Positions 1 through 64,000 of a DNA stretch of 64,000 bases are shown in pieces. Positions within the stretch are counted from its first letter, which is position 1. Each line of letters begins with the position of its first letter. The translations under genes were made by a program, and so were the position numbers. The notes under the pieces are model-generated. The model was not told the origin of the DNA. It searched no databases and worked only from the letters and a program-made list of their open reading frames with translations. Source of the stretch: Acidipila sp. (GTDB taxonomy: Bacteria > Acidobacteriota > Terriglobia > Acidiferrales > UBA7541); NCBI GenBank assembly GCA_010365215.1, contig JAAFGT010000015.1, positions 1 to 64,000 on the forward strand. Direction: 5' to 3'.

Positions 1-371
1 TGTAGGCCACTGGTTCCAGCAAATTCGAGTTCGCAGCCGATGGCTGTGATGTAGACTCTCTCATTCGCCGTGGTACAAAAACTCGGTCCGGTCACCATTT
101 AACATTCACTTCTGTCTTTTTATCTGCTTTCCCATACGGAATGAGCTGGTGCATCGGCATTCTGCGGACGTGCTCGGAGTGTTCGTGACGGTGCAATCGA
201 TGTGCGAATCGGGGAGCGAAAGTCGCCATCGCTCAAGAGAGTTAGTCGGACCTCGTTCTCCTGTCAGGTAAATGAGCGTGTGATAAAATTATCGGTGAGA
301 TACACTCAGGTTGAACTGAAGCTAGACTTCCTCAGTGCCAAAAAGAGGCTCGAAGAGGCGAAGGTAAAAAC
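1..371. other. Intergenic stretch at the left edge, no gene seen
   Basis: No reading frame here has protein-like composition or a usable ribosome binding site. Base composition is visibly less GC-rich than the rest of the window. An AT-rich stretch around 281-292 could hold promoter elements for the downstream secreted hypothetical protein, but I cannot point to a convincing -35/-10 pair. The window may simply begin inside an intergenic or decayed region. Confidence 0.4.
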
Positions 372-1121
372 TTGAAGCCCATTTCATTGTTGGGCGGTAT
401 CGTAATTTGCGTTTGCCTGGTGGGCACCGCCCAAGAGAAGAGTCCAGCACTACACCCGATAGACTGTACATTCCTTGGGGAGCAACCGAGAACTTGCGGC
501 CCAGCGGAATTTGCAAAAGCTATGCTGCAAGCGAAGACTGCGGCAATCGTGGCGAATGAAACGACCGCAACTTGGACAGAACTCGTCCAGACCTTGAATC
601 CTGACATTTCGGACGAAGCTTATGACAAGTTGCGGACCTCTTACTTCAATGCGATTGTCCTTCCGAGACTTAAGCCAAATTTCAACGCTAAAGTGAACTT
701 TGAATATTTCATGAAAGGAACACACAGGCCGCCCTTTGGTCAGCCGTTTCCCAAGGGTGTCCTTCGGCGTGCATTATTCGAGAACGAAAGCGAAGAGAGC
801 GCTAACCTGCGGAAGCGATTCACAAAGCTAATGGCCCAATTGAATCGTCTAACCGTCGTTGCAGACCCTGAAACGGCGGATGTGGTTCTAGAAGTGAGGC
901 GCTATAAGCCTCTTGATTTCTCTATTGGGAATACGGAAACCGTTTGTTTCATCCTGGTGTGGCCTCAGGGCGCAAACCCCAAGACAGACCAAGTTATGTG
1001 GTTCGAAAAATTTGAAGCGAAATGGAAAACCAGTGACGATGTAGCTGGGGCGTTTAGGTCATTCAAGAGGGACTTGGGTCTCGCTTTGAAGCAAGCCGAG
1101 ACAGCGGATGTGCGTCGATAA
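372..1121 (+). CDS. Exported hypothetical protein
   Basis: A 249-residue protein that I do not recognise. The first about 20 residues (MKPISLLGGIVICVCLVGTA) form a signal peptide with a short basic start and a hydrophobic core, so the mature protein should be periplasmic or extracellular. The body is soluble, with charged helices and Cys32/Cys42, and no motif I can name. The start is TTG with only a weak purine-rich stretch before it; no better start keeps the signal peptide. It is isolated: about 1.1 kb without supported genes follows. Codon use is more AT-rich than in neighbouring genes, which fits an acquired segment. Coding status is likely because the signal peptide is coherent, but function is unknown. 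Confidence 0.6.
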   Translation: MKPISLLGGIVICVCLVGTAQEKSPALHPIDCTFLGEQPRTCGPAEFAKAMLQAKTAAIVANETTATWTELVQTLNPDISDEAYDKLRTSYFNAIVLPRLKPNFNAKVNFEYFMKGTHRPPFGQPFPKGVLRRALFENESEESANLRKRFTKLMAQLNRLTVVADPETADVVLEVRRYKPLDFSIGNTETVCFILVWPQGANPKTDQVMWFEKFEAKWKTSDDVAGAFRSFKRDLGLALKQAETADVRR

Positions 1122-1924
1122 GCTCACAAACTTCAGCACATTGGTCCGAAAGGAAGGATTTTTGGAAGACCGATTTCGGAGTAACCAAACCGTGCAAACC
1201 ACATTCCGGCTTAACATGGCTCATTTGTCGGTTCATAGGAAATCATATCCGTTTACAGACAGCACTTTTGGGTTGGCGAGGCATTCATAATTCTTCTCGA
1301 AGAACAGGCCCCGTGTCTTGTTTGGATTCTGATTCGGCACAAGCAGCAGGTCAAGGGGATGGACGACAAGATGACCGCCCCACAGTAGCCGTTTTTCTTC
1401 GAGAGAATGAGGGCTCCACCTCGTTCTTAGGGCGTGTTCGTACATCCACAATTTTTCTAGGTTAAGAAGCGTTTCCGCCCACTCTTTGACCACTTTCCGA
1501 CCTGTACCCTGTAGATGGCAAAAAGGCGTCTCCAATAGGCGATTTCTATCGAGAGTTGGTTCTAATGGTTCTGTAGCTGCAAAAGGTAAGAACCTGCTTC
1601 TGACCTGCAAAACTTGGGACGTTTGCGCGTGCCAAACACCGTGGTTAGTCAGAAAACGACCCCGCTTTAGTAAGGGTGCTGCCCCCCTAGCCAATTCACA
1701 ATTGCGTGCGCTGTAGGTCGGCTACGGACCCTTTTCCGACCATTATAAGGGCGAAGTTTGCTCACCGGGGTGGCACTAATTGCGGGTCCAATATTCGGTG
1801 ATGCTATCTTCAACGCCGCGTACCTGCTGTGTACCTCGGATCGGCGGTTTGGGCGTTTTGAGCGTTACTAGCGCTTTTGCGAATTTAATGAAATGAGTAA
1901 CTTATGTATTCTCAACATGGGGCC

Positions 1925-1951
1925 GGGGTTCGACTCCCACCCGCGCCTCCA
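1925..1951 (+). other. tRNA 3'-end-like fragment, candidate attachment site
   Basis: The sequence GGGGTTCGACTCCC followed by ACCCGCGCCTCCA has the T-loop signature (GTTCGACTC), the 12-nt spacing to a discriminator base and an encoded CCA, as at the 3' end of a tRNA. The rest of a tRNA is missing: the bases upstream do not form a D-arm or anticodon arm, and the T-stem 5' half pairs for only three positions. Such 3' fragments are typical remnants left where an integrase uses a tRNA gene as its target. No integrase is in the window. Confidence 0.45.
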
Positions 1952-1960
1952 ACATTTTCC

Positions 1961-1994
1961 CGTGCCGTACTTCGTGCCGTACTTCGTGCCGTAC
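1961..1994 (+). repeat. 12-bp tandem repeat, 2.8 copies
   Basis: The unit CGTGCCGTACTT occurs at 1961-1972 and 1973-1984, then CGTGCCGTAC at 1985-1994. The copies are identical. It lies immediately after the tRNA 3'-end-like fragment and outside any supported gene. Confidence 0.9.
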
Positions 1995-2220
1995 AATCGG
2001 GCAAGCCCGAGCGATAGTGGCGCTCCTCGTTTGTACCACTCCTATGTTGCGCCCGAGATTTGTGTAACTTTTTCGCCGCCCGTGCAGTCTGAAACTAGAT
2101 AGAGACGGAGCCGAGTCGTTCCCTCTGTGCTAACCTATATTGGTGGAAACTTTTGCGGAAACCCGGCCTGAATACTCCTTACCGTGCCGCTATGCACGGC
2201 ACCCCGATGACGGCACGCCC

Positions 2221-3387
2221 ATGACGCTAGGCCAAATGACCCGGAATTATACTCTCCAGCGTGCGAACTTCGTGCGGCGGTTTGTGCTTATCGCTCTGGC
2301 GCTGGGCACGACCATGATGGCTGCTGGGTGCACGTCCAGCTCAGCCAAGAAGTCGCAGAACGGAGGCGCCGCGCCCGCCGGTATACCGGTTACCGTGGCG
2401 GCAGTCGCCTTGAAAACGATACCGCTCGAGCTGCGCGTGATTGGGAATGTGGAGTCCTACTCCAGTGTTTCGTTGAAGTCCCAAGTGTCTGCGCGCGTGG
2501 TGAGCGTGAATTTTAAGGAAGGGCAGGACGTACGCAAAGGCGACCTGCTTTTCACGCTCGATAGACGGCCGCTCGAGGCCGAGCTACAGCAGAACCAGGC
2601 CGCGCTCGAGCGTGACATTGCGCGCTCGCAGAATGCCGAAGCGCAGGCCAAGCGCTACGCGGAACTTCTGAAGGAAGGTGTCGTCTCCAAGCAGAATTTC
2701 GACGACCTTTCTTCCAGCGCCCAGGCCAGTGAAGCCACCGTGCGCGCCGACCAGGCGGCCATCGAGAGCACCAAGCTGAAGATCGCCTATACCTCCATCC
2801 TCTCGCCGATCGACGGGCGCACCGGCAGCATTCTGGTCTATCCCGGCAATCTGGCCAAAGAAAATGACGTACCGGTGCTGGTGGTCATCAATCAGATCCA
2901 GCCGATATACGTAAACTTCGCCGTCTCCGAGCAGTTCCTGACTGAAATTAAAAAATACATGGCCCAGCGTACGCTGGCGGTTGAAGCCGCTGTCCCGCAG
3001 CAGGAGGACGTGCGCGAACAAGGCATGCTCACGTTTGTGGACAATACCGTGGACCGGGTTACCGGCACGATTCACCTGAAGGCCACACTCCGAAATACGC
3101 AGCGGCGGCTGTGGCCCGGGCAGTTTGTAAATGTGACATTGAAGCTGGCGCAAGAAACGAACCGCACCGTGGTCCCCGCCCAGGCCGTGCAGACGGGCCA
3201 GGGTGGGCAGTACGTCTACGTAGTGAAGGCCGACAAGACGGTGGAAGCGCGGCTGGTGACGGTGACGCGTACCATCGCAGACCAGGCGGTCATCGATAAA
3301 GGCTTGACCGTGGGCGAGACCGTGGTCACCGACGGCCAGTTGCGTTTGGTTCCTGGCGCCAAGGTGGAAATCAAAGGCGGACTGTAG
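2221..3387 (+). CDS. RND efflux membrane fusion (adaptor) lipoprotein
   Basis: Periplasmic adaptor of a tripartite resistance-nodulation-division pump, linking the inner-membrane pump encoded next to an outer-membrane channel. A hydrophobic stretch (FVLIALALGTTMMAAGC) ends in a lipobox cysteine, so the protein is probably lipidated. The following sequence shows the HlyD/AcrA order: barrel-sandwich half (VSLKSQVSARVVSVNFKEGQ), a helical hairpin with many Ala/Glu/Gln residues, the second lipoyl half (SPIDGRTGSILVYPGNL), a beta-barrel and a C-terminal membrane-proximal domain. The frame opens at a TTG at 2140; I prefer the ATG at 2221 because it leaves a normal signal peptide, but no start has a clear ribosome binding site. 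The pump gene starts 71 bp downstream, so the two are probably cotranscribed. Confidence 0.93.
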   Translation: MTLGQMTRNYTLQRANFVRRFVLIALALGTTMMAAGCTSSSAKKSQNGGAAPAGIPVTVAAVALKTIPLELRVIGNVESYSSVSLKSQVSARVVSVNFKEGQDVRKGDLLFTLDRRPLEAELQQNQAALERDIARSQNAEAQAKRYAELLKEGVVSKQNFDDLSSSAQASEATVRADQAAIESTKLKIAYTSILSPIDGRTGSILVYPGNLAKENDVPVLVVINQIQPIYVNFAVSEQFLTEIKKYMAQRTLAVEAAVPQQEDVREQGMLTFVDNTVDRVTGTIHLKATLRNTQRRLWPGQFVNVTLKLAQETNRTVVPAQAVQTGQGGQYVYVVKADKTVEARLVTVTRTIADQAVIDKGLTVGETVVTDGQLRLVPGAKVEIKGGL

Positions 3388-3413
3388 CGCCCGGACTCAC
3401 AACATGAGTCTCA

Positions 3414-3473
3414 GCCACGAATATTCCACCACGAATATTCGAGCATGAGTTTCCAACCATGAATATCGCCGAA
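3414..3473 (+). repeat. Imperfect repeats spanning the start of the RND pump gene
   Basis: Between the adaptor stop and the pump start, a CCACGAATATTC-like unit occurs twice (about 3415-3440), followed by degenerate relatives containing CATGAGTTTCC and CCATGAATATC. The last of these contains the pump start codon at 3459. No Shine-Dalgarno sequence is visible in this leader. Confidence 0.7.
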
Positions 3474-6400
3474 CTTTTCATTCGCCGCCCGATCATGACT
3501 ACGCTGGTCATGATGGCCATACTTCTGTTTGGCGTCCTGGGTTATCGCCAGTTGCCGGTTAGCGATCTACCAAACGTCGATTTCCCAACGATCCTGGTCT
3601 CCGCGAACCTGCCCGGCGCCAACCCCGAAACCATGGCTTCCGCTGTGGCCACGCCACTCGAGCGGCAATTCTCCACGATCGCCGGCCTCGACAATATGAG
3701 CTCGTCGAACTCGCAGGGTCTCACGCAGATCACACTGCAGTTCGCGCTGGATCGCAACATCGACGCCGCCGCGCAGGACGTGCAGACGGCGATTGCGCAA
3801 ACTCTCGGCCAGTTGCCGCAGGACATGCCCAGCCCGCCGTCGTACCGCAAGGTCAACCCTGCTGACCAGCCCATCCTGTACCTTTCGCTGGGCTCGCCTA
3901 CGCTGCCGCTTTCGACGGTAGATGAATTTGCAGAAACTTTTGTGGCCCAGCGCGTCTCCATGGTGAGCGGGGTGGCGCAGGTACAGGTCTTGGGTTCGCA
4001 GAAGTATGCGGTGCGCGTGAGATTGGACCCCAAAGCTTTGGCCGCGCGAAGCATTGGAATCGATGAGGTCGCTGCCGCCGTTCGCAGCGGCAATGTGAAT
4101 CTGCCCACGGGGGCCCTATGGGGACCGCACCAGTCGTTCACGGTGCAGTCCAATGGCCAACTTTTCAACGCGGATGCCTACAAGCCTCTGGTGGTCGCGT
4201 ACCGCAACGGGTCGCCTGTGCGGTTGTCCGATCTGGGTCAGGTGGTGGATAGCGTCGAGAACGACAAGATTGCCAGCTGGTTCGGCGACGAACGGGGCAT
4301 CCGGCGCGCCGTGGTGCTGGCCATCCAGCGCCAGCCCGGAACCAATACCGTGGAAGTCGTGGATAACATCCGAAAACTTCTGCCCACCTTCGCCGCGGAA
4401 ATGCCGCCGGCAGTGTACCTGAGCATTTTGTACGATCGCTCGATTTCGATTCGCAGCTCGGTAAACGACGTTAAGTTCACGCTGCTGCTGACTATCGCGC
4501 TGGTCATCATGGTGATCTTTATATTCCTGCGGAATATTTCCGCGACAGTGATTCCCAGCCTGGCTTTGCCCATGTCCATCGTCGGGACGTTTACGGTGAT
4601 GTACCTGCTGGGCTACAGCCTGGACAATATGTCGTTGATGGCGCTGACGCTTTCGGTGGGTTTCGTCGTGGACGACGCCATCGTCATGCTGGAGAACATC
4701 GTCCGGCACATGGAAAAAGGCGAGCGGCCGCTGCAGGCGGCGATCACTGGTTCCACCGAGATCGGCTTCACTATTCTTTCCATGACCATCTCGCTGGCCG
4801 CTGTATTCATCCCCGTGCTTTTTATGGGCGGGTTGCTGGGACGCTTGCTGCATGAATTCGCTGTGACCATCAGTGTGGCCATTCTTGTTTCCGGCGTGGT
4901 TTCGCTCAGCCTCACGCCCATGCTGTGCAGCCGGTTCCTGCGGCCGCCGCGCGAGCAGCATCATGGAAAGTTCTACCAGGTCACCGAGAAATTCTTCGAT
5001 GGCTTGCTGCGCGCCTACGACGTTTCTCTGCGCCTGGTGCTGCGCCATCGCTTTGCGATGGTGGTGTTTTCACTGGCGCTGGCTGTCGCCACGGGATATT
5101 TCTTCTACATAATTCCCAAAGGCTTCCTGCCCACAGAGGATACCGGGCAACTTTTCGTATTTACCGAGGCGCTGCAGGGCGTTTCGTACGACGAAATGGT
5201 GGATCACCAGATGAAGCTGGCGCAGATCGTCTTGGCCGATCCGAACGTCTCCTCGTTCAATTCCAGCGTCGGCGCCAGCGGGCCAAACTCGACCACCAAC
5301 ACCGGGCGTATCTTTATTCTGTTGAAGCCTCGCGACCAGCGGAAGCTTTCCGTCGACCAGATCATCGAAGAGATGCGCCCACGGCTCATGAGCGTGCCGG
5401 GCATTCGCGCTTTCCCACAAAACTTGCCGACCATTCGCATCGGCGGCCAGCTCACCAAGAGTCTTTACCAGATGACCTTGCAGAGCCCGGACACCAAGAA
5501 TCTTTATGAATACACGCAGAAGTTTGAGGACGAGGTTCGCAAGTTGCCGCAGGTGCAAGACGTCACCTCCGACCTGCAAATCAAGAATCCGCAGATCAAT
5601 GTCGACATCAATCGGGACAAGGCTTCTTCGATGGGCTTGACGGCGCAACAGGTGGAAGATGCACTCTTTTCTTCTTATAGTTCCAGGCAGATTTCCACCA
5701 TCTACGCTCCCAACAATCAGTACCGCGTCCTTCTCGAACTGCTGCCGCAATACCAGCGCGACCCAGCCGCGCTTTCGATGCTCTACGTGCGCTCGACGAA
5801 GGGAGATTTGGTGCCGCTCGATACCGTTGCCAGCCTGCGCCAGGATATCGGCCCGTTAACGGTGAACCACCAGGGCCAGTTGCCGGCAGCGACCGTTTCC
5901 TTCAACCTCAAGCCCGGCTATTCGCTCGGTCAGGCTGTGGATGCGGTTAGCGCGCTGGCGCGGAGAATACTTCCCAGCACGATGACCACAGGTTTCCAAG
6001 GGACCGCGCAGGCGTTTGAAAGCTCGTTTGCGGGGCTGGGTGTGCTGCTGCTGATGTCGATCTTGGTCATCTACCTGGTGCTGGGTGTTTTGTATGAAAG
6101 CTTTATCCACCCGTTGACGATTCTCAGCGGATTGCCGTCGGCGGGTTTTGGCGCGCTGCTCACGCTATTGATATTCAAGGTCGACTTGAACGTCTACGCA
6201 TTTGTGGGCGTTATCATGCTGGTGGGGATCGTGAAGAAAAACGCCATTATGATGATCGACTTCGCGTTAGAAGCGCAGCGCGTTGACGGCAAGGCGCCTT
6301 ACGACGCGATCTACCAGGGCTGCCTAATCCGCTTCCGGCCGATTATGATGACCACCATGGCGGCGCTGATGGGCACCTTGCCGATCGCCATCGGCTTCGG

Positions 6401-6626
6401 CGCCGGCGCGGAAGCGCGACGGCCGCTGGGCCTGGCCGTAGTCGGCGGGTTGCTGATCTCGCAGTTTGTAACTCTCTACCTCACGCCGGTGGTCTATTTG
6501 TATCTGGAGAGTTTGCAGCAGTGGCTGGGACGCGGGTTCAGGAGTAAGGCGGGGGGCGAGGCGGAACAAAGCCCTATGCTTCCCCGCCCCCGCGAAGTTT
6601 CTGGCGATCTTTCTCAAGCGGACTAA
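3459..6626 (+). CDS. RND efflux pump, inner-membrane transporter (HAE1 type)
   Basis: A 1055-residue proton-driven exporter of the AcrB/MdtB hydrophobe-amphiphile efflux family, the usual length for the family. It begins MNIAELFIRRPIMTTLVMMAI, the standard first transmembrane helix. Two large periplasmic loops and two sets of transmembrane helices follow. The proton-relay aspartate pair is visible in helix 4 (LSVGFVVDDAIVMLENIVRH), and the matching second-half segment reads VGIVKKNAIMMIDFALEAQ. A compensating lysine and polar residues typical of helices 10-11 are present. It forms a trimer with the adaptor encoded upstream. No TolC/OprM-type channel gene follows, so the pump must borrow one from elsewhere. 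Substrate cannot be told from sequence; drugs, dyes or solvents are typical for the family. Confidence 0.96.
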   Translation: MNIAELFIRRPIMTTLVMMAILLFGVLGYRQLPVSDLPNVDFPTILVSANLPGANPETMASAVATPLERQFSTIAGLDNMSSSNSQGLTQITLQFALDRNIDAAAQDVQTAIAQTLGQLPQDMPSPPSYRKVNPADQPILYLSLGSPTLPLSTVDEFAETFVAQRVSMVSGVAQVQVLGSQKYAVRVRLDPKALAARSIGIDEVAAAVRSGNVNLPTGALWGPHQSFTVQSNGQLFNADAYKPLVVAYRNGSPVRLSDLGQVVDSVENDKIASWFGDERGIRRAVVLAIQRQPGTNTVEVVDNIRKLLPTFAAEMPPAVYLSILYDRSISIRSSVNDVKFTLLLTIALVIMVIFIFLRNISATVIPSLALPMSIVGTFTVMYLLGYSLDNMSLMALTLSVGFVVDDAIVMLENIVRHMEKGERPLQAAITGSTEIGFTILSMTISLAAVFIPVLFMGGLLGRLLHEFAVTISVAILVSGVVSLSLTPMLCSRFLRPPREQHHGKFYQVTEKFFDGLLRAYDVSLRLVLRHRFAMVVFSLALAVATGYFFYIIPKGFLPTEDTGQLFVFTEALQGVSYDEMVDHQMKLAQIVLADPNVSSFNSSVGASGPNSTTNTGRIFILLKPRDQRKLSVDQIIEEMRPRLMSVPGIRAFPQNLPTIRIGGQLTKSLYQMTLQSPDTKNLYEYTQKFEDEVRKLPQVQDVTSDLQIKNPQINVDINRDKASSMGLTAQQVEDALFSSYSSRQISTIYAPNNQYRVLLELLPQYQRDPAALSMLYVRSTKGDLVPLDTVASLRQDIGPLTVNHQGQLPAATVSFNLKPGYSLGQAVDAVSALARRILPSTMTTGFQGTAQAFESSFAGLGVLLLMSILVIYLVLGVLYESFIHPLTILSGLPSAGFGALLTLLIFKVDLNVYAFVGVIMLVGIVKKNAIMMIDFALEAQRVDGKAPYDAIYQGCLIRFRPIMMTTMAALMGTLPIAIGFGAGAEARRPLGLAVVGGLLISQFVTLYLTPVVYLYLESLQQWLGRGFRSKAGGEAEQSPMLPRPREVSGDLSQAD

Positions 6627-7099
6627 TTCGCTGCGGACTGCTTTCGTGTCTCCATCGCCTTTTGCATCATCTGCTTCATCATTTCGCGGTTCTTAGCGAC
6701 TGAACCCGGAGAGATTTTTTCCCGCCAGGCTTCCAGCCGGCCGCAAAGCTTCTCGAGGTTCATAAAAAGCTGCGGGTTCGAAAAGGTCGTGCGCCACTCG
6801 GGCGCGATTTCGCGCAGGCGGTCCCACACCATCCAGGCCTCGCCGTTGCTTTCAAAATAAAGCTCATCGTCAATCAACCCGCGATTCACGATGCTAGCGC
6901 ACATATCCCAGTAGCTGGCCACCATGCGCATATTTGTGTTTTCCTTGCTGCCAATCGGGAACTTCTGCATCACTTCTTCCAGGCTCTTCGCGTGAAAATT
7001 CATGACGAACCACTCCCGGGCTTCGCGCAGCCGGGCCTCTCGGCGCATCTCGTAGAGCCGTAGCATCAAGTTCGCCTGATCGTTTGTGACTGTGCTCAT
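6623..7099 (-). CDS. Hypothetical soluble protein, 158 residues
   Basis: I do not recognise a named domain. The start at 7099 is supported by AGGAGAAC directly before ATG; the longer frame upstream to 7216 reads through a tandem repeat and has no ribosome binding site. The protein is helical and rich in Arg, Glu, Met and Trp, with no signal peptide or membrane segment, and ends in a basic Met/Lys/Gln-rich tail (MKQMMQKAMETRKQ). It overlaps the end of the RND pump gene by 4 bp tail to tail, and it follows the MscS-like gene on the same strand with about 117 bp between. It resembles short DUF4760-like proteins in general layout, but that is only an impression. Confidence 0.65.
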   Translation of the reverse strand: MSTVTNDQANLMLRLYEMRREARLREAREWFVMNFHAKSLEEVMQKFPIGSKENTNMRMVASYWDMCASIVNRGLIDDELYFESNGEAWMVWDRLREIAPEWRTTFSNPQLFMNLEKLCGRLEAWREKISPGSVAKNREMMKQMMQKAMETRKQSAAN

Positions 7100-7110
7100 T
7101 TTGTTCTCCT

Positions 7111-7171
7111 GTGATGTTGATTTGTTCTCGCATGATGTTGAATTATATCCGTGTGATATTGAATTGTTCGA
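7111..7171 (-). repeat. Three phased 21-bp imperfect repeats in a leader
   Basis: On the plus strand the related blocks GTGATGTTGATTTGTTCTC (7111-7129), ATGATGTTGAATTATATCC (7132-7150) and GTGATATTGAATTGTTCGA (7153-7171) recur every 21 bp, i.e. two helical turns. They are AT-rich and sit between the MscS-like gene and the hypothetical gene starting at 7099, ending just upstream of that gene's ribosome binding site. They could be operator sites or a decayed tandem duplication. Confidence 0.7.
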
Positions 7172-7215
7172 TTGAACGGTAAAACCACACTCTGAAAAAA
7201 TTCTCTCCTTAAACA

Positions 7216-8076
7216 TTACGTGGTGGTTTTTACTGCCGGAGCGCCGACCATCTCGGTGCGCTGCACGCCCACGCAGGGGATGTGCTCCTGCTCGAAGCGC
7301 GCGCGGATCCGGCGCCGCAGCTCCCGCGCCACGTCGTGCTGCCGCGTGGGCGCGGTGCGAACCTGCAGGCGAAGCGTGGACCCCGCCAGCGTGACTGCTT
7401 CAACGCCAAGGACTCTCGGCCCGTCCACCAGCGCTGGAGACCACGCCGCGTCACCGCGAAATTCCCCCGCGACGCGTTCCAGCGCGGTGAGGGCACGGTC
7501 CACGGGCTCTTCCGGCGGAAGGGTGACGTCGAGGAAAAGCTGCGACCAGTCCCGGCTGAGGTTGGCGGCCTGCCGGACGTCTCCATTGGAGACGTGCACC
7601 AGCGCGCCTTGAAGATCGCGCAACACCGTGCGCCGAAGGGTGAGATGTTCCACGCGACCCAGCGTTTCTCCAATCCGCACCAGGTCGCCCACCACGTATT
7701 GGTCCTCGATCACGATCACGATTCCGCCAATCCAATCTTTCACCAGGTTCTGCGCTCCGAAGCCCAGCGCCAGGCTGGCCAGCGCCGCCAAGCCGCTGAT
7801 GGGCGTAACGTTGACGCCAAACTCCGGCAAAGCCGTCAATACTGCGACGATGATTATGACCGCGGTGCCCACGCTCGATAGCAGCCCGGCCAGCGTGCGC
7901 ATCTGCTGCTCGCGCATCTGTGCGGCGCGCGTGGGAGTGGTGGCCGCCCGCACCATGCGCCGCGAAAGTGAGTGGACCAGGCGGATCAACAAGAACGCCG
8001 CGATCAGAATCCCGGCGAGGCGCGTACCGCTCGCCATCGTCCAGTAGGTCCAACGCGTGAACGAGGTAGTGTTCAT
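7216..8076 (-). CDS. MscS-family mechanosensitive channel
   Basis: A 286-residue small-conductance mechanosensitive channel of the inner membrane, which should open under membrane tension and release solutes. Transmembrane helices appear near residues 15-35 (LAGILIAAFLLIRLV) and 60-80. The pore-lining TM3 is recognisable in GLAALASLALGFGAQNLVKD, with the Gly/Ala packing pattern and the GFGAQ segment, followed by the beta domain (VIEDQYVVGDLVRIGETLGRVEHL) characteristic of MscS. The C-terminal vestibule is short. The open frame extends to 8277, but the ATG at 8076 gives a normal N-terminus and avoids the divergent gene at 8171. No strong ribosome binding site precedes it. The symbol mscS is not given because the family has many paralogues. 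Confidence 0.88.
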   Translation of the reverse strand: MNTTSFTRWTYWTMASGTRLAGILIAAFLLIRLVHSLSRRMVRAATTPTRAAQMREQQMRTLAGLLSSVGTAVIIIVAVLTALPEFGVNVTPISGLAALASLALGFGAQNLVKDWIGGIVIVIEDQYVVGDLVRIGETLGRVEHLTLRRTVLRDLQGALVHVSNGDVRQAANLSRDWSQLFLDVTLPPEEPVDRALTALERVAGEFRGDAAWSPALVDGPRVLGVEAVTLAGSTLRLQVRTAPTRQHDVARELRRRIRARFEQEHIPCVGVQRTEMVGAPAVKTTT

Positions 8077-8170
8077 GGAGAAGGGAAATCTGCCAGAGCC
8101 GAAAGAGTATATCATCTGGCAGATAACACTTGTCACGCGCCCAGGCACTTCTGCCCGTTGGAGGGCCGCC

Positions 8171-8527
8171 ATGCACTCATCGCGCCGAACATTTATTTGC
8201 TTGAGTTTTCCGTTGGCGGTCGCGGCCGTCGAGGCCACCGCCCAGCGGCGGCCCCGCTTCCACTTTCCCACTTCCACCAGCTCGTCTCAGGCTCCTCCTG
8301 TGACGGGCGACCAAAACAGGTCTCCGCAGGCGGATCCGCGCCTGCTTCTCCAGCAAAAACAGGACGAGATCCGCAAAGAGGTGTTGCACCTCTACGACCT
8401 CGCAGTCGAGCTGAAGACGGAAACGGATAAAACCGACTCCACCGGCGTGCTGTCTCTGCCGGTGTTGAAGAAAGCGGACGAAATTCAAAAGATCGCCAAG
8501 CGCATCCATTCACTGGCCCGCGGCTGA
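8171..8527 (+). CDS. Exported hypothetical protein with helical C-terminus
   Basis: A 118-residue protein starting at an ATG preceded by GGAGG at correct spacing (8164-8168 region). Residues 1-24 (MHSSRRTFICLSFPLAVAAV...) are a signal peptide with a twin-arginine near the start, so export by Sec or Tat is likely. A low-complexity Ser/Pro/Gln linker follows, then a charged helical segment from about residue 55 (LLLQQKQDEIRKEVLHLYDL) to the end. I recognise this general layout from acidobacterial genomes but know no function. It is divergent from the MscS-like gene and 103 bp upstream of the tRNA-Arg gene on the same strand. Confidence 0.75.
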   Translation: MHSSRRTFICLSFPLAVAAVEATAQRRPRFHFPTSTSSSQAPPVTGDQNRSPQADPRLLLQQKQDEIRKEVLHLYDLAVELKTETDKTDSTGVLSLPVLKKADEIQKIAKRIHSLARG

Positions 8528-8630
8528 CGCGGCCATTGAGCGCGAGTGGTATAAAGCTTGCCGGGACGCGCAAAGCGCGGCGCCTTGACCTTCCTCCAGC
8601 GAAACTCTAGACTCGAAGCAGTTTCTCCGC

Positions 8631-8707
8631 GCGCCCGTAGCTCAGATGGATAGAGCATTAGCCTCCGGAGCTAAGGGTCGGGGGTTCGAATCCCTCCGGG
8701 CGCGCCA
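8631..8707 (+). tRNA. tRNA-Arg (anticodon CCG)
   Basis: A complete cloverleaf is readable: acceptor GCGCCCG pairs with CGGGCGC; the D arm contains AGCTCAGATGGATAGAGC; the anticodon stem TTAGC/GCTAA encloses loop CTCCGGA with anticodon CCG; and the T arm holds GGGTTCGAATCCC. The discriminator is G and CCA is encoded. It reads CGG arginine codons. It is intact, with no integrated element on its 3' side. Confidence 0.97.
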
Positions 8708-8777
8708 TTTCTCTCGCACCCAAGCAAGAACAATCCCGTCCGAACTCTTCCACGTACCTTCGCTCCGCCGTGGCCCG

Positions 8778-10682
8778 CTAAGGAATCAGCGGCAACACCA
8801 GGTGGGAGGGCATTTTGGCGGAGCAAATCACGCGCTGGGTTGCGGATATAAAATCGTCGGCAACCGCCCGGTAGATGCTGGGCACGAACTTCTGCGGGTT
8901 ACGGTCAATCAAAGGAAACCACGTGGATTGGATTTGTACCATCATGCGGTGTCCTTTCAGGAAGACATGGTCGCGGTCGCGCAGGGGAATCTGCCACTCT
9001 TCGGGCTTGCCCGAAATCAAGGCTTGAGGGTGTTCGTAACTCTTGAGGTAGCGGCCGCGCCGCACTTCCATAGCGATAGGCAATTCATATCCGTTGAGTG
9101 ACTGCGAGTATTCCCCTGGTTTGGGCCCCGCCTCCGCATCCCACGAAATTTTCTGGGCGTTTTGCGGATACACGTCGATCAGCTTGACGATGAAATCGGC
9201 GTCCGTGCCGGAAGTGGAAGCGAACAAGTCAGCCGCTACCGGACCGGTAATGGTGACGTCATGATCCAGAGTCGCGCTTACGAAACTCAGCACATCGGGG
9301 CGGTTGTCCACGAATCGTTGATCGGACGCTTCCCAGGCTTTCCAGTCACCGGCGGGATACGTAGGAGAAATGGGACGCGCGCGATAAGGCACCGGATTTG
9401 CCGGATCGGAAATGAATTCGCGATATTCCCGGCCGGCTTCACGCGCGGCAGGCGCCGTGAACGACAGCGTGCCATCGGCGTGAAGATATAAATTTGTCGC
9501 CTGCGCTTCTTTGGGCGGCCAAGTTTCATGAGTGTGCCAGGTGTTTGATCCGGTCTGGAAAGTCTTGGCCTGCCAAGCCGGCTTTTCACCCTGCCCGTGC
9601 AGGTAGAAGCGAAAAAAAGGCGCTTCGATGTTTTGCCGGAATTCGAGCGCCGTCGCATGTCCCCCGAACTGAATCAGGCCCAGGCTGTCGGCTTTCGGAG
9701 CCCGCCACTGCCCATGAAACCACGGGCCCGCCACCATGAAGTTTGTGTGATCCGGGTCGTGCTCGCCCGCGTGACGGAAAATCTGCCAGGGTCCCCAGGG
9801 ATCTTCCTGATCCCAAAAGCCGGCGACATTGAGGTTGGGCACGGTGGAGGAATGCAGTTGGCTGATCCAGGCTTCTTTCTTCCAGAAGTCATCGTAGTCC
9901 GGATGCTCTACGGACTCGTTCCAGTAGGGAATGGACCCGTGCAAGTACTTGGCATTAAGGTTGGCGAGCGGCCCTACATCCAAATACCACTGAAAAGTAT
10001 CGTAAGTTTCGAAGGCGAAGTTGGTGTTCTTGTTTTTATCGGCCTGCTCCAGCACGGCATATTCGAAATCGTAACTTTCGCGCAGCGCGCCGTAGCGGTG
10101 GTCGTCATCGTTCATCCACTGGTCCGCGGGGGAAGCCTGCTCGCTGACCGCTTTCAGTGCGGGATGGGGATGCAAGAGCGTCTGCGCCGCGGTCAACCCG
10201 TCGTACGACACTCCATAAATTCCCACTTTGCCGTTGTTGTTGGGAACGTGTTGCACCAGCCATTCGATGCTGTCGTAAGCGTCGGTCGTCTCGCTGGTGG
10301 ATTTCGCGTCGCTGAGGTCCACCTGCGAAGAAAGCTTGAATACACCCTCGGACTTGAAGCGCCCGCGCAGGTTTTGGATTACGAAAATATATCCGTCCTG
10401 CGCCAACTCCTTGATGGACGGCGGCATCTGTTCCACAGCTTTCGAGGGTACGCCATAAGGCGTCCGCCGCAAGAGAATCGGCAACGGACCTTTTTGATCC
10501 ACCGGCGTCAGGATGACGGTCTGAAGATGCACGCCATCGCGCACGGGAATCATCACTTCCTGCAGTGTGAAGATTGGCTTCGCGGGCGCTTCTTGCGCGG
10601 GGCAGCTAACCGCGGGCACTAGACCTAGCGCAATGAGACATAGGATTTTCAAGAAAGCACCCCCTCGAAGAACTCGAATCAT
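8778..10682 (-). CDS. CocE/NonD-family alpha/beta hydrolase, exported
   Basis: A 634-residue serine hydrolase of the X-Pro dipeptidyl-peptidase (S15)/cocaine esterase fold; acts on esters or acyl-amino-acid bonds, natural substrate unknown. An N-terminal signal peptide ends near residue 30 (SCPAQ). The nucleophile is in GIYGVSYDG (Ser159), the acid is probably in the GFWDQEDPWG segment and the histidine in GPWFHGQW, all in the expected order. The C-terminal about 200 residues form the jelly-roll domain of the family (VTITGPVAADLFASTSGTD). I list the ATG at 10682; a TTG at 10652, preceded by GAGGGGGTG, would give a cleaner signal peptide and may be the true start. It lies 75 bp downstream of the PrpD-like gene on the same strand and may be cotranscribed. 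Confidence 0.92.
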   Translation of the reverse strand: MIRVLRGGAFLKILCLIALGLVPAVSCPAQEAPAKPIFTLQEVMIPVRDGVHLQTVILTPVDQKGPLPILLRRTPYGVPSKAVEQMPPSIKELAQDGYIFVIQNLRGRFKSEGVFKLSSQVDLSDAKSTSETTDAYDSIEWLVQHVPNNNGKVGIYGVSYDGLTAAQTLLHPHPALKAVSEQASPADQWMNDDDHRYGALRESYDFEYAVLEQADKNKNTNFAFETYDTFQWYLDVGPLANLNAKYLHGSIPYWNESVEHPDYDDFWKKEAWISQLHSSTVPNLNVAGFWDQEDPWGPWQIFRHAGEHDPDHTNFMVAGPWFHGQWRAPKADSLGLIQFGGHATALEFRQNIEAPFFRFYLHGQGEKPAWQAKTFQTGSNTWHTHETWPPKEAQATNLYLHADGTLSFTAPAAREAGREYREFISDPANPVPYRARPISPTYPAGDWKAWEASDQRFVDNRPDVLSFVSATLDHDVTITGPVAADLFASTSGTDADFIVKLIDVYPQNAQKISWDAEAGPKPGEYSQSLNGYELPIAMEVRRGRYLKSYEHPQALISGKPEEWQIPLRDRDHVFLKGHRMMVQIQSTWFPLIDRNPQKFVPSIYRAVADDFISATQRVICSAKMPSHLVLPLIP

Positions 10683-10757
10683 TCACGCAGACAATCCATC
10701 TCGTAGTGCCATCCTATAATGATTTGGAGTTGAGATATGAGTTTCTCTGTCAGCCCG

Positions 10758-12242
10758 CTATCCTTTGCGCTGCAGTAGAGGCCGCAGCTCTCGAATATCT
10801 TTCACTTTCTCCAGTTCCAAAACACGCTGGATCAGGGCCTCGCAGACGGTCCCGCCGAGTACCGGCGCAATCAAGTCGCGCGCTTTGGTCACCACTTGGT
10901 CGCGCGACATCGGGTTCTCAGGAGTGCCGCGCACGGCGTCGACGCGCTCGGTCAGTTTTGTACCGTCGTTCAGCGTCACCTCGACGATGGCCACGCGCAC
11001 CGGTATGAGTTTTTCCAGTTCCTCGTCGGGGACCAGCTGCACCTTGGCGCGTTCACGCAGGATTGCCGGATCCTGCATACGAGCCTTGTCGTGTGCGGCG
11101 CGAAAGGTGACCGTCTTATCCAGCAGCATCACGGCGATCAGATGCTGCAGGGAGATATCCGGCATTTCGCGGTTGTTAACGGTGAAGGCGGCGCTCTTCG
11201 AAGCGCGCACCACCACCTGCTTGACGTCACTGGCTTCGAAGGGATGCCGCTTGCGCAGATTTTCCATGGCATCGAGCGGTGACTGGATGGGGCCCCCGGT
11301 GCTCCATCTCTTGAGGGTGGTCAAGGTAACTTCGTAACGCTCGCCGAGCTGTTCTATCAGCAAGGCGGGATCAGCCTTGGGAGCGTACGATTGGATGAAA
11401 TTCTCGGACCCCGACAACACGTCGTTGACGCCGCTCCATCCGGCCTGCACCAGCAGGGCAGCAGTGGCGCCGTTCCGCGCGGGCCCGCCGCCGAATACGA
11501 AAGCTTTCTCCACGTGCTCGGTATCGCGCCGCCACGCACCGAAGCCCGCTCCCGCCTCCTGTGCCGCGTAATCGAAAAGCCAGCGCATCTGCTGAGTATT
11601 TAATTTTGCCACGCAACCGCCGGCTGCCGCGGCGCCAAAGGTTCCGATGAGGTTGTGCGTATCCTTCAGGCCGCTACCCACGGTCTTCATGGAACGCATC
11701 GCCAGGTCATAGCCTAACGTCACGGCGCGCACGAAGTGCATGCCATCGATTCCGAATTGCTCACCGAGAGCAAGCGTTGCCGGCACAATCGCGCATCCCG
11801 GGTGCGCGCCGCCACCGGAGTAATCATCGTCCGTCTCATCGGAGTGAGCGAGCACGCCGTTCGCCATCGCCGCCTCGATGGGCCCGCAGAGCACATCGGA
11901 GGCGACCACGGTGGCGATCTTCGGGCCTCCATAAGCGCGGGCAAATCGAATTGCCTGGCGCCCGGGAAGCAGTTCGGCGCCCGAAATCATCGCGGCCAGG
12001 GTGTCGAGGATATGATGCTTGGCCTCCTGCATCACTTTGTCCGGCAGCGCGCGATCGCAAGCCCCGGCCATATACGCGCTGAGCTTTTCCATTACCGGGC
12101 TGATCTCTGGCGCGGCCATCGCCGCCACTCGCGAGAGTGCTCCCGCGGCGATCATCCAAATCGCGCTGCGCAATACGCCCCGCCGGGTGATCGGGCTCGC
12201 GCAGCTTTGGGTCACACCGCGTGCGTCTTGGTCATCTCTCAT
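10758..12242 (-). CDS. MmgE/PrpD-family protein with Tat signal
   Basis: A 494-residue member of the 2-methylcitrate dehydratase-like superfamily (MmgE/PrpD, also including cis-aconitate decarboxylase and itaconate-related enzymes). The family core is visible: HHILDTLAAMISGAELLPGR, the GVLAHSDETDDDYSGGGAHPG segment that contributes active-site Asp/His residues, and MRSMKTVGSGLKDTHNLIGTFGAAAA. It starts with a 45-residue extension carrying ITRRGVLRS and a hydrophobic stretch, i.e. a twin-arginine signal, so it is predicted to be exported folded. Classical PrpD is cytoplasmic; propionate metabolism is therefore doubtful and no prpB/prpC genes are near. Which substrate it acts on is unknown. It is followed by the CocE-like hydrolase. 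Confidence 0.88.
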   Translation of the reverse strand: MRDDQDARGVTQSCASPITRRGVLRSAIWMIAAGALSRVAAMAAPEISPVMEKLSAYMAGACDRALPDKVMQEAKHHILDTLAAMISGAELLPGRQAIRFARAYGGPKIATVVASDVLCGPIEAAMANGVLAHSDETDDDYSGGGAHPGCAIVPATLALGEQFGIDGMHFVRAVTLGYDLAMRSMKTVGSGLKDTHNLIGTFGAAAAGGCVAKLNTQQMRWLFDYAAQEAGAGFGAWRRDTEHVEKAFVFGGGPARNGATAALLVQAGWSGVNDVLSGSENFIQSYAPKADPALLIEQLGERYEVTLTTLKRWSTGGPIQSPLDAMENLRKRHPFEASDVKQVVVRASKSAAFTVNNREMPDISLQHLIAVMLLDKTVTFRAAHDKARMQDPAILRERAKVQLVPDEELEKLIPVRVAIVEVTLNDGTKLTERVDAVRGTPENPMSRDQVVTKARDLIAPVLGGTVCEALIQRVLELEKVKDIRELRPLLQRKG

Positions 12243-12550
12243 TACGAATCTCCTCGATTAGGTCCCTGGTGGATGCACGCCGAATTCACTTCGCGCGCGT
12301 TCGGCCCATAGAAATTTAACGGGTAGCATTCTGCTGGAAACAGCCGAATAAATCCAATGGGCGTGAAGATGGCAAGACCGTAGCCGCTAGTCACCGCTGG
12401 AGAGCTACGCAGCGCCAGAGTCCCCGATAATCCCCGCCATTCTCCGCTAATCCTTGTTCTGATTTGGCCGATAAACAATGTAGCAAGGAATCATCGCGCC
12501 CCGTGCCCGTTGAACGCGGCCTAGTAGCGAATTTTTAGGAGAAGGGAGTT
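12243..12550. other. Intergenic region between divergent genes
   Basis: About 308 bp between the PrpD-like gene (minus) and the leader ORF of the response regulator (plus). It must contain both promoters. No clear -35/-10 pair, hairpin or repeat stands out. The right end carries GGAGAAGGGAG, the ribosome binding site of the leader ORF at 12551. Confidence 0.5.
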
Positions 12551-12631
12551 ATGGAATCCATGGAATTAATTTGCGAATTGCGTAGCCGTCGGCACACTGC
12601 CTGCGCGGAGCGAACCTTATGGATACCATAG
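12551..12631 (+). CDS. Possible 26-residue leader peptide overlapping the receiver gene
   Basis: An ATG at 12551 sits behind a very strong purine-rich site (GGAGAAGGGAGTT). The frame encodes 26 residues beginning MESMELICEL and ends with a TAG inside the first codons of the response-regulator gene, overlapping its start at 12619 in another frame. Its first bases (ATGGAATCCATGGAATTAA) resemble the real gene start (ATGGATACCATAGAATTAA), so this may be a duplicated start region whose frame was lost, or a leader peptide coupling translation to the downstream gene. It is too short to test by composition. Confidence 0.35.
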   Translation: MESMELICELRSRRHTACAERTLWIP

Positions 12632-13038
12632 AATTAAGGCCGAGCGATGGCCCAGAAAGGCGTCCTGTAGTTCTTGCCGTGGATGACGACGCCGTCAGCC
12701 TGAGAATCATCAGGAACACGCTCGAAAAAAATGGATTCACTGTCAAGACCGCGAACAGCAGCGAACACGCGCTCGAATTATTATCTCATTTCGTCCCCGA
12801 TATCCTGCTGTTGGACGTAATGATGCCCGGGCTGTCCGGCTACGAACTTTGCCTCATCACGAAGCAGGATCCGAGGCTTCAAAACGTACCGGTAATCTTT
12901 CTCACCGGTCAGGACACGCCGACAGATTTTTCCACTGGGCAGGCTGCAGGCGCCGTTTTCTACCTGACCAAGCCAATCCGGCCGGACCGGCTGTTACAAG
13001 TCGTGCGCATGCTTCCGCGCTCCGCCCATGTAGCCTGA
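12619..13038 (+). CDS. Single-domain response regulator (CheY-like)
   Basis: A 139-residue protein made of one receiver domain with a 17-residue N-terminal extension and no output domain. The acidic cluster VDDDA (residues 21-25), phospho-acceptor Asp66 (LLLDVMMPG), the switch Thr in FLTGQD and Lys in YLTKPIRP are all present, so it should be phosphorylated normally. It stands alone, with no kinase adjacent, so the partner is unknown; the two CheA proteins and the PAS kinase further along are possible donors. GGAG lies 9 nt before the ATG. An upstream leader ORF overlaps its start. Confidence 0.92.
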   Translation: MDTIELRPSDGPERRPVVLAVDDDAVSLRIIRNTLEKNGFTVKTANSSEHALELLSHFVPDILLLDVMMPGLSGYELCLITKQDPRLQNVPVIFLTGQDTPTDFSTGQAAGAVFYLTKPIRPDRLLQVVRMLPRSAHVA

Positions 13039-13324
13039 TTGCGGCGTTTGTATTCGCTATAACCTCAAGATCAAGTCTCCAGGTTATCCCTTAAAATACT
13101 GTAAACAGTGGCCTTACGAGCATCGAGTGAACCTTTCCTTGAGTGGATGTGCTCTATTGAACTGACATCACCGGCCAGTGAAGATTATAAGTACTCTGCA
13201 GCTGTGTGAGATTTTCGCATAGGGGCGGGCCCCAATCACTTACTTCGTTGCCGATAGAGAGCAGGGCCAGGCACTAGCGCCAGATTCGGCGCTCACTTCT
13301 AAGTTTAAGTTCAGGAGATCACTT
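13039..13324 (+). promoter_or_regulatory. Leader/promoter region of the OmpA-like gene
   Basis: About 286 bp without a gene. It contains an inverted repeat ACTGTAAACAGT at 13098-13109 flanked by AT-rich sequence (CTTAAAATA before it), which could be part of a promoter or operator, and a good ribosome binding site CAGGAG seven bases before the ATG at 13325. The assignment of a promoter is inference from position and base composition only. Confidence 0.3.
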
Positions 13325-14896
13325 ATGATTGCGAAGGTACGCCAACAAATGTTTTTCGGTGGTTTGGTGATGGTTTCTTTGGTCGCGGGGAGCGCGCCCG
13401 TTCGTGGTAGCGAAGCTCGGCAGATGGCTTCGAACCAATCGGGGACGGCGGCTCAGAACTCGTCGTACCGGGTCAGCATGGTCAGCCGCACGGCGCGGGC
13501 GGTGAATTACGGCCATCGCACGGATGACACCAAGATAGATTTCGCCGGCACCGATCTGATGCCCTCCGCCAAAGGCGAAGCCAAGGTGTGGGCCAAGAAG
13601 GGCAGCACGCGAATTCAGGTGGAATTCGAGAACATGCAAAATCCCACCAGCTTCGCCAATGAGTATCTGACTTATGTGCTGTGGGCCATCTCCCCCGAGG
13701 GGCGTCCTGTGAATCTGGGCGAAGTGGTAGTGGGCGAAAATCACCGCAGCAAACTGGACGTGACCACCGACCTGCAGGCCTTTGCCATGGTTGTTACAGC
13801 TGAGCCGTATTACGCCGTGCGCCAGCCGAGCAATCTGGTGGTGCTCGAAAACGCCATCCGGTCCGACACCATGGGAACCACTCAGCCGGTCGAAGCCAAG
13901 TACGAGCTGATCGAAAAGGGTGGTTACATCCCCACCGGCTATAAATTCGACCCCGTCGTTCTGAAAGCGCATCTGCCCATGGAATTCTTTGAAGCGCGCA
14001 ATGCCGTGCGCATCGCTGAGTCTGCAGGCGCGGCGAGATATGCGGCTTCCAGTTACGCCAATGCCGTTCGCCTGATGAAGCAGGCCGATGATCTGGCCAC
14101 CATGAAGGACATCAACAAGAAGCAGCTCATTTCCGTCTCGCGCGAAGCGGTGCAGACCGCGGAAGATGCCCGTGAAATTGCCGTCAAGCGCATGGAGACG
14201 GAGCGCATCGAAGCGGAACGCATGTCCGCAGCGAATGCCGAGGCTGCTGCCAAGGCCCAAGCCGCTGACGCGATGCGTGCTCGCTCCGAAGCAGATCGCC
14301 AGGCGCAGGAAGCGCGCGACAGCGCTCAGAGGTCCGCTGCCGCTCAGGCTCAGGCCGAGCAGGCTACCGCAGCAGCGCAAGCAGAATCCGAACGCAATCG
14401 CGCCGCCGCGGCGTCCTCAGAACAGCAGCTACAGCAAGCCGTAAAGGATCGAGAGGAGCTTCGCGCCCGCCTCTTGCAACAGTTCAACGCCATTCTCGAG
14501 ACTCGCGACACCGTCCGTGGATTGGTGGTCAACCTTGCGGATGTCCTGTTCGATTCCGGCAAGTACACCCTGCGCCCGGCTGCTCGCGAGAAGCTGGCCA
14601 AAATTTCCGGAATCCTGCTGGCCTATCCCACCCTCAACATCGCTGTCGAAGGCCATACGGATAGCGTTGGTGGAGATGCCTACAATCAGACGCTCTCAGA
14701 AAACCGCGCCAGCGCCGTGCGCGAGTACCTGGTGAGTCAGGGCGTTCCGGCGGGCTCGGTGACCGCGAAAGGATTTGGAAAGACGCAGCCGGTCACGTCT
14801 AACGACACGCCAGCGGGCCGGCAACAGAATCGCCGCGTCGAGCTGGTGGTTTCCGGCGAGGTGATTGGAACCGTAGTGGTGGCACCGCAGAGGTAA
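13325..14896 (+). CDS. OmpA-family peptidoglycan-binding protein with coiled coil
   Basis: A 523-residue exported protein. Residues 1-29 are a signal peptide. Residues about 40-200 form a beta-rich domain (sequences such as IQVEFENMQNPTSFANEYLT and YVLWAISPEGRPVNLGEV) that I cannot name but which recurs in proteins of this kind. Residues about 210-385 are an Ala/Glu/Arg-rich coiled coil. Residues 395-515 are an OmpA C-terminal domain: NLADVLFDSGKYTLRP, the core VEGHTDSVGG, LSENRASAVREYL and GRQQNRRVEL, which binds the peptide stem of peptidoglycan. It probably tethers or spaces the outer membrane and wall. The ribosome binding site AGGAG is well placed. It is monocistronic and ends at a strong hairpin shared with the convergent gene. 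Confidence 0.9.
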   Translation: MIAKVRQQMFFGGLVMVSLVAGSAPVRGSEARQMASNQSGTAAQNSSYRVSMVSRTARAVNYGHRTDDTKIDFAGTDLMPSAKGEAKVWAKKGSTRIQVEFENMQNPTSFANEYLTYVLWAISPEGRPVNLGEVVVGENHRSKLDVTTDLQAFAMVVTAEPYYAVRQPSNLVVLENAIRSDTMGTTQPVEAKYELIEKGGYIPTGYKFDPVVLKAHLPMEFFEARNAVRIAESAGAARYAASSYANAVRLMKQADDLATMKDINKKQLISVSREAVQTAEDAREIAVKRMETERIEAERMSAANAEAAAKAQAADAMRARSEADRQAQEARDSAQRSAAAQAQAEQATAAAQAESERNRAAAASSEQQLQQAVKDREELRARLLQQFNAILETRDTVRGLVVNLADVLFDSGKYTLRPAAREKLAKISGILLAYPTLNIAVEGHTDSVGGDAYNQTLSENRASAVREYLVSQGVPAGSVTAKGFGKTQPVTSNDTPAGRQQNRRVELVVSGEVIGTVVVAPQR

Positions 14897-14916
14897 GGCC
14901 CAGAGGAAGGAAAAAT

Positions 14917-14969
14917 CCGGCCGAAGTCGTGGCGAGCGGCAATTTCTGCTCCTCCGCGATTTCGGCCGG
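14917..14969. terminator. Hairpin between convergent genes, likely bidirectional terminator
   Basis: CCGGCCGAAGTCG (14917-14929) pairs with CGATTTCGGCCGG (14957-14969) over 13 positions with a single G-T wobble, around a 27-nt loop. It lies between the stops of the OmpA-like gene (14896) and the convergent coiled-coil gene (15008). An A-run precedes the left arm, giving a U-tract for minus-strand transcription; there is no U-tract for the plus strand. Confidence 0.65.
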
Positions 14970-15007
14970 CCTGTATTCGCGCTGCGGCGATGTGAATGTT
15001 TTTGCGC

Positions 15008-15604
15008 TTATCGGAACCAACCCGCGGGAACTCCGGCCTTGCGGCCTTCTTCCTGTAACTGGTTTAACTGCTCCTGCAGCTTCTCTTTTTTACCTTCCAA
15101 CTGCTTTAGCCTGCCGTTACGGTCATTGATATAGATCACATTTTGCTGCAGACCGCTCGCCGCGTCGAACCCCGAGCCGCCGGAGCTCTTGATCTCTTCT
15201 TTCAATTTTGCGATTTCCTGGTCCGCTGCGGCAATCTGATCATGGAGCTTGCCAGCCTTCCCACGCCAGTAAGTTTCGCTATTTTTACCAGCACCGGCAG
15301 CTTCGGTCGCTTTCACTCCAGGGGAGGTGTTCGTCGCGTCGGATGGGCTGTTCTGGGCATGGCCATCCTGGCCTACTACCGAGACGCTTCCAGACTGAAG
15401 CCCTGCTAAATCTTCATCGGTATAAACCTTGCCAGGCTTGTTCTTTTTTGCTTTGGCCTGGCGCGCGGCATCTCCCAGAGAGTCTGCCTTCTTCGGTGGC
15501 GATTGCGACGGCGATACAGGCGGCGCCGGCAGCGATTGCCCCGAGGCCCTGCTCGCGAGCGCTGGAGAAAGAAGCAGAGCGCACAGAAAAATATTCATGG
15601 ACAT
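15008..15604 (-). CDS. Exported coiled-coil hypothetical protein
   Basis: A 198-residue protein from an ATG at 15604 that has AGGAAAA upstream. Residues 1-23 (MSMNIFLCALLLSPALASRA) are a signal peptide. A Pro/Ser/Lys-rich disordered linker with the motif KVYTDEDLAGLQ follows, then two charged helical stretches (KAGKLHDQIAAADQEIAKLK and GRLKQLEGKKEKLQEQLNQL) that look like a coiled coil, ending in AGWFR. The KVYTNEDL-like segment followed by helices is common in short acidobacterial exported proteins. Function unknown. It is convergent with the OmpA-like gene, and the open frame further upstream to 15691 lacks support. Confidence 0.8.
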   Translation of the reverse strand: MSMNIFLCALLLSPALASRASGQSLPAPPVSPSQSPPKKADSLGDAARQAKAKKNKPGKVYTDEDLAGLQSGSVSVVGQDGHAQNSPSDATNTSPGVKATEAAGAGKNSETYWRGKAGKLHDQIAAADQEIAKLKEEIKSSGGSGFDAASGLQQNVIYINDRNGRLKQLEGKKEKLQEQLNQLQEEGRKAGVPAGWFR

Positions 15605-15891
15605 GGGAATTTTCCTGGTCCAGCGTGCCAGGCGAATAGCCGCCGGCGCGGACACAATTCCCAAAGCTGTAATGCCACGACAATTGTTCATTGCTGTCCT
15701 CCATCTTCCAGGTGGTTAGGAAAACGCTACGCCGAGACCAGGGCACGGTCAAGGCGACGCCATTGGCAGAAAGGAACACGAAAAAAGGTCACCGCGGATC
15801 GGGCGGCGGCTAGGAGGTTCGCAACGGGAATATTTCACAGCGAGTGCGCCCAACCGTCGCGGAACACCGCGAATGCGTGGATAATGAATGA

Positions 15892-17439
15892 ATGAACAGA
15901 AGAGCCTGGCTGGTCGTTGCGTCAGCGGTTTTGTGCCTGATGGCGCTGCTGGCTCTGCTTGCCCATTTCGGAAAACCTCTGGTCCGCGAACGCCTGATCG
16001 CCTTTCTGCACCGGCAGTTTGCCAGTGATGTTGCTCTGAGCTCGCTCGATGTCTCCGTGTTCCCGAGTTTGCGGGTAACGGCGCGGGGAATTGTGCTGCG
16101 ACACCACGGCCGCACCGACATTGCTCCGCTGATTCAAATCGAAGAAATCACCGCCCATGCCAGTCTGCTGCAGTTGTGGAAAGATCCTATTCACTTGAGC
16201 AGCGTTACCCTGCGGGGGCTAAAAGTTCATGTTCCCCCGCGCCACAAAGGTGCCGAGGAAAAAGTCCCCAGCGAACCGAGCCAACCGCCAGACCGCTTTC
16301 GATTGGAGATCGACCGGATGCAGACGGACGATGCAGAACTTGAAATCCTGCGCGTAGAGCCGGAAAAGCATCCGCAGATGTTTCTGATTCATCATTTGGA
16401 GATGCTCGCGGTGACCACGGGAACGGCTTCGCAATTTCGCGCGACGCTTACAAATCCCGTGCCCAAAGGCGAGATCGATGCGCAGGGCCAGTTCGGGCCG
16501 TGGCAGGCCGAAGAGCCTGGAGCGACAGCGCTCAGCGCGGCCTATACGTTTGCGAATGCAGATCTCTCGACCATCCATGGTCTTTCCGGAAAGCTCTCGT
16601 CGAAGGGCCAGTTCTACGGCGTCTTGGACTACCTGGAGGTTCGCGGCGAAACGGACACGCCCGATTTTCGCGTGGGCGTTAGCCGCCATTCCGTGCCGTT
16701 GCATACGGATTTTCAAGCCATTGTGGACGGCACCAATGGAAATACTCTGCTGAAGACAGTCGCTGCGCGATTTCTCCACACGGCGCTGGTCGCTCACGGC
16801 CAGGTGGTCAAAAGCAAAGAGATGAAGCGCCGGCTCATTCAATTGGACGTAACTTCCGAGGCGGCCCGAGTGGAGGATCTGCTGCGCGTGGCTGTGCCCT
16901 CCGAACAGCCGCTCATGACCGGCCAGGCGAATTTTGTGGCGCGGCTCGAGCTTCCTCCCGACGAGGAAGGCGACGTCATCACCCGCCTCAAATTGACCGG
17001 CAAATTTGGAGTACGCTCAGGAAAATTTTCCAACCCCGGGGTACAGGCCCAAGTGGACTCACTCAGCCGCAAGGGCCAGGGCCAGCCGAACAATATGGAA
17101 CTAGCCAGCGCCGTCTCCGGGCTGCGGGGAAATTTTGTGATGGATCACGGCGTGATGACTTTTACCGATTTGCAATTCGACGTACCCGGCGCAGCGGTGC
17201 AACTGGCCGGCACCTACAACCTTACCGGCGGCCAGCTCGATTTCCATGGAATCGTTCGATTGCAGGCGAAAGTTTCGCAAACAACGACAGGGATAAAATC
17301 ATTCTTCCTTAAGGCCGCGGATCCATTCTTCAAGGGGAAGAATGCCGGAGCCGTGCTGCCCATAAAAATCACTGGTACCAGGGAGAATCCGTCCTTCGGA
17401 CTCGAGCTCGGCCGCCAAGGGCAAACCACACCCAAGTAG
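15892..17439 (+). CDS. AsmA-like membrane-anchored protein
   Basis: A 515-residue protein with one N-terminal membrane helix (residues 7-25) and a large periplasmic part with the AsmA/DUF748 pattern: after the anchor the sequence FASDVALSSLDVSVFPSLRV resembles the AsmA N-terminal beta motif, followed by LIQIEEITAHASLLQLW and repeated beta strands, and a C-terminal block (QLDFHGIVRLQAKVSQTTTG...FFKGKNAGAVLPIKITGTRE) typical of the AsmA C-terminal domain. Proteins of this superfamily are repeat beta-groove proteins thought to affect outer-membrane lipid transport or assembly. There is no obvious ribosome binding site; ATGAATGAATG offers two nearby starts. The downstream VOC gene starts 46 bp after its stop. 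Confidence 0.82.
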   Translation: MNRRAWLVVASAVLCLMALLALLAHFGKPLVRERLIAFLHRQFASDVALSSLDVSVFPSLRVTARGIVLRHHGRTDIAPLIQIEEITAHASLLQLWKDPIHLSSVTLRGLKVHVPPRHKGAEEKVPSEPSQPPDRFRLEIDRMQTDDAELEILRVEPEKHPQMFLIHHLEMLAVTTGTASQFRATLTNPVPKGEIDAQGQFGPWQAEEPGATALSAAYTFANADLSTIHGLSGKLSSKGQFYGVLDYLEVRGETDTPDFRVGVSRHSVPLHTDFQAIVDGTNGNTLLKTVAARFLHTALVAHGQVVKSKEMKRRLIQLDVTSEAARVEDLLRVAVPSEQPLMTGQANFVARLELPPDEEGDVITRLKLTGKFGVRSGKFSNPGVQAQVDSLSRKGQGQPNNMELASAVSGLRGNFVMDHGVMTFTDLQFDVPGAAVQLAGTYNLTGGQLDFHGIVRLQAKVSQTTTGIKSFFLKAADPFFKGKNAGAVLPIKITGTRENPSFGLELGRQGQTTPK

Positions 17440-17485
17440 GAACTGAAATATTTCTCCGCGTGCCGCGGCGCGGTATACTCCGGCC

Positions 17486-18277
17486 ATGACCAACATCGAA
17501 AAGCACTCGCCGGGTTCCTTCTGCTGGATCGAACTGGCCACTTCGGACCAGGCTGCGGCCAAAGCTTTCTATGGCGAACTGTTTGCCTGGAAGTGCAACG
17601 ACATGCCCATGGGGCCGGATGAATTCTATTCGATCTTTCAGATCGATGGCCAGGACACCGCCGCCGCCTATACCATCCGGCCCGATCAGCGATTACAGGG
17701 CGTGCCGTCGCATTGGATGATCTATATCGCCGTGGAGAGCGCCGACGCCGCTGCCGCAAAAGCCGCGCAACTCGGTGGAATAATTATCGCGCCGGCGTTT
17801 GACGTATTCGATGCCGGGCGCATGGCCGTCCTGCAGGATCCAGCGGGAGCGATTTTTTGCGTGTGGCAAGCGAAGAAGAATAAAGGCACGGGAATTGCCG
17901 GTGTTGACGGCACGCTCTGCTGGGCGGACTTGAGCACTCCCGATCAGGAGGGAGCGAGCAAATTTTATTCCGCGCTCTTCGGCTGGAAAATCATGAAAGA
18001 AGATGAAAAACCTGGCCACAACTACTACCATATCGCCAACGGCGAGGATTTCATCGGCGGCATTCCGCCCGCCGGGCATCGCGACCCCAAAACTCCGCCG
18101 CACTGGCTGGCCTATTTCACCGCCTCGAATTGCGACGCGTCCGCGGCCAAGGCCAAGCAACTGGGCGCAAAATTTCTGATGCCGCCAACCACTTTTGAAA
18201 AAGTAGGAAGGATCGCGGTGATCGCCGATCCGCAGGGCGCGGCATTCGCCATCTTTCAATCCGCTCGCCGGGAGTAG
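17486..18277 (+). CDS. Two-domain VOC (glyoxalase-like) protein
   Basis: A 263-residue cytoplasmic protein composed of two vicinal-oxygen-chelate modules, residues about 8-125 and 138-260. Each begins with a similar strand (FCWIELATSDQAAAKAFYGELF and LCWADLSTPDQEGASKFYSALF), showing internal duplication, and each ends with an ADPQGA/QDPAGA-type strand. Such fused VOC proteins (as in hydroxylase-like 27-kDa antigens of actinobacteria) have no single established reaction. Metal ligands are not all obvious: His/Glu positions are weakly kept. It is likely cotranscribed with the AsmA-like gene; no functional link is apparent. Confidence 0.9.
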   Translation: MTNIEKHSPGSFCWIELATSDQAAAKAFYGELFAWKCNDMPMGPDEFYSIFQIDGQDTAAAYTIRPDQRLQGVPSHWMIYIAVESADAAAAKAAQLGGIIIAPAFDVFDAGRMAVLQDPAGAIFCVWQAKKNKGTGIAGVDGTLCWADLSTPDQEGASKFYSALFGWKIMKEDEKPGHNYYHIANGEDFIGGIPPAGHRDPKTPPHWLAYFTASNCDASAAKAKQLGAKFLMPPTTFEKVGRIAVIADPQGAAFAIFQSARRE

Positions 18278-18351
18278 GCTCTGGTCTGGCCGCCAGGGGA
18301 TGCTGAAGTTTCATTGTGCGTGATGCAGGGTAGCGAAGCCGCGAAGCAATT

Positions 18352-19332
18352 TTACCCGGTGGCTTCCTGAAGCGTTTTGACGTTCTCCTCGAGCGATCGG
18401 CAATAGATCCTCTCCGCTTCCAGCTCCGACCGCAGCTTCTTCACTAGCTGCTCGAGGCGTTGAACTTCCACGTGCAATTTTTGCGTGGCCAATGACGGAG
18501 GTTGCGTCGCGGCCAGTGGTGGCGCCGCCTGTGGTGATCTCGTCGGCTGGCGACTTTCCGCGGCCGTCTCGCGAGCAGGAGTTGCCAGTGCGCTCGGCGG
18601 CGCGACAGGAGCAGCCGCGAGCCGAACAGGCATCCCCGCCGGAGTGGGGGGTGCTGCTGGCGGGGCGGGTGTGGCCGTAGGTGCCGTCACGGAAGATGCT
18701 GTTGCGGCAGGACGCTTCATGTCTGTAGCCGTATTTGCCGCAAACAGATTGCTCCACGCTCGTGTGGCACTCACTGTGGCCGAGGGTGCCGTAGCTGAGG
18801 GTGCCGCCGCTGCTATCGGTGTAGGTGCAGCTGCGGCCGCTGGCGACGCCGTTGACGCGCCCTGAGCCTTCAGGAGCTGCTTCACGCGCGCGATCAGCTC
18901 TTGCGGCTGAAAGGGTTTTCGAATCAGTTCGTCGGCTTTCACCGCCAGCGCTTTATCGGCCACCATGCGGTTCACCACGCCCGACATCAGAATCACCGGC
19001 GTGTGCGCCAATCGCGGATGTCCCTTGATGTGCTGGCAAACTTCGTAACCGTCTTTGTCGGGCATGATCACGTCGCTGATCACCACGTCCGGGCTGGTCT
19101 GCTCCATCTGCGCGATGGCCGACGCGGCATCGTGGCACGCCACCACGTGAAGATTCTCTTTACGAAAGGCGATCTTGATCACCTCGCGCATGGTGGCGCT
19201 GTCGTCGATGAAATATACCGTAGGCGCCTGCGCCGCAGCCGGCGCGGTTGCCGGCGTTGCCGCCGGGGTCCCTGCCGGAACCGCAACCGAACTCGCCACT
19301 GGCCGCTCCACTGAAATATCCGCTTCGCTCAT
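18352..19332 (-). CDS. Response regulator with Ala/Pro/Thr linker and coiled-coil tail
   Basis: A 326-residue protein, last gene of the first chemosensory operon. Residues 38-155 are a receiver with intact acidic pair (FIDDSA), phospho-acceptor Asp87 (VVISDVIMP), switch Ser in LMSG and Lys in IRKPFQP. It is preceded by a 35-residue Ala/Pro/Thr/Val-rich segment and followed by about 115 residues of Ala/Pro/Thr low complexity, then a C-terminal coiled coil (about 285-326, e.g. EVQRLEQLVKKLRSELEAER). No DNA-binding or enzymatic output is present, so output is probably by protein contact through the coiled coil. Its start overlaps the preceding DUF4388 gene stop by ATGA. Confidence 0.9.
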   Translation of the reverse strand: MSEADISVERPVASSVAVPAGTPAATPATAPAAAQAPTVYFIDDSATMREVIKIAFRKENLHVVACHDAASAIAQMEQTSPDVVISDVIMPDKDGYEVCQHIKGHPRLAHTPVILMSGVVNRMVADKALAVKADELIRKPFQPQELIARVKQLLKAQGASTASPAAAAAPTPIAAAAPSATAPSATVSATRAWSNLFAANTATDMKRPAATASSVTAPTATPAPPAAPPTPAGMPVRLAAAPVAPPSALATPARETAAESRQPTRSPQAAPPLAATQPPSLATQKLHVEVQRLEQLVKKLRSELEAERIYCRSLEENVKTLQEATG

Positions 19333-20144
19333 TGGGTACCTCGCTGCGCAATCTCCGCGGCCGTCGTTGCGCCGGCCACAGGCTCGCTCTCCGCGCTATC
19401 GCGCGAGTTTTCGTCAATCTCGCGCATGGCGTCGAGCAGCAGATCGGTGGCCGAGCGCAACACCGTGCGCGATGCCGCCGTGGAGCCGTAGTTGAATTTG
19501 CATACGCCTGCGCCCCGCCCTTCGCAGCTCTTGACGATGTAAATCACCGCCTCGTCGCCGAAAAGGCTGCCGCTTTCGGCATGGGAAATTTCACCGGCAT
19601 CGAAAAAAATAATCCCGTCGGTCTCGCCGGCATTGATATGCAGCGCTCCGGTCTGGCGCGAAGATCCCAGCATCTGGATCACGCCGGAAAGCTCCATATG
19701 CTCCAGGCTGCTGGTCATCTGCGAATCCGCTGTGCCCAGCATCTGCGTGGGCTGGAATCCAACCTGGCGGCTACGCAGGAACTCGCGCACGTGCGCGGCG
19801 ATGCCCTGAGGCCCGAGTTTGCGGTCCACATATTCGTCGCAACCCGCGCTGAACGCGGCCATCAATGCCTGGTCTCCGCCATCGCCCAGGGCAATCAGCG
19901 GAATCTGCGCCGTAGCCGTGTCGGCATGCAGAATCCGGGCCACCGCGTGCGCGTCCATCTCGCGAAGATTCGTGGCGCAGATGATCGCGGCAGGCGTATT
20001 CCATTCCAGCATGGTCAATGCAAACGCGGATTGCGCAGCGGCCACCACTTCGAATCCTTCGTGACGTAATGCGTCGCCGAGCCGCTTGTTGAACAGCACG
20101 TTGCTGTCGATCAGCAGAATTTTCTGCGGAGCGGAGGCGTTCAC
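19329..20144 (-). CDS. PatA-like DUF4388 protein with degenerate receiver
   Basis: A 271-residue protein. Residues 8-125 have the length and secondary structure of a receiver (QKILLIDSNVLFNKRLGDAL), but the phospho-acceptor position reads IICATNL with Ala57 in place of Asp, only one residue of the acidic pair remains (LLIDS), and the switch and Lys positions are not conserved. It should not be phosphorylated in the usual way. Residues about 140-245 match a DUF4388 domain (SLEHMELSGVIQMLGSSRQT, GALHINAGETDGIIFFDAGE), found in PatA-type gliding and pilus regulators. The gene overlaps its neighbours on both sides by ATGA, so it is part of the chemosensory operon. A constitutive scaffold role is inference. 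Confidence 0.88.
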   Translation of the reverse strand: MNASAPQKILLIDSNVLFNKRLGDALRHEGFEVVAAAQSAFALTMLEWNTPAAIICATNLREMDAHAVARILHADTATAQIPLIALGDGGDQALMAAFSAGCDEYVDRKLGPQGIAAHVREFLRSRQVGFQPTQMLGTADSQMTSSLEHMELSGVIQMLGSSRQTGALHINAGETDGIIFFDAGEISHAESGSLFGDEAVIYIVKSCEGRGAGVCKFNYGSTAASRTVLRSATDLLLDAMREIDENSRDSAESEPVAGATTAAEIAQRGTQ

Positions 20145-20623
20145 GCGTGCACCTCCACTCCGCGCAACGGCTCCGCATCAGACGGAATCGCGGACAGGGA
20201 TGCCGCCAGCCGTTCCAGGTCCAGCACCTCCACGACTTCTTCCACTAACAGCAACAGTGAAGCTACATGGGGAGGATGTTCCGCGCTCGCCGGGAACGTC
20301 TCCAAATCCGCGATAATTTCGCATTCACCTTGCACCGGCAGAGCTGTCCAACCCGTGGTTTCGCCGACGTGCTGCTTCGTGATCAGATGGAACTTGAGCT
20401 CCGCGACACTTTCGCCGGCCAGCATCCGCGCCACATCCAACACGGGTACAACGCGCCCGCGCGTGACCAGCACTCCCAGCAGTCGCGGATCGCTGTGCTG
20501 GAAGGTATGCAGGAAACTCGCACCCACCAGTTCGACCACGTTGTCAGCAGGCACAGCGAAGCGTTTCGCGCCCAGTGGGAAGAGCACAAAAGATTTTCGC
20601 GCGCTGATGGCCGGGGGCGTCAT
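20141..20623 (-). CDS. CheW-like coupling protein
   Basis: A 160-residue single CheW domain: KSFVLFPLGAKRFAVPADNV is the first strand pair, followed by LLGVLVTRGRVVPVLDVARM, the conserved region that contacts receptors and CheA, and LLLVEEVVEVLDLERL at the end. CheW proteins join chemoreceptors to CheA P5 domains. It is one of three CheW-type genes in this operon and is more divergent than that at 27978. Start and stop overlap neighbouring genes by ATGA. Several CheW paralogues in one operon suggest mixed receptor arrays. Confidence 0.87.
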   Translation of the reverse strand: MTPPAISARKSFVLFPLGAKRFAVPADNVVELVGASFLHTFQHSDPRLLGVLVTRGRVVPVLDVARMLAGESVAELKFHLITKQHVGETTGWTALPVQGECEIIADLETFPASAEHPPHVASLLLLVEEVVEVLDLERLAASLSAIPSDAEPLRGVEVHA

Positions 20624-21156
20624 GGAGTTGCGTGTTCCTGCGAGATGGACGGCTTTGCGTAAACTCCGCCTCCGGCTTCTTCCAGCATGGCAATTTCACT
20701 AGTCGTCAAGAACGACGCTGGGTTCACCATGGGAATCACGCGCTCTCCCAGCCTCGCCAGGCCCCGGTACCAGCCGCGCTCCTCACCTGCGAACGCCTGG
20801 GGCAGCTCCCACAGTCCGGCGATATCGGTCATGCGCTCGATGCGGTCCACCAGCACCGCTGTGCGCGATCCGCAAAGCAGAAGGACCATGGACGGGCGCG
20901 AAGGCGCAGAGTGAAAATAGGTGCATCCGTTCACTACGTAATAGATCCGCCGCCCGCGCTGCAGCGTGTGCCGCACCTTGGGGATTGCGGGGTGCGAAAA
21001 AGGCGACGCCACTCCGGACATCCCGTCCGTGCTTCCGATCTCCAGCACCGCGCTGGCGGCAATCGCGTAGGTCTCGCCGCCCACAAGAAAAATAATTACC
21101 GGCTCCGCCCGCGGAACTGGCCGCGCGCTGGGCTGGCGGGTGTCGGCAAACCTCAT
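20620..21156 (-). CDS. Divergent CheW-like protein
   Basis: A 178-residue protein with a CheW-like fold: PVIIFLVGGETYAIAASAVL opens the domain, SMVLLLCGSRTAVLVDRIER forms the middle strands and GLARLGERVIPMVNPASFL gives the distal beta-strand region. The LRG-type motif normal in CheW is replaced, with an insertion around residues 60-80 (RRIYYVVNGCTYFHSAPSRP). The start at 21156 is fixed by ATGA overlap with the cheB stop; the frame upstream to 21183 is unneeded. It may bind CheA or a receptor differently from classical CheW. It is next to another CheW-like gene in the same operon. Confidence 0.8.
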   Translation of the reverse strand: MRFADTRQPSARPVPRAEPVIIFLVGGETYAIAASAVLEIGSTDGMSGVASPFSHPAIPKVRHTLQRGRRIYYVVNGCTYFHSAPSRPSMVLLLCGSRTAVLVDRIERMTDIAGLWELPQAFAGEERGWYRGLARLGERVIPMVNPASFLTTSEIAMLEEAGGGVYAKPSISQEHATP

Positions 21157-22391
21157 CGCACACCGATCCGTTCCGCGCCGCAAATCCGCAGCACCAGTTT
21201 TTCAATCGCCGGGAAAATCTGGTCGAGCGGCAGCACTTGATCCACAGCGCCGGCCTTAATCGCCTCGGCCGGCATGCCGAATATCACCGACGTGCTTTCG
21301 TCCTGCGCAATCACCTGGCCGCCGCTGGCCCGGATGGCGCCAGCGCCGCGCGCGGCGTCATTGCCCATGCCCGTGAGCACCACGCCGATGGTGCGCGCTT
21401 TTCCATAGCTTGCCGCCGACTCCAGCGTTACGTCCGCGCAGGGCAGGTACCCGCCGATGCGCGGGCCGTTTTCCAGAGCAATCCGCCCGCCCGCGATAAT
21501 GCGCAAGTGATGCGAGCCCGGGCACACATAGATCGTCCCCGGCTGAATAATCTCGCCGGACTCCGCCTCCTTCACTCGCAGCGCGGCTTTCTCGGCAAGT
21601 TGCTCGCTGAACTGCGCGGTAAAGGTCGCCGGCATGTGCTGTACCACGAAGATCGCCGCAGGAAAGTCTTTCGGAAAGCGCGGAATAAAACGCATCAGCG
21701 TGGACGGGCCGCCGGTCGATGCCGCTACGACGATCAGCGGAAATAGTTCCGGCGTCTTCGGCCCGGATAGTGGCAACGATTTCACGGATGCCTGCCGGGA
21801 GATTGTTTTCGCGACTGACGTCGCCGCTGGCGAATCGGCACGCAAGGAACTTTGCCGGCCGGAAGATGTTTCCGGATGAATTACGGCCTTGCCGTTCGAG
21901 CGTGGCAACTCGACTGGCAGCTTTATCGGAAGCGCTTCGCCTCCGGCATCTGAGCGCGTGGCCGTGCGCACCACGCGCACCTTGGCCGCTATCTTCAATT
22001 TGCGCAACAAACCTTCCCGCACGCTGTTCATGTCCAGGTCAACCGCGCTGGAAGGCTTGGGCACGAACTCGATGGCGCCCAGCTCCAGCGCGCGCAAAGT
22101 GCTTTCGGCGCCCTCGCGCGAATCCGAGCTCACGATCACAATCGGCCGCGGGTTGCGCGACATAATATGCGCGGTTGCTTGCAGGCCGTCCATATGCGGC
22201 ATGTTGATGTCCATGGTGATCACGTCGGGCCGCAGCGATTCGGCCATGGCCACGGCTTCGCGCCCATCCGCGGCTTGCCCCACCACCTCCATTCCCGGAT
22301 CGGCGGAAATGATCTCGTGCAGGACCTTGCGCATGAACGCGGAGTCGTCCACCACCAGCACGCGGATTCGTTTTTGAAGAACGGTGGTCAT
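21153..22391 (-). CDS. cheB: Chemotaxis protein-glutamate methylesterase CheB (cluster 1)
   Basis: A 412-residue receptor methylesterase/deamidase that removes methyl groups put on receptors by CheR. Residues 9-125 are a receiver with Asp61 (VITMDINMPHMDG). A Ser/Pro-rich linker follows, longer than usual (about 130-215). The catalytic domain shows the Ser of VVAASTGGPSTLM, the His of VVQHMPATF and the Asp of GMGNDAARG, the complete triad. The start at 22391 lies 7 bp after the cheA stop, with AGAAG before it. It belongs to the same transcription unit as CheA and CheR, giving this pathway a complete adaptation module. Confidence 0.96.
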   Translation of the reverse strand: MTTVLQKRIRVLVVDDSAFMRKVLHEIISADPGMEVVGQAADGREAVAMAESLRPDVITMDINMPHMDGLQATAHIMSRNPRPIVIVSSDSREGAESTLRALELGAIEFVPKPSSAVDLDMNSVREGLLRKLKIAAKVRVVRTATRSDAGGEALPIKLPVELPRSNGKAVIHPETSSGRQSSLRADSPAATSVAKTISRQASVKSLPLSGPKTPELFPLIVVAASTGGPSTLMRFIPRFPKDFPAAIFVVQHMPATFTAQFSEQLAEKAALRVKEAESGEIIQPGTIYVCPGSHHLRIIAGGRIALENGPRIGGYLPCADVTLESAASYGKARTIGVVLTGMGNDAARGAGAIRASGGQVIAQDESTSVIFGMPAEAIKAGAVDQVLPLDQIFPAIEKLVLRICGAERIGVR

Positions 22392-22398
22392 CGCTTCT

Positions 22399-25300
22399 CT
22401 AGGACACCGGCACCAGCACACGCTCGGGCGCAGCAGTCCGCTCGGCGGCAATCATCTGCGCTACCACGGCCAGGAACTGCTCTTCCTGCACGGGCTTGGT
22501 CAGAAATCCGGCCGCGCCTTCTTTCACGGCGCGCTCGCGATGCTTGGCACCCGCGCGCGAAGTAACCACCAGCACGGGAATATTTCTGGTCGATGGGTTG
22601 TGCCGCAGAAGTCCCATCAGCTCGTAGCCATTCATCCGCGGCATTTCCAGATCGGTAATCACCAGGTGGCAGCCGTTGATGGTGGCAAACTCGAGCGCTT
22701 CCAGGCCGTCGGAGGTCAGCTTGACGCGATAACCCGCTTTCTCCAGCAAGCGGCCCACGAATTTGCGGATGCTGATCGAATCGTCGGCCACCACCACCAG
22801 CTTTTCGTTCTGCACCTGGTCAATCGCTTCGCTGGGAATGGTTCCCGCAGCCACGGCGGCGGCGCCGGGCGCGAAGATGCGCGCGGCGGTAGCGGTGGGC
22901 ATGATGGCGCGGCGCTCGCCGGTGGCGAAAGCCACCAGGCGATTTACGTCGATCAGCAGAATCAAGCTGCCGTCGGAGGCGATGGTCGTGCCCGGGAAAA
23001 GCTTGACGTTGCGCAAGTATTCGCCCAGGCTTTTAATCACAATTTCGTCTTTGCCCAGAACTTCTTCCACCACTACGCCCATCTGGCGGCCGGCCACGTT
23101 GACGATGACCATGCGGTAGTAGCCGTTGATCGGCTCCAGCGGCGCCAGGCCGAGCTGGTTATCCAGGCGAATGACTTCGGTGACCACGTCACGCACGCGA
23201 GTCATCAGCCGCCCGCCGACCTCTTCGATCTCTTCCACGCGAATCCGGCGAATCTCTTCGATCGAAGCCAGCGGAAAGGCGAACTGTGTGGTTCCACAGC
23301 GCACAAACAGCGCCTGCGAGATAATCAGCGTCAGCGGAACCTTGAGCAGGAAGCACGTGCCTTCGCCCAGCTTGCTGCGAATCTCGATCTCGCCGTTCAT
23401 CGCCGTCAGGTTCGAGCGCACGACGTCGAGACCTACTCCGCGACCGGCCAGCTCATTTTTCAGCGCCGCCGTGGAGAATCCCGGACGAAAGAGAAATTCA
23501 CGCAGCTCGCGCTCGCTCAGCCGCGGAGCCTCTTCGGCGGGAACGAATCCACCCTCCACGGTGCTGCGCCGAATCTGTTCGTAGTCCAGGCCGCGGCCGT
23601 CATCTTCCACTTCGATATAAATATGATTACCGCGATGGTAGGCGCGGACCGAGACCTTGCCGCTGGCCGGCTTGCCCGCGGCCAGGCGGTCTTCGTTTTT
23701 CTCGATGCCATGGGCGACAGCATTTCTCACCAGGTGAATCAGCGGATCGGAAATCTGCTGGATGATGTTGTTGTCCAGATCCGTATCCGCGCCGGAGAGC
23801 GCCAGCTCCACCTGTTTTCCGCTGGCCTTGGCGGCATCGCGAACCGTGCGCGTGAGCCGCGTGTAAAGATTGACGATGGGCACCATGCGCGCTTGCGTAA
23901 TCTGATCCTGCAGGTTGTGCGCCAGCTTGGTGAAGTCGTCGATGTCGGAATCCACGCGCCCCACGAAAGATTCGAGCTGGGTCAGGACTTCGGTGACGTC
24001 CGCGGAAATTTCCGTGAGCGACCGCGAGAGGATGCTGAAGTCGTCGTAACGGTCCATCTCCAGCTCGCTGAATTCGCCGGTAGAAGAACTGGCGGATGAC
24101 GCCGGGGCGGGGAAGCCGCGGCCGAAGGAATTTGCCGGCGGCGGCGCGCCGTAGCTGCCGCTCAGTCGCGTGAATTCATATTTTTCCTCGAAGTCGGCGA
24201 TCTTGTCGGAGAGTCGCACTTTCGAGAAACTCAGAATGTCCACGAGTTTTTCCAGCTCCGCCAACCGGCCCAGCATGCGCGTGCGGTTGATCACCAGCTC
24301 GCCCACGGCATTCATCATCTGGTCCAAGCGCTCGAGCGAGAGCCGCACCGACTTGGTCGCTGTCGCTGCCGGCGCTCGGCGCGTTTCGTAGGGTTCCGGC
24401 GCGGCGATCCGGTGTCCGTTTCCGTTTGCCGGCACCGCCTCTGCCAGAGCCGCCGCGATGGGCAGGCCTGCGTCAGGAGAGACGTGAATTGTTCCTGGCT
24501 CCGGCTGTTCATCCGGCCCCGCCGGCGCCAACGCATTCAGCCTGGCCAGCAAACTGCCCGATTCCGCGCGCATTTCGTTCTCGTCCGGCCAGTCGCGATG
24601 CAGGAATTTTTTTAGAACGTCCACGGATTGCAGGCAGACGTCAACGATGGCCGGGCTGGCATCGAGCTCTCCATCGCGCAGCCGCCCAATGAGGTCTTCC
24701 ACGCGATGAGCGATTGCGGAGATGCGATGCAATCCCACCTGCGCAGCCGAGCCTTTGATGGTGTGGATGGAGCGAAACAGCCGGTGGATGTCCGCGGCAT
24801 TCGGCTGAGCTTCGAGCGCCAACAGGCATTCCGTCACAATCTGAAGATGCTCCTCGGCCTCGGGAATGAAAAACTCCAAAATCTCCTCGGGCAGGTCTCC
24901 GTCCTCAGGCACGGAATCGAAATAACTCCCGGGGCCCTGCTCCGTCGCACGATGCTCCGTCGAACGATGCTGTGTCGAAGGATGCTCCGTCGCTGCGCTG
25001 GCGCGAGCTTCTGTCGCGAACTCCGCGGCACCGGTTTCGGCATCTGCGGAGCCTGGCTGCGGGAAAGCAAAGAGGTATCGCTGCTTGAACGCGGCGATAT
25101 CGTCTGCGGTCTCCTTCCCGTCGGCATTGATCTGCAGCAGATCGGATTCCAGGACGGCGATTCCGTCCGAAAGGAACTCCGTCAGCGGGCCATGGATTTC
25201 GGGACCGATGGAGGCATTGAGCGCGTACTGGAAGATGTGGGCAATTTTCCCGGACACTTCCGAAAATAGCGGAAAGCCGTAACTCCCCGAGCTGCCCGCC

Positions 25301-25455
25301 AACGTGTGCGCGGAAATGTATAGCCGGTTGAGCTCTTCCTGCTGGCGGTGCGGCTCCAGGAGAATCCCCGAAAATTCGCGCAGGTACTGGAGATGATCGG
25401 AGGCTTCACGCAGGAAGACCTCAATGGATTCGCGCTCCTGATGCTTTCCGCTCAC
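22399..25455 (-). CDS. Hybrid CheA histidine kinase with two HPt domains and receiver
   Basis: A 1018-residue chemosensory kinase of the ChpA/PixL/FrzE kind. Two N-terminal histidine phosphotransfer domains are visible: His50 in SAHTLAGSSGSYGF and His231 in SIHTIKGSAAQVG. They are separated by a linker with an in-frame repeat (EHPSTQHRSTEHRATEQ). The dimerisation domain starts around residue 370 (KSVRLSLERLDQMMNAVGEL), followed by the ATPase (NAVAHGIEKNEDRLAAGKP, GRGVGLDVV), a CheW-like domain and a C-terminal receiver (VVVADDSISIRKF, VITDLEMPRMNG, FLTKPVQ). The GTG start at 25455 overlaps the CheR stop (GTGA). The attached receiver may act as output or phosphate sink. The symbol is withheld because cheA/chpA/frzE naming depends on the output. 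Confidence 0.95.
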   Translation of the reverse strand: MSGKHQERESIEVFLREASDHLQYLREFSGILLEPHRQQEELNRLYISAHTLAGSSGSYGFPLFSEVSGKIAHIFQYALNASIGPEIHGPLTEFLSDGIAVLESDLLQINADGKETADDIAAFKQRYLFAFPQPGSADAETGAAEFATEARASAATEHPSTQHRSTEHRATEQGPGSYFDSVPEDGDLPEEILEFFIPEAEEHLQIVTECLLALEAQPNAADIHRLFRSIHTIKGSAAQVGLHRISAIAHRVEDLIGRLRDGELDASPAIVDVCLQSVDVLKKFLHRDWPDENEMRAESGSLLARLNALAPAGPDEQPEPGTIHVSPDAGLPIAAALAEAVPANGNGHRIAAPEPYETRRAPAATATKSVRLSLERLDQMMNAVGELVINRTRMLGRLAELEKLVDILSFSKVRLSDKIADFEEKYEFTRLSGSYGAPPPANSFGRGFPAPASSASSSTGEFSELEMDRYDDFSILSRSLTEISADVTEVLTQLESFVGRVDSDIDDFTKLAHNLQDQITQARMVPIVNLYTRLTRTVRDAAKASGKQVELALSGADTDLDNNIIQQISDPLIHLVRNAVAHGIEKNEDRLAAGKPASGKVSVRAYHRGNHIYIEVEDDGRGLDYEQIRRSTVEGGFVPAEEAPRLSERELREFLFRPGFSTAALKNELAGRGVGLDVVRSNLTAMNGEIEIRSKLGEGTCFLLKVPLTLIISQALFVRCGTTQFAFPLASIEEIRRIRVEEIEEVGGRLMTRVRDVVTEVIRLDNQLGLAPLEPINGYYRMVIVNVAGRQMGVVVEEVLGKDEIVIKSLGEYLRNVKLFPGTTIASDGSLILLIDVNRLVAFATGERRAIMPTATAARIFAPGAAAVAAGTIPSEAIDQVQNEKLVVVADDSISIRKFVGRLLEKAGYRVKLTSDGLEALEFATINGCHLVITDLEMPRMNGYELMGLLRHNPSTRNIPVLVVTSRAGAKHRERAVKEGAAGFLTKPVQEEQFLAVVAQMIAAERTAAPERVLVPVS
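24920..24996 (-). repeat. In-frame short repeats inside the hybrid CheA gene
   Basis: Units of the form GATGCTCCGTCG recur at about 12-21 bp spacing (plus-strand reading between 24935 and 24993), encoding EHPSTQHRSTEHRATEQ on the minus strand in the linker between the two HPt domains. All copies keep the frame. Confidence 0.75.
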
Positions 25456-26321
25456 AGGCTTCCCTCGAGCACTGTAGCTTCGCGCGAGCGCACCTCGACG
25501 GCCGGCTTGCGGTTGAGAATGCAATCGCCCAGCCGGATGGATTCGAACTTCACGCCCGCTTTTTTTGAAACGGATTCGGCATGCCCCAGCAGCAGGTATC
25601 CACCGGGTTCCAGGTATTCGTAGAACCGCTGGATGAGCGAGTTGCGGCGCTCCTCGGAGAAATACATCAGAACATTCATGCAGAAAATGCAGTCCAGGCG
25701 CCCCACATAAACCGCCTGGGCCAGATTCATGGTTTCGAAGCTGACCATTTTGCGGATGCGCGGCTTTACCGAAAACCCGTCGCGCCCGCGCGCGAAATAA
25801 GCCTCCATCTGTCCGGGAGTCAGGTTGCCCAGGCGGCTCTGCGGATAGACGCCGCGCTCGGCGAAACGCAGTGCCTGCTGGCTGATGTCGGTAGCCAGGA
25901 TTTCAATGTTCCAGGCATCTACGAATTCGAGGTTTTCCGCCAGTGCGATAGCGATGGAATAAGGCTCCTCGCCCGTGGAGCAGCCCGCGCTCCAAATGCG
26001 CAGGGTCCGTGGATTCTCCCAGAACTTCCGCGCGTGAACCTCCGGCAGAACCTTTTTCACCAGCGCATCGATCACCGCGGGATACCGGTAAAACGACGTC
26101 TCCTGCGTCAGCATGCTTTGCAGCATCTCGTCGTACTCGACATTGGATGAGCGGACCAGACGTAGCAATGCAGCGCCGTCGGCCAGGCCTCGCTCCTGCA
26201 CGTACTCGCGCACGCGCGTTGAGAAGAAGCGTTGGCGCGAAGCATCGAACAGGATTCCGGAGCGCTGCTCGATCAGCGTGCGGATCTCGTTGAGCTCGGC
26301 TTCCTTGAGGTGCAAGGTCAT
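25452..26321 (-). CDS. cheR: Chemoreceptor methyltransferase CheR (cluster 1)
   Basis: A 289-residue S-adenosylmethionine-dependent methyltransferase that methylates glutamates on chemoreceptors. The N-terminal helical domain is followed by the SAM-binding core: SAGCSTGEEPYSIAI, ILATDISQQALRFAERGVYP and IFCMNVLMYFSEERRNSLIQ, then EPGGYLLLGHAES near the end, all family hallmarks. The length is typical. It lies between the MCP gene and the hybrid CheA gene, which overlaps its stop codon. Confidence 0.96.
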   Translation of the reverse strand: MTLHLKEAELNEIRTLIEQRSGILFDASRQRFFSTRVREYVQERGLADGAALLRLVRSSNVEYDEMLQSMLTQETSFYRYPAVIDALVKKVLPEVHARKFWENPRTLRIWSAGCSTGEEPYSIAIALAENLEFVDAWNIEILATDISQQALRFAERGVYPQSRLGNLTPGQMEAYFARGRDGFSVKPRIRKMVSFETMNLAQAVYVGRLDCIFCMNVLMYFSEERRNSLIQRFYEYLEPGGYLLLGHAESVSKKAGVKFESIRLGDCILNRKPAVEVRSREATVLEGSL

Positions 26322-26400
26322 CTTTGCTCGGTCCCTTTTTCTTGGCCAAAACTAGCGGACAAGCAGCGTCCGGCTGGAGTTCCGGTCGCTTGTGTCGCTT

Positions 26401-27909
26401 TTACCGATGCGCTCCCACCGGCACTGGAGGAGACTTTCTATCCGGCTGGCCGTCATGGCCGTTACCGCTCGCGGGACGCCCGTCGGAACGGGTTTCAGAA
26501 CGCTGTTCTGAACGCTGTTCCAAACGCTGCTCGGAACGGAACTGCGCCAGGGCTTCATTCAATTGATCCGAAAGCTTGACCATGTGGCCCACGGTACTGA
26601 CCGTCTGCCGCGCGCCCTGCGAGGTCTGCCGGGTAATGCCGGAAATGATCTGCATGGCATTGGCGACACCTTCCGTGCCGCGCACCTGTTGTTTGGAGGC
26701 CAGAGAAATTTCCTGGACCAGCTCGGCCGACTGGCGCACCACGGAAGAGATCGCTTCGAGCGCCTTGCCCGCCTGATCGGCCAGGCCCGCGCCTACTTCC
26801 ACTTCCTTGGTGCCTTCTTCCATCACGACTACCGCTTCGTTGGTCTCCGCCTGAATGGCCTTGATGAGTGCGGCAATATCTTTCGTGGCGCTGCGGGAAT
26901 GTTCCGCCAGCTTGCGCACTTCGTCGGCAACCACCGCGAAGCCGCGGCCCGCCTCGCCCGCGCGCGCCGCTTCGATGGCCGCGTTCAAAGCCAGCAGGTT
27001 GGTCTGCTCGGTGATGTCGTTAATCACGTTGATGATTTCGGAGATTTCCAGCGAACGATCGCCCAGCGATTTGATTTTCTTGGCGGTGGCCTGCACCGAA
27101 GCGCGGATGCGGTGCATGCCTTCCAGCGTATCGCGCACCGCGCGGTTGCCCTGCTCGGCGGCATCGAGCGCGCGGCGCGCAGCTTCGGCGCTGGCTTCCG
27201 CGTTATTCGATACCTGCTTCATGGAGACGGTCAGTTCTTCCACGGCCGAAGAAGTGTTGGTGATTTCCTGGTCCTGCTGGGTCGCGCCCGCGGTCATCTC
27301 GTCGGCGGCCACCAGAATCTGGTTTGCGCTGGTGGCCACGTCGATGGCGCTCTTGCGTACGCGCTCCAGCACGGTGGTGAAGTTGTCGAGCATGTAGTTG
27401 ATCGAATCCACCACGTTGCTCAGCGAATCGTTGGTCACCTTGCCGCGCAGCGTCAGGTCGCCGCGCGCCACCTGGTTGATTACGCTCAACAGCTCGGTGA
27501 TGCTGCGCTGCAATGATTCTTGCGCCTCCTGGCTCATGTACGCTTTCGAAATGCGCCCCGCCGTGCGGTTGAAGTTGTCGGCGATGAATCCGAATTCGTC
27601 ATGGGAGTCGATCTCCGCCTTCGCGCGGTGGTCTCCCGCCGCCAGCCGCTCGGAAAAATCCGCGAGCTCTCCTGTGGGTTTGAGCACGCGGCTGTTGAGC
27701 AGCGCGCCCAGCATAAAACCCGTGAACAGCATCAGCAGCACGGCGCACAGCACTTCCAGCGCCGCGCTGCCCGGCAGTTGCCCCAGGTCAAACAGGGAAT
27801 GACCGGCAGCCTGCGCGCCCGCATGGAACGCCAGTCCCAGCACTGCTCCCAAAGCTGCGATGGTCACTCCAACCAGAAGCCATATTGTCGAACTCAGCCG
27901 AGCTTTCAT
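26401..27909 (-). CDS. Methyl-accepting chemotaxis protein with minimal periplasmic part
   Basis: A 502-residue chemoreceptor. Two membrane helices (residues about 8-30 and 48-68, [21 protein letters not shown]) are separated by fewer than 25 residues, so there is no room for a periplasmic ligand-binding domain. A HAMP domain ([20 protein letters not shown]) and then a long cytoplasmic signalling coiled coil follow, with the conserved hairpin tip [20 protein letters not shown]. The C-terminus is Arg/Gln/Ser-rich with an [12 protein letters not shown] repeat. The start at 27909 has GGAGG upstream. Input is probably cytoplasmic, membrane-derived or through partner proteins. It overlaps no neighbour but lies in the operon between CheW and CheR. 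Confidence 0.94.
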
Positions 27910-27977
27910 CTGCGTCCTCCGTCCTTCAATCTCTCGTGTTCCGCTTCCGCGTTTCCTATCCGATCTGCCGACGCGCC

Positions 27978-28499
27978 TCAAATCACCGGCACGGGAAAAA
28001 CTTTAATCAGCCGGCGCATGTCCAACGCCAGCGCCAGCCGGTCGTCATGCCGCAGCAGGCCGTAACAGTGCGGGACATCCAGCGGCGCCTGCTCCAGCAG
28101 CGACGGATCGGTGACGCCGAATGTTCCGATCACTTCATCCGCGGCGATTCCCAGCCGCAAATGATCGCGATCGGCTTCGGCCCGCAGCGCCGCCACCACC
28201 ACATGTTTGGGATTCATTCCCGGCCGGCGCCCTTCCGTGAACGCGATATCCACCAGCGGCACGATCGAACCGCGCAAGTTGAACAGGCCCATCAGGAAGG
28301 GCGGCGACAAGGGAACCCGCGTCACCAGCGGCCAGTCCACCACCTCTTCCACGTCCAGCACGGTGATGCAGAACCTTTCGCGTCCCGCGCGAAACACGCA
28401 GAACTGCTGCGAAGGCTGCCGGTGCTCATATGGCGCGCCGCTTTCCGAGTCGGAAAATTGAAATTCCGCTACATGTGTCTGTTGCTGCGTTTCTCTCAT
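27978..28499 (-). CDS. cheW: Chemotaxis coupling protein CheW (cluster 1)
   Basis: A 173-residue CheW domain protein. After a short polar N-terminus the domain opens with [20 protein letters not shown], followed by [20 protein letters not shown], which contains the classical LRG motif, and later [14 protein letters not shown]. It couples the MCP encoded next to the hybrid CheA. The ATG at 28499 overlaps the stop of the preceding CheY-like gene (TAATG), so the longer frame is rejected. Of the three CheW-like proteins of the operon this is the canonical one. Confidence 0.94.
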
Positions 28500-28861
28500 T
28501 ACACGAATCTCCGGACGGCCTTCAGCAGCTCCTCGCTGGTGAACGGTTTGGCCACATGCCCGTCGGCTCCTTGCTGCTGGCCCCAAAATTTGTCGCTGGT
28601 GGTGGCTTTCGAGGTGACGAACACAATCGGGATCTTCTTGTACAAATTGTGCTGTTTCAGCTCGCGGCAGGCTTGGAATCCATTTCGTTGCGGCATGACC
28701 ACGTCCATCAGGATGAGTCCCGGGCGCTCCATGTCGATGGTCTCTTCCAGGCGCGCGGGATCGTTCAGGCCCACCGAGGTGTAGCCCCCCTGCTGCAGCA
28801 TTTCCTGGATTAACCGCACTGTCGCCTGCGAATCATCCACAATCAAAATCTTGCTGGCCAC
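28499..28861 (-). CDS. Single-domain response regulator, first gene of che cluster 1
   Basis: A 120-residue receiver domain with no output part. It starts at a GTG (28861) preceded by GGAGG at seven bases; the upstream in-frame codons are rejected. The acidic pair Asp9/Asp10 (LIVDDSQ), phospho-acceptor Asp53 (LILMDVVMPQRNG), switch Thr in FVTSK and Lys in VAKPFTS are intact. It resembles PilG/PilH-type regulators of pilus chemosensory systems as much as flagellar CheY. It is the promoter-proximal gene of a ten-gene minus-strand operon and is followed by CheW with a TAATG overlap. Confidence 0.93.
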   Translation of the reverse strand: MASKILIVDDSQATVRLIQEMLQQGGYTSVGLNDPARLEETIDMERPGLILMDVVMPQRNGFQACRELKQHNLYKKIPIVFVTSKATTSDKFWGQQQGADGHVAKPFTSEELLKAVRRFV

Positions 28862-28894
28862 GCGAACGCCTCCGCACTTCTTCATATAAAGATT

Positions 28895-28910
28895 TGCAAC
28901 TGGGCATCCA
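28895..28910 (-). promoter_or_regulatory. Candidate sigma-54 promoter of che cluster 1
   Basis: On the minus strand the sequence TGGATGCCCAGTTGCA has GG at -24 and a perfect TTGCA -12 element with the 10-bp spacing between GG and GC required by sigma-54. The -24 element is otherwise poor (TGGATGC against TGGCACG). Position fits: the predicted start near 28884 would give a short leader carrying GGAGG before the GTG at 28861. Confidence 0.35.
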
Positions 28911-29116
28911 CACGCTGCGCTGGCGCTGAATTCAAAAAAATAGCTTAGCTTTAATCGATTCAGCGTCTTAGAGCTGTCCTTGGACATGCCTGACTTCAGC
29001 GAAATAGACCCGGCATCCCTGCACCTGTCTCACTGTGCGACTCTGTCTCAGGTATTTATTTCTTCGGGCAGGGATGAGAACGCGGTTTGGCAGGATTTGA
29101 GGCGGCAGACAATTCT

Positions 29117-30739
29117 TCAGGACTGCAACCCTTCAGCTTCCTCGATGTAGGCCATCAACCGTTTGGCGGTGATGGAAAGATTCACAGCAGCTTCCGTGTT
29201 GTTCGCCGCCTTGGCTTGCTCCACGCATGCCTGCAGCTTGGTGGTTTCCGTATGCGCCAGGTCGAGGGTGAACGCGAGCCCCGGAAATATACCCGACGCC
29301 TTGATGGCATCCATGGCTACAGCTACCAGCAGCCGAGCCACCACCGCACGGCGCAAGTCTTCCGAAACTTTTCCGCCGTTGCTGACAAACGCGCTGACTT
29401 CCCAGGAAGAGAGGAGGATCTTGGTCTTCAAATATTCGACGCTTCTCATGGAGCGGCCAAGCGTCGGTGTGGCCGAGATTACCTGTTCGCAGATTGACTC
29501 CATGCACGCTTCCGGATCGACTTCGGGGCTAGCGGTGGCGCAGGTTGGTCCGCCGGCGGCGGTCACCCTGGTCGCGCCGTTCTTTCCTGGGTGTTTAAGT
29601 GTAGCGACAACGCGGGGTCCGTCTGGTGACTTAGCTTGCGTTTCCTGCCGCGCGGCCAAAAGTTTTCGCTTGGTAACCGATTTCGCCAAGGCCGTCGATC
29701 TGTTTTCCGAACGATTCAGTTTTGGCAGCACGTCGGTAAATCGGTGTGGAGCGGTAGCAGAGCTTGCAATATTTCCCCGGCCGTTGGGCGCCCGCACGGG
29801 GGTTGGCGCCGGGCCCGGCCGCATCACCGCCGTCTCCACTGCGCTGCGAATGGCTAACAATTTTCCGAACGACTGTCCCACGGAATTTTCGGAGTAGTTG
29901 CGCGCAAACGGCTGCGTCCATCTCGAGCAAAACTGACCAAGCGCTAGAATGGTTTCTTCCTTCGAGAGACCTGCCGCATGGCAGTCCACCGTTTTTACGC
30001 CCTTCTTCTCCAGTTTTTGCAGTGCATCGCGGATCGCTGCCAGGTCGGCGTGCATGAGCTGTATGAAGGCGCGCCGCACCAGAAAATTGAATCGCACAAA
30101 TGCAACCAGGGCTGAGGGGTTGTAGAACATGTCGCCCGCGGCGCTCTTGAGCTCGCGACCCTGTTCCAGATATCCGGTCTCCATAATGTCCCGCAGGCTG
30201 CGGCACTCCCCGAGTCCTTGCACCAGTTCCTCGAGTTGTGCGAACCATTCCAGCGGACGGATTTCCACTTTGCCCAGTACAGGCTTGAGAACTTCCGCCA
30301 CTCCCTCCATCTGAATGGTCTGGCTGGAGATCTCCGCCGGAGCGCAAAGCGCGAAATATTGCACCAGGAGAAAATCGACTTTTTCGCCGTCGCTGGGGCT
30401 TTTCTTCGGTCGCAGCAGGTGCCGCAACACCAGTGCGCGCAGCGATTTTTCGGAGGGGTTCTGACGCAACGCGGATTGCAGGAACTGCCGGAAGTGTTGA
30501 ACGCCGATGCGCTGGTCCATATCGTCCAGCCAGGTGCGCGCCCGTTGCACCTGCTCAGGTTTCGGCTGTACGGCAGAGGCCTCGAGATCGGCGCATGGCT
30601 TACCCAGCCCGAATTCTTTCGCCATCTCCGCATAGATGGGATACACCTCCAACGCCCCGGCCCACTCGGCCGCTAAATAAGAGGCATTTCCAGCAAGGTT
30701 CTGCGCCGCGCTTGTAACCGTAGCCAATTTTTCGGTCAT
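29117..30739 (-). CDS. Hypothetical protein of 540 residues between chemosensory clusters
   Basis: I do not recognise a domain. The N-terminal about 300 residues are helical and evenly charged (e.g. RTWLDDMDQRIGVQHFRQFL, LRALVLRHLLRPKKSPSDGE), followed by a Pro/Ala/Thr/Arg-rich disordered section (about 305-400) and a helical C-terminal domain (about 410-540, e.g. RRAVVARLLVAVAMDAIKAS). There is no signal peptide or membrane helix, so it is cytoplasmic. Its position between two chemosensory systems and the sigma-54 regulator, on the same strand as both minus-strand operons, suggests a signalling role, but this is only positional. The start is an ATG at 30739 with GGGATA upstream. Confidence 0.8.
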   Translation of the reverse strand: MTEKLATVTSAAQNLAGNASYLAAEWAGALEVYPIYAEMAKEFGLGKPCADLEASAVQPKPEQVQRARTWLDDMDQRIGVQHFRQFLQSALRQNPSEKSLRALVLRHLLRPKKSPSDGEKVDFLLVQYFALCAPAEISSQTIQMEGVAEVLKPVLGKVEIRPLEWFAQLEELVQGLGECRSLRDIMETGYLEQGRELKSAAGDMFYNPSALVAFVRFNFLVRRAFIQLMHADLAAIRDALQKLEKKGVKTVDCHAAGLSKEETILALGQFCSRWTQPFARNYSENSVGQSFGKLLAIRSAVETAVMRPGPAPTPVRAPNGRGNIASSATAPHRFTDVLPKLNRSENRSTALAKSVTKRKLLAARQETQAKSPDGPRVVATLKHPGKNGATRVTAAGGPTCATASPEVDPEACMESICEQVISATPTLGRSMRSVEYLKTKILLSSWEVSAFVSNGGKVSEDLRRAVVARLLVAVAMDAIKASGIFPGLAFTLDLAHTETTKLQACVEQAKAANNTEAAVNLSITAKRLMAYIEEAEGLQS

Positions 30740-31005
30740 CGTTGCGTATCCCGGTTGAATATCAAACGTTGAGTATCAAAGTTGAATATCCGTTCGGCCC
30801 GCTTTATCCAAAGCCGGCCTGCCACCATCGCGCGACACCATAAGACATAGCGGCGCACGGAGACCCAGGAAGAGAATTGCACGAAGACAGCCAAAGCATC
30901 TGGCCGCCGGAAGTTGCTAAGTTGTGCCTTTACAGAAGATTAAAAAGGACTGGCGGCTGCGCGAGAAGGCAGAGCGTCTCACCATGAAACGGATGTCTCA
31001 GGCAG

Positions 31006-32424
31006 TCAGCTAATATCTACGGGCGTCGCCGACGCTGCTTCCATTTCCGGGCTGCCTTCCGGCCGCAGGGAAATACGGTAGCGCTTCAATTTGCGGTATA
31101 AAGTCGCGCGGCTGAGTCCCAACATCTGGCACGCCAGCGATTTATCTCCGCCTACCTGGTGGAATACTCGCAAAATCGTTATGCGTTCCAGGTCTTCCAG
31201 TTGGTTCGAGTAGAGTGCCGGGTCCTCGGCTGGGATCGATGAGTGCCGCGAGGCGCGCAGCGCCGGCGGCAGGTCATTCACGTCGATGCTGCGATGATCC
31301 CCGAGCGCCACGGCGCGCGCCATGCTGTTTTCCAATTCGCGCACATTTCCCGGCCAGTCATATTCCATCATGCACTGTATCGCTTCGGGTGTGATCAGGA
31401 TGGTTTCGTCCGGCGCGTAGCGCGCAAGAAATGTATGCGCCAGCATGGGAATGTCGGACTTACGATCGCGCAGCGACGGCAAGTGAACAGTGACCACATT
31501 CAGCCGGAAATAGAGATCCTTGCGAAAGGTCCCTTCCCGGTAGGCGGCCTCCAGGTCGCGGTTGGTCGCCGCGATCACGCGGATGTGCACGTGCATGGTG
31601 TGATTGCTTCCTAGGGGCCGAACCTCTTTTTCCTGCAATACGCGCAACAGTTTGGCCTGCATCTCCAGCGGCAGCTCACCCACTTCGTCGAGAAATACTG
31701 TGCCGCCGTTGGCCGTTTGAAAAAGTCCCATCCTGGATTTCACCGCACCGGTGAAAGCGCCCTTCTCATAGCCGAAGAGTTCGCTCTCCATGAGCGTGGG
31801 TACCAATGATCCGCAGTCCACCGCAACAAACGGCAGCTTGGCCAGCGTGCCTCGAAAATGGATGGCCCGCGCCACCAGCTCTTTCCCGGTGCCGCTCTCT
31901 CCGGTAATTAATACCGGCGTTCGCGTCTCCTTTAACCGCACGATCATCCGCAGCACGTCCTGAATTTTCGCCGAAGAGCCCACGATGCCCTGGAGCTGCG
32001 ATTCGGAGTCCACGCGTTCCCGCAGGAACTGGTTTTCCGCCACCAGACGCACCTTCTCCGCCATGCGCTGCAGCAACAGACGCAGCTTCTCCACGCGGAA
32101 AGGTTTTTCAATATAGTCGTAGGCGCCCAGTTTCATGGCCTCAACGGCCGAGCCGACGGAACCGTGCCCGGTCATGATGGCCACTTCGGTATGCGGCAGC
32201 AGGGCCTTGAGCTGCTGCAGCAGTCCCATGCCGGATACACTGGGCAGCTTGAGGTCCGCCAGCACGATGTCCGGCGCCTGCGTTTCGATCTGTGCCAGCG
32301 CGGCTTCGGCGCTTTCCGCCTGCGCGCAGGCATAGCCCAGCGACGCGCCAATGGTCATGCACAGCTTGCGAATGCTGGGCTCGTCCTCGACGATCAGAAA
32401 ATGGATGAGAAATTCTTCGTTCAT
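31006..32424 (-). CDS. NtrC-family sigma-54-dependent response regulator
   Basis: A 472-residue transcriptional activator. Residues 5-120 are a receiver with Asp57 (VLADLKLPS). Residues about 145-385 are an AAA+ ATPase with Walker A GESGTGKE, the GAFTGA loop ([14 protein letters not shown]) that contacts sigma-54, and Walker [11 protein letters not shown]. The C-terminus is a Fis-type helix-turn-helix ([20 protein letters not shown]) followed by a short tail. On phosphorylation it should open sigma-54 RNA polymerase promoters. The start at 32424 overlaps the stop of the preceding receiver gene (ATGA). Targets may include the chemosensory operons on either side, where -24/-12-like sites occur. 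Confidence 0.96.
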
Positions 32425-32834
32425 GGTTTTCCGAATGTCTGTTCTACGATCTGGGTAAGCTGCCCCGCCCGGAACGGTTTTTCGACGCATGGCGCGCCGC
32501 TCGATTTGAGCATGGAGAAGGTCTCCTCGCTGGCGGTGTCTCCGGTAATGAAAATAATACGCGTGCGCATCTCCGGGCGATGGTTGCAGATCCAGTGATG
32601 CACGTCCGCGCCATCCACCCCGCCGGGCATTCGTATGTCGGAGATCACGCCCAGATACTTCTCCGCCTCGAGCAGGCGCAAGCCTTGTGTCCCGCTAGCC
32701 GCGGGAACCACGCGGTATCCATGAACCTCGAGCGCCCTGCAAAGAAACGCCCGCACCGCCGGCTCGTCCTCGATCACCAGAATCGGCGCGGCACCTTTTG
32801 CGGAGTCTTGCCCGTATGAAACCGGCGAGGGCAT
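32421..32834 (-). CDS. Single-domain response regulator
   Basis: A 137-residue receiver between the sensor kinase and the NtrC-type regulator. The acidic cluster ILVIEDEPAV (Glu22, Asp23), phospho-acceptor Asp66 (GVISDIRMPGGVDG), switch Thr in FITGDT and Lys in VEKPFRA are present. There is no output domain. The start overlaps the kinase stop (TGATG), and its stop overlaps the NtrC start (ATGA), so three genes form a coupled unit. It could serve as a phosphate sink or an intermediate in a relay to the NtrC-like protein. Confidence 0.92.
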   Translation of the reverse strand: MPSPVSYGQDSAKGAAPILVIEDEPAVRAFLCRALEVHGYRVVPAASGTQGLRLLEAEKYLGVISDIRMPGGVDGADVHHWICNHRPEMRTRIIFITGDTASEETFSMLKSSGAPCVEKPFRAGQLTQIVEQTFGKP

Positions 32835-35245
32835 CAACGTCCCGCCTCGGCTGCGGCCAGCGGACCTGCCAGCGGCACCGTTCGGCCGGCCAACGGCAGG
32901 CGCACGATAAACGTGCTGCCCGGCGCTCCGGTATTGTTGTGGCATAGAATCTCTCCGCCGTGATCGCGCACAATCCCATAGCAAATACTCAGTCCCAAGC
33001 CGGTGCCGCGTCCCACTTCCTTGGTGGTGAAGAAGGGATCGAAAATACGGTCCGGATAGGCGATGCCCGTACCGTTGTCGCGGAAGAGGATCTCCACGTA
33101 GCCGTCTCCGTGGCGCGTCTCGATCTCGATGCGGCCAGGACGCCGAGTCTCGCCGAGCGCGTCGTACGCATTATTCAGAATATTCAGGAATACCTGCTGG
33201 AGCTGGTGTGAATCTCCCACGATGCTCGGCAATTCGTTTTCCAGCCGCTCCACGATTTCCAGGCCGTGGCTGGCAAAGTCGTAGGAGCGAAGCTGCAGCG
33301 TGCTTCGTACAACGGCGTTGAGCTGGATGGGCGCTCGCTGTGCCGGCGTCTGTCGCGCGAAGCTCAGCAGGTTCTGGACGATCACCTTGGTGCGCTCGGC
33401 TTCTTGCAAAATCACTTGCAGGGATTCTCTGGTTGATTCCGGCAGGTCTTCGTTTTCCAGCAGAAGGTCGGCAAAACCGAGGATCGCCGCCAGTGGATTG
33501 TTCACTTCGTGTGCCACGCCGGAGACCAGCTGGCCCACCGCGGACATTTTCTCCGCATGACGCAGCTTGGCTTGCAAAATGGCGGCATCGGTAACATCGG
33601 CCATCACCACCACAATGCTGTTCACCGTGCCTTCTTCGTCGCGCATGGGGCTCAGATTCACGGAAAACTGCCCGCTGCGCCCGTCGCTGGCGCGGATGGA
33701 CAGCTCCAGGTTATCCACCGCCTGGCCGCGCAGCGTGCTCTCGAGCGCCGCGGCCAGTGCCGGCCGTCGCGATTCAGGCACAAATTCCAGCAGCGTGCGC
33801 CCCACCAGATCGCCTTCCCGGTAGCCGGCTTCGAAGCACCGGCGATTGGCGTAGCTCACCAGCCCCGCCGTGTCCAGCACCAGGATCATGCTCTGCGTAT
33901 TGTTCAAAATGTTCAGGTTGAAGTCGCGCTCGCGCTCCAGTTGCGACTGAAAATTCTTCTGTTCCGTCACATCCAGCATCAGCCCACGATGCTGCACTAC
34001 GCGTCCCCGGGCGTCGCGAACGGCAAAGACGTTTTGCAGCGTCTGGATCACCGTGCCATCTTTACGCCGCAAGGGAACGTCGTAATTCCGCAGCACCCCT
34101 TGCTTCTCGACCGCCTCCAGGAAGAGCTGGCGCTGGTCCGGCCACAGGAAAAGCTGCGCCAGGTTCACCGGCAACAGTTCCTCCCGGCTACCGTAGCCCA
34201 GCATCCTCACCAGCGCGTCATTGACTTCCAGGAACCGGCCCTCCGGCGTCGAGAAGAACAGCCCTTCCTGAATGTTGTCGAACAGCTCGCGGTAGCGGCG
34301 TTCCGCTTCGCGGCGGTCGGTAATGTCCTTCAGCACGTGAATCGTCCGCGTGCTTTCGTCCGCCCCTCCGCGCATTTGCGAAGTGGACACCAGGTAGGTG
34401 CACTCCTCGGCGGTGTACACGCATTCACCGGATTCATCCGCGCTCACATGGCAGAACGGGCACGGTTCCAGCGCTCCCGCCGGCCCCAGCGCGTTGAGCG
34501 CGCGCATGCTCACGCCGATTAGCTCCGCCGGAGGCACGCCCACGGTTTCAGCCAACGGGCGATTTACGCGCAGGATGCGGTTGTTCTGGTCGTGCACCAC
34601 GATGAAGTCGGTGATGGCGTCGAAAACTTCCACCCACTGTTTGCGCGACTGCTCGATCGTCGAGAACAGGCGCGAGTTTTCGAGCGTGATCGAGGCGTGA
34701 CCGGCCAGGGCCTGCAGCAACTCGCGGTCGGCAGGCGAAAGATCGCTGCCGCGGTCCGCCAGGCAGAGCACGCCCAGCAGGTCTCCCTCGCTTCCAGTCA
34801 TCCGCGCCAGCGCCACGTCGTGCCACTCCAGAGACTCCGCCAGCGGCGCGCCCAGCACGTCCGCGGCTGCGCCGTCGAACACCGCCTCCGCACGATCGCT
34901 CGCCAGCGTAGTGAGCGTCGCGCTCAACTGCCGCAGGCAGGCCTTGTCCGCCCTCGTTGCGGTGCCGTGAAGAAAAACGATCTCCAGGTGCGAGCTGCGC
35001 GCCAACGCCAACGCCGCTGCGCGCGCGCCCAGCAGGTCCGCTGCGTGCATGGTAAACCGCTCGACGAATCCCGGCAGATGCAGCGACGGGCGCAGTTCCA
35101 GCGCCAGGCTCATCAAGTTTTCCGCGCGCCGGCGGTGTTGCTCCGAAGTCTCGAGTAGCCGCGCGTTTTCGGCTTGGGCCTGGGCGAGTGTGGTTCGGGG
35201 AGCGCGTGGAGAGACGGTACGCCGCTGGCGATTCCGCTGGACCAT
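32834..35245 (-). CDS. Soluble PAS/GAF sensor histidine kinase (NtrB-like)
   Basis: An 803-residue cytoplasmic kinase with no membrane segment. In order: a short coiled coil, a GAF-like domain (about 40-200), three PAS domains (about 210-340, 330-460, 450-575; e.g. FDAITDFIVVHDQNNRILRV, RELFDNIQEGLFFSTPEGRF, NNTQSMILVLDTAGLVSYAN), the dimerisation/phosphoacceptor helix with His in VSGVAHEVNNPLAAILGF, and an ATPase domain (NILNNAYDAL, RDNGTGI, GRGTGLGLSI). The first PAS contains a Cys-rich segment (PCPFCH...CVYTAEECTY). The ATG at 35245 has AAGGGA in front; a TTG at 35269 is weaker. It should phosphorylate the adjacent receiver and NtrC-like regulator. Confidence 0.95.
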   Translation of the reverse strand: MVQRNRQRRTVSPRAPRTTLAQAQAENARLLETSEQHRRRAENLMSLALELRPSLHLPGFVERFTMHAADLLGARAAALALARSSHLEIVFLHGTATRADKACLRQLSATLTTLASDRAEAVFDGAAADVLGAPLAESLEWHDVALARMTGSEGDLLGVLCLADRGSDLSPADRELLQALAGHASITLENSRLFSTIEQSRKQWVEVFDAITDFIVVHDQNNRILRVNRPLAETVGVPPAELIGVSMRALNALGPAGALEPCPFCHVSADESGECVYTAEECTYLVSTSQMRGGADESTRTIHVLKDITDRREAERRYRELFDNIQEGLFFSTPEGRFLEVNDALVRMLGYGSREELLPVNLAQLFLWPDQRQLFLEAVEKQGVLRNYDVPLRRKDGTVIQTLQNVFAVRDARGRVVQHRGLMLDVTEQKNFQSQLERERDFNLNILNNTQSMILVLDTAGLVSYANRRCFEAGYREGDLVGRTLLEFVPESRRPALAAALESTLRGQAVDNLELSIRASDGRSGQFSVNLSPMRDEEGTVNSIVVVMADVTDAAILQAKLRHAEKMSAVGQLVSGVAHEVNNPLAAILGFADLLLENEDLPESTRESLQVILQEAERTKVIVQNLLSFARQTPAQRAPIQLNAVVRSTLQLRSYDFASHGLEIVERLENELPSIVGDSHQLQQVFLNILNNAYDALGETRRPGRIEIETRHGDGYVEILFRDNGTGIAYPDRIFDPFFTTKEVGRGTGLGLSICYGIVRDHGGEILCHNNTGAPGSTFIVRLPLAGRTVPLAGPLAAAEAGR

Positions 35246-35703
35246 GGGGAATCCCTTCGATTCAAACAAATTGCAGGATGTCGGCCGCTGAGTCGACCGA
35301 GCTTGGATTATTTCAGTATCTCAAAATGAGTCAAGATCGAGGGCGACCGTTGGTGTCTTCTCGATTACCGTGCATCCCAAGTTTTATCAGCAACATATCT
35401 TTAGCAATCTCCCGATTTCCTTTCCGGAGTCCTGACGCTATTTTTTCTACCGCTCTGCCAGTGAGGAACCGCAGCGTCAGTCTCACGCTGAGACCTATCT
35501 TCATTCCATTGCCGGCCGTGAGACAAAATCCGGGTGAAGAAGAGCAGGTTGCGTAAAAAATGTGACCGTAAACTTGCGACTAAGTGTTTGTCTTCCCAAT
35601 GGATAGAGGAACGGAGCATACCCGAAAGGTTTGTCCGTGTGCTGGCATTGCCCGTGCACATTCCTCTGAGTCTGGTGGTGTTTGCTGAAGGAGAGGTGAA
35701 GCT
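35246..35703. other. Intergenic region between divergent signalling operons
   Basis: About 458 bp separating the sensor-kinase operon (minus) from the TonB-C/MCP operon (plus). No gene is supported. The right part contains a candidate sigma-54 promoter (35643-35658) and a good ribosome binding site (AAGGAGAGGTGAAG, about 35687-35700). The left part should hold the promoter of the kinase operon but no convincing element was seen. Confidence 0.6.
35643..35658 (+). promoter_or_regulatory. Candidate sigma-54 promoter of che cluster 2
   Basis: TGGCATTGCCCGTGCA matches the sigma-54 consensus TGGCACG(N4)TTGCA at TGGCA and TGCA, with GG and GC at the correct 10-bp spacing. The start of transcription would fall near 35669, leaving a 35-nt leader with a good ribosome binding site before the ATG at 35704. 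The gene for an NtrC-type activator is divergently transcribed just upstream. Confidence 0.45.
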
Positions 35704-36045
35704 ATGCAACGAGATTGGGGATGGAAGAAGATCGGCCTGGCAGCCTTCACCGCCACGTTGGCCGTCTCGCCCGCGCCACTTCGCGCGCAGCAGGAGATCA
35801 AGCGAAAAGTCAAAACGCAAGTCGAGGCTCAATACCCCGAGCTGGCCAGGAAATACAATCTCGTCGGTCGCGTGCGCCTCTCCGTCATCGTCACCAAAGA
35901 CGGAAAAGTAAAGAGCTGCAAAGTTCTTGGCGGCAACGCCGTGCTGGCGAATTCTGCCCAGGAAGCATTGAAGGAATGGAAGTTCTTGCCCGGGACCGAA
36001 GAAACCACGGAAACAATCGAATTTGAATTTAAACCCAAGGCGTAA
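35704..36045 (+). CDS. Exported single-domain TonB-C protein
   Basis: A 113-residue protein with a signal peptide (residues 1-28, ending PLRAQ) and one TonB C-terminal-like domain (YNLVGRVRLSVIVTKDGKVK, ALKEWKFLPG). The membrane anchor and proline-rich spacer of true TonB are absent, so it is not an energy transducer by itself; it probably binds another periplasmic or outer-membrane protein. It has a strong ribosome binding site and is the first gene after the candidate sigma-54 promoter, followed by an MCP gene 73 bp later, which may link it to receptor function. Confidence 0.85.
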   Translation: MQRDWGWKKIGLAAFTATLAVSPAPLRAQQEIKRKVKTQVEAQYPELARKYNLVGRVRLSVIVTKDGKVKSCKVLGGNAVLANSAQEALKEWKFLPGTEETTETIEFEFKPKA

Positions 36046-36118
36046 ACGGACGTCGGGTAGAACTTGCGCGCGGTGCACCAGAATCCGCGGCGAAAGATAG
36101 CTGTGGAGGGAATTCGTC

Positions 36119-38134
36119 ATGACCATCGGCAGGAAGCTTTATTACGGCTTTGGCGCGATTTTGGCGCTGCTGGTCGTACTGGTCATCGTCAACACGGCCG
36201 CGATGCTGCGCGAGCGCGATGCCCGTGCCGACGCCGAGCGCGCGCTCGAGAGTGTCCGCACCATCGAATCTCTGCGTTTCCAGATCATGCAGAACCGCCT
36301 TTTTCTGGGAAGCCTGTTGCTCAGCGGGGATCATCACGAAGAAGACAAGCTGAACGCCGGAGTTAGCGATCTTTCGTCGTTACTCAGCAAGGCCCAAAAG
36401 ATGACCCAGGCGGAATCGGCGCGCACCGCGCTGGTGCACACCGAAGAATCCGAGCGCGATTGGCGGGAGAACTTCTGCAAGCCGCTGGTAGCGAAACGCC
36501 ACGACGTGGATAACGGCGTCATTTCCGTTCAGGATTTCAGCCTGGCGTACCTGCAGCACGATCCCAATGGCTACGTCCAGAAATCGTCGGCGGCACTCGA
36601 CGAAGCGTTGGCGGCGATCCGTCAAGCGCAGGATAATTCCAGCGCGTCGGCCGCAGCCGCAGCGAAGATCATCACCGTGGTGAGCACCATTGGCACGCTG
36701 CTGACCATCCTGCTTGGCCTGGCCATCGCTTATTACACCGCAAAATCGATCACCCAGCCTCTGGACCACTTGATCGCGGTAGCCCGCGAGATCGGCGATT
36801 CCGGTGATCTCAATCAAACCATCGACATCCAGCGTGACGATGAGATCGGCGCGCTGGCCAAGACTTTTAACGGCATGGTGAATTATTTGAAGGAGATGTC
36901 CGTGGTCTCCGCCGCAGTGGCCGAGGGCGACCTGATGGTGGAGATTACGCCCCGCTCGGACCGCGACACCCTTGCCCATGCCTTTGCCCGCATGGCGCTG
37001 GGCCTGCAAGAGCTGGTCAGGCGCGTGCGCGAGAGCGCTTCCCAGGTGGCCGCTGGTTCCAATGAAGTGGCCAACGCCTCCGACGATTCCGCCAAGGTAA
37101 GCGTGCAGGCCGCCGCGGCCATCGACGAAGTCACCAGCACCATGCACGAGATGAGCATCAACGTGCAGAATGTGGTCAAGAACACCCAGTTCCAAGCCTC
37201 CAGCGTCACACAAACTTCGGCATCCATCGACCAGATGGTCGCCTCCATTCAGCGTGTCGCGGATACTTCCAAGGCGCTTCTGGATATTTCGCAGCGTTCC
37301 CGCGAGGAAGTCCGCACCGGCTTGTTGAGCATGGAGAAAACAACCCTGGGGTTGAACAAAACTAACAAGGTCATTCAGACGTCGGCAGGAATGATTTCCG
37401 CGCTGGGCGAGCGTGCCGACTCCATCGGCAAAATCATTGAAGTCATCGATGACCTTGCCGAACAGACCAACCTGCTGGCGCTGAACGCAGCTATCGAGGC
37501 CGCGCGCGCCGGCGAGCACGGACTGGGTTTCGCCGTGGTCGCGGATGAAGTGCGCAAGCTGGCCGAAAAATCCACGCAATCCACCAAGGAGATCGCCGAG
37601 CTGATCGGGAGCATTCAAAAGGAAGCACGCGAAGCCGTCAAGAACATGGCCGACAGCACCAAGATCGTGGAGGAAGGGCTGACTCTGGGCAGCGAACTCA
37701 ACTCCGCGCTGGGCAAAATCTCCAATGTCGTCACCGAAGTCTACCAATACGCGCAGGAGATTGGCGCGGCCACCCACGAACAGGCCAACGGTTCTACGCA
37801 GATCTCCAAAGCCACCACGCGCCTGAACGAAATTTCTCAGGAAATTAATTCCTCGGTGGAAGAGCAGGCCTCCGGCGTGCAAGCCGTGGTGCGGGCCATG
37901 GAAAAGATGCGCGAGCTGGTGCAGCAGTCTTCATCGGGCGCCACGGAGCTCGCCGCCGCCGCCGACCAGATGACCAAAATGTCCCGCGCGCTTCTCGACA
38001 CCATGGGGCGCTTCGAGCTCGATGGTCACACCGGCGAGGGCCAGAATGGCCAGCGCAAGAAAGTCCGCGGCCCCAAGCGCGAGTCCAGCAATGGGCACTC
38101 CGCCGCGGAGTATGCCGAAATGGCTCGCTCCTAA
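36119..38134 (+). CDS. Methyl-accepting chemotaxis protein with four-helix sensor domain
   Basis: A 671-residue transmembrane chemoreceptor. TM1 lies at about residues 8-28; a helical periplasmic domain of about 155 residues with the length and pattern of a four-helix-bundle sensor follows; TM2 is at about 185-208 (ITVVSTIGTLLTILLGLAIA). A HAMP domain (SITQPLDHLIAVAREIGDSG) and a second HAMP-like stretch (MVNYLKEMSVVSAAVAEGDL) precede the signalling coiled coil with the tip [20 protein letters not shown]. The C-terminus is basic and Ser/Asn-rich, without an NWETF-type tether for CheR/CheB. It is cotranscribed with CheW 17 bp downstream. The ligand cannot be predicted. Confidence 0.95.
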   Translation: MTIGRKLYYGFGAILALLVVLVIVNTAAMLRERDARADAERALESVRTIESLRFQIMQNRLFLGSLLLSGDHHEEDKLNAGVSDLSSLLSKAQKMTQAESARTALVHTEESERDWRENFCKPLVAKRHDVDNGVISVQDFSLAYLQHDPNGYVQKSSAALDEALAAIRQAQDNSSASAAAAAKIITVVSTIGTLLTILLGLAIAYYTAKSITQPLDHLIAVAREIGDSGDLNQTIDIQRDDEIGALAKTFNGMVNYLKEMSVVSAAVAEGDLMVEITPRSDRDTLAHAFARMALGLQELVRRVRESASQVAAGSNEVANASDDSAKVSVQAAAAIDEVTSTMHEMSINVQNVVKNTQFQASSVTQTSASIDQMVASIQRVADTSKALLDISQRSREEVRTGLLSMEKTTLGLNKTNKVIQTSAGMISALGERADSIGKIIEVIDDLAEQTNLLALNAAIEAARAGEHGLGFAVVADEVRKLAEKSTQSTKEIAELIGSIQKEAREAVKNMADSTKIVEEGLTLGSELNSALGKISNVVTEVYQYAQEIGAATHEQANGSTQISKATTRLNEISQEINSSVEEQASGVQAVVRAMEKMRELVQQSSSGATELAAAADQMTKMSRALLDTMGRFELDGHTGEGQNGQRKKVRGPKRESSNGHSAAEYAEMARS

Positions 38135-38151
38135 AGCCGGCGAAAAAAAAT

Positions 38152-38628
38152 ATGAAGAAAGATCTGCATCTGGTCGGTTTTCGGGTCGGGCGCGAGACTT
38201 TCGGCGTGCCCATCGCTATGGTCCGCGAAATCGTGCGCGTGCCCGAAATCACTGCGGTGCCCAACGCTCCGGACCACGTCGAAGGGGTCATCAATTTGCG
38301 CGGCAAGATCGTGCCCGTAGTGGATCTGCGCCGCAGGTTCGGCCAGCCGGAAGTCCAGAAATCGAAAACCAATCGCATCCTGGTGGTGGACCTGGCGGAC
38401 AAAATTGTGGGACTCATCGTGCACTCCGCTTCCGAGGTGCTGAAGATTCCTGCCGCGGATATGGAAGCGCCCGACACCCTGCTTCAGGAAAATCAAAATA
38501 ACTTTGTAATCGGCGTGGGCAAGCTGCACGGGCGCCTGATCCTGCTCCTGGATCTGAATAAAGTTCTCCAGCGCGGCGAGCTGAACGGTTTGAACGGTCT
38601 CGAGCAGCCGGCGTTGGCCAAGGCCTAG
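38152..38628 (+). CDS. cheW: Chemotaxis coupling protein CheW (cluster 2)
   Basis: A 158-residue canonical CheW: DLHLVGFRVGRETFGVPIAM opens the domain, IVRVPEITAVPNAPDHVEGV leads to the receptor-binding segment with VINLRGKIVPVVDLRRRFG, and DLADKIVGLIVHSASEVLKI closes it. It joins the upstream MCP to the CheA encoded at 39588. It lies 17 bp after the MCP gene and 57 bp before the likely CheR start, in one operon. Confidence 0.95.
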   Translation: MKKDLHLVGFRVGRETFGVPIAMVREIVRVPEITAVPNAPDHVEGVINLRGKIVPVVDLRRRFGQPEVQKSKTNRILVVDLADKIVGLIVHSASEVLKIPAADMEAPDTLLQENQNNFVIGVGKLHGRLILLLDLNKVLQRGELNGLNGLEQPALAKA

Positions 38629-38685
38629 GTTCATGGCGCCGTATCGATGCCCGCGGCGACGGTCAGAAAGAAAGTAGCGGAGATC

Positions 38686-39591
38686 ATGGCGACCACCACA
38701 TTGCCGGTGCTCTTTACCGAACCTGAATTGAAGCTGCTGCAAACCCTTGTTTACCAGGAATGCGGCATGTTCTTCGACGAGCGTCGCGCGCACTTTTTGC
38801 AGGACCGCCTGCAGCGCCGTCTGAAAGCCTGCCAGATGGATTCCTTCCACAGTTATTACCAGTTGCTGACCAGCCGGGAAGGCAAAAAGGAAATCAGCGC
38901 GCTGCTCGAGAACCTCACCGTCAACGAGACCAGTTTTTTTCGCAACCGTCCGCAGCTCGACCTGTTCCAGAAAAAGATCCTCGAGGATCTGCTGCATCGC
39001 AAGCAGGCGCACCGCGAATGGACGCTCAAGCTCTGGAGCGCAGGCTGCTCCACCGGGCAGGAGCCCTACACGCTGGCCATGATGATCTGCGACGCGCTGG
39101 CCTATTACTACCTGCGGAACCCGCTGCCGTTCGAGATGCCCTCGCCCAGGCCGCTGATTCCCCCGCCGTGGCGCCTGGATTTATTGGCTTCCGACATCAG
39201 CTATGCGGCGCTGCGCGCGGCGCAGGAAGGCAGCTATCCGGAAAGCCAGATGGAGCCGGTGGATTACACCTGCCGCCTGCGCTACTTCGAGAAACTCGGC
39301 GACCGCTATGCCGTGAAGAAGAGTCTCAAAGAACTTGTGCAGTTCGATTTCCACAATTTGAAAACGGAATACCTGCCGCAGCGTAACGACATTATTTTCT
39401 GCCGCAACGTGATGATCTACTTCGACGAAGCCGAGCAGAAACGCCTGGTGGAAAAGTTCTATCGCTGCCTCAACCCCGGCGGCTACCTGTTCGTGGGCCA
39501 CGCCGAGAGCCTCTTCGGACTCTCCAGCAGGTTTCGCATGATTCACGAAAATAACGGCACCGCCTACCAGCGCATCGAGGTGCCGGCATGA
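38686..39591 (+). CDS. cheR: Chemoreceptor methyltransferase CheR (cluster 2)
   Basis: A SAM-dependent receptor methyltransferase, about 301 residues from the ATG at 38686, which has GGAG close before it; an ATG at 38647 would add 13 residues and cannot be excluded. The N-terminal helical domain contains KEISALLENLTVNETSFFRN, and the SAM-binding core SAGCSTGQEPYTLAM. An insertion of about 25 residues rich in Pro and Leu (YYYLRNPLPFEMPSPRPLIP) follows, then LLASDISYAALRAAQEGSYP and IFCRNVMIYFDEAEQKRLVE. The stop overlaps the CheA start (ATGA). Confidence 0.95.
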   Translation: MATTTLPVLFTEPELKLLQTLVYQECGMFFDERRAHFLQDRLQRRLKACQMDSFHSYYQLLTSREGKKEISALLENLTVNETSFFRNRPQLDLFQKKILEDLLHRKQAHREWTLKLWSAGCSTGQEPYTLAMMICDALAYYYLRNPLPFEMPSPRPLIPPPWRLDLLASDISYAALRAAQEGSYPESQMEPVDYTCRLRYFEKLGDRYAVKKSLKELVQFDFHNLKTEYLPQRNDIIFCRNVMIYFDEAEQKRLVEKFYRCLNPGGYLFVGHAESLFGLSSRFRMIHENNGTAYQRIEVPA

Positions 39592-41681
39592 CCTTTTTTT
39601 CCGAGGAGCGCGCCGCCGAGCTGCGCGAAGTCTTCTTCGAGAGCTCGCAGGAAATCCTGCAGGGCTTGAACGAATGCGGGCTTGCGCTGGAAAAGCATGC
39701 GGATGATCCCGCCATCCTTCGGCGCGTGCGGCGCGCGTTGCATACCCTCAAAGGGGACGCGGCGGCCTGCGGCTATCTGGACATGAGCAAACTGGCTCAT
39801 GACCTGGAAGATGCCTTTAGCGCGGAGCTGCCCGCCGGGAAAACCGGCGCCCTGGCCGAGTTGGTCCTGACCGCGGCGGATACTTTTCACGCCATGCTTT
39901 CCGCTTACCGGGAAAATATTTTGCCGCCTCCCAGCGAGGCAGTGCGCGCGTGCCTTCAGCAGTATCTCGGGCAGCATCCCGGGCAGCATCCCGCGCAGCA
40001 TTCCGCGCCACATTCCGCGCAGCATCCCGGGGGAGGTCCCAGCACCCTCCCGCCCGCGGAGCACTCCGCGAGTCGTGGTGCGCAGTTTGGCTGGAGCGAG
40101 TACGAGCAAATGATGATCGAGGAGGCTGTTGCACGCGGTGAAGCCGTCTATAACGTGGCTCTGGAGATCGTCCCGGACTCTCCCTTGCGTGCCGCGGCGC
40201 TGCAGCTCGTGCGCAACGTGCTGCACGCCTGCGGCAGCATTTTGGCGCTGCGTCCCGACGACAATGTAGTCGTGGAAGACGTCAAAGTCATCGAAGCGGC
40301 CGTGGCCAGCTCTCGCTCGCGGGACTGGATCGAGCAGAAGTGCGCCATCCCTTCGGTGGTTTCCGCGATCCTGATTGAAAAAATTGAAGACTCGGAAATG
40401 AAAATCGTGGAATCAGGTCAGGCGCATCTCGTCCCGCAGGCTGTGCCGCCCTCAAGCGTTGCCGCGCTGCATACCGTTGAAAACAGTTTGCGCGTCGATA
40501 CCGCGCGCATCGATGCGGTGATGAATCTGGTGGGTGAGCTGATTATTGGAAAGTCGGCCTTGCAGCAGATCGTTTCGGAGTTTGAAAAACGCCTCCCGCG
40601 GGACCCGTTGCGCAGCCGGTTTGTGGATGCCCTGGCATTTCAGTCGCGCGTGCTGGGCGATTTGCAGAAGTCCGTGATGAAAATTCGCATGGTGCCGGTG
40701 GAGCAACTGTTCCGGCGCTTCCCGCGCGTCGTACGCGACGTCGCTAAATCGTGCGGAAAGGATGTAGCGCTCACCGTCTCTGGTCAGCAAACCGATCTCG
40801 ACAAGAGCATCCTCGACGCCCTGGCCGAACCGATGGCCCATCTGGTGCGCAATGCGGTTGGGCACGGCATCGAGCCTTCCGAGGAGCGCATTGCCGCCGG
40901 AAAGCCGGCGCGCGGAATGGTGCGGCTCAAGGCCTATCACCAGGGCAATCAGGTGGTCATCGAGGTTGGCGATGATGGCCGCGGCATCGATAGCGCGAGT
41001 CTGCTGTCCAAGGCTATCGAGCGCGGAATTATTACGCGGGAGGAGGCTGCACGCCTCAGCCCGGCAGAATCTTTGAACCTTGTTTTTCAGCCCGGGCTGA
41101 GCACCGCCTCGCAAGTCACGGAAATTTCAGGGCGCGGAGTGGGCATGGACGTCGTGCGTACCGCCCTCGAACATATGAAGGGCTCGGTGAGAATCGAGAG
41201 CAAGCCGGGCGTTGGCACGACCTTTCTGTTAATGGTACCGCTCACCCTGGCCAGCATCCAGGCGCTGTTGTTCCGCGCCGGCGATCAGCTTTACGCCGTT
41301 CCGCTGACCATGGTGCTGGAAATCACCCGCGCCACCGAAGACGAAATTCATCGCGTCGACAATCGCGAAGTCCTGCGGCTGCGCGATCAGGTGCTGACCG
41401 TGGTGCGCCTCGACCGGCTGGCCAGGACGCGTCCAGTAGCCGTAGCGCGGCGGCTGTATGTGGTCGTCGTTGCCGTGGCCGATCGCAAGTTCGCGCTGCT
41501 TGTGGACCGGATGGTGGGCGAAGAAGAGCTGGTGATGAAATCGCTGGATGGCTGCCTGTTTGACGCGGAGATGGTGAGCGGCGCGTCGATTCTGGGAGAT
41601 GGCACCGTGGTGCTGATTCTTAATCTTCCCGCGGTTACCGCGCGCCTGGGGAAGGCGCAGCCCCTTGAGGCCACGGCATGA
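39588..41681 (+). CDS. cheA: Chemotaxis histidine kinase CheA (cluster 2)
   Basis: A 697-residue CheA. The N-terminal HPt domain has phospho-acceptor His52 (RALHTLKGDAAACG). A linker at residues 129-146 consists of Gln-His-Pro type repeats. The dimerisation domain starts around residue 300 (LRVDTARIDAVMNLVGELII), followed by the ATPase (NAVGHGIEPSEERIAAGKPA, GRGVGMDVVRTAL) and the C-terminal CheW-like regulatory domain (IQALLFRAGDQLYAVPLTMV). There is no attached receiver, unlike the cluster 1 kinase, so phosphate should pass to the separate CheY and CheB encoded next. The start and stop overlap cheR and cheB by ATGA. Confidence 0.96.
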   Translation: MTFFSEERAAELREVFFESSQEILQGLNECGLALEKHADDPAILRRVRRALHTLKGDAAACGYLDMSKLAHDLEDAFSAELPAGKTGALAELVLTAADTFHAMLSAYRENILPPPSEAVRACLQQYLGQHPGQHPAQHSAPHSAQHPGGGPSTLPPAEHSASRGAQFGWSEYEQMMIEEAVARGEAVYNVALEIVPDSPLRAAALQLVRNVLHACGSILALRPDDNVVVEDVKVIEAAVASSRSRDWIEQKCAIPSVVSAILIEKIEDSEMKIVESGQAHLVPQAVPPSSVAALHTVENSLRVDTARIDAVMNLVGELIIGKSALQQIVSEFEKRLPRDPLRSRFVDALAFQSRVLGDLQKSVMKIRMVPVEQLFRRFPRVVRDVAKSCGKDVALTVSGQQTDLDKSILDALAEPMAHLVRNAVGHGIEPSEERIAAGKPARGMVRLKAYHQGNQVVIEVGDDGRGIDSASLLSKAIERGIITREEAARLSPAESLNLVFQPGLSTASQVTEISGRGVGMDVVRTALEHMKGSVRIESKPGVGTTFLLMVPLTLASIQALLFRAGDQLYAVPLTMVLEITRATEDEIHRVDNREVLRLRDQVLTVVRLDRLARTRPVAVARRLYVVVVAVADRKFALLVDRMVGEEELVMKSLDGCLFDAEMVSGASILGDGTVVLILNLPAVTARLGKAQPLEATA
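39972..40028 (+). repeat. In-frame 12-bp repeats in the cheA linker
   Basis: A 12-bp unit of the form CAGCATCCCGGG/CAGCATTCCGCG is repeated about five times without breaking the frame, encoding Gln-His-Pro/Ser-Gly/Ala units at CheA residues 129-146, between the HPt and P2-like part. Confidence 0.85.
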
Positions 41682-42769
41682 GCAAGCCCGTACGCGTGCT
41701 GGTGGTGGACGATTCCGCGCTGATGCGCAAGCTCATCCCGCAGATTCTCGCCGCGGACCGTGCCATACAGGTGGTAGGCACGGCTATGGACGGAGCGTTC
41801 GCGTTAAAGAAAATTGCCGAGCTGCAGCCCGACGTGGTGACCCTGGATCTGGAAATGCCGCGCATGGACGGACTCGATACTTTGCGCGAGATCACGCGCC
41901 GGTTCGAAATCCCCGTGATTATCGTCAGCGCCCACACGCGCAACGCAGCCTCAGCAGCCTTTAACGCCCTGGCGCTGGGAGCCTTCGATTTTGTAAGCAA
42001 GCCCGGCGACGCGTCTTCCGGGAACCTGCAGGAGATCGCCGGTGAGCTCGCTGCAAAGATCAAAGTGGCGGCGCAGGTCGGGTTGCGAAAAATCACACTG
42101 CCGGCTCCGGCCCTCGCACGCAAGCGGGATAAACCACTCTGGCGGCCTGTTGTGGCGCCCACACGCGTGATCGGCATCGGCATTTCCACCGGCGGACCGA
42201 ATACGCTGCAGTATGTTCTGGCGCAGATCCCGCAAGAGTTCCTGGGAACGATCCTGGTGGTGCAGCATATGCCCGCCGGATTTACGGAAATGTTTGCGCG
42301 CCGCCTCGATCAGCACACTTTGTTGCACGTAAAAGAAGCGCAGTCGGGTGATCTTCTGCTGGCCGGGCGCGTGCTGATCTGTCCGGGTGACAAACACATG
42401 AAGATTCACCGCTCCCCTGCGGGATTCGTAGTAGTGCTCTCCGACCAGGAACGCGTCAACGGCCACCGCCCCTCGGTGGATGTGCTGTTTCGTTCTCTGG
42501 CACAGGAGTTTGGCAGCAGTGCCCTGGCGGTGTTGATGACCGGCATGGGCGCAGATGGCGCCGAGGGAATGGGCGTAGTGAAGTCCGCGGGAGGGCTGAC
42601 GCTGGCGCAAAGCCCTGAGAGTTGCGTGGTGGACACCATGCCCCGCGCCGCCATCGATAGAGGCCACGCTTCGCGAGTGATCGCGCTCGAGGCGCTGGCC
42701 GGAACGTTACAGGCGGAGTGCGCGGCCGCGCCGGCTTTGAAATCCGAGTTTGTATCCCTTCTCCGGTAA
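41678..42769 (+). CDS. cheB: Chemotaxis protein-glutamate methylesterase CheB (cluster 2)
   Basis: A 363-residue CheB. The receiver (residues 5-120) has Asp10/Asp11 and phospho-acceptor Asp57 (VVTLDLEMPRMDG). The methylesterase domain shows the catalytic Ser in GIGISTGGPNTLQ, His in VVQHMPAGF and Asp in GMGADGAEG. The linker is short, unlike the cluster 1 CheB. The gene begins at an ATGA overlap with the cheA stop. Together with CheR it gives the second pathway its own adaptation module. Confidence 0.96.
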   Translation: MSKPVRVLVVDDSALMRKLIPQILAADRAIQVVGTAMDGAFALKKIAELQPDVVTLDLEMPRMDGLDTLREITRRFEIPVIIVSAHTRNAASAAFNALALGAFDFVSKPGDASSGNLQEIAGELAAKIKVAAQVGLRKITLPAPALARKRDKPLWRPVVAPTRVIGIGISTGGPNTLQYVLAQIPQEFLGTILVVQHMPAGFTEMFARRLDQHTLLHVKEAQSGDLLLAGRVLICPGDKHMKIHRSPAGFVVVLSDQERVNGHRPSVDVLFRSLAQEFGSSALAVLMTGMGADGAEGMGVVKSAGGLTLAQSPESCVVDTMPRAAIDRGHASRVIALEALAGTLQAECAAAPALKSEFVSLLR

Positions 42770-42809
42770 CTTCCGGAGCAGGCAGCACCATAGCGGTGAG
42801 GAGAATCAC

Positions 42810-43265
42810 ATGGACCAGTACGTGCCCCTGATCAGGAAGAAGGACAAACAGCCCATCCGGTTTCTGGTGGTGGACGACTCCATCTTCGCGCGCAAAAACC
42901 TGACCAAAATGATCGACGTTTTCGGCGGCGAGCTGGCCGGTGAAGCGGGTGATGGTTGCACCGCCATCACCGAATACAATCGCACGCTGCCCGACATCGT
43001 GCTGATGGATATCACCATGCCGCAGATGGAGGGCATCGAAGCCGTGGAGCGCATCGTGCGCCAGCACGCCGACGCGCGCATCATTATGGTGTCGTCGGTG
43101 GGGTACCAGGAAAATATCCTGGCGGCGCTGCAAAAGGGCGCCAAGCATTTCGTGCAGAAACCGGTCAGGCCCGACGTGCTCTACGAGATCATCCGCTACG
43201 TGCTGGGCGATGACGCCGAGGCCGCGCCGGCCGTCACCACTCTGGCCGGGGAAGCGCGTTTATGA
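42810..43265 (+). CDS. cheY: Response regulator CheY (cluster 2)
   Basis: A 151-residue receiver with a short N-terminal extension and an Ala-rich tail. Acidic residues Asp22/Asp23 (FLVVDDSIFARK), phospho-acceptor Asp67 (VLMDITMPQMEG), the switch Ser of IMVSSVG and Lys in FVQKPVRP are intact. The start at 42810 has GAGGAG before it; the longer frame overlapping cheB is rejected. The next gene, a CheX-type phosphatase, overlaps its stop by ATGA, suggesting the two act as a pair controlling CheY phosphate lifetime. Confidence 0.94.
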   Translation: MDQYVPLIRKKDKQPIRFLVVDDSIFARKNLTKMIDVFGGELAGEAGDGCTAITEYNRTLPDIVLMDITMPQMEGIEAVERIVRQHADARIIMVSSVGYQENILAALQKGAKHFVQKPVRPDVLYEIIRYVLGDDAEAAPAVTTLAGEARL

Positions 43266-43762
43266 AGATGGAGCTGATCCAGCCGTTCATCAATTCCGCG
43301 GACGCCATCCTGGCGCAGGTCATGCACTGCTCGACGAAGATCGGCGATGTGAGCATGGAGCAGGAGGCCTACAGGCGTAAGGGCACGGCCTCGGTAGTTG
43401 CCATCCATGGCGACATCGAAGGCCGCGTGATTCTCGATCTTGATCCAAAAACCGCGATCCATGTCGCCAGCCAGCTCTGCGGGGCGCCGGTGGAGGAATC
43501 GGAAGACATCGTGCGGGAAACGGTGAACGAGCTGGCCAACATGGTCATTGGCAACGCCGTGACTCTGCTCAATAACGAAGGTCACCACTTCAAAGTTTTG
43601 CCGCCGGAAGCGCACGTCGAAGCGCAGGGCTTTGCCGGCAGCGACGACACCGAAGCTCTGGTGATGTGCTTCGAGACGCCGAGCGGAGACATCTACTTGA
43701 ATATCGCCATGCGTTATAACCGCCGGCGCAAGGAGGAGCGCGCTGCCGTGGAAATCGCCTGA
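43262..43762 (+). CDS. cheX: CheX-type CheY-P phosphatase
   Basis: A 166-residue protein of the CheC/CheX/FliY phosphatase family. It contains the active-site helix ETVNELANMVIGNA with the conserved Glu and Asn of the E-x-x-N motif, and the strand order KGTASVVAIHGDIEGRVILD, EAHVEAQGF, GDIYLNIAMRY typical of CheX. It should speed removal of phosphate from CheY, ending the signal. It replaces CheZ. It is translationally coupled to cheY and is the last gene of the plus-strand chemosensory operon; a PilZ gene converges on it 19 bp downstream. Confidence 0.85.
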   Translation: MKMELIQPFINSADAILAQVMHCSTKIGDVSMEQEAYRRKGTASVVAIHGDIEGRVILDLDPKTAIHVASQLCGAPVEESEDIVRETVNELANMVIGNAVTLLNNEGHHFKVLPPEAHVEAQGFAGSDDTEALVMCFETPSGDIYLNIAMRYNRRRKEERAAVEIA

Positions 43763-43781
43763 TGGTTCGGCGTTGCTCCCG

Positions 43782-44624
43782 CTAGTTGGGATAGCGGATG
43801 TATTCGAGCCCGTGCCGGAACAGGCCTGCCGAGGGCAGCTTCTCCGAAGAGGTGATTCGCGCAGGAATAAAAATGTTCGCGTTACCTTCCGCATACGGAA
43901 ATGCCACTTCTACGCGCGTTCCTTCCACGTAAGGTTTTTTGCTTCGGAAGCAGAGCCCTTCGGGTGAAGCATTTTCACAAACCACGCGTTCTTCCCCGTA
44001 TCCCGCCTGGCGGAGGTAGCCGGTCAGCCGGGTCCTGAAGAGATTCTTTTCGCGTCCCTCGGAATCGGTTACCGAAGGCTGCAGCGATTCGGGCGCGGGA
44101 GGCGGGACTACCGCTTGTGGCGCCGCATTTTCCTGGTGCACCGGCGTCCAGATCGTGGGGTTGGCGCACGTGCCGCAATTTCGGGCGATGCCGTGAAATA
44201 CCTCATAGCCTTTCAATTCCACTTCATTCACATAGGCCACTTCCCGCCGGCGGCAGTGGCTGCATTCCACCAACACGCGGGCCAGAGCCTGGCCTGACTG
44301 CGCCGGTGAAGGAAAATCAATATTCCAAAAGTTGGACTCGGCATCGAGCAGCGCCACGGCGTAGACGTAACCGTCATCCTGCGCGCCAATCTCTCCCAGA
44401 ACGCGAAACCGTCCTTCGATCTGGTTTGCACCGCTGGTGCGGCGGATCAGCAGCTCTTGCGCCGCGACGAGCTTGCGGTGCAGGACGATAACCCCGCCAT
44501 GCCGGTTGATTACCGCCGTGCGCGCCGCCTCGGCAAACTCCTGTCCGTCAGAGTCCAGCCCCGACGCGTGAATCGGCAGAGTCAGCGAGACACGGTCACT
44601 GCGACGCATGAACATCGAGCCCAT
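43782..44624 (-). CDS. PilZ-domain protein with a four-cysteine segment
   Basis: A 280-residue cytoplasmic protein. The N-terminus resembles a PilZ domain for cyclic di-GMP binding: RRSDR (RxxxR, residues 7-11) and a degenerate second motif near VINRHGGVIVL (residue 40). A segment with Cys121, Cys124, Cys150 and Cys153 (ECSHC...NCGTC) may bind zinc. The C-terminal about 80 residues look like a second PilZ-type beta barrel (NASPEGLCFRS, VEGTRVEVAFPYAEG) lacking the RxxxR motif. The start at 44624 has GGAGG at seven bases. It is convergent with the CheX gene; a role in motility or adhesion control is inference from context. Confidence 0.8.
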   Translation of the reverse strand: MGSMFMRRSDRVSLTLPIHASGLDSDGQEFAEAARTAVINRHGGVIVLHRKLVAAQELLIRRTSGANQIEGRFRVLGEIGAQDDGYVYAVALLDAESNFWNIDFPSPAQSGQALARVLVECSHCRRREVAYVNEVELKGYEVFHGIARNCGTCANPTIWTPVHQENAAPQAVVPPPAPESLQPSVTDSEGREKNLFRTRLTGYLRQAGYGEERVVCENASPEGLCFRSKKPYVEGTRVEVAFPYAEGNANIFIPARITSSEKLPSAGLFRHGLEYIRYPN

Positions 44625-44828
44625 CCGGAATCCTCCACGCCCGTCTAAATCAGCGGGCACTAGAATAGCACCCCGGGCTCAGGCGCAGGGCGGCGAAGAC
44701 CGAAGCGTTAACGTCCCGCAACCCAGCGCGATGGTGCTCGCCGACGGCGGCACATCGGATTTGCTCTATTGGCCTGTTGGGATGATAATTCTTTCTGCAT
44801 GATTGAACTCATCCGGACGACCTCTTAG

Positions 44829-46661
44829 ATGGCTCTTCCCGCGTCTTCTCATTTCTGCGCAGGTCTGCCCGCACGCCTGCGCCAGCTCTTTCCGAACGCC
44901 ATTAGACTTTCGGTAGCGCTCGGCCTGTTGAGCCAGGGAGCACCGCCGCTCGACGCGGCTCCTGCGGACAAGACTTCCGACGTGCTGCTGCTGACCATGC
45001 AGCAGGAGCTGCTACGGGCCACGGGAAGCCTGGCGAAGTCCGATCCGCCCCCGTACTTCCTCAGTTATTCAGTTTACGACGACGAAAGCGCGGTGGTGGT
45101 GGCCAGCTACGGAGGCCTGTTGCGTTCGTTCGGCGGTCGCCGCCGGTCGGCGGACGTGATCATGCGCGTGGGCGCTCCGGCGCTCGACAACACGCACAAT
45201 GAAAGTCGCGGCTCGGCGTTGACCTCAGGCGCGCTTCCGCTGGGAGACGACCGCGATGCCATCGCCCGCGAACTTTGGCGGCTCACCAACCTGGAATACC
45301 GCCGCGCCGCGCCCGCATTTCTGAATGTAAAGACCAGTGCCACGGTGCGCTCCGCCGAAGAAGATCTCTCGCCGGATTTTTCCACTGAACCTCCGCAAAG
45401 TGCGGCCGACAATTCCGCGATTTCCTTTAAATTCGACGAGGCGGGCTGGAACGACAAGATTCGCCGCTATTCCGCTTACTTTCGCAAATACCCGGAGGTC
45501 TATTCCTCGGGCGTCTTTCTGCAGATGGACAGCAACAAGTTTCGTTTCATTTCCAGCGAAGGCACAAAGATCACCACCGGCGGAGCCATGGCCCGTCTGG
45601 TGATCCAGGCGGAGACGCGCGCCGAAGACGGCATGGAGCTGCTCCGCGTGGAAACATTCCAGGCGGCCACACCGGAAGGATTTCCCGCCGAGCCGGAGAT
45701 CGCCAAAAAGATCGAGAAAATGGCGGCGGACCTGAAAGCGCTGCGAGCGGCGCCGATCGCCGAGCCTTTTGACGGGCCGGCGATGCTATCCGGGCGCGCT
45801 GCGGCGGTATTTTTCCACGAAGTGCTGGGCCATCGCATGGAAGGGCAACGCCAGCGCGGCGATCAGGAAGGTCAAACCTTCACCAAGAAAGTGAATCAAC
45901 TGGTCATGCCGGATTTTGTAAGCGTCGTGGACGATCCCACTTTGAAGCAGTTGAATGGCATGCCGCTCAGCGGCGCCTACTCCTACGATGAGGAGGGAGT
46001 TCCCGCCTCGCGTGTGGAGATCATTAAAGACGGAGTCCTGAAAAGCTTTCTGCTCTCGCGCATGCCTATAAAGAATTTCAACCACTCCAACGGCCACGGG
46101 CGCGGGCAGGCAGGCCGCATGCCCACGGCGCGGCAGGGCAACCTGATCGTGTCGTCCGCAAGATCCGTGAAAGCGCCTGAGCTCCGCGAAAAATTCATCG
46201 AAGAAATCAAGAAACAGGGCAAGCCCTACGGGCTCTATTTTGAAGACGTGCAGGGTGGATTCACGCTGACCACCAGGGCGCTGCCGCAAGCCTTTCAAGT
46301 TTTGCCGGTCATTGTCTGGCGCGTCTATCCCGACGGCCGGCCCGACGAGCTGGTGCGCGGCGTGGATATAGTCGGCACTCCGCTGGCGGCGGTTACTCGT
46401 ATCCTGTTGACCGACAATGCCCCTCAGGTGTTCAACGGAATTTGCGGCGCGGAGTCCGGCCAAGTCCCGGTCTCGGCCGTGGCGCCGGCCATGCTGTTTT
46501 CCGAAATGGAAGTGCAGAAGCGCGCGCAGTCCCATTCGCGCCCCCCCATCCTTCCGCCACCCGGCTTCGATACCGGGGCGGCAAAAATACCTGACGGTTC
46601 AGCGATGCCTCCGGTGAAGCCTTCTGTGGAACCCCCGGTGGAACCCCCGGTGAAACCATGA
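44829..46661 (+). CDS. Exported TldD-family metallopeptidase
   Basis: A 610-residue member of the TldD/PmbA family, proteases that unwind and cleave unstructured peptides (TldD/TldE process microcin B17 and CcdA in Escherichia coli). An N-terminal hydrophobic stretch (LSVALGLLSQGAPPLDA) reads as a signal peptide, which is unusual because classical TldD is cytoplasmic. The zinc motif HEVLGH (His330, Glu331, His335) is intact, and the family C-terminal blocks (YSYDEEGVPASRVEIIKDGV, NGHGRG, RLGNLIV-like) are present. The tail has PPVEPPVEPPVKP-like repeats. The next gene, a relative without the zinc motif, overlaps by ATGA, so the two probably form a heterodimer. Confidence 0.9.
   Translation: MALPASSHFCAGLPARLRQLFPNAIRLSVALGLLSQGAPPLDAAPADKTSDVLLLTMQQELLRATGSLAKSDPPPYFLSYSVYDDESAVVVASYGGLLRSFGGRRRSADVIMRVGAPALDNTHNESRGSALTSGALPLGDDRDAIARELWRLTNLEYRRAAPAFLNVKTSATVRSAEEDLSPDFSTEPPQSAADNSAISFKFDEAGWNDKIRRYSAYFRKYPEVYSSGVFLQMDSNKFRFISSEGTKITTGGAMARLVIQAETRAEDGMELLRVETFQAATPEGFPAEPEIAKKIEKMAADLKALRAAPIAEPFDGPAMLSGRAAAVFFHEVLGHRMEGQRQRGDQEGQTFTKKVNQLVMPDFVSVVDDPTLKQLNGMPLSGAYSYDEEGVPASRVEIIKDGVLKSFLLSRMPIKNFNHSNGHGRGQAGRMPTARQGNLIVSSARSVKAPELREKFIEEIKKQGKPYGLYFEDVQGGFTLTTRALPQAFQVLPVIVWRVYPDGRPDELVRGVDIVGTPLAAVTRILLTDNAPQVFNGICGAESGQVPVSAVAPAMLFSEMEVQKRAQSHSRPPILPPPGFDTGAAKIPDGSAMPPVKPSVEPPVEPPVKP
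46608..46658 (+). repeat. In-frame repeats at the end of the TldD-like gene
   Basis: Units of the type GGTGGAACCCCC recur (GTGAAGCCTTCT, GTGGAACCCCCG, GTGGAACCCCCG, GTGAAACC) with a 12-bp period, encoding Val-Glu/Lys-Pro-Pro repeats at the C-terminus, immediately before the overlapping start of the next gene. Confidence 0.8.
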
Positions 46662-48346
46662 ACGCTTATTCCACGTTGCGTCTGGTGATTGCTGCGGCAC
46701 TAGTCGTTGTTGCAGTGCTAGTCCTTGTCGCGGTGCCTCCCGCACGGGCGCAAGGGAATCAGGCCACCCCCTCGACCGCGGGCGCCCAGGAAGATCCCGT
46801 GCTTCGCGCCATGCTGGTCGAACTTGAACGCTCCAAGTCCCAACTCAAATTGGAAAATACTTCCGCTCCGTATTACGTGGAATATCGCGTGACCGACCTG
46901 GACCACTACGACGCCGAAGCTCTCTTTGGTTCGCTGCGTTTCGAAACCCGGCAGAAAGTTCGCATCCTTCGCGCCGTCGTGCGCGTCGGCGATTACCACC
47001 GCGACAGTTATTTTCGTCAGGGGCTGGGAATGGTGGACATCCTGTCCCTCGACGACGACCCGCTCGCTCTTCGCCAGACCCTGTGGCTGGCCACCGACCG
47101 TGCCTACAAAGCCGCCACCGAAGCGCTCACCGCCAAACAGGCGCTGCTGAAGCAGTTCTCCACCGATCCGCCGGTCGACGATTTTTCGCGCGCCGCGGCC
47201 ATCCAGCAAATTGGACCGCTGGTACGCCTGGATGTCGATCCCGCGCCATGGCGCGAGATGCTGGTGAGCGCAACCGCCCAATTCCGGCTCGATCCTCAAT
47301 TGGAATCGCTTTCTGCGGAGATGAAATTCGAAGCCTCCAATGTCTATTTTGTGAACTCCGAGGGTACCGTGACACGCTCGGGCCACTCGGTCTATCAGAT
47401 GGTGGTGAACGGGTCCACGCAGGCCGCGGATGGCATGCGCCTGCAGCGCTCCCCCGATTTTCTGGTGGGCAGCATCGCGGAGCTTCCCACCGCCGCGCAA
47501 TTCAGCGCGCTCACCGCGGAGATGATGGATTCGCTGAAAAAACTGCGCGAAGCGCCGCTGGTGGAAGAGGAGTATCGCGGCCCTGTTCTCTTTGAGGCCG
47601 ACCCCGCCAGCGATATTCTCGAGAACGTGGTGGGCGCAAATCTTCTGGGGCAAAAGCCGCCGCCGGAAAAACCCGGGCGCACCACCGGAAGTTATGGAGG
47701 GAGCTACAAAAATCGTGTACTGCCGGACTTTCTCAGCGTGCTGGACGATCCCACGCAGCGCACCTTTGCGGGACACACTCTGGTGGGAAGTTATGCGGTG
47801 GATGAGGAAGGCGTGCGTGCCATGCCTGTCCTGGCCATCGAAAAAGGCATATTGAAAACTTTTCTACTGGGCAGGGAACCGATCCGCGATGTTCCTGAGT
47901 CCAACGGCCACGGGCGCGCCGCGCCTTCTACTCCTCCCGGGCCGAGCGTGGGAAATCTGATCCTGAAGACCACGCAGTCTTTTTCGCCGGACCAGCTGAA
48001 AAAGAAAATGCTCGACCTCTGCCGCCAGCAGAGCAAGCCTTACGGCTACTTGGTAAAGACGTTCGGCCAGTCCCTGGAGCCGCGGCTTCTTTATCGCGTC
48101 TGGGAGAATGACGGCCACGAGGAGCTGGTGCGCGGCGCGACGTTCGAGGATCTCGACACCCGCGAGCTGCGTAACGACCTGGTCGCCGTGGGCGATGATT
48201 TTCTGGTGAGCAACCGCTGGGGCGCCCTGCCGGTCTCCGTGGTCAATCCCTCCTTGCTTTTTGACGAGCTCGGCGTCCGGCGTGCGGACCTCACCAAGGA
48301 CAAGCTGCCCGAATATCCACCGCCGGCTTTGTCCGCGCCGCGATGA
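46658..48346 (+). CDS. Exported TldE-like protein lacking the zinc motif
   Basis: A 562-residue TldD/PmbA-family protein with an N-terminal signal peptide (residues about 5-30, rich in Val/Leu/Ala, ending PPARAQG). Family features such as VVNGSTQAADGMRLQRSPDF and HTLVGSYAVDEEGVRAMPVL are present. Where the upstream protein has HEVLGH, this one has ENVVGA (residues 322-327), so all three zinc ligands/catalytic residues are lost. This mirrors TldE, the inactive partner of TldD. It is translationally coupled to the active homologue (ATGA). A secreted TldD/TldE-like heterodimer is the natural reading; the substrate is unknown. Confidence 0.88.
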   Translation: MNAYSTLRLVIAAALVVVAVLVLVAVPPARAQGNQATPSTAGAQEDPVLRAMLVELERSKSQLKLENTSAPYYVEYRVTDLDHYDAEALFGSLRFETRQKVRILRAVVRVGDYHRDSYFRQGLGMVDILSLDDDPLALRQTLWLATDRAYKAATEALTAKQALLKQFSTDPPVDDFSRAAAIQQIGPLVRLDVDPAPWREMLVSATAQFRLDPQLESLSAEMKFEASNVYFVNSEGTVTRSGHSVYQMVVNGSTQAADGMRLQRSPDFLVGSIAELPTAAQFSALTAEMMDSLKKLREAPLVEEEYRGPVLFEADPASDILENVVGANLLGQKPPPEKPGRTTGSYGGSYKNRVLPDFLSVLDDPTQRTFAGHTLVGSYAVDEEGVRAMPVLAIEKGILKTFLLGREPIRDVPESNGHGRAAPSTPPGPSVGNLILKTTQSFSPDQLKKKMLDLCRQQSKPYGYLVKTFGQSLEPRLLYRVWENDGHEELVRGATFEDLDTRELRNDLVAVGDDFLVSNRWGALPVSVVNPSLLFDELGVRRADLTKDKLPEYPPPALSAPR

Positions 48347-48435
48347 CCGGACGCGCATCGGAACATCGTACTCATCCCTATTTTTCTTGAACCGAGCGAT
48401 CTCAGCGTTTTCAATCCAATGAAGGATTCTCTCAT

Positions 48436-49998
48436 TTGAGCGACCCGGCACTCTGCTCCGTGTGCGGGAAGCCTTTCGACGCTGCGCTGCTCGCCGAAGC
48501 GCACTGGTATCCCTTCTGGGAATTCGAGGGAGGCGCCTGCCCGGCCTGTGTGCAGCGCAATCTTTTATGTACGCTGCTCGAACATGGCGAAGCGGGACTC
48601 CAGGAACAGGTGCAATCCGCGTGGCCGCTCGATGCCAAGTCCGCTTTCGGCGCATTGCCGACGCCTCTGCGGCTGCATGCCGATTCGCGCTTCGCGGGCC
48701 GCGGAATTACTCTGGCGCTGCTCGATTCCGGTTTCTACCCCCATCCCGACCTTATTCAGCCGCGCAATCGCATCCGTGCGTGGGTGGACGCCACACGCTC
48801 GCCCGTGCTGGCGCGCAGATTTCCTGCCGGCCGAACGCCGCGTTGGCCCGACTGGGACGCCGCGCGGGACTGGCAATGGCATGGGTTAATGACCAGCGTG
48901 GTCGCTGCGGGTAACGGCTTCCTGAGCCACGGCCTTTATCGCGGCCTCGCCAGTGAAGCCGAAGTTGTGCTGATCCAGGTGCGCGATACGGATGGTCGCG
49001 TAACCAACCGCACCATCGCACGCGCATTTCGCTGGCTGCTGCGTTACGGGCGCGACCTCGGAGTGCGCGTGGTCAGCGCTTCGGTGGGCGGCGATCCTGT
49101 GGCCACGCTGCGAGGCAATCCTGTAGACGAGGCCGCGGAGGCGCTGGTGGAGTCCGGCATCACCGTTGTAGTGGCCGCAGGCAACGACGGCCAGCGCCGC
49201 CTCTTGCCTCCCGCCACTGCGCCTTCCGTGCTTACCGTTGGCGGCATCGACGACCGTAACATTTTCACGCACGATGAAATCGCCATCTGGCACAGCAATT
49301 ACGGCGAGGCCTCGAACTCCATGCCCAAGCCGGAGCTGGTGGCCCCCAGTATCTGGGTGGCGGCTCCCGTGCTTCCCGGCAGCGCCGTCGCAGTTGAGGC
49401 GCAAGCGCTTTTCACGCGGCGCACCGGAGAGGAGCGCGCTGCCGAAGGCCGCATGGCCGAGCTCAAGCTGATCACGCCGCATTACCAGCACGTGGAAGGA
49501 ACCAGCTTCGCCGCGCCACTGGTGGCCAGCACGGTCGCATGCATGCTCGAAGCCAACCCGTCGCTCACTCCCTTGCTGATCCGGGATGTGCTGATGGCCA
49601 CCGCACATTCTGTTTCCAATGCGCCTCGCGAAAGGCAGGGCGCCGGAGCGCTCGACGCCGGACGTGCGGTGGCTCGCGCACTGGCGGAGCGTCACGGTAA
49701 ATCTTTCGCTTGGCCGTTCTCGCCGCGGCTCACGCCGGAGGGAGTAATTTTGGCGCTCCACGACCACGATTCCAAGGACGTGAGCGTTTACGGGAGTTGG
49801 AATGACTGGCAGGCGCCCGGATGGGCAGCCACGCCGGCTGAACCCGGTCTGTGGCAAACCGAGCCGCGCACTTTCGCCTCGGGAGAATATTCCTACAAAT
49901 TCCTGCTCGATGGCTGGCGCTGGCTGGATGACCCGGCGAATCCCCGCAAGCTTCACGACGGCCGCGGCGGCCTCAACAGCGTGCTGGTCGTTCCCTGA
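48436..49998 (+). CDS. Subtilisin-family protease with Cys4 module and C-terminal glycogen-binding-like domain
   Basis: A 520-residue S8 serine peptidase with unusual flanks. Residues 1-50 contain two CxxC pairs (Cys7/Cys10 and Cys35/Cys38), likely a zinc ribbon, and no signal peptide. The protease domain has Asp97 (ALLDSGFYPHPDL), His149 (WHGLMTSVVAAGNG) and Ser357 (GTSFAAPLVAS), in the right order, with the oxyanion region VVVAAGNDG. Residues about 430-520 form a beta domain with VSVYGSWNDW and GEYSYKFLLDGWRWLDDPAN, as in CBM48/AMPK glycogen-binding domains. The start is TTG with AAGGA upstream. It follows the TldD/E-like genes after 89 bp. Cytoplasmic location is likely from the lack of signal peptide. 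Confidence 0.9.
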   Translation: MSDPALCSVCGKPFDAALLAEAHWYPFWEFEGGACPACVQRNLLCTLLEHGEAGLQEQVQSAWPLDAKSAFGALPTPLRLHADSRFAGRGITLALLDSGFYPHPDLIQPRNRIRAWVDATRSPVLARRFPAGRTPRWPDWDAARDWQWHGLMTSVVAAGNGFLSHGLYRGLASEAEVVLIQVRDTDGRVTNRTIARAFRWLLRYGRDLGVRVVSASVGGDPVATLRGNPVDEAAEALVESGITVVVAAGNDGQRRLLPPATAPSVLTVGGIDDRNIFTHDEIAIWHSNYGEASNSMPKPELVAPSIWVAAPVLPGSAVAVEAQALFTRRTGEERAAEGRMAELKLITPHYQHVEGTSFAAPLVASTVACMLEANPSLTPLLIRDVLMATAHSVSNAPRERQGAGALDAGRAVARALAERHGKSFAWPFSPRLTPEGVILALHDHDSKDVSVYGSWNDWQAPGWAATPAEPGLWQTEPRTFASGEYSYKFLLDGWRWLDDPANPRKLHDGRGGLNSVLVVP

Positions 49999-50203
49999 CG
50001 CAAGGGACAATCTGGTCACGCGGTTTTTTCAACGATTCCTGCGCACTCCCGTCGCTCGGAAATATAAGAATGTGAACACCGTGTGACTCAGGAGTGAAAG
50101 TTCCGTAAACGGCCGCCAGAGGCAGTTGAATTGTGAGAGTCTATAGGCGAAGCATTCAGCGTAACAAGAGCATCGACACACCAGGGAACCAAGGATTGAT
50201 CAA

Positions 50204-50896
50204 GTGAAACGCGTTCTCATCGTCGAAGACGATAAAGATATCGTCGAACTGGTTCGTTACAATTTAGAGAAGGAAGGCTACCAGGTCGCCTCGGCAGCCG
50301 ACGGTCTCGGCGCGCTGGCGCACGTAAAAAAATCCGCGCCGGACCTGGTGATCCTCGATCTCATGTTGCCGAAGCTTTCCGGTCTCGAAGTATGCCGCGA
50401 GGTGCGCCGGGACGTAGCCCTGAATCGCTTGCCCATCCTGATGCTCACCGCGCGTGGCGATGAAGCGGACCGGGTCGTTGGTCTGGAGATGGGCGCCGAC
50501 GACTATGTGACCAAGCCTTTCAGCCCGCGCGAGCTGGTGGCCCGCGTGAAGGCGCTGCTGCGGCGCACCGAGCCGGGCGGCGACGTGGAAAAACCTCTCG
50601 AGGTGGGAGCGCTGTTCATCGACCCCGCGGCCTACCGCGTTTCACGTGGCGGCACGCCGCTCACCCTGAGCACGCTCGAATTCCGGCTGCTGTACTACTT
50701 GGCGCGCCGCCCCAATCGCGTCTTTTCGCGCGATCAACTGCTCGACGCGGTGTGGGGCGCGGAGCGCTTTGTAACTCCCCGCAGTGTGGACGTGTACATT
50801 CGCCGCCTCCGTGAGAAAATAGAAACCGATGCCGAGCAGCCTGAATATCTGAAGACGGTGCGCGGCGCTGGTTACCTGTTTGAAATCCGTGCCTAA
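50204..50896 (+). CDS. phoB: Phosphate-type OmpR-family response regulator PhoB
   Basis: A 230-residue two-domain regulator. The receiver has Glu8/Asp9/Asp10 (VLIVEDDKDI), phospho-acceptor Asp52 (VILDLMLPKLSG), switch Thr in MLTARGDE and Lys in YVTKPFSPRE. The C-terminal winged-helix DNA-binding domain shows LTLSTLEFRLLYYLARRPNR, the recognition helix region RSVDVYIRRLREKIE and the final LKTVRGAGYLFE. It controls phosphate-starvation genes in the family. It is followed by an overlapping histidine kinase gene and the pst genes, which strongly supports the name over other OmpR members. Confidence 0.95.
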   Translation: MKRVLIVEDDKDIVELVRYNLEKEGYQVASAADGLGALAHVKKSAPDLVILDLMLPKLSGLEVCREVRRDVALNRLPILMLTARGDEADRVVGLEMGADDYVTKPFSPRELVARVKALLRRTEPGGDVEKPLEVGALFIDPAAYRVSRGGTPLTLSTLEFRLLYYLARRPNRVFSRDQLLDAVWGAERFVTPRSVDVYIRRLREKIETDAEQPEYLKTVRGAGYLFEIRA

Positions 50897-52640
50897 TCGA
50901 CTGTTCTGGAAAATCGGGCTTCTCTACCTTCTGCTTTTCTGCCTGGTTATGTTTGCCGTGGGCTTTCTCGCCGCGCGGGCGCTGCGGCAGGAGGCCGTCG
51001 ACAGCGCATTTCTCCAGCTCGAAGGTCTCGCCCGCCTGTTTACATCCAATCCGCCTCCGGAAGCGCCGCCGGAGCTCGACGCTTGGATGAAGTGGGCCGC
51101 AGCGAGCGGCGTCCGCGTGGCTGTGATTGGCGCGGATGGCAAAGTTTTGGCGGAGACCGAGCCGGATCGCGGACGCACAGAAACCGTCTCGAATACTCCC
51201 GAGTTTCGAGACGCGCTGGCTCGCGGCAGCGGGCGCGCGGTTCGCCGTGATTCCACCCTGGGGCGCGAAGTGGTCTACTACGCGGTTCGCTACCCTCCGC
51301 CGCAAGGTGGCCCGCGCATCCTCTGCCTGGCTTTGCCGCTTGCCGAAGCACAAGGGGCCAAGTCGCAAGTCCGCAACAATCTTTGGGTCGCCTCTCTGTT
51401 GATCCTGATTTTTGTCGCCGCCGTGTCCTTCAGCTTCTCGCAGAGGTTGGCGCAGCGCGTCGAAAGATTGAAGCGATATTCGCAACAAGTGGCCGACGGC
51501 GATTTCCGCGCCCTTCCCGCCGACTCCTCCGACGATGAGCTCTCCGAGCTCGGTCGCGCCCTCAGCGAGACCGCCGCGCGCCTTGAGCGCACCGTTCGCA
51601 TCCTCACCGACGAACGCAATTTCTCCAGTGCTGTACTGGGCAGCATGGCTGAGGGCGTTGCTGTCGTCGATGCCGGTGCTCGCATCGTTTTCGCCAATCA
51701 GGCCTTCGCCGTTGTGGTCGGCACTCCATTGGACGAGTGCACCGGCCGGCCGCTGCTCGAAGTGGCCCGCCAGCCCGACCTGGTGGCAGGCGTGCAGCGC
51801 GCGCTGCGTGAAGGCGCCGTCGTGCGCAGCGAGATCGAATTCGGCGCCGGCCGGCCGCGCAATTTCATCGTTACGGCGGCGCGCATTGAGGCGGACGCCG
51901 CGCATGGCGCCGTGCTGGTGCTGCACGACGTTACCGACATCCGCCGCCTGGAGCGCGTGCGCCGCGACTTTGTCGCCAACGTTTCCCATGAACTGCGCAC
52001 GCCGCTCACCGCTGTGCAAGGCTTCGCCGAGACTCTCTTGAGCGGCGCCATGGACGATCGCGACACCAGCCGGCGCTTTCTGCAGATCATTCGTGACCAC
52101 GCCGCGCGCCTGGGCCGTCTCACCGACGATCTGCTGAAGCTTTCTGCCATCGAAGCGGGCAAGCTGACACTTCAGATTCGTGCCGTAAGCGTCGCCAACC
52201 TTTTTGAAATCTGCCTCGAGACTGCCCATCAGGCCGCTTCCGCCAAAAATATCGTACTTTCCACGAAGCACGTCTCCGCAGTTCCGGCCATGCGCGGCGA
52301 CCTGATGCGCATGCAGGAAGTGCTGCAAAATCTTTTGGACAATGCCGTCTTATACACCGCGCCCGGAGGCCGCATCACCTTGCGAGCCTGGCAAGACGCT
52401 CGCGATGTGGTGATCTGCGTCGAAGACACCGGCATTGGGATTCCCCATGGCGAGCAGGAGCGTATTTTCGAGCGCTTCTATCGAGTGGACGAAGCGCGTT
52501 CGCGCGAGGCGGGCGGAACCGGGCTGGGACTCTCCATCGCCCGCCACATCATCGAAATTCACGGCGGGCGGCTCTGGGTGGAAAGCGAAGTTGGCCAAGG
52601 CTCGCGCTTCTTCGTGGCTGTTCCGCAGTGGGAAGCCTGA
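50889..52640 (+). CDS. phoR: Phosphate sensor histidine kinase PhoR
   Basis: A membrane histidine kinase of about 583 residues. TM1 lies near residues 8-30, an extracytoplasmic domain of about 130 residues follows (longer than in Escherichia coli PhoR, more like the Bacillus type), and TM2 is in NNLWVASLLILIFVAAVSFS. Then come HAMP, a PAS domain (LGSMAEGVAVVDAGARIVFA), the phosphoacceptor helix (FVANVSHELRTPLTAVQGFA) and the ATPase (LQNLLDNAVLYT, VEDTGIGIPH, GGTGLGLSIARHI). The GTG at 50889 overlaps the end of phoB; a TTG at 50880 is an alternative. It should phosphorylate PhoB when phosphate is scarce, under control of Pst/PhoU. Confidence 0.93.
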   Translation: MPNRLFWKIGLLYLLLFCLVMFAVGFLAARALRQEAVDSAFLQLEGLARLFTSNPPPEAPPELDAWMKWAAASGVRVAVIGADGKVLAETEPDRGRTETVSNTPEFRDALARGSGRAVRRDSTLGREVVYYAVRYPPPQGGPRILCLALPLAEAQGAKSQVRNNLWVASLLILIFVAAVSFSFSQRLAQRVERLKRYSQQVADGDFRALPADSSDDELSELGRALSETAARLERTVRILTDERNFSSAVLGSMAEGVAVVDAGARIVFANQAFAVVVGTPLDECTGRPLLEVARQPDLVAGVQRALREGAVVRSEIEFGAGRPRNFIVTAARIEADAAHGAVLVLHDVTDIRRLERVRRDFVANVSHELRTPLTAVQGFAETLLSGAMDDRDTSRRFLQIIRDHAARLGRLTDDLLKLSAIEAGKLTLQIRAVSVANLFEICLETAHQAASAKNIVLSTKHVSAVPAMRGDLMRMQEVLQNLLDNAVLYTAPGGRITLRAWQDARDVVICVEDTGIGIPHGEQERIFERFYRVDEARSREAGGTGLGLSIARHIIEIHGGRLWVESEVGQGSRFFVAVPQWEA

Positions 52641-52698
52641 ACCATCGCAGCCTTCGCGCCTAGAAGTGTCCTAAACCTCCCTGAATGAATAATTTAGC

Positions 52699-52718
52699 CT
52701 GTAACACAATATTCACAT
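52699..52718 (+). promoter_or_regulatory. Possible PhoB-binding site upstream of pstS
   Basis: CTGTAACACAATATTCACAT resembles two 7-bp PHO half-sites (CTGTnAnA / nTTCACA) separated by 4 bp, as in PhoB boxes. It lies 92 bp before the pstS start. The match is partial and was judged by eye only. Confidence 0.35.
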
Positions 52719-52809
52719 TGAGGTCATAGGGCAGTCACGACGGCGCAGATATCCTTAACGCGATTCACGGTGAATGCGCCCGCGAATACCACCTGCCCAT
52801 GAGGGGAAC

Positions 52810-53841
52810 ATGAATCGAAAAGTTGCCATTTTTCTGCTGTTGGTTCTATCTCCGGGTTGTAGTCACGTGGCCCAGGTTTCGGATTCGCGAAGTGTGCTTC
52901 TGAACGGCGCTGGCGCGACGTTTCCCTACCCAATCTATTCGAAGTGGTTCGACGAGTACCGCAAGCACAATCCTAACGTACAGATTAATTACCAATCCAT
53001 CGGCTCGGGTGGCGGCATCCGGCAGCTGCTTGCCGGCACCGTGGATTTCGGCGCATCCGACGGACCGATGAGCGACGAGCAGCTCGCTCAGTCCAAGTCA
53101 AAAATTCTCCATTTTCCCACCGTGCTGGGCGCCGATGTCGCCACCTACAATCTTCCCGGCGCCAATCAAGAGATAAACTTCTCTCCGCAAGCACTAGCCG
53201 GAATTTTCCTGGGCAAAATTACCAAGTGGAACGACGCGGAGCTCACCAAAGCAAACCCCGGCGTCAATCTCCCTTCCAACGACATTGTCGTCATCCACCG
53301 CTCGGACGGCAGCGGCACCACCTACATCTGGACCGACTATCTCTCCAAAGTCAGCCCGGAATGGAAAACCACCGTAGGTCAGGGTGCTTCTCCGAAATGG
53401 CCCGTGGGGCTCGGCGGAAAGGGCAACGAAGGCGTTTCCGGCCTGGTCAAGCAGACTCCCTACTCGCTCGGCTACGTTGAGCTCGTTTACGCTCTTCAGA
53501 ACAAGCTGGCCTATGGACGCGTGCGCAACTCCTCAGGCGCGTTTGTCAAAGCGGACCTGGCCGGCACCACCGCCGCGGCCGCGGGCGCAGCAAAGAATAT
53601 GCCGGACGATTTTCGCGTATCCATCACCAACGCGCCCGGCAACAATTCCTATCCCATTTGCAGTTTCACCTGGCTGCTGATTCCGTCCAACATTCCCGAC
53701 GCCGCCAAAAGAACCACGGTGAAGGAATTTATCAAGTGGATGGCTACCGAGGGTCAGGAGTTTGCCGAGCCGCTGGGGTACGCGCGCATTCCCCATGAAG
53801 TCGCGGAGAAGGAAATCCAGGCGATCAGCCTGATCAACTAG
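52810..53841 (+). CDS. pstS: Phosphate ABC transporter substrate-binding lipoprotein PstS
   Basis: A 343-residue high-affinity phosphate-binding protein. The signal peptide ends in a lipobox (LLVLSPGC), so the mature protein is a lipoprotein. Phosphate-binding segments are visible: NGAGATFPYPIYSKWFDEY, SIGSGGGIRQL, TVDFGASDGPMSD and VIHRSDGSGTTYIWTDYLSK. The C-terminal NNSYPICSFTWLLIP segment is also typical. The start at 52810 has GAGGGG; an in-frame ATG at 52774 is unnecessary. It is the first gene of pstSCAB-phoU, downstream of phoBR. Confidence 0.97.
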   Translation: MNRKVAIFLLLVLSPGCSHVAQVSDSRSVLLNGAGATFPYPIYSKWFDEYRKHNPNVQINYQSIGSGGGIRQLLAGTVDFGASDGPMSDEQLAQSKSKILHFPTVLGADVATYNLPGANQEINFSPQALAGIFLGKITKWNDAELTKANPGVNLPSNDIVVIHRSDGSGTTYIWTDYLSKVSPEWKTTVGQGASPKWPVGLGGKGNEGVSGLVKQTPYSLGYVELVYALQNKLAYGRVRNSSGAFVKADLAGTTAAAAGAAKNMPDDFRVSITNAPGNNSYPICSFTWLLIPSNIPDAAKRTTVKEFIKWMATEGQEFAEPLGYARIPHEVAEKEIQAISLIN

Positions 53842-53848
53842 TCTTACT

Positions 53849-54832
53849 ATGGCTACTATCCCAATCGCACCGGACAGCGCTGGCCCTGCTCTGGCCTCGC
53901 GGTCCCTGGCGCGCAGGCTCGTGAGCGGCGATCAAGTGGCGCACCTGTTCACGCTGATCTTCGCTGCCAGCGTGATCCTCATCACCAGCCTGCTGTTCTA
54001 CGAGTTGTGGATCAATTCGGCGTTGTCGCGTGCGAAGTTTGGGTGGGCGTTTTTCTATACGCAAAACTGGGATCCCATCTTCGAACAGTTCGGCGCCCGG
54101 CCGTTTATTTACGGCACCCTGGTCACTTCGGCGCTCGCGCTTCTGATCGCCGTCCCGTTCGGTTTGGGAGCGGCCATCTTTCTTGCCGAGTTGGCTCCCG
54201 CAAAAATCTCGGATGCCCTCACGTTTGTCATTGAGTTGCTGGCGGCGGTTCCCAGCGTTATCTACGGCCTGCTGGGAATCTTCCTGGTGGTGCCGTTTGT
54301 ACGGGAAATTCTCGGCCCCGCGCTGAAAAAAACCTTCGGCTTCACTCCGCTTTTCACTGGACCGGTCTACGGCGTCAGCTACCTGACCGCCGGCCTGGTC
54401 CTGGCTATCATGGTCGCGCCTTACATAATCAGCGTTTCGCGCGAGGTGCTGATGGCCGTCCCCAACGATCAGCGCGAAGCTGCGCTTTCTCTCGGGTCCA
54501 CGCGCTGGGAAGCCACCTGGAAAGTGGTGGTGCCATACGCGCGCACCGGAATCCTGGGTTCTATCTTTCTTGCGCTGGCCCGCGCGCTGGGTGAAACCAT
54601 GGCCGTCACCATGGTCATCGGCAACGTGCCCAAAGTGGATCTATCCCTGCTCGCTCCCGGCTACACCATCGCCGCCGTCATCGCCAATGAATTTTCCGAG
54701 GCTGCCGGCAATCTCTACTTCAGTGCGCTGGTCGAGCTTGGCCTGGTGTTGTTCCTGCTCACCTTTATCCTCAACGGGCTCGCGCGGCTGCTCATTTACG
54801 CCACCACCCAGAGGGGCGCGGCTAATCCATGA
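53849..54832 (+). CDS. pstC: Phosphate ABC transporter permease PstC
   Basis: A 327-residue inner-membrane permease with six predicted transmembrane helices. After TM1 (LFTLIFAASVILITSLLFYE) the family segment FFYTQNWDPIFEQFGARPFI follows, and the cytoplasmic coupling loop is visible in EVLMAVPNDQREAALSLGST (EAA motif). It forms a heterodimer with PstA to move phosphate delivered by PstS. The start lies 7 bp after the pstS stop. Its stop overlaps the pstA start (ATGA). Confidence 0.95.
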   Translation: MATIPIAPDSAGPALASRSLARRLVSGDQVAHLFTLIFAASVILITSLLFYELWINSALSRAKFGWAFFYTQNWDPIFEQFGARPFIYGTLVTSALALLIAVPFGLGAAIFLAELAPAKISDALTFVIELLAAVPSVIYGLLGIFLVVPFVREILGPALKKTFGFTPLFTGPVYGVSYLTAGLVLAIMVAPYIISVSREVLMAVPNDQREAALSLGSTRWEATWKVVVPYARTGILGSIFLALARALGETMAVTMVIGNVPKVDLSLLAPGYTIAAVIANEFSEAAGNLYFSALVELGLVLFLLTFILNGLARLLIYATTQRGAANP

Positions 54833-55752
54833 GTCATCCGCCCAACAGTCATCCGCCCATCGGGCATCCCCCGATCAGTCATCCCCCGATAAGTCATCCA
54901 ACGATGACCCTTCGCTTGCGCTGGAGGAAAGCCGTGAGCGTGGTCATGCTTTCCTTGACCGGCCTCTGCGCTCTGTTGATTATTTCCATCCTGTTTTTTA
55001 TTCTCGGCTATTTGGTGTGGAACGGCGGCAAATCGCTCAGTTGGGATTTTTTTACCAGGCTACCGGCGCCCGTGGGCGAGGCCGGCGGCGGGATGGCCAA
55101 TGCCATCGTAGGCACGCTCAAGCTTCTGCTCATTGCCTCGCTGATGGGCATTCCCATCGGAGTCATTGGAGGCATCTATCTTTCGGAATACGGCGGCCGG
55201 GTCTTTGGCTTCATCGTGCGTTACACCACCGACCTGCTGAATGGAGTGCCCTCCATTGTCGTCGGCATCTTCGCTTACAGCCTGATCGTTCTGCACACCA
55301 AGCATTTCTCGACGCTGGCCGGGGGCTTTGCCCTGGGCGTTATGATGATCCCCATCACTCTCCGCAGCACCGAGGATTTCTTGCTCGCCGTCCCGCGCAC
55401 CCTTCGTGAAGGCGCCATGGCCCTCGGCGCCAGTAAATGGAAGACCATCACTTCGGTGGTGATTCCGGCGGCCTATCGGGGAATACTGACCGCTGTGCTG
55501 CTGGCTCTCGCCCGCGTTTCCGGCGAAACGGCCCCGCTGCTCTTTACCGCTTTCAGCAATCGCTACTGGAGTCCTGGCTGGAATCAGCCCACCGCCTCCC
55601 TTCCGGTAATGATTTATACTTACGCGATTGCACCGTACGAAGACTGGCACCGCCAGGCCTGGGCCGCGGGAGTCGTACTGCTCGGGCTGGTGCTGGCGGC
55701 CAATATTATCGCGCGCACCGTTCTTTCGCGCGGCATAGCGGTACCGAGGTAA
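54829..55752 (+). CDS. pstA: Phosphate ABC transporter permease PstA
   Basis: A 307-residue inner-membrane permease, partner of PstC. The coupling-loop EAA motif is present ([20 protein letters not shown]), as are membrane segments such as [20 protein letters not shown]. Its first 25 residues are an odd Ser-His-Pro-Pro-Ile repeat with no counterpart in known PstA proteins; the usual N-terminus begins at Met26 (54904), which could be the true start. Because the ATG at 54829 overlaps the pstC stop, I list the longer form. It is followed directly by pstB. Confidence 0.94.
54832..54903 (+). repeat. Tandem 15-bp repeats in the 5' end of pstA
   Basis: A unit of about 15 bp (AGTCATCCGCCCATC / AGTCATCCCCCGATC) is repeated five times directly after the first ATG of pstA and keeps the reading frame, encoding Ser-His-Pro-Pro-Ile/Asn units. 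It ends at an in-frame ATG at 54904. Confidence 0.9.
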
Positions 55753-55808
55753 GCCCGACCGTGGAAATACCCGCGAACGCCGCCGCAACGGCTCGAGTGA
55801 AAATCGAT

Positions 55809-56585
55809 ATGGGCATCCCCGCTCAAAATCCGGAACCGCAAACGCCTGCGCGCATCCAGATCGAGGGGCTTAATTTCTTCTACGGAAAAATGCAGGCGCT
55901 GCACAACATCAGCCTGGTGATTCCGGCCAACCGTATCACTGCCTTAATCGGTCCTTCGGGCTGCGGTAAGTCCACGCTGATTCGCACCATCAATCGCATG
56001 CACGAAACCGTGCGCATCGCCCGCGCCGAGGGCACCATTCTGCTGGATAACGAGGATATCTTTCGCCTCGACGTCGTGCGCTTGCGCCGGCGCGTGGGCA
56101 TGGTCTTCCAGCGCCCCAATCCGTTTCCCAAGTCCATATTCGAAAATGTAGCCTTCGGCCTGCGCGTGAATGGCTTCAAAGGTTCTCTCTCCGAGGCCGT
56201 GGAGCGCAGCTTGCGCCGCGCCGCTTTATGGGATGAGGTGAAGGACAAGCTGCACAAGTCCGCCTACGAGCTTTCCGGCGGCCAGCAGCAGCGGCTGTGC
56301 ATTGCGCGCGCCTTGGCCGTCGATCCCGAGGTGCTGCTGCTCGATGAGCCCTGCTCGGCCCTCGATCCGGTCACCACCGCCAAGATCGAGGAGCTGCTCT
56401 TCAACCTCAAAGAATATTGCACCATGGTCATCGTCACGCATAATATGCAGCAGGCCGCTCGTTCCAGCGACTTCACCGCTTTTATGCTGGATGGCCGCGT
56501 GGTGGAATACCAGCCCACGGCGCGACTCTTTACCAATCCCTCCGATCCGCGCACCGAGGCTTATCTCACCGGGCGTTTCGGTTAG
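55809..56585 (+). CDS. pstB: Phosphate ABC transporter ATP-binding protein PstB
   Basis: A 258-residue ABC ATPase. Walker A is [19 protein letters not shown], the Q-loop is in [20 protein letters not shown], the signature is [17 protein letters not shown] and Walker B is [16 protein letters not shown], with the switch His in [14 protein letters not shown]. The NPFPKSI segment is diagnostic of PstB. The open frame extends far upstream, overlapping pstA, but family length supports a start at the ATG 55809 (a GTG at 55761 is possible). It powers the PstC/PstA channel and, with PhoU, signals to PhoR. Confidence 0.95.
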
Positions 56586-56595
56586 GAGCACAGCA

Positions 56596-57261
56596 ATGGA
56601 GCGTCATTTCGAAAAAGGTCTCGAGCAAGTCAAGGAGCGGCTGGTCTGGATGGGCAGCCTGGCGGAGCGCGCCGTCCATCAGGCGGTGCAAGCGGTTCTC
56701 GACAGCAACGCGGAAATCGCTCAGCGCGTGCTCGACGAAGAAAATGCCATCAATGAAATGCAGATCGAGATCGACGAGCAGGTCATGAAGATGCTCGCTC
56801 TGCAGCAGCTCACCGCCGGCGACCTGCGCTTTATGCTCGGTGTGGCGCGCATCAATAGCGACCTCGAGCGCATCGGCGACCAGGCCGTCAACATCGCGCA
56901 GTCCGCGCAGCGTGTTCTTCGCCATCCGCGTGTGAAGCCCTACGTCGATCTGCCCAGAATGAGCGAGATCGCCGAAGAGATGGTCCGCGACAGTCTGAAC
57001 GCCGTGGTCCACAAGGACGTCGAGCTGGCCCGCAGGGTGCTCGACCGCGACGATATCGTCGATTCGCTCCGCGACCAGGTCTTCCGCGAGCTGCTCACCT
57101 ACATGATGGAAAATTCCGCCGTCGTCTATCCGGCTTTCGAGTTGATTCTGGTGGCCAAGAATCTCGAGCGCATCGCCGACCACGCCACCAACATCGCCGA
57201 AGACGTCATCTACATCGTCGCCGGCCGCGATGTGCGCCACCCCGCACTCGACCGCAGATAG
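56596..57261 (+). CDS. phoU: Phosphate signalling regulator PhoU
   Basis: A 221-residue, all-helical protein with two PhoU repeats (about 5-100 and 115-215). Metal/contact motifs of the family are visible in ARINSDLERIGDQAVNIAQS and LVAKNLERIADHATNIAEDV. It represses the Pho response in phosphate sufficiency by linking the Pst transporter to PhoR. The ATG at 56596 has AGGAG overlapping the pstB stop. It is the last gene of the pst operon and the sequence downstream carries an intergenic repeat fragment. Confidence 0.95.
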   Translation: MERHFEKGLEQVKERLVWMGSLAERAVHQAVQAVLDSNAEIAQRVLDEENAINEMQIEIDEQVMKMLALQQLTAGDLRFMLGVARINSDLERIGDQAVNIAQSAQRVLRHPRVKPYVDLPRMSEIAEEMVRDSLNAVVHKDVELARRVLDRDDIVDSLRDQVFRELLTYMMENSAVVYPAFELILVAKNLERIADHATNIAEDVIYIVAGRDVRHPALDRR

Positions 57262-57300
57262 CCCGCGTGGCCCGCTGAAATTCCTCTATTTTCTTTCTTT

Positions 57301-57328
57301 AACCAAGAGAGCCGAAGAACCGCACCTT
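57301..57328 (+). repeat. Truncated copy of intergenic repeat B
   Basis: AACCAAGAGAGCCGAAGAACCGCACCTT here matches the left part of the longer repeat at 58573-58630, then diverges. It lies between the convergent phoU and CsgG/TonB-C-like genes. Confidence 0.75.
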
Positions 57329-57354
57329 AAAACCGAAGGGTCTGGGTCTGTTCG

Positions 57355-58296
57355 TTAAGGTGACGCGCTGCGCTTAAAAATGACCTCTATGGTCAGGCGG
57401 GACGATATAGGGGTCCCGTCGGGGAGATGCGCAGGGAGCAGCCGCCATCTTTGTATCAGTTCGGCGGAGTTTTCATCCAAGCTGTATCCGCCAGACTTGA
57501 TGAGACATAGATCGGCAACGCGGCCGTCGGTGCGCACGGTGACGCGAAGCTTGACGTTGGCGTAAGTAATCTTTTCCCGTTCCGCCTCCGGAGGAAACTG
57601 CGGGTATGGACAGAATTGGCAGCTGGGCGATGTCACTCCTCCAACTCCGGCGAGATAGACGCCGGTTTGGGGATCACGAACCGGAGAGTCCTGTAACGTC
57701 TGCACAACGTGCGGAACCGCAATCTTGGTTTTGAATGTCGCTATTTTCTCACCGGAGACTTTTATTACCATCAGCGATAATTCAACAGAATCCCCAGATA
57801 TCTTAAATATTCCGTTCACTATTGCTTGAACCCCCGAGGCATACGCAATGGCCCTGAAAGCATCCGGGTCTTCGATGTCGATGGCCATCCAGTTTTTGTC
57901 TTGCAACGCTTTAACGAGGCGAGCGTTTTCGTAGACCTGAATATTGGCTGCAGATTTGGTCAAGGCCAGAGCGAATGCCTTGGACAACTCCAAACTGAGA
58001 TTGTGTGACTCAAATAGTTTTTGTCCTGCGAAGTGGTTCACTGCAACGATTTTCACGCTGGAGTTATTGAGTTTTTCCACTATGAGAGTCGCGAGTGCGT
58101 CCAGGCCTTGGATTTCCGTTCCTGTAGGCGTGGCACCAGCTTGTGGCGAGGTTTCTGCGGGCGTTCGGATGGATACTGCCGAAAGAGAGGCAATGGTAAG
58201 AACGAGCAGAGAAATGGTTTGGCCACGGCGAAATAGCTGAGATTTATTCCTGGCAAATCGTCCTAGCAAGTTAACAGTTGATGTCCACAATATCAT
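57355..58296 (-). CDS. CsgG/FlgO-like and TonB-C domain protein, membrane-anchored or exported
   Basis: About 313 residues from the ATG at 58296 (the frame opens at 58368; no ribosome binding site is convincing). A hydrophobic stretch (TISLLVLTIASLSAVSI) near residues 25-42 is a signal peptide or anchor. Residues about 60-205 resemble a CsgG/FlgO-type domain (VEKLNNSSVKIVAVNHFAGQ, YASGVQAIVNGIFKISGDSV). Residues about 225-313 form a TonB C-terminal domain (REKITYANVKLRVTVRTDGR, LIQRWRLLPAHLPDG). Cys pairs occur in SPSCQFCPYPQ. Such combinations occur in acidobacteria; function unknown. It is more AT-rich than the genes around it and is bordered by intergenic repeats. Confidence 0.78.
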   Translation of the reverse strand: MILWTSTVNLLGRFARNKSQLFRRGQTISLLVLTIASLSAVSIRTPAETSPQAGATPTGTEIQGLDALATLIVEKLNNSSVKIVAVNHFAGQKLFESHNLSLELSKAFALALTKSAANIQVYENARLVKALQDKNWMAIDIEDPDAFRAIAYASGVQAIVNGIFKISGDSVELSLMVIKVSGEKIATFKTKIAVPHVVQTLQDSPVRDPQTGVYLAGVGGVTSPSCQFCPYPQFPPEAEREKITYANVKLRVTVRTDGRVADLCLIKSGGYSLDENSAELIQRWRLLPAHLPDGTPISSRLTIEVIFKRSASP

Positions 58297-58321
58297 CTGA
58301 AATTTTCGTATTGATAAACCT

Positions 58322-58505
58322 GGCGGGTGGCCCACTAAATTTTCTTTTGTTTCTTGAGAACGGCGCACGGGAAGAGTGTATCACCGCGGTACGTACCTGT
58401 GATGAGGTGGGTGCCGCACGCTTTGGTTTTTAAAGGGTGCGGTTCTTTCTGGAAACCGGTGAAGCATCCGTGGGATTGGCAGTGGAGCAGTTGGTCGTTC
58501 TATGA
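58322..58505 (+). repeat. Intergenic repeat A, copy 1
   Basis: A 184-bp block starting GGCGGGTGGCCCACTAAATT and ending TTGGTCGTTCTATGA that recurs almost identically at 59266-59453. It contains a hairpin, CCGCACGCTTT (58414-58424) pairing with AAAGGGTGCGG (58432-58442) with one mismatch. The following about 40 bp (GGGGAAGGCGGGGCTCG and a GATTGACCCGGTGGA segment) recur in similar form around 58741-58778. Confidence 0.9.
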
Positions 58506-58572
58506 AGCCGGGGAAGGCGGGGCTCGTGAAGATTGACCCGGTGGACTAGGAGCCTGGTTCGGAAAGAGTCAA

Positions 58573-58630
58573 ACCAAGAGAGCCGAAGAACCGCACCCTT
58601 TGCATAAATCTAAACCGCAAAGGGATGCGG
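58573..58630 (+). repeat. Intergenic repeat B, copy 1
   Basis: Begins AACCAAGAGAGCCGAAGAA and contains a hairpin with stem CCGCACCCTTTGC (58591-58603) and GCAAAGGGATGCGG (58617-58630), one bulged base, loop of 13 nt. A near-identical copy lies at 58847-58898 and a truncated one at 57301-57328. Confidence 0.9.
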
Positions 58631-58846
58631 CACCCGCCGTGGAGAACGCCTCACGAAGGTTCGACCAAAGGTGCCCCAATAATTGTCGCTGCTATTGCCG
58701 CTTAAGGATGCCCCACCCGCCAGTTGGTCGTTCTATGACGGGGAGAGGCGGGGCTGGTGGCGATTGATCCGGTGGAGTAGGACAGTTGGAGCTGTAGTGG
58801 CGGGCTGGCGAACAGGAAACACATCTCGTTGCGGCTTTATTGAAAA

Positions 58847-58898
58847 AGAGCCGAAGAACCGCACCCTTTGCATAAATCTAAACCGCAAAGGGCTGCGG
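58847..58898 (+). repeat. Intergenic repeat B, copy 2
   Basis: AGAGCCGAAGAA followed by the hairpin CCGCACCCTTTGC ... GCAAAGGGCTGCGG (58859-58898), with the same loop sequence as copy 1. Confidence 0.9.
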
Positions 58899-59007
58899 CA
58901 CCCAAAAACTTAGCCCCCCTTCAGGGTGACCAAAGGGATGTCCTAATGGTTCATCTCTGTGCCACCCGCCCTCTTGCTCTGTCGGTATCGCCACCAGGCT
59001 ACGAACC

Positions 59008-59250
59008 CTACACCATTGCCCAGACGCTGATCATTGAAAACAACAGAGGCTTTGGCCAGTGCATGTCTCCCGCAAGTAGCATTACGTAGCACATCCCTAG
59101 CGCGAAGATGAAGCTGTAGAGGAGGATCTTGTTTTGGGAGGGCCTGAGCGGACGGCCTAAATTGAGCGAGCGCATGTATGACCACAGGAGAGCTAGGAAA
59201 ATCAGCGCAAGTCCGGTCATTATACCGAAGTCTGTTAGCCCTGATGTCAT
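59008..59250 (-). CDS. Small two-helix membrane protein
   Basis: An 80-residue candidate starting at an ATG at 59250. It has two hydrophobic segments (FGIMTGLALIFLALLWSYM and NKILLYSFIFALGMCYVMLL) separated by a basic loop (SLNLGRPLRPSQ), giving a plausible inner-membrane hairpin. The frame upstream runs into the intergenic repeat and is not used. There is no clear ribosome binding site. It lies between repeat copies; family unknown. Confidence 0.5.
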   Translation of the reverse strand: MTSGLTDFGIMTGLALIFLALLWSYMRSLNLGRPLRPSQNKILLYSFIFALGMCYVMLLAGDMHWPKPLLFSMISVWAMV

Positions 59251-59265
59251 TGGTGACACGCGATA

Positions 59266-59453
59266 GGCGGGTGGCCCACTAAATTTTCTTTTGTTTCTTG
59301 AGAACGGCGCACGGGAAGAGTGTATCACCGCGCTACGTACCTCCGAGTGAAGAGGTGGGTGCCGCACCCTTTGGTTTTTAAAGGGTGCGGTTCTTTCTGG
59401 AAGCCGGTGAAGCATCCGTGGGATTGGCAGCAGGGCGGTTGGTCGTTCTATGA
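59266..59453 (+). repeat. Intergenic repeat A, copy 2
   Basis: Near-identical to 58322-58505. Here the hairpin is perfect: CCGCACCCTTT (59362-59372), loop GGTTTTT, AAAGGGTGCGG (59380-59390), an 11-bp stem. It lies between two small minus-strand genes. Confidence 0.92.
59362..59390. terminator. Strong hairpin inside repeat A, possible terminator
   Basis: Perfect 11-bp stem with a 7-nt loop, followed on the plus strand by TTCTTTCT, a weak U-rich tract. It could end transcription or stabilise RNA ends, but because it is part of a repeated module it may be a mobile-element feature rather than a terminator. Confidence 0.4.
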
Positions 59454-59490
59454 GGCCTCAAGGCTCGGCCACCCCCCATCCGATCTCGGA

Positions 59491-59823
59491 TTACGGAACG
59501 AGGCTCGTGAATGTCCGTGTGTCTGAATCGTTTTTGGATACCTTCAGACGGGGCGGAAATAAGAGCATGCCGAACAGAGTGACTAATATCCAGGCCGGGA
59601 CCCATCCCAGCAAGCTTAGCCAGAACAGAACATCTCCTCGAAAACCGATAAGCAGCGAAGCGGCCACGGAGATTGCTAACGCTCCCCAGTACTCGGTTAG
59701 AAGGTAGAGGTAGGCGCGCCGAACACGAAGCCACTGTCCACATCCAGGGCATCGGAACGAATCAGCAAAGCTGATTCGAAGATACGGTATTGCCACTTCG
59801 CAGTGCGGACACGTGGGCATCAT
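59491..59823 (-). CDS. Zinc-ribbon and two-helix membrane protein
   Basis: About 110 residues. It begins with a zinc-ribbon pair (CPHC, then CPGC about 20 residues later, in MPTCPHCEVAIPYLRISF and SFRCPGCGQWLRV), followed by a basic patch and two membrane helices (EYWGALAISVAASLLIGF and LFWLSLLGWVPAWILVTLFG) and a charged tail. The layout, cytoplasmic zinc ribbon plus membrane hairpin, is common among small uncharacterised bacterial proteins. The start could be either of two adjacent ATGs at 59823 and 59820. It lies between repeat A copy 2 and acnA. Confidence 0.75.
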   Translation of the reverse strand: MMPTCPHCEVAIPYLRISFADSFRCPGCGQWLRVRRAYLYLLTEYWGALAISVAASLLIGFRGDVLFWLSLLGWVPAWILVTLFGMLLFPPRLKVSKNDSDTRTFTSLVP

Positions 59824-59922
59824 GGCATAAGCCGCTCCTCGACATGGTGGCGAGCGCACGCTAAATGCCGCACCCTAAGAATCCCCGCGTTTCCCGCGAC
59901 TTCCGTCCGCCCCCCCGGAGTG

Positions 59923-62595
59923 TTACAGCATCTGCCGCAGCACGTACGGCAGAATGCCGCCGTGACGGAAATACTCTACTTCCTCGGGCGTGTCGATTCG
60001 CGCCGTCGCTTGGAAAGTTTTTGCCCCACCGGCGTCGTCTACCGCGCGCACGGTCACCAGTTTGCGCGGCGCCAGCCCGGACGCGAATCCGCTGATGTCG
60101 TACTGCTCGAAGCCCGTGAGCCCCAGCGTTTCCCGCGACTCGCCATTCTGAAATTCCAGCGGCAGCACGCCCATGCCCACCAGGTTCGAGCGATGGATAC
60201 GTTCAAAGCTCTCCGCCAGCACGGCGCGAACTCCCAGCAGCAGCGTGCCCTTGGCCGCCCAATCGCGTGAGGAGCCGGAGCCATACTCTTTGCCGCCAAT
60301 CACCAGCAGCGGCGTTTTCGCGCGTTTATATTTCATCGCCGCGTCGTAGATGGTCATCTTCTGGTGCCCGGGCAGCCATACCGTCCAGCCGCCTTCGGTC
60401 TCCGGCGCCATCTGGTTGCGCAGCCGGACGTTGGCAAACGTGCCGCGCATCATCACTTCGTGATTTCCGCGCCGCGCTCCGTAGGAATTAAAATCCACCG
60501 GTTTTACGCCCAGCTCCATCAGGTATTTTCCCGCGGGCCCGTCCGCGGCGATGTTGCCCGCCGGCGAAATGTGGTCTGTGGTCACGCTGTCGCCCAGCAC
60601 CGCCAGCACGCGCGCTCCTCGTACGTCTTCCACCGTGGCCGGAACTCGCGTCATGTCTTCGAAGAACGGCGGATTCTTGATGTACGTCGATTTCTCGTCC
60701 CACGCGTAAAGATCGCCTTCCGGGATCGGCAGTTTCCGCCACTGCTCGTTGCCGGTAAACACGTCGGCGTATTCTTTTTGAAACATGGCGGAAGTTACCG
60801 CCGCTCGCACCACCCCGGCAATCTCCTGCGGCGTAGGCCAGATTTCCCGCAAGAACACAGGCTTGCCGGCTTGGTCATTGCCCAGCGGCTCAGTAGCCAT
60901 ATCCATGTCCATACGCCCGGCGAGGGCGTACGCCACCACCAGCAGCGGCGAAGCCAGATAATTCGCGCGCACCAGCGGATTGATGCGGCCCTCGAAATTT
61001 CGATTCCCACTCAGCACCGAGACGGCCACCAGGTGGTTGTCCTTGATGGCCTCGGCGATCGGCTCCGGCAGCGGTCCGCTGTTGCCGATGCACGTGGTGC
61101 ATCCGTAGGCCACTAAATTAAATCGCAACGCGTTTAAATAGGGAGTCAATCCGGCGGCATCGAGATAATCGGTAACCACTTTCGAGCCGGGCGCGAGGCT
61201 GGTCTTTACCCACGGCTTGCTGGTGAGCCCGCGCTCCACGGCCTTTTTCGCCACCAGCCCCGCGCCGATCATCAGCGTGGGGTTCGACGTGTTCGTGCAG
61301 CTGGTGATTGCCGCAATCACGACGCTGCCATGGCCGATCTCGTAGTGATCGCCGTTTGATTTCACCGCCACGTGCACTGCCGGCTTGCCTTCCATGGAAG
61401 TCAAAAACGCGGCCTTCGCTGTCCGCAGCGGCACGCGGTCTTGCGGACGCTTGGGCCCGGCGATGGTCGGTTCCACCTCGGCAAGATTCAGTTCCAGGGT
61501 ATCGGTGAACACCGGATCGGGCGTTTGATCGGTGCGAAAAATGCCCTGCTCTTTGGTGTAGGCCTCCACCAGTGTCACCAAAAATTCGTCGCGTCCACTG
61601 AAGCGCAGATAAGCCAGCGTCTCCGCGTCCACCGGGAAGAAACCCATGGTCGCGCCATATTCCGGAGACATATTGGCGATCACCGCGCGGTCGGGAAGAC
61701 TTAGGCTGCTGAGTCCCGTGCCGTAGAACTCCACGAATTTTCCAACCACGCCTTTCTTGCGCAGCATCTGCGTAACCGTAAGCACCAGGTCGGTGGCCGT
61801 GGCGCCCTCCGGCAGCCGCCCGTGCAGCTTGAAACCCACCACTTCCGGAATCAGCATGGAAAACGGCTGGCCCAGCATGGCCGCTTCGGCCTCGATGCCG
61901 CCCACGCCCCAGCCGAATACGCCCAGCGCGTTGATCATCGTGGTGTGCGAGTCCGTGCCCACCAGCGAATCCGGAAAAGCCACGGTGACCGCGCCTCGCT
62001 GCTTGGTGAAAACCACTCGGCCAAGGTATTCCAGGTTGATCTGGTGGCAGATGCCCGTATCCGGAGGCACCACCTTGAAATCGAGAAACGCTTTCTGGCC
62101 CCAACGCAGGAACGCGTACCGCTCCAGATTGCGCTGCATCTCGATTTCCGCGTTCAGCAGAAACGATTGTCCTGTGCCGAAATTATCCACCTGCACGGAA
62201 TGATCGATCACCAGGTCAGCCGGAAGCAGCGGATTGATTTTCCTGGGATCGCCGCCCAGCCGCTTCATCGCGTCGCGCATCGCCGCAAGGTCGACCACCG
62301 CCGGCACGCCCGTGAAATCCTGCATCAGCACGCGCGCCGGCATGAAGGCCACTTCCTTTCGCAGCGGCTCAGCCGGATTCCAGTTCGCCAGCGTTTCAAT
62401 ATCGCCGCGCTTGACGAAGCGTCCGTCTTCATTGCGCAGAAGATTTTCCAGCAGCACCTTCAGCGAAAAGGGAAGCCGCGAAGCAGTGCCGATGCCTTGC
62501 TTCTCCAGCTCCGCCAGGCGGAAAATTTCATAACTGCGGCCGCCGGCCGCGAGCGTGCTGCGCGTGCCAAAGCTGTTCTGGGAGTCGGGGGGCAT
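59923..62595 (-). CDS. acnA: Aconitate hydratase AcnA
   Basis: An 890-residue aconitase that interconverts citrate and isocitrate in the citric acid cycle through a [4Fe-4S] cluster. The iron-sulphur ligands are in [14 protein letters not shown] and [12 protein letters not shown]. Other signatures include [35 protein letters not shown] and the C-terminal swivel domain with [20 protein letters not shown]. The domain order and length match the AcnA/IRP type, not AcnB. The start at 62595 has AGAGGA upstream; the frame extending to 62697 is rejected. A radical SAM gene is divergent from it. Confidence 0.97.
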
Positions 62596-62740
62596 GGAGT
62601 GATGTCCTCTTGTGATTTGGTCAGCGCCTATTCTAGCGCATTCCGTTTGCGCCCTCGGCACATTTTGCGCCGTTCGTTTACGGCGCGATTGGCTCACCTG
62701 CTCGTCACATGCGATAATTAAATCTCTGCGCGAGAATCCA

Positions 62741-64000
62741 TTGAATGTCCTGCTGATTTCGACTTACGAGCTGGGGCGGCAGCCCTTCGGCCTGGCATCG
62801 CCTGCAGCCTGGCTGCGCCGCGCCGGAGCACAAGTTACCTGCATCGATCTCTCGCGTGAAGAGTTCCGCGAGGAGCCTTTCCGAGACGCAGACCTGCTGG
62901 CGTTTTATGTTCCCATGCACACCGCCACGCGGCTCGCCATCGAAATGCTCCCGGCCGTGCGTCAGTTAAATCCCCGCGCCCATCTTTGTTTTTACGGTCT
63001 TTATGCGCCCGTCAATGAATCGCACTTGCGCAAGCTCGGCGTCCAGACGATTCTCGGCGGCGAATTTGAAGAGGGTCTCACTCACCTGTTGAACCGGTTG
63101 CGCAATACCAACGGCGGCAGCGGCAGCGCCCCGTCCGAACAGGAACAATCCGAGCCGGTCGTATCTCTCGCCCGGCAGCAATTCATCACTCCCGATCGCT
63201 CCGGCCTCCCGCATCTGAAAAACTACGCCCGCTTGCTGATGCCCGACGGCACTCGCCGCATCGTCGGATACACCGAAGCGACGCGCGGCTGTAAGCATCT
63301 GTGCCGGCACTGTCCCATCGTCCCCGTTTACAATGGCGCGTTCCGAGTGGTCGATCGCGACGTCGTCTTGAGCGACATCCGCGCACAGGTAGCGGCCGGC
63401 GCCCAGCACATCACCTTCGGCGATCCCGATTTCTTCAATGGCCCTTCGCACGCGATGGCTATCGTCCGCGCGCTGCACAACGAGTTTCCTCAAGTCAGCT
63501 ACGACGTCACCATTAAGATAGAGCATCTATTGCAGCACTCCACTTATCTGCGCGAATTGCGCGACACCGGCTGCGCGTTCGTAATCAGCGCCGTTGAATC
63601 CGTGGACGATTCCATTCTGTTGCGCCTCGACAAGGGTCACACTCGCGCAGATTTTCTTGCCGCCTTGGCGCAGTGTCGCGCTGTAGGCCTGCCGCTCCAG
63701 CCCACCTTCGTGGCCTTCACCCCGTGGACCACGCTCGATGGCTATTGCGATTTGCTCGGCGTAATCGCGAAAAACAGCCTCATCGAAAACGTCACTCCCA
63801 TCCAGCTGGCCATTCGCCTGCTGATTCCTTCCGGGTCACGCCTGCTCGAGTTGTCGGAAGTGCGGGAGATCGTCGCATCCTTCGACGAAGCCGCGCTGGC
63901 CTATCCCTGGCGCAACCCGGACCCGCGCGTAGACCGGCTGGCGGAAGAAATTCACGAGATTGTCGGCCGCGCGGAAAAACTCGGCCGCTCGCGCGCGAAA
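62741..64000 (+). CDS. Radical SAM protein, CUAEP/CCAEP-tail type, cut by the window edge
   Basis: The frame is open from a TTG at 62741 to the last base (420 codons), so the C-terminus is missing. The N-terminal about 110 residues look like a cobalamin-binding-type Rossmann domain ([40 protein letters not shown]). The radical SAM core begins with [12 protein letters not shown]: Cys-x3-Cys-x2-Cys for the [4Fe-4S] cluster, then [12 protein letters not shown] and [20 protein letters not shown]. From memory this N-terminus matches a family named for a CUAEP or CCAEP C-terminal tail, in which U can be selenocysteine; the tail would lie beyond the window. The substrate is unknown. Start is weak (no clear ribosome binding site). 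Confidence 0.88.

Follow-up and report, generated by a model that had tools for sequence, protein, structure and literature searches.

Among the described chemosensory pathways closest to the locus reported here, the Pil-Chp pathway is the analogue that we use for phosphoflow and output (PMC12632253), and the route from its receivers to the PilB motor has been stated as open in Pseudomonas (PMC11656802). In Synechocystis, PATAN proteins contact the type IV pilus motor PilB1 (PMC9090330; PMC7690835). In cyanobacterial regulators, PATAN corresponds to the Pfam family DUF4388, as in an Allocoleopsis protein in which DUF4388 is followed by a receiver. Searches of a literature collection returned no paper combining Acidobacteria with Pil-Chp, and none joining DUF4388 with response regulators. 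Here we describe a ten-gene chemosensory operon found in a 64,000-nucleotide stretch of DNA from an acidobacterium (hereafter the window). We propose, with a probability of about 0.7, that it encodes a Tfp-class (Pil-Chp/Pix-like) pathway governing the activity or polarity of type IV pili.

Organization of the operon

Contig C49, which holds the window, belongs to a host genome of 4.1 Mb (91 contigs, completeness ~98%). Open reading frames and domain searches define ten genes in series, all on the minus strand and running from position 28867 to 18352, in the order receiver, CheW, MCP, CheR, hybrid CheA, CheB, CheW, CheW, receiver-DUF4388 and receiver. The MCP, CheR, CheA, CheB and canonical CheW that an earlier note on this DNA had recognized among the ten genes all show the expected domains. 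NCBIfam gives names for generic receivers, CheB and CheA, and nothing more specific.

The first gene encodes a stand-alone receiver, REC1 (28499..28867; Response_reg 90.9 bits), with a GTG start and an alternative ATG at 28987. Alignment with the PilH-like receiver of A. baumannii and a cyanobacterial receiver identifies it as PilH/PixH-like, with canonical DD/D/K residues and the PilH-type signature SK..SD.FWG.QQGA. CheW1 (27978..28499; CheW 77 bits) is a canonical CheW in a PilI-like position. The CheR methyltransferase (25452..26321; CheR 188.9 bits) occupies the PilK position and the CheB methylesterase (21153..22391; CheB 206 bits, receiver 89 bits) the ChpB position, the site motifs of the latter indicating a phosphorylatable receiver. 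The two divergent CheW-like proteins of the earlier description, CheWb (20620..21156) and CheWc (20141..20623, position conserved), do contain CheW domains, both of them weak (25 and 54 bits, respectively), and neither gives a profile match to the A. baumannii protein in the ChpC position. The last gene encodes REC2 (18352..19332). It had been counted with REC1 as an output-less receiver, but alignment shows that its receiver, phosphorylatable and with the active-site motifs kept, is followed by a Pro/Ala-rich disordered linker leading to a conserved C-terminal coiled coil.

The operon had also been described as fully coupled, with an overlap at nearly every junction. The overlaps are real at six of the nine junctions: TAATG at REC1/CheW1, GTGA at CheR/CheA and CheWc/DUF4388, and ATGA at CheB/CheWb, CheWb/CheWc and DUF4388/REC2. 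The other three junctions have gaps of 7 nt (CheA/CheB), 68 nt (CheW1/MCP) and 79 nt (MCP/CheR), so that full coupling was an overstatement. The overlaps are nonetheless kept in orthologues (CheR/CheA 21/21, CheWb/CheWc 22/23, CheWc/DUF4388 22/23 and DUF4388/REC2 21/22), indicating that the pattern is not due to chance.

The receptor and the kinase

The PilJ-like MCP (26401..27909) has two hydrophobic transmembrane helices separated by about 20 amino acids, and HAMP and MCPsignal are the only domains found in it; the receptor thus has no periplasmic ligand domain. Compared with Tar, two 14-residue insertions bring its signalling domain to 40 heptads, a length that is not class-specific by itself since WspA is also 40H. 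The MCP further contains a second HAMP-like repeat, a stretch of 22 residues with the shared pattern GDL...DSIN, which is also present in the PilJ-like receptor of A. baumannii and in Deinococcus receptors but is missing from Tar and WspA. In a tree of MCPs, the window orthologues join the Deinococcus receptors with support of 97/96, and all pilus-type references fall with this group of window and Deinococcus receptors, with weak support (71/89).

CheA (22399..25455) is a ChpA-like hybrid kinase as judged from domain search and P3 motif, and comprises Hpt in two stretches, H-kinase_dim, HATPase and CheW domains and a C-terminal receiver. Its extended P3 motif, FSELEMDRY, has counterparts in A. 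baumannii (FDPLEMDQY), a cyanobacterium (FDALEMDRY) and Deinococcus (FDELEFDTY). The pattern F.xLE[MLF]D.Y is found in nine of nine orthologues tested and in six of seven Tfp references, and is absent from six flagellar-type (E. coli-like) and five Wsp-type CheAs; the CheA of a P. aeruginosa plasmid lacks the exact motif. As a mark of the Tfp class, this motif is an empirical criterion made in the present analysis. Neither of two CheA trees, in which the branches are very long, unites the window CheA with the Tfp references; in topology tests a Tfp grouping is not rejected (p-AU 0.354), and the same holds for one with Wsp (p-AU 0.11). Because the CheA trees leave the class open, our assignment leans on architecture and synteny over phylogeny.

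A receiver-PATAN protein lacking the phospho-aspartate

The ninth gene (19329..20144) had been reported as a DUF4388 protein. The domain is present (47.2 bits against a cutoff of 25), but it is preceded by an N-terminal receiver that had been missed. We propose that this protein may act as a pilus-motor adaptor. The phospho-aspartate of its receiver is absent from all 65 readable distinct orthologues, being replaced by Ala in 54, Ser in 10 and Gly in 1, and the second acidic residue is lost as well. The predicted structure retains the receiver fold, and the matches listed by a structure search all contain receivers, mostly aligned over the N-terminal half. Receivers devoid of the aspartate are a known phenomenon. 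Comparison with Deinococcus, where two of the three proteins examined still have an aspartate at the position aligned with the phospho-site, indicates that its strict loss is a feature of the Acidiferrales.

Distribution among relatives

CheWb is present in 26 of 81 relatives, every one of them in the same family, and the gene order of the operon is identical in these relatives wherever contigs are long enough; one copy (L058) has no match to REC1 at the threshold used. Alignment of the receiver-DUF4388 protein against public genome contigs yielded 62 loci with the same gene order, nearly all from Acidobacteria by record name and many from Candidatus Acidiferrales or Acidiferrum. A sample of the phylum added two more strong matches, both in another family. 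There, one genome has all ten genes together with two of the upstream neighbours described below, the orphan and the NtrC-type regulator, and in the second genome CheWb and CheWc are undetectable, suggesting that both may be dispensable. The gene set that had been singled out from one stretch of DNA is thus an arrangement that recurs across Candidatus Acidiferrales, which are soil Acidobacteria that have not been cultured, and is complete in one genome outside the family.

Pilus machinery and proposed output

It had been stated that no flagellar or pilus genes accompany the operon. Locally this is correct, no pilus genes being found near it, and FliG was not found in the genome; however, pilus machinery is encoded on other contigs. 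Contig C17 carries PilB with an MshEN domain, PilT, PilC, PilS and PilR, and contig C73 carries PilM, PilN, PilO and a secretin (PilQ), with PilP matched weakly. A PilT at least 70% identical occurs in 25 of the 26 family members that carry the operon and in 17 of the 23 that do not (one-sided p=0.033), an association that is weak, takes no account of shared ancestry and is confounded by it and by MAG completeness. Many relatives with type IV pili do not have the operon, and pili are common in operon-less genomes.

To the observed domain content, synteny, missing phospho-site and type IV pilus genes, analogy with Pil-Chp and Pix would add the following scheme of phosphoflow, motor binding, output on pili and phenotype. 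The sensor-less membrane receptor would change state, probably in response to a membrane, cytoplasmic or pilus-linked cue, and CheW1 would connect it with the hybrid CheA; from the Hpt domains of this kinase, phosphate would pass to the kinase's own receiver, CheB, the PilH-like REC1 and REC2, while CheR and CheB would provide receptor adaptation. Output could reach the pilus motor by two routes, one through REC2 and its coiled-coil tail, the other through binding of the aspartate-less receiver-PATAN protein to a PilB-type motor. This second route would be gated by protein contacts and not by phosphorylation of the receiver-PATAN protein itself.

A pilus-linked output need not be movement. Adhesion, surface sensing and DNA uptake are roles that type IV pili fill in many bacteria, and a pathway devoted to one of them would be a sub-case of the Tfp assignment. 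We consider this a minority prospect, with the retraction ATPase PilT, encoded beside PilB, fitting motility, although it fits uptake as well.

Somewhat less probable is an alternative-cellular-function pathway whose true output is transcription, exerted through regulators encoded upstream. Three conserved neighbours, also on the minus strand, usually lie upstream of the operon in the long contigs of relatives: an orphan protein (29117..30739), an NtrC-type sigma-54 response regulator (31006..32490) and a GAF/PAS histidine kinase (32834..35269). The orphan is predicted to be mostly helical, has no Pfam match and no structural relative in a PDB fold search, and is possibly a partner of the operon. 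Output through the NtrC-type regulator, the extra receiver and the PAS kinase would agree with the conservation of regulator and kinase in nearly all long-contig relatives, with the retention of NtrC in two genomes of the other family, and with CheA trees that do not settle the class. However, these regulators come with a kinase of their own, the gene at 29117-30739 and intergenic gaps stand between them and the operon, the operon has no Wsp-type GGDEF output, and pili are the target suggested both by the PATAN domain and by the PilJ-like MCP; we therefore judge a transcriptional output unlikely.

The Tfp assignment upholds the Chp half of an earlier suggestion that the locus is Chp/Frz-like, but not the Frz half. 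In that respect, a Frz-like reversal of polarity through an MglA/MglB module, with REC2 acting as a RomR-like protein, is highly improbable: REC2 has the general RomR layout of receiver, disordered linker and conserved helical C terminus, and RomR occurs in Acidobacteria (PMC3441718), but intact RomR co-occurs with MglA/MglB (PMC3441718), the genome gives no match to Roadblock/LC7 (MglB, PF03259), and the Glu-rich composition and invariant Trp and Pro of RomR-C are not evident in REC2 by eye.

Comparison with known systems

We know of no characterised system with exactly these ten genes, in agreement with the earlier note, which had called the set unfamiliar. Nevertheless, its core order is that of a Pil-Chp-like cluster and its PATAN arrangement recurs in Deinococcus, so that the pathway is a variant and not an unknown one.

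The Wsp (ACF) system resembles the one described here in having a single operon with MCP, CheW, CheR, a second CheW, a hybrid CheA and CheB. It differs by its GGDEF regulator output, a domain found in none of the ten operon genes here, and by a CheA without the P3 motif and an MCP without the second HAMP-like repeat.

The Pil-Chp-like cluster of a P. aeruginosa plasmid shows the same CheW-MCP-CheR-CheA-CheB order as the window operon, and the A. baumannii cluster (REC-REC-MCP-hybrid CheA) shares the 40H pattern and the PilJ-like second HAMP. A PilH-like receiver and a multi-Hpt CheA with a C-terminal receiver are further common features, with Hpt detected by Pfam in two stretches of the window CheA versus four in A. 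baumannii ChpA. In contrast, the window operon lacks the PilJ periplasmic sensor and an adjacent PilG-PilH pair, and adds the aspartate-less receiver-PATAN protein, the coiled-coil receiver and two divergent CheW proteins.

The cyanobacterial Pix/Tax cluster, here represented by an Allocoleopsis plasmid, has in common with the window operon a PATAN regulator, a receiver, CheW, MCP, a hybrid CheA carrying the P3 motif and an extra CheW. Its PATAN gene, however, is located upstream and encodes an N-terminal PATAN and a C-terminal receiver, whereas the window protein has the reverse order and has lost its phospho-site; moreover, CheR and CheB are part of the window operon only.

The nearest relatives among the clusters found are uncharacterised ones on Deinococcus plasmids, which, like the window operon, combine REC-CheW-MCP-hybrid CheA with genes for a receiver-DUF4388 protein and, after it, a tailed receiver. 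The Deinococcus receiver-DUF4388 gene directly follows CheA, and its product and the window protein are collinear (profile match 95.5%, E 1.5e-8). Deinococcus radiodurans, a tractable species of the laboratory that has a DUF4388 gene next to CheA, is reported to move on surfaces (PMC12393216). Differences are also apparent: these clusters have neither CheR nor CheB nor a divergent CheW in their annotation, two MCPs are often present, and the tail of their final receiver does not form a coiled coil, being weakly Roadblock-like in one case.

This parallel raises the tentative idea, which we hold to be well short of probable, that one undescribed sub-type of pilus chemosensing is common to Acidobacteriota and Deinococcota. 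In it, PATAN fused to a degenerate receiver would serve as a phosphorylation-independent adaptor between array and motor, direction would be set by competition with the tailed receiver, and the upstream orphan would be a further component. In any case, the operon offers a concrete candidate mechanism by which soil Acidobacteria without flagella may direct surface movement or attachment, and would extend pilus chemosensing with PATAN outputs past cyanobacteria; a receiver-PATAN protein devoid of the usual phosphorylation site would also be a clean way to part motor binding from phosphorylation. Set against the known systems, the core of the operon is ordinary pilus-type chemosensing, and what is distinctive is the conserved fusion of an aspartate-less receiver to PATAN, together with its parallel in Deinococcus.

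Genomic surroundings of the operon

Upstream of the ten-gene operon, two conserved elements are found on the minus strand: a gene for an orphan protein predicted to be helical (29117-30739) and genes for an NtrC-type regulator, a short receiver and a GAF/PAS histidine kinase (31006-35269). The orphan is conserved at 34-46% identity among relatives and is encoded upstream of the operon wherever contigs extend far enough; Pfam and PDB searches gave no match to it. PilS-PilR form a pair distinct from these regulator and kinase genes, grouped with pilBTC on a different contig.

A second chemosensory cluster (36119-43750, plus strand) encodes an MCP, CheW, CheR, CheA, CheB, a receiver and a CheX-like protein; it differs from the ten-gene operon, is transcribed in the other direction and begins some 7 kb upstream of it. 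All six CheW-domain matches in the whole genome fall inside one or other of these clusters, and no FliG was found in the genome that carries both. Away from the operon, the same genome also encodes another receiver-DUF4388 protein (locus L182, 7496-8239, contig C18), a divergent paralogue at 24% identity.

Related receivers and clusters

In Deinococcus, the DUF4388 gene is followed by a receiver with a C-terminal tail (loci L133, 11173-11934; L134, 10575-11357; L146, 9712-10473). The L146 tail matches Roadblock/LC7 weakly (E 0.019), a sequence resemblance hinting that the tail may be linked to MglA-type GTPases.

On an Acidovorax plasmid, a PilT-like ATPase gene stands immediately 5' of a receiver-CheW-MCP-hybrid CheA series (L143, 77-8295). 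In P. aeruginosa, a Pil-Chp-like cluster that includes a hybrid CheA of 1,917 residues is found on plasmid pNY8709-IMP (L185, 311-9753).
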